From positions 1 through 33,295 of the forward strand of contig JAHWJP010000015.1 in the NCBI GenBank assembly GCA_019348355.1: a stretch of 33,295 bases of DNA, written 5' to 3'. The position numbers and the translations under genes are program-made. Below are positions 1-33,295 of the stretch, in pieces. The notes beneath the pieces are model-generated. The model did not search any database, was not told the DNA's origin, and worked only from the letters and a program-made list of their open reading frames with translations. Source of the stretch: Actinomycetota bacterium. Its GTDB lineage: Bacteria > Actinomycetota > Actinomycetes > Mycobacteriales > SCTD01. Position 1 is the first letter of the stretch, and each line of letters starts with the position of its first letter.

Positions 1-118
1 CGATGCCGGCCGACAAGACCACCACGGTGACGATGATGAAGCCCCAGTTGGCGCCTGTGGCGAGCGTGCCTGCAGCGACGGCTACCGCGATAGCCATAAG
101 AGTGAAGGGGAGAGCCAT
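1..118 (-). CDS. Small hydrophobic membrane protein, truncated by window edge (MALPFTLMAIAVAVAAGTLATGANWGFIIVTVVVLSAGI...)
   Basis: Manual reverse translation from ATG at 118; strongly hydrophobic; runs off the left edge. Confidence 0.55.
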   Translation of the reverse strand, partial: MALPFTLMAIAVAVAAGTLATGANWGFIIVTVVVLSAGI

Positions 119-292
119 ATCTGTGAAATGCCCGCTCCTTTCGGGCCCGACACCTCGGCGGCGGTGACGACACAGGACCGTCATGTCGGGCGCTGAATGC
201 CGCAATCAGTTGACGTCGCCGATTTCCCGGACGGTCACCCACCGGTCCCCGCGCCGTACTTCTCCGTCTCGTCGCGGCGGACGGCTCTGCGA

Positions 293-773
293 TCAGCGTG
301 AGCGGGGTGTCGCCGTCGGCCACGCGCGCGGACGAGGATGCCCAGGCTCACCGTCGAGCGAGTCGGGGATGACGAGGAGTCGGTTACCTCCCGGCGCCCC
401 CTTGACCGCGCGACGGTAGCCCCTTGCCCAGAACGTCAAAAGTGGAGACCGAAATCTCGAGGTAGTGCGCTGCCTCCGCCACCGTGTAGAGCAGCGAGGG
501 AGAATCGATCGAGCGCCGACCGCGTCGCCCGAGGCGGGCAGCCGGACGCTCCACCGCCTGTCTCCGGCTCTCCCTGCATCTTGTGCCACGAGCCGTAACA
601 ACCGCGGCGACCGGGCACTTGCGACATGCATGAAAGGTGCGCTGACGTCCACCGTGACCCCCGGTCATGGCACGCAATGGCACGCGGGCCGAGGTCAGCA
701 GCGGAGGCCGTGGCTCTGTCGCACTGCGTAGGAGCGGCGGCGGCGGCGCGCGAGAGCGCCCCCGCCGCCGCAC
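293..773 (-). pseudogene. Degenerate helix-turn-helix (excisionase/antitoxin-like HTH) gene remnant
   Basis: LYTVAEAAHYLEISVSTF in one frame continues as WARGYRRAVKGAPGGNRLLVIPDSLD in another, implying a frameshift near 430-460. Confidence 0.4.
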
Positions 774-783
774 CCGGCTCCGG

Positions 784-1335
784 CTAGTGCGAGCTGTGCG
801 CTGGGCTGCGATCGCGCGAGGAGTTGACGAGTTCGGCGATGCCGTACACGGCGGCCAGGCCGGCCGTGTACCAGGTGATCAGGCCACTGCCGAGCGTGTT
901 GCCGTGGAGGAACTGCCCGAGGCCGATGAAGACCACCGGCCAGGCGACGCTGGCGGCGCTGACCGCCCAGCCACGGCTGGCGAGGTAGGCGGCGATGAGG
1001 GCGCCGAGGCCGATAGCGAGCGTCGTCATGCCGCCCGCCCAGCTGACCTCGATGTTGTTCTCGATCACCTTCGAGGTGCCCCAGGCGGTGACGACGAGCC
1101 CGGCTCCCCAGAGCGGGCTGCGCGGGCCGGTCACGGCAGCGGCCGCGATGAAGGCCAGCCCGATGAGCAACGGGGCGAAGTAGTAGTCGAGCGGGCCGAT
1201 CGGCTTCACGAGCAGCGCGATGACGGCGGCGCCGACGAGCAGGACCAAACCTCGCCGGCGCATGTCGCCCGACGACATGCTGTCGTCGGAGTGGGAAAGC
1301 AGTCCGTCCCGTTGATCGGTCGATGTGGCGGTCAT
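784..1335 (-). CDS. Integral membrane protein of unknown function
   Basis: ORF with several hydrophobic segments (LVLLVGAAVIALLV, YYFAPLLIGLAFIAAAAV, TTLAIGLGALIAAYLA); start at MTATSTDQ. Confidence 0.6.
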   Translation of the reverse strand: MTATSTDQRDGLLSHSDDSMSSGDMRRRGLVLLVGAAVIALLVKPIGPLDYYFAPLLIGLAFIAAAAVTGPRSPLWGAGLVVTAWGTSKVIENNIEVSWAGGMTTLAIGLGALIAAYLASRGWAVSAASVAWPVVFIGLGQFLHGNTLGSGLITWYTAGLAAVYGIAELVNSSRDRSPAHSSH

Positions 1336-1631
1336 GAGACCTCCCGGTCCTAGGTGTGGACCTCGGCCTGGATGCCGGCGCCCCGCTTGTTTCCTTGCCC
1401 TTAGGAATAAGTCGTTATGCGGCCACGCGCTAGGTGTCACGTAACGGTCACAACCACCCAGACCTGGTCGCGAGCCCCGCCGAGCGGTTGGAAGTCGACG
1501 CCGACAGGCCGGCGCCGCTGACGACGGGCGTTCAGGAACGCGCACTCCTGGGTGGCCGACAGGCGTGGGGTGCGAACCGCGCGACGACGGGACCAGAGCC
1601 AGCCGCCCGGCCGTCATGGCAGTATGCGCAC

Positions 1632-2885
1632 GTGGCGCTCACCAGGCTGGTGCATCAGGTCCGAGAGGTCGGCTTCGGACAGCGGACCAGCTTCGCCGAC
1701 GGGGTGCTGACCGTCTCGGCCGACGAGGCCCGCGGTGTGCTGGCCGACGAGGCACTGGCCAGCGTGCAGCTCTCGTGGGTCTCGCCCGGCCAGAGCGCCC
1801 GCATCGTCAAGGTCCTCGACGCCGTCGAGCCACGGAGCAAGGGGCCCGGCGGAGGCGGCATCTTTCCCGGCTTCGTCGGTCCCGCGCGCCCGCAGGGCGG
1901 CGGCGAGACGCACGTGTTGCGAGGCGCCACCGTGGTCACGGCAGGGTTCCTGCCGCGGGCTCAGGAGGCGCTGGTCGACCTCAGCGGGCCGGCGGCAGCG
2001 CTGTCGCCGCTGGGTGCGACACACAACCTGGTCGTCGAGTTCACCCCCGCGGAGGGAGCGCCGTGGGAACGGGTGGACGCGGCGCTGCGCCGCGGCGCGC
2101 TTCGGCTGGCGGCCGCACTGGCAGAGGCGTCCCTGGACGCGGCCCCCGACGCCGTCGAAGAGCTTCCCTCGCCCTCAGCCGGGGCCAGGGGCGGGGACCT
2201 GCCCCGGATCGGCGTCGTCACCAACCTGCAGACCCAGGGCTCGTTCAAGGACGTCTTCGTCTACGGGCGCAGCTTCGGCGCCGGCTTGCCCACCCTGCTC
2301 GATCCCGGTGAGCTCGACGACGGTGCAGTGGTGAGTGGGCAGTTCGGCCACCCGGCCTTGAAGAACCCGACCTTCATGCACCAGAACCATCCGGTCGTCG
2401 ATGAGCTGCGGCGCCGGCACGGCAACGACGTGGAGTTCGCGGGCCTGGTCATCTGTCCGGAGCCCGTCGAGCAGGGCGCCAAGGAGCTGATCTCGCTGTT
2501 CGCCGCGAAGGTGTGTGCCGCCGCCGGCTTCGACGCCGCCATCGTCACCAAAGAGGGCGGCGGTAACGCTGACGCCGACGTGGCCTTGAAGATGGACGCG
2601 CTCGTCGACCTCGGCATCCAACCCGTGGGCCTCTACGCCGAGATGGCCGGCGCAGACGGCACCGGGCCCTCGGTGGTCGTGGCACCCGAGCGGGCCACGG
2701 CGATGGTCAGCACGGGCAACTACGACCATGTCCTGCACCTGCCGGAGATGGAGAAGGCGTACGGCGGGGAGCAGTTCGCCCTGGTGAAGGCCCCGGCGGC
2801 GGCATCGTTCGAGGTGCCCACTGCCGTGGTCTACTGCGCTCTCAGTCCGCTCGGCTGGGGCCGCATTGCCGCCCGCTCCGGCTGA
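1632..2885 (+). CDS. grdE: GrdE-like component B subunit of glycine/sarcosine/betaine reductase
   Basis: Resembles clostridial GrdE: VEPRSKGPGGGGIFPGFVG, THVLRGATVVTAGFLP, VYGRSFGAGLPTLLDPGELDDGAVVSGQ, MHQNHPVVDELRRRHGNDVEFAGLV. GTG start at 1632 inferred from the family N-terminus; ORF opens at 1434. Confidence 0.88.
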   Translation: MALTRLVHQVREVGFGQRTSFADGVLTVSADEARGVLADEALASVQLSWVSPGQSARIVKVLDAVEPRSKGPGGGGIFPGFVGPARPQGGGETHVLRGATVVTAGFLPRAQEALVDLSGPAAALSPLGATHNLVVEFTPAEGAPWERVDAALRRGALRLAAALAEASLDAAPDAVEELPSPSAGARGGDLPRIGVVTNLQTQGSFKDVFVYGRSFGAGLPTLLDPGELDDGAVVSGQFGHPALKNPTFMHQNHPVVDELRRRHGNDVEFAGLVICPEPVEQGAKELISLFAAKVCAAAGFDAAIVTKEGGGNADADVALKMDALVDLGIQPVGLYAEMAGADGTGPSVVVAPERATAMVSTGNYDHVLHLPEMEKAYGGEQFALVKAPAAASFEVPTAVVYCALSPLGWGRIAARSG

Positions 2886-2935
2886 GGTTTACCCTTCGGC
2901 CTGATGGGCCTGGATCGCTGTTGGAGGTGTCCGTC

Positions 2936-4258
2936 ATGGCCAGGATCGTGCACTACATCAACCAGTTCTTCGCCGGCGTCGGTGGTGAGGATCAGGCGGG
3001 AGCCGGGCCGGTCCTGCTCGAAGGTCCCGCTGGCCCCGGCCGGCGACTGGCCGAGCTGGTGGCGCCCGAGCACGAGATCGTGGCCACCGTTTGGTGCGGG
3101 GACGACGTCGCGGCGGACAAGGTCGACGAGATCGTCGGACTGGTGCGCTCGGTCGACCCGGACCTGGTGGTGGCCGGTCCAGCGTTCACCAGCGGCCGCT
3201 ACGGCCTGGCCTGTGCCCGGGTGGTGGCCGCTGCCCACTCGGTAGGCGTGGCCAGCGTGGCCTCGATGCACGAGGACAATCCCGGGCTGGACGAGGCCGG
3301 CGCGGCGGCCGTGGTGGCCAGCGGCGAGGTGGCCCGGCGCATGGCCCCCTCCCTCGAGCGTCTGGCCGCCGGCATCCAACGCCTGCTCGCCGGCGAGACG
3401 CTGACCGCCGAGGACGGGCGCATCGGCGCAGCGGCCCGACTGACGGTCGTGACCGACGACAATGCCGCAACGCGCGCCGTCGACCTAGCACTTGCCCGGC
3501 TCGGCGGCGATTCGGCCGCGACCGAGATCCCCCTGCCCCGCTTCGACCGGGTCACGCCGGCGGCGCCGGTTGCGGACGCCTCCACGGTGATGCTCGCCCT
3601 CGTTTCCGAAGGCGGGCTGGTCGTCGCCGACAACCCCGACGGCCTCGAGTCTGCCCGTGCCACGAAGTGGCTCCGCTACCCCCTCGAGGACCGCGACGCC
3701 TTGGCGGCTGGAGACTACATGTCGGTGCACGGCGGCTTCTCGACCGCCTGGGCGAATGAGGATCCTCACCGCATCCTGCCCCTCGACGCCGCGCGCGAGC
3801 TCGAGGCCGAGGGGGCGATCGGCGAGCTGCTCGGGGAGTACTTCGTCACCACGGGTAACGGCACCTCGGTGGCCAATGCCCGCCGCTTCGGCGTCGAGTG
3901 GGCCGCCGACCTGCGCCGCTCCGGCGCGCGGGCCGCGATCCTGACCGCCACTTGAGGTACGGGAACGCGTTGCGGGTCAACGCTAGCGAAGGAGTTGGAG
4001 CGGGCCGGGATCCCTACGGCGCTGCTCTGCAATCTGGTGTCGATCGCCGAGCGGGTGGGGGCGCCCCGCATCGTGCGCACCCGGGGCATCCCGTATCCCA
4101 CGGGGGACCCCTCGCTCGACGTGGACGCGGAGAAGCGGTGGCGCCGCGAGCTTGTCGACTGTGCGCTCGAGGCGCTGCAGACCGAGGTGCAAGAGCCCAC
4201 GGTTTTCGAGGCCGGCCAGGCCCGTGTGGCCGCAGCGGCTGGGGCGGACCATGCCTGA
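2936..4258 (+). CDS. grdB: GrdB-like selenoprotein B of glycine reductase; in-frame UGA at 3953-3955 read as selenocysteine
   Basis: MARIVHYINQFFAGVGGEDQAGAGPVLLEGPAGPG... to AAILTAT-U-GTGTRCGSTLAKELERAGIPTALLCNLVSIAERVGAPRIVRTRGIPYPTGDPSLDVDAEKRWRRELVDCALEALQTEV; same frame on both sides of UGA; GGAGG upstream of ATG 2936. Confidence 0.9.
3953..3955 (+). other. Recoded UGA (selenocysteine codon) in grdB
   Basis: Position matches the Sec of clostridial GrdB (ILTSTUGTCTRCGATM); homologous frame continues for about 100 codons after it. Confidence 0.87.
3967..3983 (+). promoter_or_regulatory. Candidate bacterial SECIS hairpin of grdB
   Basis: GCGTTG-CGGGT-CAACGC: perfect 6-bp stem, 5-nt loop with G at loop position 2, stem starting 11 nt after the UGA. 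Confidence 0.65.
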
Positions 4259-5675
4259 GGTGGTGATCTCCGGCGCCAGCCAGGTGCTTGCCCACGTGCC
4301 CTCCTTGGCTCGGCACGGCTCCAAGCCCCGACGGGAGCTCGCCAAGTCCGAAGAGGTGGCCACCCAGTTCACCTCGTCGTTGCGCAGCTTCGATGATGCG
4401 GTCGCCTATGCCGCCAACCAGGCGTACGTGAACGCGCTGCACCCGCGCGACCTGCCGCCCCGCCCCTGGTGGGGCGACGCCGCAGCCGACGGTGCCTCCC
4501 GCTGGAGCCGGTCGGGCGAGATCATGCCGGAAGGTGAGTTCCTCGGGCTGTTGGCGGGCGTCGACGACTTCAACCTGCTCACCCTCTCCGCCGACGCCGC
4601 CGCGCGCGCCGCCGCTGACCTGGCGCGCCACCCGCTCGCCAAGCGGCTGGACCTCGAACGCGTGGAGCGCGCCGGCGGTGACGTGGACGCGGTGGCTGCC
4701 GAGCCCGGTGCCCTGAGCGTGATCGACAGCGGGGCCGCCTTCCGGTGCGGGGAGCTGGACGACGAGGCGCTCGCCGCCCACGTACTGCTCGACAATCTGG
4801 CGGCCAAGGCAACTGCCACGTTGGCGCTGCTGCACCTGCTCGAAAACAGCGGCATCGACCCGACGTCCATCGACTACGTCCTCGGCTGCGGGGAGGAGGC
4901 CATCGGCGACCGCTACCAGCGAGGCGGCGGCAACATGGCCAAGGCCGTCGCGGCCGCGGCCGGGCTCACCCAGGCGTCGGGAGCCGACGTCAAGAACTTC
5001 TGCGCCGCGCCCGTTCCCGCGTTGGTCATCGCCGCCAGCCTCGTGTCGGCCGGGGTCTTCGGCCGGGTGGCGGTCGTCGCCGGGGGTTCCATGGCCAAGC
5101 TCGGGATGAAGTTCCAGGGGCATCTGAAGAATCAGATGCCCGTGCTCGAAGATGGCCTCGGCGGGACGGCGACGATCGTCGAGGCAGACGACGGCTCCTC
5201 CCCCCGCATCCGGCTGGACAGCGTCGGCAAGCACCCGGTGACCGCTGGCGGCTCCAATCCGGCGGTGATGGAGGCGCTGGTGGTGAAGCCCTTGGCGAGC
5301 CTGGGCATGCCGATGACGGCCGTCGACGACTACGCCACCGAGCTGCACAACCCCGAGCTGACCGAGCCCCAGGGCAGCGGCAACGTCCCCGAGCGGAACT
5401 ACCGGACCATCGCGGCGCTCGCGGCGCGCAGGGGTGACATCGCCAAGGACGACATCGCCGCCTTCGTCGCCGAACGGGGGATGCCCGGCTACAGCCCGAC
5501 GCAGGGTCACCTCGCGTCGTCGCTGTGCTACGTTCCGCACGCGCTGGACCGGCTGACGACCGGGTCGGCAGACCGGGTAATGCTGATCGCCAAGGGCAGC
5601 CTGTTCCTCGGCAGGGTGTGCCAGTTGTCGGATGGGATGAGCGTGATGCTGGAACGGAATCAGGTGTCGGCATGA
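4251..5675 (+). CDS. grdC: GrdC-like protein C beta subunit of glycine reductase complex (thiolase-fold)
   Basis: MPEVVISGASQVLAHVPSLARHGSKP..., VLGCGEEAIGDRYQRGGGNMAKAVAAAAG, DVKNFCAAPVPALV, YSPTQGHLASSLCYVPHA; ATG overlaps the end of grdB. Confidence 0.86.
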   Translation: MPEVVISGASQVLAHVPSLARHGSKPRRELAKSEEVATQFTSSLRSFDDAVAYAANQAYVNALHPRDLPPRPWWGDAAADGASRWSRSGEIMPEGEFLGLLAGVDDFNLLTLSADAAARAAADLARHPLAKRLDLERVERAGGDVDAVAAEPGALSVIDSGAAFRCGELDDEALAAHVLLDNLAAKATATLALLHLLENSGIDPTSIDYVLGCGEEAIGDRYQRGGGNMAKAVAAAAGLTQASGADVKNFCAAPVPALVIAASLVSAGVFGRVAVVAGGSMAKLGMKFQGHLKNQMPVLEDGLGGTATIVEADDGSSPRIRLDSVGKHPVTAGGSNPAVMEALVVKPLASLGMPMTAVDDYATELHNPELTEPQGSGNVPERNYRTIAALAARRGDIAKDDIAAFVAERGMPGYSPTQGHLASSLCYVPHALDRLTTGSADRVMLIAKGSLFLGRVCQLSDGMSVMLERNQVSA

Positions 5676-6013
5676 CCGGGTCCGCCGGCATCGTGGACGC
5701 GACGGGAAGCGACTTTCGCGACCTGGTCGCCGAAGGCACCGTGCTCGTCGACGTGTGGGGACCCCAGTGTCAGCCCTGCAAGGTGCTCCTCCCCCATGTC
5801 GAGGCTCTCGCCGAGAAGTACGCCGGTGACATGCGGGTGATCAAGGTAGAAGCGCCCAAGGCCCGTCGGCTGTGCATGGAGCTCGGCATCATGGGCCTCC
5901 CTGCCTTTTTGTTGTTCCGTGACGGTGAAGAAGTAGGTCGGCTGGCCGACCCTTCGCTGTCGCCGGAAGGGCTGAACACGTGGTTGGACGAGCAGCGGAA
6001 GGAGGTGAGTTAG
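5672..6013 (+). CDS. trxA: Thioredoxin associated with the glycine reductase cluster
   Basis: VLVDVWGPQCQPCKVLLPHVEALAEKYAGDMRVIKVEAP...GIMGLPAFLLFRDGEEVGRL: CxxC site and cis-Pro region; ATGA overlap with grdC. Confidence 0.88.
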   Translation: MTGSAGIVDATGSDFRDLVAEGTVLVDVWGPQCQPCKVLLPHVEALAEKYAGDMRVIKVEAPKARRLCMELGIMGLPAFLLFRDGEEVGRLADPSLSPEGLNTWLDEQRKEVS

Positions 6014-6016
6014 CCC

Positions 6017-6466
6017 ATGCTTCAGGACCGACAGGTCATCGCTCTCGGAGAGCGTGACGGCATCTCAGGGACGGCCATCGCGGCCTGCGCCAAGGCAGCC
6101 GGAGCCGAGGTGGCCTTCATGGCGACCGAGTGCTTCGTTTGAACGGCGTCAGGAGCCATGGACCTGCAGAGCCAGGAGGCCATCCTCCGGCTCACTAAGG
6201 CCAACGATCCCAGCGCACTGGTCGTGCTGCTCGGGGCCCCCGATCCGGAGGCCGCCGAGATCTCAGCCGAGACGGTGATCAAGGGGGATCCGGCTTATGC
6301 AGGTGCCTTGGCAGGGGTCCAGTTGGGCCTCGAGGTGTACCACGTGCTTGACGACGCCGTGAAGGCTGAGGTGCCGGACGACGTCTGGGAAGAGCAGATC
6401 GGGCTGATGGCCGACGTGCTCGACGCCGAGGCCTTGACTGCCGCCGTGCGCTCGATGCACTCCTGA
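6017..6466 (+). CDS. grdA: GrdA-like selenoprotein A of glycine reductase; in-frame UGA at 6140-6142 read as selenocysteine
   Basis: MLQDRQVIALGERDGISGTAIAACAKAAGAEVAFMATECFV-U-TASGAMDLQSQEAILRL...KGDPAYAGALAGVQLGLEVYHVLDD...EEQIGLMADVLDAEAL; matches clostridial GrdA ECFVUTAAGAMDLE. ATG 6017 is in frame with UGA 6140 and stop at 6466. Confidence 0.92.
6140..6142 (+). other. Recoded UGA (selenocysteine codon, CxxU motif) in grdA
   Basis: C-F-V-UGA-T-A-S-G-A-M-D-L; reading frame retained from 6017 to 6466. Confidence 0.9.
6169..6193 (+). promoter_or_regulatory. Candidate SECIS hairpin of grdA
   Basis: GAGCC-a-GGAGG-CCAT-CCTCC-GGCTC: 10 bp with one bulged A, stem 26 nt and loop 37 nt after the UGA; loop lacks an early G, so weaker than the grdB case. 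Confidence 0.35.
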
Positions 6467-6899
6467 GCGCCGGCTGCAGCCAGCGTCTCCACGGCTGGCC
6501 GTCGCTTGCGCTGGCCACCTCCTGTGAACGGACACGTCGCCAGACCTACCCGACGGGCAGACCGAGGCTTGCGAACCGGTCACATCGCATGCTGCGTGCG
6601 CTGGCATCGAGCCAGAACAGGCATACGACGGCACAGCGTTCGGCGTGTTCGTCGAAGTGCTCGCTGCTGGGAATCACGGCCTGCCAGTACTTGGCGACCC
6701 AGGTACCTGTCGGGCGTCGCCGTAGAGGTCGGTGGCGCGCGTGAACAACCGGTCGAGGACGTAGACCCGAAGATCTTCGAGCGGGTGTTGCTCCCGCCGA
6801 TCACGTCGCCGAACCGTCGCCGGTTGAACAGCTCGGCCGCGATGTCCGGCATCGTCTCGCCCTCGATGGCGTCCACCGTGTTGATGCCCTCGCAGGTTT

Positions 6900-7079
6900 C
6901 CAAGCTGTTCATCGCCCTCAGCCAAGCCGCTGGCCTGCCAGGATCGTGCTGCACGGCCTGCGCCACGCACGCGACCCACGCCCTCGCCGCCGGGGTGCCG
7001 ATCACCGTCGTAGCGAACTGGCTCGGTCACTCCCGCTCGTCGTTCACGGCCGACACCTACACCCGCGTCCTCCCCTGAG
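6900..7079 (+). pseudogene. Remnant of tyrosine recombinase/phage integrase C-terminus
   Basis: ...ATHALAAGVPITVVANWLGHSRSSFTADTYTRVLP* in one frame; LHGLRHA in another, so frameshifted; no upstream catalytic core. Confidence 0.6.
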
Positions 7080-7154
7080 GTGGACAAGGAAGCTGCGGAT
7101 CTCATCGCCGTTGGTGAAGCTCGCTGGCGGTGCAGCCGGACCAGCCGCGGGCGA

Positions 7155-7454
7155 CTAGGCGCCGGCTATGTCAGCCTTTTTGGCGTTCGTCCTCTTAACC
7201 GCCTTTTCCGCCGTGCGCTTGAGGGGCACCGTCGTCGCCTGCTGACTGTCGTAGTCGGCGCGGTTGGCGAGATCAGCCTTGACGTGAGGCTGTTCTGCCA
7301 GGAGCGCGAGGTGGTCGGTCAGCAGCCCGTAGGCGTACGCGTTCGGCGTGATTTGTCTCAGGTGCGCGGCAGCATCCAGCACGTCCCTCTGCGGCTGCGT
7401 GAGGCGAAGCAGCAAGGTGGCTGAGCGCGGCTGCTCCGCCTTCGCTCTGCCCAT
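7155..7454 (-). CDS. Small hypothetical protein, possible ribbon-helix-helix-like regulator
   Basis: RSATLLLRLTQPQRDVLDAAAHLRQITPNAYAYGLLTDHLALL; basic C-terminus; divergent from 7523. Confidence 0.5.
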   Translation of the reverse strand: MGRAKAEQPRSATLLLRLTQPQRDVLDAAAHLRQITPNAYAYGLLTDHLALLAEQPHVKADLANRADYDSQQATTVPLKRTAEKAVKRTNAKKADIAGA

Positions 7455-7487
7455 GCCAGCCTCCGGCGCGTCAACGTGGTATCACAG

Positions 7488-7501
7488 CGTATCTTGATAC
7501 G
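7488..7501. promoter_or_regulatory. Inverted-repeat operator candidate CGTATC-TT-GATACG
   Basis: Perfect 6-bp arms between divergent ORFs; additional GTATC at 7479-7483 and GTAT at 7502-7505. Confidence 0.5.
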
Positions 7502-7522
7502 GTATTGACCGGAGGCGTTGAG

Positions 7523-7771
7523 ATGCGAACATGGCTCAGGGCTAGGTGGCGGAAGGTGATGGGCGTGGGCTCCGTGCGTCAGCCGCTCGCTGAAGCGTTC
7601 GCGGAGTGCGCCGGGAACTGGATCGCCATCGACCGTGCCACGAACGAGGTCGTGGCTGCGGCCCCAACCCCGTATGCCCTCACGGCGGACCTTCGTGCGC
7701 GCCAGATCAAGAACGTGGCCGTGCTCCGGGCGCGTGACCTCGCGGAGCCGGAGTTGGTCGGTCTCGGGTGA
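7523..7771 (+). CDS. Small hypothetical protein, DUF5678-like
   Basis: CAGNWIAIDRATNEVVAAAPTPYALTADLRARQIKNVAVLRA; GGAGG upstream; overlaps next gene. Confidence 0.5.
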   Translation: MRTWLRARWRKVMGVGSVRQPLAEAFAECAGNWIAIDRATNEVVAAAPTPYALTADLRARQIKNVAVLRARDLAEPELVGLG

Positions 7772-8265
7772 GCCCACGGGCTTTCCCGTGGTCGTATCCG
7801 TACCTGGAAGACGGTCCGCCCCGGCTCGACCGGACGGTGATGCGCCCCGTCGTGCCTTTGACAGTCGTAGGCACTCAGGTAGCGACGCCCGTCCTGGCGC
7901 TCGTCGACAGCGGCTGTGAGCACGTTTTGGTAGCTCCCTGGGTTGCTGTCGACGCCGGCCTGGACGCGGATCGCAGCGACCGTCAGATCCTGCTCGGCAT
8001 CGGAGGTGAGCCCGTAACCGTGCGATTCGTGGACGCGCAGCTCCGTCTGCATCCGGACGGAGGCGACGACTCCGAATACGCCGAGTGGGAGGCCGAGGTC
8101 GGTGTCGTGAAGCACTGGAAGCCGACGTGGCCCGCACTGCTGGGCCAGGTGGGCTTCATGGACCAATTCACGATCTCGATGAGCCGGTTGGCAATGAGGC
8201 TGGCCGTCGACGCTCGCGACTCGTTCGATAGGCGCTACGGCGTCCCCTTTGTGAGGGATCGCTGA
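7768..8265 (+). CDS. Retropepsin-like aspartic protease family protein
   Basis: PLTVVGTQVATPVLALVDSGCEHVLVAPWVA resembles a D[ST]G protease half; GTG overlaps upstream stop. Confidence 0.5.
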   Translation: MSPRAFPWSYPYLEDGPPRLDRTVMRPVVPLTVVGTQVATPVLALVDSGCEHVLVAPWVAVDAGLDADRSDRQILLGIGGEPVTVRFVDAQLRLHPDGGDDSEYAEWEAEVGVVKHWKPTWPALLGQVGFMDQFTISMSRLAMRLAVDARDSFDRRYGVPFVRDR

Positions 8266-8348
8266 GGGCCTTGGTGAAGGTTTCGTGAAGTCGCCATGCT
8301 TCCGTCGGCTCCCGTCAGCGCTCCGCGCGGAGAAAGCGCAAGTCAGAG

Positions 8349-8435
8349 CGGAGGGCGTGGGATTCGAACCCACGAGGAGCGTGAACCCCTAGCGGTTTTC
8401 AAGACCGCCGCCATCGGCCTCTAGGCGAGCCCTCC
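8349..8435 (-). tRNA. tRNA-Ser (anticodon UGA)
   Basis: Reverse strand GGAGGGC...GCGGTCTTGAAAACCGC...GTGGGTTCGAATCCCACGCCCTCCG: 7-bp acceptor stem, anticodon loop CTTGAAA, long variable arm, T-loop GGTTCGAATCC, discriminator G, no encoded CCA. Confidence 0.93.
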
Positions 8436-8546
8436 TGACGAGCCGACTGTAGTGCCGCGCCAGACGCATGCGGGTGCCCGAGCGCGACCCCGCAATTCGT
8501 TTGCCACCGTCGCGCCCCTGCTCCATGGTGCAGCGGGGGTGCACCT

Positions 8547-9306
8547 GTGCATGAGGAAGAAGTGCCGCTCGGATTCGACTCACCGGCGGTCCGCGTCGGC
8601 GACACCGTTCGGCGCCCACGTGAGCCGTGGACGCCGGGTGTTCATGCCGTGCTGCGTCACCTCGAGAAGGTCGGCTTCGAGGGCGCGCCGCGCGGCCTCG
8701 GCATCGACGAGCAGGGGCGGGAGGTGCTGACCTACCTGCCCAGCGAGCCGACCTGGCCCTACACCGAGAAGGCGCTGGTCGGCCACCGCCCGGCTGTTGC
8801 GCCGCCTCCACGACGTGCTGGACGGGTTCACCGCTCCGGCCGATGCGGTGTGGGCCTTACCAGACAGCTGCGGGCCGGGTTACCGCTTCGGGCACAACGG
8901 CGTCGGCCCGCCGAACGCGGTGTACGCCGATGGCGTTCCCTACGCCTTCATCGACTGGGAGCTCGCCGGCCCGGCGCCAGCGCTGCACGACGTGATCTGT
9001 GCCGCCGTCAACGTGGCGCCGCTGCGGCCGGACCACTTCTGCCGTGCGGTCGGCTTCTCCGAGCCGCCCGATCGCGACGCGCGCCTGCGGCTCTTCTGCG
9101 ACGCGTACGGACTGACCGACCGCTCGGGTCTGGTCGATGCCGTCGAAATCTTCATGAGAGATGGCCTGCGTGAGCTCGTCGAGCTCGGTGGTGCCGGCGT
9201 GCTGCCGTTCTCCAGGTATCTCGCTAAAGGCGAGGATCGCCATCTGCGCTGGGACCTCGACTGGGTCGTCGCACACCGCAGCCAGCTCGAAGGAGCGCTC
9301 GAGTGA
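8547..9306 (+). pseudogene. Aminoglycoside phosphotransferase/choline-kinase-like gene with a frameshift
   Basis: 5' part ...RVGDTVRRPREPWTPGVHAVLRHLEKVGFEGAPRGLGIDEQGREVLTYLPSE; 3' part (another frame) RRLHDVLDGF...GHNGVGPPNAVYADGVPYAFIDWELAGPAPALHDV; frame changes near 8780-8800. Confidence 0.7.
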
Positions 9307-9314
9307 CCTGACGA

Positions 9315-10424
9315 TCAAACCGGTCCGGCCGCCGGAGCTGAGCGGCACCCGTCGGAGTCGAGCGTCGAGTAGCACCGGATCTCGGTGGCTTTCACCGCCG
9401 CCCACACCGGCGCTCCGACAGTGAGGTCGAGATCGGCCACCGCGGCGGCGGTGACATCGGCGAGCACGGCCGGGGCCGCCTCGATCTGCACGCGCATCGT
9501 GTCGGCGTGCTGCTCGAGACCCGCTACCCGGCCCTGCCAGGTGTTGCGGGCCGAGCCGTCCGGGCGGTGTCGGTGCAGCACGACGGCCGACGGCGGGAAG
9601 ACCGCGAACACCTCGCCCTCGCAGCTGTCGGCGGTCACCAGGACGCCCCCGCCCTCGATCGCGATCCGACCCCCTGTCGCGCGTCCGCGGTAGAGGTTCA
9701 GGCCGACCAGGCGGGCGACATAGTCCGTACGAGGAGCCCGCGCCACCTCGGCCGTCCGACCCCGCTGGACGACCCGGCCGTCCTCGATCACGACAAGGGA
9801 GTCGGCCAGCACCATGGCGTCGAGCGGGTCGTGGGTGACGAGCAGGGTGCAACCGTTGAAGTCGGCGAGGTGCCGGCGTAGCTCAGATCGCACCTCCATC
9901 TTCGTGCTGGCGTCCAGCGCGGCCAACGGCTCGTCGAGCAGCAGCAGGCGCGGGCCGGGTGCCAGCGCCCGGGCGAGCGCGACCCGCTGTGCCTGGCCCC
10001 CGGACAGCACCCCAGGTTTGGCGTCGGCCAGCGCGGCTAGGCCCATCCGCTCCAGCCACTCCCGCGCCTGCTCCCTGGCCTGCCGGCGCGGCACTCTCGC
10101 GGCGCGCAGCCCGAAGGCGACGTTGTCGACGGCGGACAGGTGGGGGAACAGCAGGTAGTCCTGGAAGACCATGCCGATCGCCCGCTCGGCAGCCGGGACG
10201 AAGACGCCGGCTCCGGGGTCGTCCAGGCAACGTCCGGCCAGCGTGATCCGTCCGCCGCGCAGCGGTACGAGGCCGGCGAGCGCCTGCAGCGCAGTGGACT
10301 TGCCCGCACCGTTCGGCCCGAGCAGCGCCAGCACCCCGCCGGGCTCGATCCCCAGGTCGACCTCGAGCGAGAAATCCTCGCGCATGACCCGCAGGTCCGC
10401 GGCCAGCCCGGGCACGCCGGTCAT
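9315..10424 (-). CDS. modC: Molybdate ABC transporter ATP-binding protein with C-terminal TOBE-like region
   Basis: Walker A GPNGAGKS, signature LSGGQAQRVALARAL, Walker B LLLLDEPLAALD; next to modB/modA. Confidence 0.87.
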   Translation of the reverse strand: MTGVPGLAADLRVMREDFSLEVDLGIEPGGVLALLGPNGAGKSTALQALAGLVPLRGGRITLAGRCLDDPGAGVFVPAAERAIGMVFQDYLLFPHLSAVDNVAFGLRAARVPRRQAREQAREWLERMGLAALADAKPGVLSGGQAQRVALARALAPGPRLLLLDEPLAALDASTKMEVRSELRRHLADFNGCTLLVTHDPLDAMVLADSLVVIEDGRVVQRGRTAEVARAPRTDYVARLVGLNLYRGRATGGRIAIEGGGVLVTADSCEGEVFAVFPPSAVVLHRHRPDGSARNTWQGRVAGLEQHADTMRVQIEAAPAVLADVTAAAVADLDLTVGAPVWAAVKATEIRCYSTLDSDGCRSAPAAGPV

Positions 10425-11317
10425 GCGGCGCTGCCTTGGAGCCACCGGTCGCGCAGGCTGACCAGCACCACGACGGAGACGGCGAGCAGCACGAGCGACA
10501 GGACGATCGCCGCGGGCGGATCGGTTTCCAGCGCGAGGTAGACCTCGATGGGCATCGTGCGGGTGACACCGGGGAAGCTGCCGGCGAAGGAGATGGTCGC
10601 GCCGAACTCGCCGAGCGCGCGGGCGAAGCACAGCACCGCGCCGGCGCTCACCCCCGGTGCGATCAGCGGCAGCGTCACCCGCCGGAAGATGAGCGAGCGC
10701 GAGGCGCCCAGCGTCGCGGCCGCATCCTCGTACCGCCTGTCTGCACCGCGCAGCGCACCCTCCACCGCGATCACGAGAAAGGGCATGGCGACGAAGGTCT
10801 CGGCAAGAATCACCGCCGGTGTCGTGAACGGAAGCGTCACGCCGAACCACGCATCGAGGTACTGCCCGAGCAGCCCTCGCCGGCCGAGCAGCAGCAGCAG
10901 CGCTACCCCGCCGACCACCGGGGGCAGCACCAGCGGCACCGTCACGAGTGCGCGAAGCAGCCGGCGCCCGCGAAACTGCGCGCGCGCCAGCACCCAGGCG
11001 AGGGGGATGCCGAGCACCATGCTCAGCGCCGTCGCCGACGTCGCGCACACCAACGACAGCCGCAGCGCCTGTCCGACCTCCGCACTCAACAACGCTTCCG
11101 GCAGGGTCGTCCACGGCGCCCGGACGACCAGAGCTACCAGCGGCAGCACCAGGAACGCCACCGCCAACGCCGCCGGGACCAGCAGCACCGGGGGCAGACC
11201 GATGCCTCGCCCGCGGGTCCGACCGCGATCAGGGGAGCTCGAAGCCGGCCTTTGCAAGGATCCGCTGCCCTTCACTCGACAGGACGTACGCGCCGAAAAC
11301 CTCTGCGCCGGCGGCAT
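10421..11317 (-). CDS. modB: Molybdate ABC transporter permease (start uncertain)
   Basis: Multi-TM permease with EAA-like segment EDAAATLGASRSLIFRRVTLPLIAPGVSAG; between modC and modA. Confidence 0.85.
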   Translation of the reverse strand: MPPAQRFSARTSCRVKGSGSLQRPASSSPDRGRTRGRGIGLPPVLLVPAALAVAFLVLPLVALVVRAPWTTLPEALLSAEVGQALRLSLVCATSATALSMVLGIPLAWVLARAQFRGRRLLRALVTVPLVLPPVVGGVALLLLLGRRGLLGQYLDAWFGVTLPFTTPAVILAETFVAMPFLVIAVEGALRGADRRYEDAAATLGASRSLIFRRVTLPLIAPGVSAGAVLCFARALGEFGATISFAGSFPGVTRTMPIEVYLALETDPPAAIVLSLVLLAVSVVVLVSLRDRWLQGSAA

Positions 11318-11990
11318 TCGGCGCCGACGTGAGCGTCGCGAGCAGGTAGTCGCTCGGGGCCTGCTCGGCCTCGGGGAAACCGATCCCCCGCACCTTGCTC
11401 CCTGCCGCTAGGACGTCGGTCCGGTAGACCAGGGCCGCGTCGACCTCGCCGAGCACCACCTTGCTCAGCGCCGCCCGCACGTCCTGCTCGAGGGTGTCGG
11501 GGGCGGCCCGGATGCCGGCTGCCGTGAAGATCGCTGCGGCAGCTGCTCCGCACGGGACCTCGGCTGCGCACAACGCGAACGTCCGGTCCGGATCGGCGAA
11601 GTCCGCCAGCCCGTCGACCCTGCCGGGATTATCTGCTGGCACGGCGATTTCGAGATGGTTGCGGGCGAAGACCTGCGGCGCCGTCGCCTCGCCCGCGTCG
11701 ATCACCGTCGCCATCGCGGCCGGGCTCGCGGCGGCGAAGACGTCGGCCGGCGCGCCGGACACGATCTGCTGGGAGAGGGCCGAGCTGGCTCCGACGTTGA
11801 CGGCCACGCTCAGTCCCGGGTTGGCCCGCTCCACCTCGTCGGCGATCTGGCGGAAGGCGTCGGTGAGGGACGCGGCGGCGAAGACGTTCACCGTGCCGCC
11901 CTGCTCGGAGGCGGTGGGTGAGCCGCAGGCTGGCACCGCCCACGCGAGGGCGATCGCCACCACCCACAGCCGTAGGGACGGCGAGGTCAT
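11229..11990 (-). CDS. modA: Molybdate-binding periplasmic lipoprotein
   Basis: Lipobox-like AVPACGSP; VNVFAAASLTDAFRQIADEVERANPGLSVAVNVGASSALSQQIVSGAPADVFAAAS. Confidence 0.9.
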   Translation of the reverse strand: MTSPSLRLWVVAIALAWAVPACGSPTASEQGGTVNVFAAASLTDAFRQIADEVERANPGLSVAVNVGASSALSQQIVSGAPADVFAAASPAAMATVIDAGEATAPQVFARNHLEIAVPADNPGRVDGLADFADPDRTFALCAAEVPCGAAAAAIFTAAGIRAAPDTLEQDVRAALSKVVLGEVDAALVYRTDVLAAGSKVRGIGFPEAEQAPSDYLLATLTSAPNAAGAEVFGAYVLSSEGQRILAKAGFELP

Positions 11991-12391
11991 GGGCGCTCGT
12001 CGAGCTCGAGAACGACGTTGGTGGCCTTGATCGAGGCGTACGCGACGACGCCCGGCTCGAGTGCGAGCTCGTCGGCGGCCTCCCGGCTCATCAGCGACAC
12101 CACCCGGAACGGGCCCGCCTGCATTTCGACCTGGGCCATCACGGTGTCGCGGGTGACCTTGGTGACGATGCCGCGCAGGCGGTTGCGCGCCGACCGTACG
12201 CCGACCGGGCCGACCGGGCTCGGATCCTCGGCGAGCGTCCGGGCGAGGCTGGCCAGCTCGGCCCCGTCGACAGCCGACCGCCCGTTACCGGCCTTGATCA
12301 GCTTCAGCCGGCCCTGGTCGGCCCACCGCCGTACCGTGTCGTCGCTGACGCCCAGGAGAAGGGCGGCCTCGCTGATCCGTAGTTGCGGCAC
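11987..12391 (-). CDS. HTH (MerR/excisionase-type) plus TOBE molybdopterin-binding regulator
   Basis: LRISEAALLLGVSDDTVRRWADQGRL and SARNRLRGIVTKVTRDTVMAQVEMQAGPFRVVSLMSREAADELALEPGVVAYASIKATNVVLE. Confidence 0.85.
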   Translation of the reverse strand: MPQLRISEAALLLGVSDDTVRRWADQGRLKLIKAGNGRSAVDGAELASLARTLAEDPSPVGPVGVRSARNRLRGIVTKVTRDTVMAQVEMQAGPFRVVSLMSREAADELALEPGVVAYASIKATNVVLELDERP

Positions 12392-12406
12392 AAGGCCCAG
12401 TATAGA

Positions 12407-12420
12407 TCCGCACGTGCGGA
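12407..12420. promoter_or_regulatory. 14-bp palindrome TCCGCACGTGCGGA upstream of the mod operon, beside a -10-like TATACT (minus strand)
   Basis: Perfect palindrome; minus strand reads TCCGCACGTGCGGATCTATACTGGGCCTTGTG with GTG the likely start at 12391. Confidence 0.5.
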
Positions 12421-12425
12421 GTCAC

Positions 12426-12836
12426 TCAGCCGTAGGACGCAGATCTCACGATCTCGTCGACAACGGCCAGCCGGATCCGGTCGGGACGGAACTCGGCCGT
12501 CAGGATGGCGTGTGGCCCGTGCGGCTGGGCGACGAAACCTGCCGTCTCGCACATGGCGGCAGCATCAGCTGCGCGCATCCCGGGAACGTGCCGAAGGAGA
12601 GCTCTTGCCGCCGCGGCCAGCTCCTCGTCCACGCGCTGATGTTCGCACGGACCCTCACGAGCAGCCGCCGGTCCGCCTTCCGGGCACGTCGCGGTCGGGA
12701 CCGCTCGTACCGCGCGGCGGAGGCGCCGAGCTGTCGCCGGCGTCGTGCGGAACGGCCCGTCCATACTCCTGGTGATCCACGGGGACATCGAGGTGGAAGG
12801 GCGACCAGAATGCACCTCCAACTCCGCGTGGATCAC
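12426..12836 (-). CDS. Hypothetical protein (start uncertain)
   Basis: Open frame; C-terminal EFRPDRIRLAVVDEIVRSASYG is mildly I78-inhibitor-like. Confidence 0.4.
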   Translation of the reverse strand: MIHAELEVHSGRPSTSMSPWITRSMDGPFRTTPATARRLRRAVRAVPTATCPEGGPAAAREGPCEHQRVDEELAAAARALLRHVPGMRAADAAAMCETAGFVAQPHGPHAILTAEFRPDRIRLAVVDEIVRSASYG

Positions 12837-12879
12837 CCGGGTGGGGGTGGGGTCGGAGGTGGGGTGGGGCGGAGCGGCG

Positions 12880-14313
12880 TCAGCGCAGCAGCGGCGTCGT
12901 CGCGAGTTCGAGCACCGGTCCGCCGAACACGCCGAGGGCGATCACCGACGCGCCGGCCGTGACCGCGGCGAACTCCGCCCACCAGGTCCCGGCCCGGTCC
13001 TCGTCCGGCGCCCGTGCCGCCGTGCCGGTCGACGCGGCGTCGGTGCCGAACGCCGACGCGAGCCACCGCAGGTAGTAGAACAGGCTGGCCACCGTGTTGA
13101 CGGCCGCCAGCACCACCAGCCAGGCAAAGCCGCCGTCCCAGGCGGCGCCGAACACCACCACCTTGCCGACGAACACCGCCGTGGGCGGGGTCCCGACCAG
13201 GCCCAACAGGCAGATAGCGAGCGCGCCCGCGAGCGCTGGCCGGTTGCGGGCCAGCCCCCGGTAGTCGGCGAGCGTCTGCCGCCGCTCCAGGCAGGCGACG
13301 ACAGCGAACGCCCCCAGGTTGGTGACCGAGTAGGCCGCGAGGTAGAGCAGCAGACTGGGCATCGCGAGATCCGCCCGGCCCGCGACAGCGACAGCCATGA
13401 GCAGGTAGCCAGCCTGGCTGACCGTCGACCAGCCGAGCAGTCGGCGGGGGCTGTCCTGGAAGAACGCGGCGAGGTTGCCCAGCGTCATCGTCAGACCGGC
13501 GAGGATCGCCACGAGCAGCGGCCAGTCGACGACGGCGGTCGGCACCGCGTCGAGCACGCGGTACGCCGCGACGAGCCCGCCCACCTTGGGCACGGTGGTG
13601 GTGAAGGCTGCGGCGGGCGTACGCGCTCCCTGCGCCACGTCGGGCACCCAGAAGTGCCCAGGCACCCCGCCCACCTTGAACATCAGCCCGGCCAGCAGGC
13701 ACACGACACCGAGCGCCACCGGTGCGCGGGGCGCGTCCGGCAGCCGCTCGGCCAGCTCCGCGTAGGTTGTCGCGCCGGCCACGCCGTAGAGCAGCGTGAC
13801 GCCGAGCAGCATGGCGATGCCGAGGAAGGCACCGAGCAGGTAGAGCTTGAGCGCGGCCTCGGTGCCGGAGGGGTCGCGGGCGAAGCCGGCCAGCGCGTAG
13901 AGCGGCAGGCTCGCCAGCAGGTAGGCGACGGCCAGCACCATCAGGTCGCTCGCCCCGGCCAGGGCGAGGGCGCCGAGTGCGCCGAGCATCAGCAGCACCG
14001 AGAACTCGGTCTCCCGCTTGTCGCCCTGAACCTGCGGAATGGCCAGGCCCAGGGTGAGCAGCGTCGCCGGCAACACGATCAGGCGGGCCGCGGTGGTGAC
14101 GCCGTCGACGGCCCAGATTCCGTCGTAGACGACCTCGCCGGGATCGCCCGCGGCCGTGATGCTGGCGGCGAGGGCCGCGAGCAGCGTCAGTGCCGTGAGG
14201 GCGCGGGTGACCCACTGGCTGCGCCTCGGCACGAAGGAGCCGACGAGCAGGATGCTGACGGCGCCCAACAGCAGCAGCGCCTCGGGCGCGAGAGCGACCG
14301 GGTTCTCGTTCAC
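12880..14313 (-). CDS. nuoN: NADH-quinone oxidoreductase subunit N
   Basis: Proton_antipo_M-type: FKVGGVPGHFWVPDVAQGARTPAAAFTTTVPKVGG, RRLLGWSTVSQAGYLLMAV. Confidence 0.92.
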   Translation of the reverse strand: MNENPVALAPEALLLLGAVSILLVGSFVPRRSQWVTRALTALTLLAALAASITAAGDPGEVVYDGIWAVDGVTTAARLIVLPATLLTLGLAIPQVQGDKRETEFSVLLMLGALGALALAGASDLMVLAVAYLLASLPLYALAGFARDPSGTEAALKLYLLGAFLGIAMLLGVTLLYGVAGATTYAELAERLPDAPRAPVALGVVCLLAGLMFKVGGVPGHFWVPDVAQGARTPAAAFTTTVPKVGGLVAAYRVLDAVPTAVVDWPLLVAILAGLTMTLGNLAAFFQDSPRRLLGWSTVSQAGYLLMAVAVAGRADLAMPSLLLYLAAYSVTNLGAFAVVACLERRQTLADYRGLARNRPALAGALAICLLGLVGTPPTAVFVGKVVVFGAAWDGGFAWLVVLAAVNTVASLFYYLRWLASAFGTDAASTGTAARAPDEDRAGTWWAEFAAVTAGASVIALGVFGGPVLELATTPLLR

Positions 14314-15875
14314 GAGACCAGCTCGGTCACCGTCCGCGCCGCCGGCTCGATCAGGTCCAGCAGCGGCCGCGGGACGAGCCCGAGCACGAGGGCGAGCAGC
14401 AGCAGCGGCGCGACCGCGGCGAGCTCCCGCGGGTTCACGTCGACGCGCAACTTCGGCCGTAGCCCGGTCTTGACCGCCTTGCCGCCGGCGCGAACCGTCG
14501 GGACGCCGCCGATGCGCTCGGTGAGCTCGCCGGCCGGCCCGGCGAAGACCCGTTGCAGCGCGGCAAGAAACAGCGCCGCGGTGAGCAGGATGCCGACGAT
14601 GCCGAGCGCGGCCGCGACGGGCACCGTCGCCAGCGACCCGGCGAAGATCTGGAACTCCGCGAGAAAGCCGGTGAAGCCAGGAATGCCGAGTGAGGCGAAC
14701 GCCCCGACCGCGAAAAGGGCGGCGAAGCGCGGCATCGGACCGGCCAGCCCGCCGTAGCGGCGCATGTCGTAGCTGTGCCCGCGCTCGTACAGCACGCCGG
14801 CCAGCAGGAACAGCGCGGCCGTGATCAGACCGTGGCTGACCATCTGCATCATCGCGCCGGTGACGGCGACGGCCCGGGCCTGTTCGGCGTCACCGCCGGA
14901 CAGCACGCCTGCCGCGCCGAGACCGAGCAGCACGTAACCCATGTGGTTGACCGAGGTGTAGGCGATCATCCGCTTGAGGTCGTCCTGCGCGAGGGCGACG
15001 AGCGCGCCGTACAGGATCGACACGACGCCGACCACGACGAAGACGAGGGCGTAGCGCCGCCACGCCTCGGGCAGGATCGGCATGGCGATGCGAACGAAGC
15101 CGTACGTGCCCATCTTCAACAGGACCGCGGCCAGCACGGCCGAGCCGGCCGCGGGGGCATCGGTGTGCGCCGGCGGCAGCCAGGTGTGGAAGGGCACCGT
15201 CGGGGTCTTGACGGCGAGGCCGATCGACAGGGCAAGCAGCACGAAGCCCGCAGCGACCGGCTTGCTTTCGAGCGGCGGGTTGCGCGCGAGCTCGACCATG
15301 TCGAAGGTGCCGGCCGCGACGTAGAGCCCGAGGAAGGCGACGAGCATCGCGAGCGAGCCGAGGAAGGTGTAGAGGAAGAACTGCAGCGCCGCCCGGGCCG
15401 CGCCCGCGTGACCCCAGCCGGCGATGACGAAGTACATCCCGACGATGGACAGGTCGAAGAAGACGAAGAAGACCAGCAGGTCGAGCGAGGCGAACACGCC
15501 GAGCGACATGCTGAGCAGGAACAGGAACAGCGCGGAGTACTCCCGCGGTCGCTTGTCCTCCGCGAGGGAGTAGATCCCGGCGGCGAGGAACACCCCGGCG
15601 GTCATCAGCAGCAGCGGCAGACTGAGTCCGTCCACACCCACGTGATAGCTGCTGCCGACACCCGGGATCCACGGCACCCGCTGCTCGTAGTCGAGCCCGT
15701 CCGTGACGCCCGCTCCGAGGTCGGCGGCCAGCCACATGCCGGTGAGCAGGGCGAGTTCGACCGCAGCGACGGTGACCCATACGGCCAGGGCCGCGCGGCC
15801 GGGCAGCACCGGGACGGCGAGCAGCACCAGCGCGGCCAGCAGGGGCAGGAACACGACGACGGAGAGCACGCTCAC
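14310..15875 (-). CDS. nuoM: NADH-quinone oxidoreductase subunit M
   Basis: GTG start (VSVLSVVVFLPLL); YHVGVDGLSLPLLLMT, AVKTPTVPFHTWLPPAHTDAPAAGSAVLAAVLLKMGTYGF, DDLKRMIAYTSVNHMGYVLLG. Confidence 0.93.
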   Translation of the reverse strand: MSVLSVVVFLPLLAALVLLAVPVLPGRAALAVWVTVAAVELALLTGMWLAADLGAGVTDGLDYEQRVPWIPGVGSSYHVGVDGLSLPLLLMTAGVFLAAGIYSLAEDKRPREYSALFLFLLSMSLGVFASLDLLVFFVFFDLSIVGMYFVIAGWGHAGAARAALQFFLYTFLGSLAMLVAFLGLYVAAGTFDMVELARNPPLESKPVAAGFVLLALSIGLAVKTPTVPFHTWLPPAHTDAPAAGSAVLAAVLLKMGTYGFVRIAMPILPEAWRRYALVFVVVGVVSILYGALVALAQDDLKRMIAYTSVNHMGYVLLGLGAAGVLSGGDAEQARAVAVTGAMMQMVSHGLITAALFLLAGVLYERGHSYDMRRYGGLAGPMPRFAALFAVGAFASLGIPGFTGFLAEFQIFAGSLATVPVAAALGIVGILLTAALFLAALQRVFAGPAGELTERIGGVPTVRAGGKAVKTGLRPKLRVDVNPRELAAVAPLLLLALVLGLVPRPLLDLIEPAARTVTELVS

Positions 15876-17767
15876 CTCACCAGCAGCAGGAGCAGGACGG
15901 CGCCGGCGAGCAGTGCGGCTGCCTGGGCGTAGTAGGTGTGCAGCTGTCCGGTCTGCGGGCGGCGAGCGAACCGGCCCAGCGACCGGCTGCCGGCGGTGAC
16001 GGCGCGGACGGCCCCGTCGATGCCGCCGAGGTCGAAGCGGGCGGTGCGCCGGGCGAGGATCACGGTGCCGACGGTCGTCGTGCGCACTCCGCTGTCGACG
16101 ACGCCGCTGTCGGCGCGCGCCAAGCCGGTGGCCGTGCGCACGACGCCACGGGCGAGACCACGGACGGCCGGGTCGAGCACGCCGTCGTCGAAGCGGGCCA
16201 GCAGGGTCGCAAGGCGCCCCACCGGACGGACGACCAGCAGGGCGACCAGCGCCTCCAGGTCCAGCCACCGCTGCGCGATCTGCGGGACAGGGAACGGCGC
16301 GAGCGGGCGTCTGCGGGCGAGCGCGAGACTCCCGGCGGCGACGAGGCCGGACACGGCCAGTTCGACCGGCCCGGGCGAGGGAGCCTCGCCGAGCGCCGAG
16401 CGCAGCGGCTCGGCCACCGCGGGTAGCCCCAGGGCGCCGAGCCCCGCAGCCCCCACGGCGAGGACCACGAGCGCGCCGCGCTCGGGCAGCGGCAGTCGCA
16501 GGACCGGACGTTGGGCTGCCGTTGGAGCCGGCCGCAGCACCAGGAACAGCGCCTTGCCGGCGTAGAGGGCGGACAGCGCCGCGCCGAGCAGCCCGGCCGC
16601 GGCCAGGCCGGTTGAGTCGACGCCGGCGAGCACCTCGTCCTTGGTGACCCACAGCGACAGCGGGGGCAGGCCGGCCAGCGCGAGTGTCCCGACGACAAAG
16701 CACCAACCGGCGACCGGGGTGGCCCGCAGCGCGCCACCGAGCTCGCGCAGGTCCTTGGTGCCGTACGCCGTCAACCAGGCGCCGGCGACCAGGAACAGCA
16801 GCGACTTGACGGCGGCGTGCGCCACCAGGTGCATGGTCCCGGCGGCAACCGCGCCGCTGCCCGCGGCGAGCACGACGAAGCCGAGCTGCGCGGCGGTCGA
16901 GGCGGCGAGCAGCTGCTTGAGGTCGGTCTGGGCGAGCGCGACGAGCCCCATTGCGACGGCGGTCAGCGCGCCCGCCCAGGCCACCACCGGGCCGGCCCAG
17001 CCGCTCGCGGCGAGCAGCGGCTCGACCCGCAGCAGCAAGTAACCGCCCATGGCGACCATGGCGGCGCTGTGCAGCAGCGCGCTCACCGGGCTCGGACCCT
17101 CCATCGCCCTGGACAGCCAGAAGCTGAACGGCAGCTGGGCGGCCTTGCCGAGCGCGGCGACGACGAGACCGGCGGCCGCGACGTCGAGCCAGACCCCGTC
17201 GGCCATCGGCAGGCCGGCCAGCTCGAACGAGCCGGTGCCGGCGAGGGCGGCGCCGGCCGCGACGTAGAGCCCTAGGTCGGCGGCGCGGGTGACGAGGAAG
17301 GCGGTACGGCCGCCGTCGACCCGGGCGGGCTCGCGCCAGGACAGGCCGATCAGCGCGTACGACGTCGCGCCCATCAGCTCCCAGGCCAGCAGCAGCGTCA
17401 CAAGGTTGGTCGCGGTGACGGTCACCACGACCGCAGCCTCGAACAGCAGCAGGAAGCCGAAGAAGCGCACCCGGTGCTGGCGCACGCCCGTGGCGGAGAA
17501 GACCAGCACGGCCAGCGCGACCGCCGCGACCGCGGGCAGGACGACGGCCGCGAGCGCGTCGACGGACAGCGCGAGGTCGCCGCCCGCGACGAAGGGGGCG
17601 CGTGCCGAAGGACGCAGCAGTGCGGCGGCGACAGCGAGGATGAGGACGACGGAGCCGGTCCCCACGCCGACCGCGGCGGCCGACCGCTCGACGCGGCGGC
17701 CGACCACCAGCAGGGCCGTGCCGGCGACGGCGGGCGCCGCGGCGAGGGCGACGAGCAACGCACTCAT
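15872..17767 (-). CDS. nuoL: NADH-quinone oxidoreductase subunit L
   Basis: MSALLVALAAAPAVAG...; GKAAQLPFSFWLSRAMEGPSPVSALLHSAAMVAMGGYLLLR, QTDLKQLLAASTAAQLGF, HLVAHAAVKSLLFLVAG. Confidence 0.92.
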   Translation of the reverse strand: MSALLVALAAAPAVAGTALLVVGRRVERSAAAVGVGTGSVVLILAVAAALLRPSARAPFVAGGDLALSVDALAAVVLPAVAAVALAVLVFSATGVRQHRVRFFGFLLLFEAAVVVTVTATNLVTLLLAWELMGATSYALIGLSWREPARVDGGRTAFLVTRAADLGLYVAAGAALAGTGSFELAGLPMADGVWLDVAAAGLVVAALGKAAQLPFSFWLSRAMEGPSPVSALLHSAAMVAMGGYLLLRVEPLLAASGWAGPVVAWAGALTAVAMGLVALAQTDLKQLLAASTAAQLGFVVLAAGSGAVAAGTMHLVAHAAVKSLLFLVAGAWLTAYGTKDLRELGGALRATPVAGWCFVVGTLALAGLPPLSLWVTKDEVLAGVDSTGLAAAGLLGAALSALYAGKALFLVLRPAPTAAQRPVLRLPLPERGALVVLAVGAAGLGALGLPAVAEPLRSALGEAPSPGPVELAVSGLVAAGSLALARRRPLAPFPVPQIAQRWLDLEALVALLVVRPVGRLATLLARFDDGVLDPAVRGLARGVVRTATGLARADSGVVDSGVRTTTVGTVILARRTARFDLGGIDGAVRAVTAGSRSLGRFARRPQTGQLHTYYAQAAALLAGAVLLLLLVR

Positions 17768-18069
17768 CCGGACAGGTCCGCAGCCTGGTCGGTGAGATCG
17801 GCGTCGCGCGCGCGGAAGATGGCGGTGACGACGGCAAAGCCCATCGCCATCTCGACCGTCATGGCGGTGATGACCACGAGCACGAGGACCTGGCCGTCGG
17901 GGCGGCTCGGGGAGACGTAGGCCCAGAAGGCGGCCCCGGCGACGAGCACCCCGTTGAGCATCAGCTCCAGGCCCATCATCACCATCACGATCGACTGCTG
18001 TGACAGCGCGCCGTAGATCCCGATGCAGAACAGCGCGCTGGCGAGGACGAGGAGCAGCTCGAGGCTCAT
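17764..18069 (-). CDS. nuoK: NADH-quinone oxidoreductase subunit K
   Basis: MSLELLLVLASALFCIGIYGALSQQSIVMVMMGLELMLNGVLVAG. Confidence 0.93.
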   Translation of the reverse strand: MSLELLLVLASALFCIGIYGALSQQSIVMVMMGLELMLNGVLVAGAAFWAYVSPSRPDGQVLVLVVITAMTVEMAMGFAVVTAIFRARDADLTDQAADLSG

Positions 18070-18626
18070 CGGCCCAGACCACCTGGTACGGGGTCGCTGG
18101 CCGGCTGGTCGAGGTCGTCGCCGAAGCGGTCGTACCGCCCGCGCGGCGCGGCCAGCACCAGGCTGCCGACGATGGTCGCGAACAGCACCGGGCTGATCGT
18201 GAGCATCACGAGCATCTTCGAGCCCATGATGCCCTCGCCCAGCTGCAGGGTGATGTCGGCGGGAGCGACGCCTTCCCGTTCGGGCCACGGCACCAGCAGC
18301 GCGCCCGCTGCGAGCACGACGAAGCTGCCGACGGCAACGGTCATCGCACCGGCCTTGTTGTGGTACATCGACATGGGCATCAGCCCACCGGGATTCATCA
18401 TGTACATGATCATGAAGACGGCCATGATGGACATCTCCATCACCATCATCAGCACGGTGATCAGACCGAGGTAGTCCAGGTCGAGCAGCAGCATCACCGC
18501 GCCGACCGCGACGAAGGACACGGCCAGGGCGAAGGTGGCCCGGGCCATGCTGCTGACCCGGAACACCGCGAAACCCGAGGCCACCGCCGTGAGGGCGAGC
18601 AGCCAGAACAGCGCGTCGACGACCAC
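18066..18626 (-). CDS. nuoJ: NADH-quinone oxidoreductase subunit J
   Basis: MVVDALFWLLALTAVASGFAVFRVSSMARATFALAVSFVAVGAVMLLLDLDYLGLITVLMMVMEMSIMAVFMIMYMM. Confidence 0.88.
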   Translation of the reverse strand: MVVDALFWLLALTAVASGFAVFRVSSMARATFALAVSFVAVGAVMLLLDLDYLGLITVLMMVMEMSIMAVFMIMYMMNPGGLMPMSMYHNKAGAMTVAVGSFVVLAAGALLVPWPEREGVAPADITLQLGEGIMGSKMLVMLTISPVLFATIVGSLVLAAPRGRYDRFGDDLDQPASDPVPGGLGR

Positions 18627-19547
18627 TCACGACCTCCCGAGCACGAGCAGGCTGACCACCAGGATCTGCAGCAGGACGAGCGGGATGCCGACGACCCAGG
18701 CCAGTTCGGCGAAGCGCTCGGGGCGCAGCAGCGCGAACCGGCGCCGGCAGGCCACCAGCAGGCCGAGCACGAGGACCGTCTTGACGACGCTCCACAGCAC
18801 CGCCGGCAGCAAAGGTCCCTCGCCGCCACCGAGGAACAGCGGCACTGCGAAGGCCGCGCCGGCGACCAGTAGCGCATATCGGCCGAGCAGCACGAGCAGC
18901 CGGTCGACACCGGAGCTCTCGGCGAGCACGCCGCCGCCGAGGTCGGCGCCGATCGGGGCGGCGAACGGCCCCCACAGCGAGAAGGCCAGCACGCAGACGC
19001 AGAAGACGACGAAGGCGACCGGCATCGTGACGACGAACCACAGGCCGGCCTGCTCGGCCTGCACGTCGGCGAGCCGCAGGCTTCCGGCGCCCAGAGCCGG
19101 GGAGATGAGGGCGAACATCAGCAGCAGCTCGTAGGACAGCGCCTGCGCCAGGAAGCGGTGAGCTCCGACCAGCGGCCAGGCGCTGTTCGCGCCCCAGCCG
19201 GTGATCCACACCGCCGCCCACAGCAGCACGTCCATGGCGTTGAACCACACGACGCCGACCGCGGAGTCGAGCAGCGTCCAGTCGCCCCACGGCACGACCG
19301 CGACCATCAGCGCCGCCACGACCAGCAGCGACACCCCGCCGGTGCGCCACAGCAGCGGGTCGTTCGCCACGGTCGTACGCCGCTGCTGCACCACGAGGCG
19401 GGCCGCCTCCTGCCACGGCACCCGAAGCGCGCCGGCCAGGCCGCGCCCGGCCGCAAGCGCGGCATCGAAGGTGGCGGCGGCCACGCAGAGCGCAAGCAGC
19501 AGGCCGAGCGCCAGTGGGGCGGCCCACGCCGGCGCCTGTTCAACCAT
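18627..19547 (-). CDS. nuoH: NADH-quinone oxidoreductase subunit H (divergent)
   Basis: Multi-TM; LAQALSYELLLMFALISPALGAGSL, GVLAESSGVDRLLVLLGRYALLVAGAAFAVPLFLGG; syntenic position. Confidence 0.82.
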   Translation of the reverse strand: MVEQAPAWAAPLALGLLLALCVAAATFDAALAAGRGLAGALRVPWQEAARLVVQQRRTTVANDPLLWRTGGVSLLVVAALMVAVVPWGDWTLLDSAVGVVWFNAMDVLLWAAVWITGWGANSAWPLVGAHRFLAQALSYELLLMFALISPALGAGSLRLADVQAEQAGLWFVVTMPVAFVVFCVCVLAFSLWGPFAAPIGADLGGGVLAESSGVDRLLVLLGRYALLVAGAAFAVPLFLGGGEGPLLPAVLWSVVKTVLVLGLLVACRRRFALLRPERFAELAWVVGIPLVLLQILVVSLLVLGRS

Positions 19548-20748
19548 GCTGTGCTACCGCAGGTTTCGCGATGGTGTCGGCGACGTCCCGGTCTGCGAGG
19601 TCAGGGTCCAGGCTGGCGATGATCAGGCGGGCTCCGGCCAATTCCTGCCCGATCACCAGCCGGGGGATCGCCGCGATCAGCGCCTGCGAGGCCGTCCGGC
19701 CGCCGACCTGCTCCCCGCGCGTACCGCCGCGGCCGGCAGCCCCGTTCAGCGCCGCCCATGCCTCGGTCAGCCACTGCAGCAGGCGGTCGTGGACGTCGCC
19801 GTCGGCGCGCTGTGCCGGGCCGCTGATCCCGAGCTGCACCGCCCGCTCGGCTGGCAGCGCCCCCAGGTCACGCAGGCCCCAGCGCAGCGACCGGGACCGG
19901 CGCACCTTCGCGCCGAGCCGCGCGACCTGCGCTGCCGTGCCCGGTGTTGACGCGTCGTCGAGCACCGAGTCGCGAAGGGTCCGGGCGGTGTACGCGGCGG
20001 CGGACCAGCCCGCCAGCTGGAGCAAGCGCGCGGCACTGTCGAGGTGCGCAGCTGCCCGCCGGCCCGGCGGTCCCGCCGCGTCGTCCCACCACGAGCTCGC
20101 GGTCGATGCGGCCCAGCCGTAGGCGTACGCCTCCTGCACGACGTCGCCCTGCAGCGTCACGTCGACGACCAGGCCGGCCGGCCACGCCGGCAGGAACGGG
20201 CCGAGCTGCAGATGAAGAATGTCCAACCGCAGGCCGTCCCGGTCCGGGGCACGGTCGGCCATCGCCAGACCACCGGGCAGGTCCATGTCCATGTCCATGT
20301 CCCCGTGGCCCATCTCGGCATGGTCCATGTCGCCGGGTGGGTCGTCCATGTTCATGTCCCCGTGGTCCATCTCAGCAGCACCCGTGTCACCGCCGGCGTC
20401 CGGTGGCGTCCGGCCGGCCGCATCAAGCCGCTGCGCCGGAACGTCGCGCAGCGCGGCAACGGCGCGTTCAAGGGCGTCCGGCACGTCTTCACCACCCCGG
20501 AGAGAAATCCGGCTACGGGGCCCCGCGACGGCGTCCCAGGTGAGCTCGACCGCCGCAGCCAACTCGGTCGAGGGCGCACCACAGACAGCGAGCACGTCCG
20601 CGTCGGCCGGCCCGTCAGCACGCGGCCAGCCCCGTGCGCGGGCGTGCCGCTCGGCGGCGAGGCGCGCCGGCGTACCGCCTGGGCATTCCACCAGCAGCAG
20701 ATGCGGACGGCCGGCCGCAAAGCGCACCAGCCGCTCGGTCAGCGCCAC
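19540..20748 (-). CDS. Putative NuoB-like/NuoD-like fusion protein with Met/His/Asp-rich linker
   Basis: N-terminus DADVLAVCGAPSTELAAAVELTWDAVAGPRSRISLRG resembles the NuoB Rossmann segment; linker MDHGDMNMDDPPGDMDHAEMGHGDMDMDMD; C-terminus LRLDILHLQLGPFLPAWPAGLVVDVTLQGDVVQEA resembles the NuoD N-terminal pattern; lies between nuoH and nuoA. Confidence 0.6.
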   Translation of the reverse strand: MALTERLVRFAAGRPHLLLVECPGGTPARLAAERHARARGWPRADGPADADVLAVCGAPSTELAAAVELTWDAVAGPRSRISLRGGEDVPDALERAVAALRDVPAQRLDAAGRTPPDAGGDTGAAEMDHGDMNMDDPPGDMDHAEMGHGDMDMDMDLPGGLAMADRAPDRDGLRLDILHLQLGPFLPAWPAGLVVDVTLQGDVVQEAYAYGWAASTASSWWDDAAGPPGRRAAAHLDSAARLLQLAGWSAAAYTARTLRDSVLDDASTPGTAAQVARLGAKVRRSRSLRWGLRDLGALPAERAVQLGISGPAQRADGDVHDRLLQWLTEAWAALNGAAGRGGTRGEQVGGRTASQALIAAIPRLVIGQELAGARLIIASLDPDLADRDVADTIAKPAVAQHG

Positions 20749-20766
20749 CTGCTCATGCCCATCGGC

Positions 20767-21117
20767 TCATGCCCATCTAAAGGCACCTTCGCGCCAGGCG
20801 TAGACGACGGCGAGCACCAGCACAACCAGGAAGACGAACATCTCGACGACCGCGGCGGCGCCGACCTGGGCGACGACGAGCGTCCATGGATACATGAACA
20901 GCATCTCGATGTCGAAGGCGAGGAACACCATCGTCATCGAGTACCAGCGGGCGTGAAAGCGCGAGACGGCGTATTCCTTCGGTGCAACCCCGCCGTTGTA
21001 CGGCAGCGAGGTGAGCGGCGTACGCGCCAGTCCGGCGCTCAGGTGGGCGGCGTACAGGCCGAGCACCACGACGACAACGGCGAGCAGGAGGGCGAGCGCT
21101 CCTGAGTACGACTCCAT
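20767..21117 (-). CDS. nuoA: NADH-quinone oxidoreductase subunit A
   Basis: SLPYNGGVAPKEYAVSRFHARWYSMTMVFLAFDIEMLFMYPW is a NuoA signature. Confidence 0.92.
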   Translation of the reverse strand: MESYSGALALLLAVVVVVLGLYAAHLSAGLARTPLTSLPYNGGVAPKEYAVSRFHARWYSMTMVFLAFDIEMLFMYPWTLVVAQVGAAAVVEMFVFLVVLVLAVVYAWREGAFRWA

Positions 21118-21181
21118 GACCCTCCTTGCGTCGTGGGAAGCCTAACCTCGGTAGGGCGCTCGGGGTGCTGGCTTGTATGGT

Positions 21182-21196
21182 TACTCCCAGGGAGTA
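21182..21196. promoter_or_regulatory. Operator-like palindrome TACTCCC-A-GGGAGTA
   Basis: Perfect 7-bp inverted repeat upstream of the CopCD region. Confidence 0.6.
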
Positions 21197-21219
21197 CCAA
21201 CAGGCAAGGAGCGCCACCT

Positions 21220-21710
21220 TTGAGCACCCGCGGTGCGTCGGCCGGAGCGGCCTCGGGACCGAGCAGGCTACTGGTAGCCCTGGTCTCCGTGTTCGGGGTG
21301 CTTGCGGCCGTTGCCGCCGTAACGTTCTTCGCGCAGGGTCGATGCGCGACTTCGCCGTCAGTCCTGACAGGGCCGACACGGGCGTGGCGACGACCGCGCG
21401 AGGGCTCGCGCGAAGCACCGACGGTGGACGCACTTTTCGGCCTGTGGACGGCGCACCGGGCCTTGTCGTGCTGGCCTGGGCAAAACAGGATGCGCTGTAC
21501 GGCGTGGCGCCGGGCGGCGCCGTGTACTACACCGCGGACGGCGGGACCTCGTGGCAGCGTCGCGGGACCGTCGCTGGCGACCCTGAAGCACTCACGCTCG
21601 ACGTCCGCGATGGCAAGCAGGTGCTGTACGTCGCGGCCACCGATCGTGGCATCCTCGGCAGCGCCGACGGTGGGATGAGCTTCACGACGCGCTACCAGGA
21701 GTGGACGTGA
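21220..21710 (+). pseudogene. Membrane-anchored BNR/YCF48-like repeat protein with frameshift
   Basis: N-terminus MSTRGASAGAASGPSRLLVALVSVFGVLAAVAAVTFFAQG in one frame; MRDFAVSPDRADTGVATTARGLARSTDGGRTF...YYTADGGTSWQRRG...GILGSADGGMSF in another; shift near 21340. Confidence 0.6.
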
Positions 21711-23704
21711 TCGCTGGTCGGCGCCCGGCGGGTGCGCTCTGGCTGGTACGGCTGCTGGTCTTGATGCTCGTGCCGGTCGTGTCGTTGCTGGTGAGTTCAG
21801 CTCCCGCTCAGGCTCATCCGGCGCTGGTGACCAGCTCACCGGGTGCTGGTTACGCCGTGACGAGCGCGCCGCGGGAGATCGTCCTGACGTTCAACGAGCC
21901 GGTGAGCTTGCCTGACCGTCCACTGACCGTCCGGGACGCGGACGGCGTGCAACAGACGCTGCGGGTGGTCCTCGACGCGGACGGCGCAACCCTGCGCGGT
22001 GTCCCGGCAGCGAAGCTTGCGATCGGGGCATACGAGGTGGGCTATCGTGTCATCGGCCGCGACGGGGACCTCATCGCCGACACGTTCACCTTCGGCGTCG
22101 CCACCCCGGTAGGCGCGGTGTCGGGCGGTAACGGCAGTTCCGGTGGTGTCGGGAACCCGGAGCAGGTGCAAGGCCTGACGACCGTGCTCCGCGGCCTGCT
22201 GTTCGTCGGGTTGGCGCTCGCGCTCGGCGGGGCCTACCTGGCGTGGCGCGTCGACGAAGCTACCGGGGGTCTGCCTGGAGCGCGACCACTGCTACGAACC
22301 GGCTCGCTGTTGGCTCTGCTCGGGGTCATCGGTCTGTTGGCCGGGCTCGGATCGCTCCCCGAGATCCTCGACCGGGTGGCGGCACCGGGTGTCGCGCGGC
22401 TGCTCACCGCCGAGGCGCTGCTGCTCTGCCTTGCTGCTCTGGCCGCACGACGCCCGTGCCGCGGCGCGCTGGCGGCAGCCTTCCTACTGTGCGTGGTGTT
22501 GCTGGAGGCTCTTCGCGCGCACCCCGGGGAGGCTGACGGGGTCGCCGGGGCCGGTTTGACCGTGGTGCATCTGCTGGCCGGCGCCCTGTGGTTGGGGGGG
22601 CTGGTCCACACGCTCCGGCTCACGGCCGGATGGCGGACCAGCAAGCCTCGGGCGGTGCGCGTCGCCGTCGAGACCTACGCACGCAACGCTTTCGTGCTGT
22701 TCCTTCTCGTAGCCGTGACCGGCACCATCAGCGCCGTGACCCTGCTGCCGTCACTCGCTGACTGGACCGGCACGACGTACGGCCGGACCCTGCTGGTCAA
22801 GCTCGCCCTGTTCGCGCTCGTGCTGGTCGTTGCGCTGCTCGTCCGCACTCGGATGCGTCGCGTTCACCGGCCGGTCGGCCTTCCCGCGCCTCACGAATTG
22901 GCGGTCCCAGCCGCCACCGTGCCCGCCCACGAACCTCGACAGTGGTCTCGGCCGGCCGGGGTGGAGGCGGCACTGTTGGCAGCCGTCGTGCTCGCCGCGG
23001 CGGCGGTCACCTCGGTGACACCGACCAGACTGGTCCCGGTCTCGTCCCTGCTCACCGCCCCGATCGGACCGACGCTGCGCGTCGCCGAGCGGGTCAGGCA
23101 GGTCAGCGTGTCGATCGTTGCGTCGCAGGGTCGGCTGGAGGTACGCGCCGACGCCCCCGACGACGGGGAGCCGTTGACGATCGACCTGACCGGCCAGGTC
23201 CGCCTTGCTGGCGGCGTCGAGCGCGGCCTCGACCTGACCTCGTGCGGTGAGTCCTGTTGGACCGGTCCGGTCGAGTGGGCCACCGGCGTCAACGCGGTGA
23301 GCCTGGACGTGGACGCGCAGCGGTGGGAGGCCGGCCGGGTCAGCATCGGTGTCTCCTGGCCGGCTGTGCCCACCACCGGGTTGCTGGCCCGGGTGCAGAG
23401 CGCGATGGGCACCCGGTCGGCGATCGACACCGTCGAGACGGTCACCTCCGGATTCGGGATTGTCCTGCCGTCCAGCTCGCGCCGTACCGGGCAGGAGTTC
23501 CTGGAGTCCCAGCCGTGGACCGAGGGGGGCGCGACCGACGCGGTACTGCTGGAGGAGGCCGGACAGCGGACGCTGCTGTTCGCGCTGCCCGCGCTCGGCT
23601 ACCACTTCGCGATGCGCCTGGACTCCCAGGACCGCGTGATGTCGGAACGGATCGTCACCCCGAACCATCTGTTGACCAGGGACTACGGGTATCCGCCGGC
23701 GTGA
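21701..23704 (+). CDS. CopC/CopD (YcnJ-like) copper resistance/import fusion protein
   Basis: CopC part HPALVTSSPGAGYAVTSAPREIVLTFNEPVSLP...GAYEVGYRVIGRDGDLIADTFTFGV; then multi-TM CopD part GLTVVHLLAGALWLGGLVHTLRL. Confidence 0.88.
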   Translation: MDVIAGRRPAGALWLVRLLVLMLVPVVSLLVSSAPAQAHPALVTSSPGAGYAVTSAPREIVLTFNEPVSLPDRPLTVRDADGVQQTLRVVLDADGATLRGVPAAKLAIGAYEVGYRVIGRDGDLIADTFTFGVATPVGAVSGGNGSSGGVGNPEQVQGLTTVLRGLLFVGLALALGGAYLAWRVDEATGGLPGARPLLRTGSLLALLGVIGLLAGLGSLPEILDRVAAPGVARLLTAEALLLCLAALAARRPCRGALAAAFLLCVVLLEALRAHPGEADGVAGAGLTVVHLLAGALWLGGLVHTLRLTAGWRTSKPRAVRVAVETYARNAFVLFLLVAVTGTISAVTLLPSLADWTGTTYGRTLLVKLALFALVLVVALLVRTRMRRVHRPVGLPAPHELAVPAATVPAHEPRQWSRPAGVEAALLAAVVLAAAAVTSVTPTRLVPVSSLLTAPIGPTLRVAERVRQVSVSIVASQGRLEVRADAPDDGEPLTIDLTGQVRLAGGVERGLDLTSCGESCWTGPVEWATGVNAVSLDVDAQRWEAGRVSIGVSWPAVPTTGLLARVQSAMGTRSAIDTVETVTSGFGIVLPSSSRRTGQEFLESQPWTEGGATDAVLLEEAGQRTLLFALPALGYHFAMRLDSQDRVMSERIVTPNHLLTRDYGYPPA

Positions 23705-23749
23705 GGTCGTGATGTCCCGACCGGCGCTCCGAGAGTCAGATGTCCCTCA

Positions 23750-23764
23750 TACACCGGGGGAGTA
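23750..23764. promoter_or_regulatory. Operator-like element TACACCGGGGGAGTA
   Basis: 15-bp TAC...GTA element sharing GGGAGTAC with the 21182 palindrome, about 40 bp upstream of the CsoR-family gene. Confidence 0.5.
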
Positions 23765-23804
23765 CATTGGGTGCGTACTCACCTTCTCATGATCGGAGAG
23801 CATT

Positions 23805-24152
23805 GTGACGACGAGGGTGCAGCGCCGGACAGCGGAACCTCGCCCGAGCGCACCGGCCGACAAAACAGGCTGCGGCGACACCGGCGAGATGATGCCGGCC
23901 GACAAGCGCGATGAGGCGCTGAAGCGGTTGGCGCGCGCATCCGGGCAGGTCGCCGGGATCAGCCGGATGGTGGACGAGGGACGGCACTGCACGGAAGTGC
24001 TGCAACAGATCGCGGCCGTGCAGAAGGCGCTGGACGGGGTCGGCAACATCGTGCTCCGCAACTACCTGGAGCGCTGCGTGACGACCGCGATCGAAGGTGG
24101 CGACCCGCTGATCTACGACGAGCTCATGCGGGTCTTCGCTCGATACCGCTGA
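23805..24152 (+). CDS. CsoR/RcnR/CstR-family metal- or sulfur-responsive repressor
   Basis: KRDEALKRLARASGQVAGISRMVDEGRHCTEVLQQIAAVQKALDGVGNIVLRNYLERCVTTAIEGGDPLIYDELMRVF. Confidence 0.9.
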   Translation: MTTRVQRRTAEPRPSAPADKTGCGDTGEMMPADKRDEALKRLARASGQVAGISRMVDEGRHCTEVLQQIAAVQKALDGVGNIVLRNYLERCVTTAIEGGDPLIYDELMRVFARYR

Positions 24153-24163
24153 TCGCCCCCCGT

Positions 24164-24739
24164 ATGTCGACCGCCACTTCGCGCTCAGCGGCGGGACGCT
24201 GCTGCTGCGACCCGGTCGACACTGTGTGGGGTCGGCTGCCCGGCGCGGAACCGCCGCTTCGATGGTGGCTGCCGACGGCGGTGTTCGTCGTCGCGGCTGT
24301 CGTGCTGTCGTTGGTCATCGCCCTCGTCGTGCGCGCCCCCGGGCCTCGCGACGATCCGGACCCGGCTGATCAGCGGGACGGATTGCTGCTCAGCGGTCCG
24401 CGGCTGCCCCCGCAGGTGGCCGGGGTGGAGTTCGGTGGGCGGACCGTCGTCGTGCTGTTCGAGCGCACCCCGCCCGCCGGGCCGGCCTTCGACCGCTGGC
24501 GGGACGCCGTCTCCGACGACGGGGTCGGGCTGGTCATCGCGGTCGCCGGTGAGAAGCGCACCGGACTGCTCGCGGCCGCTACCGGCATCCCGAGGCCGGT
24601 CGATGGCGGGCCGCCGGTCGGCTATGCCGTCGTCGATGCGACCCGGCTGGTTCGGTACGCCACGCTGGACCCGACGTACCTGATCAATGCCTTCGAGGTC
24701 GATGTCATCACCGGCGCCGTCGCGGGCGCCGGCTCGTGA
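24164..24739 (+). CDS. Membrane-anchored protein, possibly thioredoxin-fold without CxxC
   Basis: TM segment WWLPTAVFVVAAVVLSLVIALVV; GVEFGGRTVVVLFERTPPAGPAFDRWRDAVSDDGVGLVIAVAGEK. Confidence 0.5.
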   Translation: MSTATSRSAAGRCCCDPVDTVWGRLPGAEPPLRWWLPTAVFVVAAVVLSLVIALVVRAPGPRDDPDPADQRDGLLLSGPRLPPQVAGVEFGGRTVVVLFERTPPAGPAFDRWRDAVSDDGVGLVIAVAGEKRTGLLAAATGIPRPVDGGPPVGYAVVDATRLVRYATLDPTYLINAFEVDVITGAVAGAGS

Positions 24740-26073
24740 GCCTCACGCCGGCCACGTGGGCCCGCGCCTACCGGCCGTTGCACCCGGTGTCCCTGGCCGT
24801 CCAGCTGCTCGTGCTGGTCCTGGCCGAGGTGGCACTGTTCGCCAGTTACGGCGCCCACGACGCCCGGTTCCACTGGGCCACCCACTTCCTCGTCGCGCTC
24901 GCCTACACCAGCGTGCTGTTGCTTGTCCGGCTGCTGATCACCGGCGCCCCCGGGCCGCGGTTCCTGCTGCTGACGTTGCTCGGGTTCCACCTTTTCGCGA
25001 TGGCGCCGGACCTGCTGTTCCGGGGCGGCGTCCCGCACTACCGGTGGATGGACCTGTTCCTGGGGCATGTCGCCGCGCACTACCTGCCCGGCGGTGACGG
25101 CAGCTGGCTGCTCATCGCCCTGCTGACGACCGGCGCGTACGTGGCCGCGTTGACGTTGTGGCTGCGGGCCCGCCGGGCCGAGGCGCTGACCGGCATGCCC
25201 CCCGGTGTCGGGCTGACCGGGACGGCGGTGCTGCGCGCTCAGCGTGACCCGCGAACAACTACCCTGGTCAATGAAGAGCACGGCCATGGACCACCGAGTG
25301 CGCTCTTGCTGCACGGACTCGGAGCTGCGGCCGCGTTCTGGCGCCCGGTCGCTCAGTGTCTGGCCGAGCGAGGGCTCGGCACGTTGCTGCCTGACCTGCT
25401 CGGGTTCGGCTCCTCCCGCCGCCTCGGCACCCACTTCCACCTCGACGACCAGGCCGCCGCCGTCATCCGGCTGCTCGAGAATCACCGGCCGATGGTGCTG
25501 GTCGCGCACTCCTACGGCGCGGCGGTCGCGGTCGCCGTCGCGGCGGAACGCCCGGACCTGGTGGGTCGCCTCGTGCTCATCTGTCCCGCAGCGTTCGCCG
25601 ACCCGGACGAGGCCCGACGCCGGATCGGGGCCCGGTCGTGGATCGCCCGCAAGGCCATGAGCGGCTCCCCGGTGGCTGGCCTGGCCTGCGGCGCGATGTG
25701 CCTGCTGCGGGCGCCGTTGACCATCCTGGCGCCTCGCCTTGCCAGCAGCTTCTCACCCGACGTACCTGCTCAGGTCGCCCGCGACGCCGTCACCTATCTG
25801 TGGCCCGCCTACCGGGACGCACTTCGCAGCCTGCTCGAGGACAACCCGCTCGGGCCGTGGCTGGCCGACCCGCCGTTACCGACGACCGTGGTGCTGGCCG
25901 AGGAAGACCGCACCGTGCCCGCGGACGGCCTGGTCGCTCTGCTCGGCCGGCGGGTCAAGGTGGTGCGCCTGGCCGGTACCCACGCCCTGCCGATCGAGCA
26001 TCCCGACCACGTCTCCAATGCCATCACCGCGAAAGGACCGGAACAGTGTGTCCCGGATACTCCCCCCCAGTAA
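24736..26073 (+). CDS. Alpha/beta hydrolase with N-terminal multi-TM domain
   Basis: N-terminal TM segments, then LLLHGLGAAAAFWRPVAQCLAERGLGTLLPDLLGFGSS, AHSYGAAVAVAVAAERPDLVGRLVLI, EEDRTVP, GTHALPIEHPD. Confidence 0.82.
   Translation: MSLTPATWARAYRPLHPVSLAVQLLVLVLAEVALFASYGAHDARFHWATHFLVALAYTSVLLLVRLLITGAPGPRFLLLTLLGFHLFAMAPDLLFRGGVPHYRWMDLFLGHVAAHYLPGGDGSWLLIALLTTGAYVAALTLWLRARRAEALTGMPPGVGLTGTAVLRAQRDPRTTTLVNEEHGHGPPSALLLHGLGAAAAFWRPVAQCLAERGLGTLLPDLLGFGSSRRLGTHFHLDDQAAAVIRLLENHRPMVLVAHSYGAAVAVAVAAERPDLVGRLVLICPAAFADPDEARRRIGARSWIARKAMSGSPVAGLACGAMCLLRAPLTILAPRLASSFSPDVPAQVARDAVTYLWPAYRDALRSLLEDNPLGPWLADPPLPTTVVLAEEDRTVPADGLVALLGRRVKVVRLAGTHALPIEHPDHVSNAITAKGPEQCVPDTPPQ
26058..26072. promoter_or_regulatory. 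Operator-like element TACTCCCCCCCAGTA
   Basis: Third 15-bp TAC...GTA element, close to the reverse of the 23750 copy (TACTCCCCCGGTGTA); upstream of the 26101 peptide gene. Confidence 0.45.
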
Positions 26074-26100
26074 ATAGAGCACGAATGATGGAGGATCAGC

Positions 26101-26313
26101 ATGACTCGAACCACCACCGCCGTCGTGGGAGCCAGCGGGCTCGCATTGGCGGCGTTGTTCACGTACAGCACGGCAACGGCGGCGCTCGCCGACCCGGACC
26201 GGGCGCCTCGCTCCGATCAGGTGCCGGACATGGACCGGATGCACGAGCTGATGACCGACGGTAATTCCGGGATGGACCGGATGCACGAGTTGATGACCGA
26301 GGGGCCGCGCTGA
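26101..26313 (+). CDS. Small secreted Met/His/Glu-rich repeat peptide
   Basis: Signal-like MTRTTTAVVGASGLALAALFTYSTATAALA followed by MDRMHELMTDG and MDRMHELMTEG; GGAGG upstream. Confidence 0.65.
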   Translation: MTRTTTAVVGASGLALAALFTYSTATAALADPDRAPRSDQVPDMDRMHELMTDGNSGMDRMHELMTEGPR

Positions 26314-26375
26314 TCCGGAGCGGGACACAGGTTCAGGCGATCCCGGACCCGCCGGAACCCGACGTTGACGTCGAG

Positions 26376-28073
26376 GTGGATGTGCTCGTCGTGGGCGCCG
26401 GGCAGGCTGGGCTGGGCGTCGGGTTCTGGCTGTCCCGGCGCACCGACCTGTCCTACCTGCTGGTCGACGCCGCGCCGCAGCTGGGGCAGAGCTGGCTCGA
26501 TCGCTGGGACAGCCTGGCCCTGTTCACCCCTCGTCGCTTCAGTGCGCTTCCTGGTCGGCGGTTCCCGAGGGGCGCGAGCCCGTACCCGAGCAAGGACGAG
26601 ACGGCGGCCTACCTCACCGATTACGCACGGGAGCACGAGCTGCCGGTACGGCTCGGAGCCCGGGTCGAACGCCTCACCCGCGAGGGTGCGCGGTTTCTGG
26701 CCACCACCAGGCGCGGAGCGGTTCGCGCCCGGCACGTCGTCATCGCGGCCGGGCCGTTTCACAGCCCGCATGTCCCGGCCGCGGCGGCGGGGCTGGACCC
26801 GACGGTGCAGCAGCTGCACTCCGCGCAGTACCGGCGGCCCGCGGATGTGATGGGCCGAGACGTGCTGGTGGTCGGCGGCGGGAACAGCGCCGCGCAGCTG
26901 GCTGTCGAGCTCGCCGCCACCCACCGGGTGAGCGTCGCAGCCCCGAGCGGCATGTGGTTCCTGCCGGCCAGGATCCTCGGGATCAGCCTGTACTGGTGGA
27001 TCTTCGTCACCGGCGTGCTGAACGGCGCCAGCGGCACCCCGGTCTCCCGGCTCGTACGCAAGCGCGGCGACGGCATCATCGGCCGCGACCTGCAACGCCT
27101 GGTCGCTGACGGGACGGTCCGCCTGCTGACCGAACGCGTCGTCAGCGCGACGGGCAAGACGGTGACGCTCGGCGACGGCAGCACCGAGTCACCCGACAGC
27201 GTCCTGTGGTGCACCGGCTTCCAGCCGAACTACCCGTGGCTCGACGTGGCCGGAGCCGTCGACGACGACGGACGGCCGGTGCAGGACGGCGGACGGTCCA
27301 CGGTGCCGGGCCTGCACTGGATCGGCCTTCCGTGGCAGAGCCGGCTGAACTCCGCGATCCTCGACGGTGTCGATCGCGACGCGCAAGCGCTGGTCGCCCG
27401 TCTGGACGACTCCGGCAACCTGCCGGGAAGCCGTAAGGTGCGGGCCTACTTCGACCGGCACGCCCCACGCTACGACCGGCAGATGTCGGGGTGCGAGCGC
27501 CTGTTGCTCGGCGCGCACCGGGACTGGGCGGTCGGACAGGTCCGCGGGCAGGTGTTGGAGATCGGTGTCGGCACCGGCTTGAACCTGCCGCACTACCCGA
27601 CCGACGTGACGGTGACCGGTGTCGATGTGTCCGAGTCGATGCTTGCCCACGCGCGCGCCCGTCAGGGAGTACGGGCTCGCAGCATCTTGCTGGCCGGCGA
27701 TGTGCAGCGGCTGGACCTGCCTGACAACGCCTTTGACGATGCGCTGTCGACGTACACGTTCTGCAGCATTCCCGACCCGGAACAGGCTGCCCGCGAAGCG
27801 TTCCGGCTGGTCCGCCCCGGCGGGCGTCTCGTCCTGGTCGAGCACGGACCCGCCGCGCGGTCCTGGGTGGCTGCCGGACAACGCCTGCTCGACCCGATCT
27901 GCGTGCGCCTGCAAGGCGAGCATCTGCGTCGCGACCCGGTGCCCTTCCTGCGCCGAGCCGGCTGGCAGGTCGAGACCGTCCAACGCCGGGGCCGGGCCGG
28001 GCTCGTTCACCGGGTCGTCGCCCGTAAACCCGCGGATCAGGAACACCACCGAACAGCAGGAGATCACAGATGA
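26376..28073 (+). CDS. FAD-dependent oxidoreductase (CzcO/flavin monooxygenase-like) fused to SAM methyltransferase
   Basis: VLVVGAGQAGLGVGFWL, VLVVGGGNSAAQLAVELA, WCTGFQPNYPWL; then VRAYFDRHAPRYDRQMSGCE...VLEIGVGTGLNLPHYP...GVDVSESMLAHARAR...AREAFRLVRPGGRLVLVEHG. Confidence 0.85.
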   Translation: MDVLVVGAGQAGLGVGFWLSRRTDLSYLLVDAAPQLGQSWLDRWDSLALFTPRRFSALPGRRFPRGASPYPSKDETAAYLTDYAREHELPVRLGARVERLTREGARFLATTRRGAVRARHVVIAAGPFHSPHVPAAAAGLDPTVQQLHSAQYRRPADVMGRDVLVVGGGNSAAQLAVELAATHRVSVAAPSGMWFLPARILGISLYWWIFVTGVLNGASGTPVSRLVRKRGDGIIGRDLQRLVADGTVRLLTERVVSATGKTVTLGDGSTESPDSVLWCTGFQPNYPWLDVAGAVDDDGRPVQDGGRSTVPGLHWIGLPWQSRLNSAILDGVDRDAQALVARLDDSGNLPGSRKVRAYFDRHAPRYDRQMSGCERLLLGAHRDWAVGQVRGQVLEIGVGTGLNLPHYPTDVTVTGVDVSESMLAHARARQGVRARSILLAGDVQRLDLPDNAFDDALSTYTFCSIPDPEQAAREAFRLVRPGGRLVLVEHGPAARSWVAAGQRLLDPICVRLQGEHLRRDPVPFLRRAGWQVETVQRRGRAGLVHRVVARKPADQEHHRTAGDHR

Positions 28074-28636
28074 GTGCCGACGACCCGTACACCAAGCGAA
28101 GCAGGTGCTCGACCGGGTCGGTCAGGACTTCCCGCTGCAGGTGGAGCAGGTGCGGCTGGACACCGACCGCGGACGGGCGCTGGCCGCCGCACACACGGTC
28201 CTTTTCGCACCGGGGGGTGCTGCTGGGCGGGCAGGCGTTCGGCCACGGGCCCCCACAGCTGCTGGACCGCGAACTGCGCGTCACGAGCGCCCTCGAGGCG
28301 GTCGTCGTGCACGGTGACGAACCCCGGTTGCGCCAGGTCATCGACAACCTGCTCGGCAACACGCTCAAGTACGTGCCGGCCGGCGGGAGCGTGTCCCTGC
28401 GCGTGTCCGCGCACGCAGATCTGGCCGTGCTCGAGGTCAGCGACGACGGCCCCGGCTTCGACCGCGCCGCCGAGGAGCTCTTCGCGCGCTTCGTCCGGGG
28501 ACGAGCTGTTACCGCCGCAGGCTCGGGGATCGGGCTGGCCGTCGTCGCCGAGCTCGTACGAGCCCACGGCGGGACGTATGAGGCGGGCAGCTCACCACTG
28601 GGGGGCGCGCTCGTACGACTGCACCTGCCGGCCTAG
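28070..28636 (+). pseudogene. Histidine kinase C-terminal HATPase fragment
   Basis: EPRLRQVIDNLLGNTLKYVPAGGSVSLRV...VLEVSDDGPGFDR...GSGIGLAVVAELVRAHGGTYEAGSSPLGGALVRLHLP; no HisKA domain, N-terminal part looks out of frame. Confidence 0.65.
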
Positions 28637-29031
28637 GTCAGTTCGGTGGCCGACAGGGCGGCGACCACCCCCGATACCGCGGTCCGCTGCTCGCTGCGTG
28701 GGTAGGAAGCCGACCGCTCCACGCGAGGAGCCCCTGCAGCGGACCAGCTGGTCCGTCCCAGAACAAGATACGCGCGGGTGGACCCGAAGCTCAGGTAGCG
28801 CAAGCACCTGCCGTGTCCTTTAACCGTCGAACGAACCTTGCGGGGGGCCGGCAGCGGGACGTCGGATCGCCGCTACCTGCCCCTCGAGGGCTCATCGGAA
28901 GTGAGTGCCCGTCGCAGCTACCGCTGGTTCAGCTGCGAACCGGACCCATCATGGCCCGCACCCGCCTCCCGAACACAGCCGCGTCCGCCGCCCCCACTCG
29001 GCCTTTCAGTCAGACCCGTTGATTCCTACCG

Positions 29032-29868
29032 TCATGCTGGCGGACGGTGCCGCATCACCCGCGCCTGCAGCATCGAGACGAGCGCGTTGACGAGCAGGGC
29101 GAACAGGCCGGCCACGAGGATCAGCCCGTAACCCTGTGCGAACTCGTAGTTGCGCTGAGACTGCGCTATGAGCGCTCCTACCCCATCGACCTGCGTCAGG
29201 ATCTCGACGAGCAGAGTGATGACCAGCGCCACGGGGGCGGCAACCCGCACCCCCAGGAAGATGGAGGGCAGCAGGGCCGGGAACGTGACTTTGCGGACCC
29301 GCTCGAAGCGGCCCAGTTGCAGCGATCTGGCCATCTCGAACATCACCGGATTGAGCTGGCGCACGCCTGACCGGGTGTTGAGCAGAATGGACCAGATCGC
29401 GGCAGACGTGACCACCACCACCTTCATGGTCCCGGTGAAGCCGAGCAGCAGCGTGGCGATGGGCACGACGGCAGCTGGCGGCATGGCCCGCGCATATTCC
29501 AAGGTGGGCTGGAGCGCCCGGTCAGTTCGAGCCGAGGCGCCCACAGCGAGCCCGAGCACCGTTCCGAGCACGCTCGCGGCGACGAGTCCCAGCAGGAAGG
29601 TGATCACCGTCGCGAAGGCGGCGGGCAACAGCACACCGGAGCGCGACAGGTCCAGGAGCGCCGAAGCCCAGTCCGACGGCGGCGGAAAGAACGGAGAGAG
29701 CCTGCTGGCCACGAGCTGCCACGAGGCGAGGAACACCACGAGCGGCAGCAGGCCGCGAAGTGGCGGCAAGGATCCGGTACGGGTGCCGCGCGCCGGTGTC
29801 GTCCGTCGACGCTCCCCTGGCTCGACCGGCGACGCAGCATCGGCGGGGCCGACGCCCAGGGTTGTCAT
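29032..29868 (-). CDS. ABC transporter permease (SsuC/TauC/NrtB type)
   Basis: LLPLVVFLASWQLVASRLSPFFPPPSDW, EYARAMPPAAVVPIATLLLGF, EMARSLQLGRFERVRKVTFPALLPSIFLGVRVA. Confidence 0.87.
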   Translation of the reverse strand: MTTLGVGPADAASPVEPGERRRTTPARGTRTGSLPPLRGLLPLVVFLASWQLVASRLSPFFPPPSDWASALLDLSRSGVLLPAAFATVITFLLGLVAASVLGTVLGLAVGASARTDRALQPTLEYARAMPPAAVVPIATLLLGFTGTMKVVVVTSAAIWSILLNTRSGVRQLNPVMFEMARSLQLGRFERVRKVTFPALLPSIFLGVRVAAPVALVITLLVEILTQVDGVGALIAQSQRNYEFAQGYGLILVAGLFALLVNALVSMLQARVMRHRPPA

Positions 29869-30653
29869 GAGACCTTCCCCGGGAGCGGTTTCGCCGAGGT
29901 GAGCGTCCATGCCACGATCTGCCGGAAGGCCGCATTGAGGGCTATCCCGAGCAGACCGATGGTGAAGACGTAGGCGAACATCTCCTCCGGTCGCAGGGCC
30001 AGCTGGGCGAGGATGAGGGCGTTGCCGAGTCCGCTCGGGTTTCCCACAAGTTCGGCCACGACAGCGAGCACCAGGGCGAGCGACAACCCGAGTTGCAGCC
30101 CGACGACGATGGACGGCATCGCGGCCGGCAGGGTGAGTTTGAGAAGAGTCTCGCGACGCGAGAGGTGAAGCGTGCGGGCCACGTCCCTCAGCTCGGGTCT
30201 GACAGTGCGCACACCTTCGATCGTGTTCACCAGCACCGGCCATGCGCTGGCATAGACGATCAGCGTCAGTTCCGTGCGCACGGAGAAGCCGAACACCAGC
30301 AGGGCCAGCGGGACCAGCGAGATCGGCGGCACCGCACGAAGCAGCTCGAAGCTAGCCATGGACCAGCGCCACGCGGGTCGCCACAGTCCGAGTACCAGGC
30401 CCAGCCCGATCCCGATCACCGAGGCCAGCACCCACCCGAGCAGCGTCACTCGCAGCGTGTGCAGGAGGTTCGTCATCAGCTCACCCGAAGCCAGCAGCTG
30501 CTGTGCCCGCGCGGCCACCGCCGAGGGCGCCGGCAAGTTCTGGAAGTCCAGCAGGCCCACACGGATCAGCAGTTCCCACGCCCCCAGGAGCAGGAGCATC
30601 GTGGCCACACCGAGAACGTTGGTGCGCCGGAGCACGGCGGTGGCGCTAGTCAC
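29865..30653 (-). CDS. ABC transporter permease, second subunit (SsuC/TauC type)
   Basis: ELLRAVPPISLVPLALLVFGF, DVARTLHLSRRETLLKLTLPAAMPSIVVGLQLG. Confidence 0.87.
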   Translation of the reverse strand: MTSATAVLRRTNVLGVATMLLLLGAWELLIRVGLLDFQNLPAPSAVAARAQQLLASGELMTNLLHTLRVTLLGWVLASVIGIGLGLVLGLWRPAWRWSMASFELLRAVPPISLVPLALLVFGFSVRTELTLIVYASAWPVLVNTIEGVRTVRPELRDVARTLHLSRRETLLKLTLPAAMPSIVVGLQLGLSLALVLAVVAELVGNPSGLGNALILAQLALRPEEMFAYVFTIGLLGIALNAAFRQIVAWTLTSAKPLPGKVS

Positions 30654-31473
30654 CGGTCTCGACGATGGCGTCGTAGACCTGACGCCTCAGTCGCAGGAAC
30701 TCCGGCAGCTCTTTCGTGGCGAGCTGGTCACGCGGCCGAGGCAGCTCGACCGGGATCTCGTGCGCGATGGTGGCGGGACTCCCGTCGAGAACGAGAATGC
30801 GGTCGCTGAGAAAAACGGCCTCGTCGATGTCATGGGTGACGAACGCGATGGTGGCTCCGGTGTGCTGGTGCACCTGCTGGAGCTGATCCTGCAACGACGC
30901 CTTGGTCATGGCGTCAAGGGACCCGAACGGCTCGTCCATGAGCAGTCCCCGGGGTCGCATGGCCAGTGACCGGGCCAGCTGGACCCGCTGCTGCATGCCA
31001 CCGGACAGCTGCCACGGGTAGTCCGCGGCCCGGGCCTCGAGCCCGACGGTGGCCAGCGACTCCGAGATGCGCGCCCGCTTCACGGCCACCGGGACCTTGC
31101 CCTCCAAGCCCAAGGCGACATTGTTGTGGACGGTGCGCCACGGCAGTAGCGAGGCGGCGTAGTTCTGGAAGACGAACACGACGTCCTGCGGCGGACCTGC
31201 AACGGGACGCCCGTGGAAGGTGACCACGGACTCGGGCGTCGGGTCCACCAGGCCACCCAGGACCCGAAGCAAGGTCGTCTTCCCGGAGCCGGACCGGCCG
31301 AGTATGGCGACGAACTCACCTTCGTGCAGGTCGAAGTTGATGTCACCGAGGATGCGCCGGGGCCCGGCGCGGGAGCCCAGGTCGACACTTGCGTTGCGAC
31401 ACTGGCACGCGACGCTCCTCGGCTGCGTCCCGAGTGCGGCTGAGCTGACGTCGGCCGATCGCTCGACCGTCAC
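30646..31473 (-). CDS. ABC transporter ATP-binding protein (SsuB/TauB type)
   Basis: GRSGSGKTTLLRVLGGL, LSGGMQQRVQLARSLAMRPRGLLMDEPFGSLDAMTK. Confidence 0.9.
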   Translation of the reverse strand: MTVERSADVSSAALGTQPRSVACQCRNASVDLGSRAGPRRILGDINFDLHEGEFVAILGRSGSGKTTLLRVLGGLVDPTPESVVTFHGRPVAGPPQDVVFVFQNYAASLLPWRTVHNNVALGLEGKVPVAVKRARISESLATVGLEARAADYPWQLSGGMQQRVQLARSLAMRPRGLLMDEPFGSLDAMTKASLQDQLQQVHQHTGATIAFVTHDIDEAVFLSDRILVLDGSPATIAHEIPVELPRPRDQLATKELPEFLRLRRQVYDAIVETGD

Positions 31474-32519
31474 CGTTCGGACAGGACCAGCTTGCCCGTG
31501 TCCACCTCGCCGTCGAGCTGCCCGAGCTCCTTCAGCACCCCCACCCACTTGTCGAGGTCTTCGGTCCGGATGTCGAAGTCGTAGGTCGGCAGCGGCACGG
31601 TCGCCGCAACCGGAGCCGGCAGCTCGGTGAACTGCTGAAGGATCGTCCGGGACTCCATCGGCATCTCTTCAATGAAGTCAGCAGCCTGCTCCATGGCCTT
31701 GACGAAGCGCTCAACGGCGTCCTTGTTGGACTCAGCCCACTCTCCCTGCGCGACGTAGAAGTTCGTGGCGAGGGGACTGGCGATGGCCGAGAAAGGATCG
31801 CCGATCGAGACGTTGCCGGCCTTCGTGAGCTGGCTGGCGAAAGGCTGCAGAGCCTCGACGCCGTCGACACGGCCACCCTTGAGCTGATCGGGCAGAGTCG
31901 GCGATGGTGCCTCAACGCCCCGGATTGTGGCCGGATCGGTCCCCTGCTTCTTGGCCGTGAACAGGGTGCCGACATGAATGACGCCGCTCAGCGTCGGAGA
32001 CCCGACCGTCTTGCCGCCGAGGTCGCCGAAGTCCATGATGCCCTTTCCCGGAGGGACGATGACCTGGACGAAGGGGTTCTCCTTGGTGCTCACGGTGTTC
32101 CCGGACACCTGGACGATGTCCAGCCCGGCGGTCCCGGCCCGAATGAGATCGGTTGCAGTGCCGATGGCGAGGTCGAACTGACGGCCGAGCGTGCTCGGCA
32201 GGTCGGAGATGTTGGCGGCCTGGGTCAGGGTGACGTCAAGGTTGTTCTCCTTGAAGAAGCCTTGGGCCTGCGCCACGTGCAGGGGAAGCGCGGTCGTCGC
32301 GGGGACGAAGGCGATTCGCAGAGCGGTGGTCTCCGCTTCCGCACTTGCTGTGGCGCCGGAGGACGCCCCAGGTGAACCGCTTTCGGTTCCCCCGCACGCG
32401 GCGACAACTGCTGTCAGGACCAGCAGTGTCCACATCGTTCCGACTCGCCGGGCAAGCCGGTGCGGCCGGGCGCACGCCCGGAGGGGCTCTGCGGGAAGGG
32501 CGTTTTCGGAAGTAGACAT
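31470..32519 (-). CDS. ABC transporter substrate-binding lipoprotein (NMT1/SsuA-like)
   Basis: Lipobox TAVVAACGG; LRIAFVPATTALPLHVAQAQGFFKENNLDVTLTQAANISDLPSTLGRQFDLAIGTATDLI. Confidence 0.87.
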   Translation of the reverse strand: MSTSENALPAEPLRACARPHRLARRVGTMWTLLVLTAVVAACGGTESGSPGASSGATASAEAETTALRIAFVPATTALPLHVAQAQGFFKENNLDVTLTQAANISDLPSTLGRQFDLAIGTATDLIRAGTAGLDIVQVSGNTVSTKENPFVQVIVPPGKGIMDFGDLGGKTVGSPTLSGVIHVGTLFTAKKQGTDPATIRGVEAPSPTLPDQLKGGRVDGVEALQPFASQLTKAGNVSIGDPFSAIASPLATNFYVAQGEWAESNKDAVERFVKAMEQAADFIEEMPMESRTILQQFTELPAPVAATVPLPTYDFDIRTEDLDKWVGVLKELGQLDGEVDTGKLVLSER

Positions 32520-32639
32520 GTGTGCTGGTGCTCGCATTCCGTCTAGAGGTGGGGCAGTCTAGCCCCAGGGGGCAGCTCGTATGCGTGAAGGAATCGGATG
32601 GCAGGCCATGACCGGGGCGACAGACAGGATGCAGCACTG

Positions 32640-33041
32640 ATGACGCAGGTCTTGGGCTTCCATCATCTCAGCCTGAGCGTCCGGGACCTGAGCAGGAGCA
32701 CCGAGTGGTATGAGCAGGTGCTCGGCTTCCAGGTCACCGATCACCTCGAGGGCGCCGGCTTTCGGCGGACGCGGATGCGCTCCCAGGCGGGAGTGACCCT
32801 GACCCTGACCTGTCACGAGGGCCAGACCGGAACGACGTTCAGTGAGCGGCACCCGGGACTGGACCACGTGTCTTTCAGCGTGGGGGCGATCGACGACGTA
32901 CGGGCTCTCGATCAGCACTTCGAGCAGCTCGGGGTCGACCACTCCGAGCTCAAGCTGACGCAATGGGCGACGGCTTCGATCACGATCCGCGACCCGGACA
33001 ACATCCAGCTGGAGGTGTTCGGCGGTCCACCCGCGCCGTAG
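32640..33041 (+). CDS. VOC family (glyoxalase/dioxygenase-like) protein
   Basis: VLGFHHLSLSVRDLSRSTEWYEQVLGFQVTDH...GLDHVSFSVGAIDDVRALDQHFEQLG...ITIRDPDNIQLEVFGG. Confidence 0.88.
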   Translation: MTQVLGFHHLSLSVRDLSRSTEWYEQVLGFQVTDHLEGAGFRRTRMRSQAGVTLTLTCHEGQTGTTFSERHPGLDHVSFSVGAIDDVRALDQHFEQLGVDHSELKLTQWATASITIRDPDNIQLEVFGGPPAP

Positions 33042-33081
33042 CGAGCTACTCGTTCTGGGCCTGCCGGCTGGCCGCCTCGGC

Positions 33082-33295
33082 GTGTTCGTGACCGGATTCA
33101 GCACCGCAGCCCTGCGCTACTACGAGGAGCTCTTTCTGCTGGAACCCCCGGAGCGGTCGCCGGGTGGCTACCGGCTCTACCGACAGCGTGACGTGGACCG
33201 GGCGCAGTTCATCGGTCGCGCGAAGCGAATGGGTCTGGGCCTCGAGGACATCCATGCGCTGGTGGACGTGTGGGCGGGCGGCGAGTGCGGCGTCA
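33082..33295 (+). CDS. MerR-family transcriptional regulator, truncated by window edge (start uncertain)
   Basis: TGFSTAALRYYEELFLLEPPERSPGGYRLYRQRDVDRAQFIGRAKRMGLGLEDIHALVDVWAGGECGV. Confidence 0.8.
   Translation, partial: MFVTGFSTAALRYYEELFLLEPPERSPGGYRLYRQRDVDRAQFIGRAKRMGLGLEDIHALVDVWAGGECGV

Follow-up and report, generated by a model that had tools for sequence, protein, structure and literature searches.

The type of operon described here has been encountered before, namely in Salinispora under the name "NDH-1 partial 2" (Penn and Jensen, 2012; PMC3314556) and as a nuoA-hypothetical-HJKLMN operon in Kocuria flava S43 (PMC6002675) and Streptomyces SM17/SM18 (PMC6676996). In the accessible parts of these publications a role in marine or osmotic adaptation is proposed without any link to copper, the hypothetical protein is not named NuoB or NuoD, and neither a methionine ladder nor operators are reported. 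Literature searches, which did not cover subscription journals, did not find a copper link for the operon either. Respiratory complex I has homologous A, H, J, K, L, M, and N subunits in common with the present module, as well as the NuoB and NuoD folds, which the module holds in a single protein named BD, and most Lys and Glu residues of the antiporter subunits. However, the module has no C, E, F, G, and I subunits, no N2 cysteines and no quinone residues, and it carries a methionine (Met) ladder. Mrp-type Na+/H+ antiporters are non-redox ion-translocating relatives, and their Na+ path has been modelled in the region of MrpA that resembles NuoJ and in the NuoK-like MrpC (PMC9568556), which is where the Met enrichment of the module falls. 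Unlike Mrp, the module contains NuoA, NuoH, and BD, lacks MrpE/F/G and, like complex I, keeps its three antiporter subunits separate. The copper exporters CopA (a P1B ATPase) and CusCFBA resemble the module in their copper association, in Met/His metal-binding elements and in the heavy-metal domain HMBD found in a sister clade, but their fold is different, the module has neither an ATPase nor an RND domain, and its energy would come from the proton gradient through complex-I-type subunits.

The DNA analyzed here, a window of 33,295 nt from an Actinomycetota bacterium (GCA_019348355.1, contig JAHWJP010000015.1), harbors eight genes on one strand whose neighboring ends overlap or abut (Table 1). 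Gene set and gene order match the published operons, and the loci of Salinispora (L143) and Kocuria (L105) belong to the same family. The initial annotation had described a tight operon of all seven NDH-1 membrane subunits (A, H, J, K, L, M, N), which the Pfam and NCBIfam matches bear out, and a single ORF in place of B, C, D, E, F, G, and I without a recognizable redox arm. The latter holds only in part, as the interval between nuoA and nuoH is indeed one 402-aa ORF and nothing else, but hhalign and Foldseek detect NuoB and NuoD remnants in it. Standard nuoB-G/I genes beside the operon would have refuted that annotation; in the Pfam/NCBIfam search of the window no NuoB, C, E, F, G, or I gene adjoins the operon. 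Within the operon, functional B, C, D, and I of an 11-subunit complex I-like enzyme were not found, and neither were the Mrp-specific small subunits MrpE, F, and G, with NuoA and NuoH being present. About 26 of 396 genomes of the class show the eight genes in identical order, and 111 of 112 retrieved loci, gathered from genome contigs with NuoH as query, contain the BD gene; therefore the operon is conserved and not a product of chance or decay. A pseudogene or degraded nuo operon was ruled out, with gene order and residues being kept across about 80 loci.

Table 1. Features of the operon and its surroundings in the window.
Feature	Position	Strand	Basis
Eight-gene operon nuoA-BD-H-J-K-L-M-N	12880-21117	-	Pfam and NCBIfam
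NuoN-like antiporter subunit	12880..14313	-	TIGR01770, E 4.8e-93
NuoM-like antiporter subunit	14310..15875	-	TIGR01972, 477.6 bits (cut-off 263.8)
NuoL-like antiporter subunit	15872..17767	-	TIGR01974, E 2e-86
NuoK-like subunit	17764..18069	-	Pfam PF00420, E 8.3e-16
NuoJ-like subunit	18066..18626	-	Pfam PF00499, E 2.3e-9
Met ladder, NuoJ helix 3 and next loop (residues 60-89)	18360..18449	-	Motif MMxxEMxxMxxxMxxxM
NuoH-like subunit	18627..19547	-	Pfam PF00146, E 3.7e-41
BD: degenerate NuoB domain (~1-110), Met/His linker, degenerate NuoD domain (~165-385)	19540..20748	-	hhalign, AF2, Foldseek
Putative metal-binding Met/His/Asp linker of BD (MDHGDMNMDDPPGDMDHAEMGHGDMDMDM)	20284..20370	-	Sequence; linkers of relatives
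NuoA-like subunit	20767..21117	-	Pfam PF00507, E 1e-24
F510_1955/BNR-repeat protein, divergent from nuoA, start codon uncertain	21126..21710	+	BNR match
Candidate CsoR operator TACTCCCAGGGAGTA, TAC-N9-GTA-type perfect inverted repeat	21182..21196	.	No second site of the type in the 33-kb window
CopC-CopD fusion, copper-handling protein	21701..23704	+	Pfam CopC E 9.7e-18, CopD E 9e-12
CsoR/RicR-type metal-sensitive repressor	23805..24152	+	Pfam PF02583, E 3.5e-25

BD is a degenerate NuoB-NuoD fusion without Fe-S or quinone ligands. Its NuoB part is detected by hhalign (94%, E 1.1e-7), and local-mode hhalign gives only a weak signal for NuoD (4.7%), so that the NuoD identity is backed by the fold search and the sister clades instead. 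The AF2 model of BD (pLDDT 82.8, pTM 0.81) retrieves complex I 49-kDa subunits in Foldseek (E 6.3e-6, prob 1.00), and the BD of the window itself has a sub-threshold Pfam match to the 49-kDa/NuoD profile (E 0.0013). BD proteins of the sister clades unite Complex1_49kDa (E 1.4e-13) and HMBD (E 9.5e-15) in a single chain by Pfam, and blastp connects them to NuoB (1e-7) and NuoD (3e-6). Since BD holds both remnants, the redox arm survives as a degenerate stub. Its chemistry is not recognizable: the window BD has only the cysteines C22 and C56, an alignment to NuoB reveals none of the N2 ligands (CC, VC, GCP), and the partly conserved Cys columns of the family (34/40, 30/40, and 24/40) are each single and lie away from the N2 ligand positions. 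The quinone-site motif GPQHPSTHG (GPQHPxTHG) of NuoD is not kept, its counterpart in a segment aligned by eye being GPxLPxWPxG with invariant G183, P184, and W189, and neither the YLH quinone-site motif of NuoD nor the two CxxC NiFe ligand pairs of NiFe-hydrogenase-type complexes (Mbh, Ech, Hyf) are present in the BD sequence. The linkers of relatives include (MDHSGM)n and (HEGMDHG)n, and one sister clade has a Pfam HMBD in this place; in some members (L042, L045, L050) the His/Met linker is short or missing.

Most of the proton-channel residues are retained. In a 68-sequence alignment E130, K208, H233, H317, K321, and K376 of NuoL are invariant, and so are K223, K254, and E407 of NuoM, in which the TM5 Glu is replaced by Asp141 in all 68 sequences; the module NuoM forms a clade apart from canonical NuoM (100/100). 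In NuoN the TM5 Glu is replaced by Leu132 (66/67), K384 is invariant and K213 is found in 59 of 67 sequences. The loss of the redox cofactor sites together with these residues supports the "cofactor-poor ion-translocating complex" of the initial annotation. Its addition that the complex is coupled to another partner was a guess only; what the evidence indicates is a role in copper handling, not mentioned there. The ladder motif of NuoJ is present in 76/76 module and 10/10 divergent sequences versus 0/21 canonical ones, with a mean Met content of 9.5% in the family versus 2.3% in canonical NuoJ. From the AF2 model of NuoJ alone, a monomer of low overall confidence (pLDDT 68), nothing but the helix limits (51-76) was taken. 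In a joint alignment of 75 module and 21 canonical copies, NuoA has xSG and a His-rich HAxSRxHxRWY loop in place of the canonical ECG loop and two extra Met in FDxEMxFMYPW, NuoK retains both channel Glu and gains Met (VMxMMGxELM, aMtvEMAMG), and NuoH is without the charged quinone-site loop (GETNRAPFDLPE). Met enrichment is confined to J, K, and A. A genome-wide Met bias as source of the ladder was ruled out, with L, M, N, and H being poorer in Met than their canonical counterparts.

At 39/67 module loci, versus 0/20 canonical nuo loci, genes of copper families (CopA ATPase, CopZ, CsoR, multicopper oxidase, DUF305, and others) are located at a distance of up to 10 kb; these families were picked for their frequency in the surroundings of the module, and just 20 loci served as controls. 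Unbiased clustering of the neighbors is topped by DUF305, heavy-metal P-ATPase, multicopper oxidase, CsoR, and CopZ, and the P-ATPases are of the copper type (TIGR01511 above cut-off). Copper islands also occur at 11 of 16 loci of divergent sister clades, and the F510_1955/BNR-repeat family at 11 of 67 module loci. No copper family is found within 10 kb at 28 of 67 loci, several of them from probable Streptomyces and Salinispora; the operator is nevertheless retained at three of the 28. In the window itself neither a CopA ATPase nor a multicopper oxidase is present within 10 kb of the operon, and its repressor matches NCBIfam RicR below the curated cut-off (E 1e-16). CsoR operators have the form TAC-X9-GTA (PMC3902906), of which TACTCCCAGGGAGTA, located 65-79 bp upstream of nuoA, is a variant; relatives have TACCCC...GGGGTA at the corresponding place. 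TACCC-N5-GGGTA occurs within 300 bp upstream of nuoA at 9/67 loci versus 0.18 expected, and in a scan of spacings 0-12 nine of ten operator matches have spacing 5, as in the published operator. A promoter scan gave no hits. Judged from these putative sites and the adjoining genes, the operon is probably part of a copper (CsoR) regulon, with copper-induced transcription being inferred in the absence of expression data.

The electron-carrying parts are lost, a Met-rich path is gained and copper-defence genes adjoin, and therefore the module probably does not serve respiration but pumps copper, driven by protons. We assign a probability of about 60% to the reading that the operon specifies a membrane complex derived from complex I but free of redox chemistry, which serves in resistance to copper, probably also silver, and translocates Cu(I) by means of protons; that it transports at all, which metal and in which direction is inference, without transport or expression data. 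On the cytoplasmic side the BD cap would collect Cu(I) via its linker and feed it into a Met-lined path in J, to which A, K, and H contribute, while proton flow via L and M, perhaps also N, coupled by the conserved acidic residues of K and A, would drive Cu(I) over the membrane, most likely outward, in the mode of an Mrp cation/H+ antiporter with Cu(I) replacing Na+. The retained membrane subunits, the lost N2 and quinone sites, the BD fusion, the Met ladder, and the ties to copper genes and operators can be read from the sequences, whereas direction, metal, and stoichiometry of transport cannot. Counting against a Cu(I) pump are the loci without copper genes, the linker that is short or missing in some members and the lost TM5 Glu of NuoN.

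The same equipment might also serve copper import, or the delivery of Cu(I) to multicopper oxidases and cupredoxins of the envelope without membrane crossing, for which the association with multicopper oxidase, DUF305, CopC-CopD, and CcdA would fit. This remains unlikely, as the islands are of the detoxification type (CopA exporters, CsoR, CopZ), and CsoR is a repressor that releases on copper excess, which suits export more. The published interpretation, under which the complex moves Na+/H+ or pumps protons in osmotic or marine adaptation and its copper neighbors merely share mobile islands, draws on the relationship to Mrp-like subunits and on the Salinispora locus, where no copper genes were found within 10 kb. 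It was inferred from annotation and habitat only (PMC3314556, PMC6002675, PMC6676996), and in one of them the carrier S. albidoflavus SM254 is noted to stem from copper-rich mine fluid. Moreover, a Na+ transporter has no evident use for a Met ladder and heavy-metal linkers, copper islands reach into deep clades, CsoR-type operators are present, and carriers are common outside the sea and also on plasmids, which makes this interpretation rather improbable.

Two readings that keep redox chemistry fare worse. If copper itself were the redox cofactor, with Met/His sites in BD and J passing electrons between Cu(I)/Cu(II), an acceptor outside the complex and the pump, the metal-binding sequences and the co-located multicopper oxidases would be accounted for; this is very doubtful, as Met-only sites stabilize Cu(I) and do not favor redox cycling, and no site for an electron donor or acceptor is recognized. 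About as doubtful is an alternative respiratory complex of the module with canonical peripheral subunits, formed in response to copper stress and the damage to Fe-S clusters that goes with it. A complete nuoA-N operon does exist elsewhere in the host genome, on contig C145, the kind of set that the initial annotation had suggested searching for, and canonical NuoD is present in 25 of 26 module-bearing genomes of the class. However, NuoD is missing altogether in 11 of 20 other hosts checked, the BD stub should fill the B/D docking position so that B and D are replaced and not recruited, and NuoH has lost its quinone-site loop. The module is thus independent of a borrowed redox arm, and docking on a canonical one is ruled out as a general rule.

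There is still debate on how the redox arm of complex I is coupled to ion flow in its membrane arm. With a natural relative that has a membrane arm and B/D docking shapes but lacks redox chemistry, the two questions can be taken apart, and the Met ladder offers a testable ion path in the J/K/A region that is disputed by Mrp and complex I models. Functional kinds to be set beside a Cu(I) pump are redox pumps, Mrp antiporters and CO2-hydrating forms. That a complex-I-sized Cu(I) pump driven by the proton motive force constitutes a further kind of the superfamily, its dead redox arm turned into a copper-collecting cap and NuoJ into a Met-lined copper path, we regard as evenly balanced. Carriers are widespread beyond the sea and comprise many soil, marine, and plasmid-bearing actinobacteria, among them environmental mycobacteria; the module is also found in Lysobacter and on copper-loaded plasmids of several genera. 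The operon had been noticed as one of "marine adaptation", and its inferred membership in a copper regulon is new here. If the copper role is true, it would represent an unrecognized copper resistance system spread by plasmids among actinobacteria, and the literature that files the operon under marine adaptation would be corrected.

The initial annotation had described a complex I membrane module in which the seven membrane subunits are accompanied by one open reading frame replacing the peripheral set, and Pfam and NCBIfam assignments together with the gene order bear this out. All peripheral subunits are replaced by the single protein BD, and the gene ends of the operon overlap or abut. NuoM exceeds the curated complex I cut-off (477.6 versus 263.8 bits), and the NuoL, NuoM and NuoN models outscore the Mrp and hydrogenase-4 models for the corresponding proteins.

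Features of the operon and its surroundings
Feature	Position	Strand	Assignment
nuoA	20767-21117	-	complex I family (Pfam/NCBIfam)
BD	19540-20748	-	one 402-aa protein
nuoH	18627-19547	-	complex I family (Pfam/NCBIfam)
nuoJ	18066-18626	-	complex I family (Pfam/NCBIfam)
nuoK	17764-18069	-	complex I family (Pfam/NCBIfam)
nuoL	15872-17767	-	complex I family (Pfam/NCBIfam)
nuoM	14310-15875	-	complex I family (Pfam/NCBIfam)
nuoN	12880-14313	-	complex I family (Pfam/NCBIfam)
mod genes and regulator	9315-12391	-	molybdate ABC transporter (modC, modB, modA, by sequence); MerR-HTH/TOBE molybdate-binding-type regulator
operator	21182-21196		candidate CsoR-type site
peptide	26125-26313	+	no Pfam family
fused ORF	26382-28073	+	reads as flavin monooxygenase + class I SAM methyltransferase

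The host genome (2.97 Mb, 88% complete), of which the window is contig C227, also has the canonical nuoA-N operon in full, on contig C145; subunits A to I were identified there by Pfam matches and the remaining ones by blast. This does not refute the initial annotation, since 11 of 20 other hosts tested, and likewise one of 26 class genomes, lack NuoD; as to INDEPENDENCE from complex I, those 11 hosts (Kocuria, Arthrobacter, Brachybacterium, Agrococcus, Subtercola, Quadrisphaera and one Micrococcales MAG) gave no NuoD match at all. Outside both operons, contig C39 of the host genome encodes a second NuoD-like/49-kDa protein (L058:177-1289, E 2.6e-55), which may be the large subunit of a hydrogenase or of an 11-subunit-type enzyme.

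The N-terminal 110 residues of BD are covered by an alignment to NuoB (hhalign 94%, E 1.1e-7), in which SPADADVLxVCG...QxPxPR is aligned with SPRQADLMIVAG...QMPEPK, and searches with the BD-family profile also matched frames of other genomes at exactly this segment. Searched against the PDB, the full-length BD model (pLDDT 82.8, pTM 0.81) retrieved complex I 49-kDa subunits (E from 6.3e-6) and no other kind among the top 50. Descent from NuoB and NuoD is settled by sister-clade versions from other classes of the phylum: L182 matches Complex1_49kDa (E 1.4e-13) and the heavy-metal-binding domain HMBD (E 9.5e-15) in the same chain, and L186 matches canonical NuoB (1e-7) and NuoD (3e-6) by blastp. 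Neither the N2 cysteines nor the GPQHPxTHG quinone segment are present in BD. Its halves are separated by a Met/His/Asp-rich linker (MDHGDMNMDDPPGDMDHAEMGHGDMDMDM in the window), which elsewhere forms long runs of MDHSGM-type repeats and is short in some members. In the sister clade f59 (L182, L186, L188, L189) HMBD motifs (YTCPMHPEV...GxCPxCGM) occur once or twice within the linker, which is a natural swap between metal-binding elements.

Methionine is a ligand of Cu(I) and Ag(I). Compared with 21 canonical operons, it is enriched in the module subunits J (9.5% versus 2.3%), K (8.6% versus 5.2%) and A (4.5% versus 2.7%); a genome-wide bias is ruled out because L (1.6% versus 3.7%), M, N and H contain less methionine than their canonical counterparts. 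In J, a methionine ladder, typically ILMMVMEMAVMAVYMVMFMGMNPALMPMSMVH, spans helix 3 and the next loop, and the pattern MM..EM..M...M...M occurs in 76/76 module and 10/10 divergent, versus 0/21 canonical copies. The predicted proton-path residues are largely kept: they are intact in L, both Glu of K are retained, the TM5 Glu of M is Asp in 68/68, and N has lost its TM5 Glu (Leu in 66/67) and keeps the TM12 Lys. In the module, NuoH has lost its charged quinone-chamber loop, and NuoA its ECG loop.

When all adjoining genes of 79 dereplicated loci were clustered without prior choice, the commonest neighbours were DUF305 (24), heavy-metal P-type ATPases (21) and multicopper oxidases (16), followed by CsoR and HMA/CopZ (12 each); a Cys-rich four-helix family (10) was level with a generic ABC ATPase. 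Profiles of copper families matched within 10 kb at 39/67 module loci versus 0/20 canonical nuo loci, and at 28/67 module loci none was found within this distance. Six P-ATPases tested passed the TIGR01511 copper-ATPase cut-off, and 11/16 divergent-clade loci independently carry the same copper islands. The control set is small, genes in high-GC loci were called by a simple script, and merging at 90% NuoM identity removed near-identical loci but left related ones in the set. Upstream of nuoA, TACCC-N5-GGGTA occurs at 9/67 loci versus 0.18 expected, three of the nine without another copper gene nearby; among spacings of 0-12, 9/10 matches have spacing 5, which agrees with the published CsoR operator TAC-X9-GTA (PMC3902906). 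When the pattern was relaxed slightly, the module loci (1.69 Mb) contained 53 sites and the control loci (0.40 Mb) one. The only TAC-X9-GTA-type site of the window, TACTCCCAGGGAGTA, lies in the nuoA promoter region, and the operon is flanked there by genes for CopC-CopD, an F510_1955-type protein and a repressor of the CsoR/RicR type. The short secreted-looking peptide with its repeated, Met/His-bearing DRMHELMTxG unit may be a further copper-binding product of the island, and the 563-aa ORF is either an unusual fusion or an assembly join. The molybdate genes directly downstream of nuoN were not seen to recur as neighbours in relatives.

BD is present in 29/396 class genomes, a few weakly, with the full gene order in about 26. 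Screening 85,488 species genomes with NuoH yielded 544 relatives; nearly all of the best 80 come from actinomycetes, and Lysobacter spongiicola and L. maris are also among them. Divergent A, BD and H relatives in three genomes of Lysobacter's order (L191-L193; G975, G953, G803) suggest that the family reaches into Pseudomonadota beyond a recent transfer to Lysobacter. The module is found on 17 plasmid records, including Mycobacterium, Rhodococcus, Pseudonocardia, Gordonia, Arthrobacter and Curtobacterium, and one genome (G389) has two diverged whole copies (L051, L052) about 0.9 Mb apart. In the NuoM tree, module and divergent clades split from canonical NuoM with support 100/100. Earlier papers (PMC3314556, PMC6002675, PMC6676996) described the operon as an incomplete nuo operon containing a hypothetical gene and interpreted it in terms of marine or osmotic adaptation, and one mentions a carrier from copper-rich mine fluid (PMC6676996). 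The module is also present in the copper-mine isolate Kocuria marina SO9-6. No paper tying the operon to copper was found in the open-access literature, subscription papers being outside the search.

That the module forms a non-redox complex and has a role related to copper we consider very likely (probability about 0.85). For Mrp antiporters, the Na+ path has been located near the C-terminal, ND6-like portion of MrpA and near MrpC, which is ND4L-like (PMC9568556); these are the counterparts of J and K, and in the module this region is Met-lined. The Met-lined J/K region may be a Cu(I) path, with BD as a cytoplasmic cap bearing metal-binding linkers. No transport step has been shown, and as the simplest account we infer, with a modest preference, that the module would translocate Cu(I) driven by protons, with export being the probable direction.
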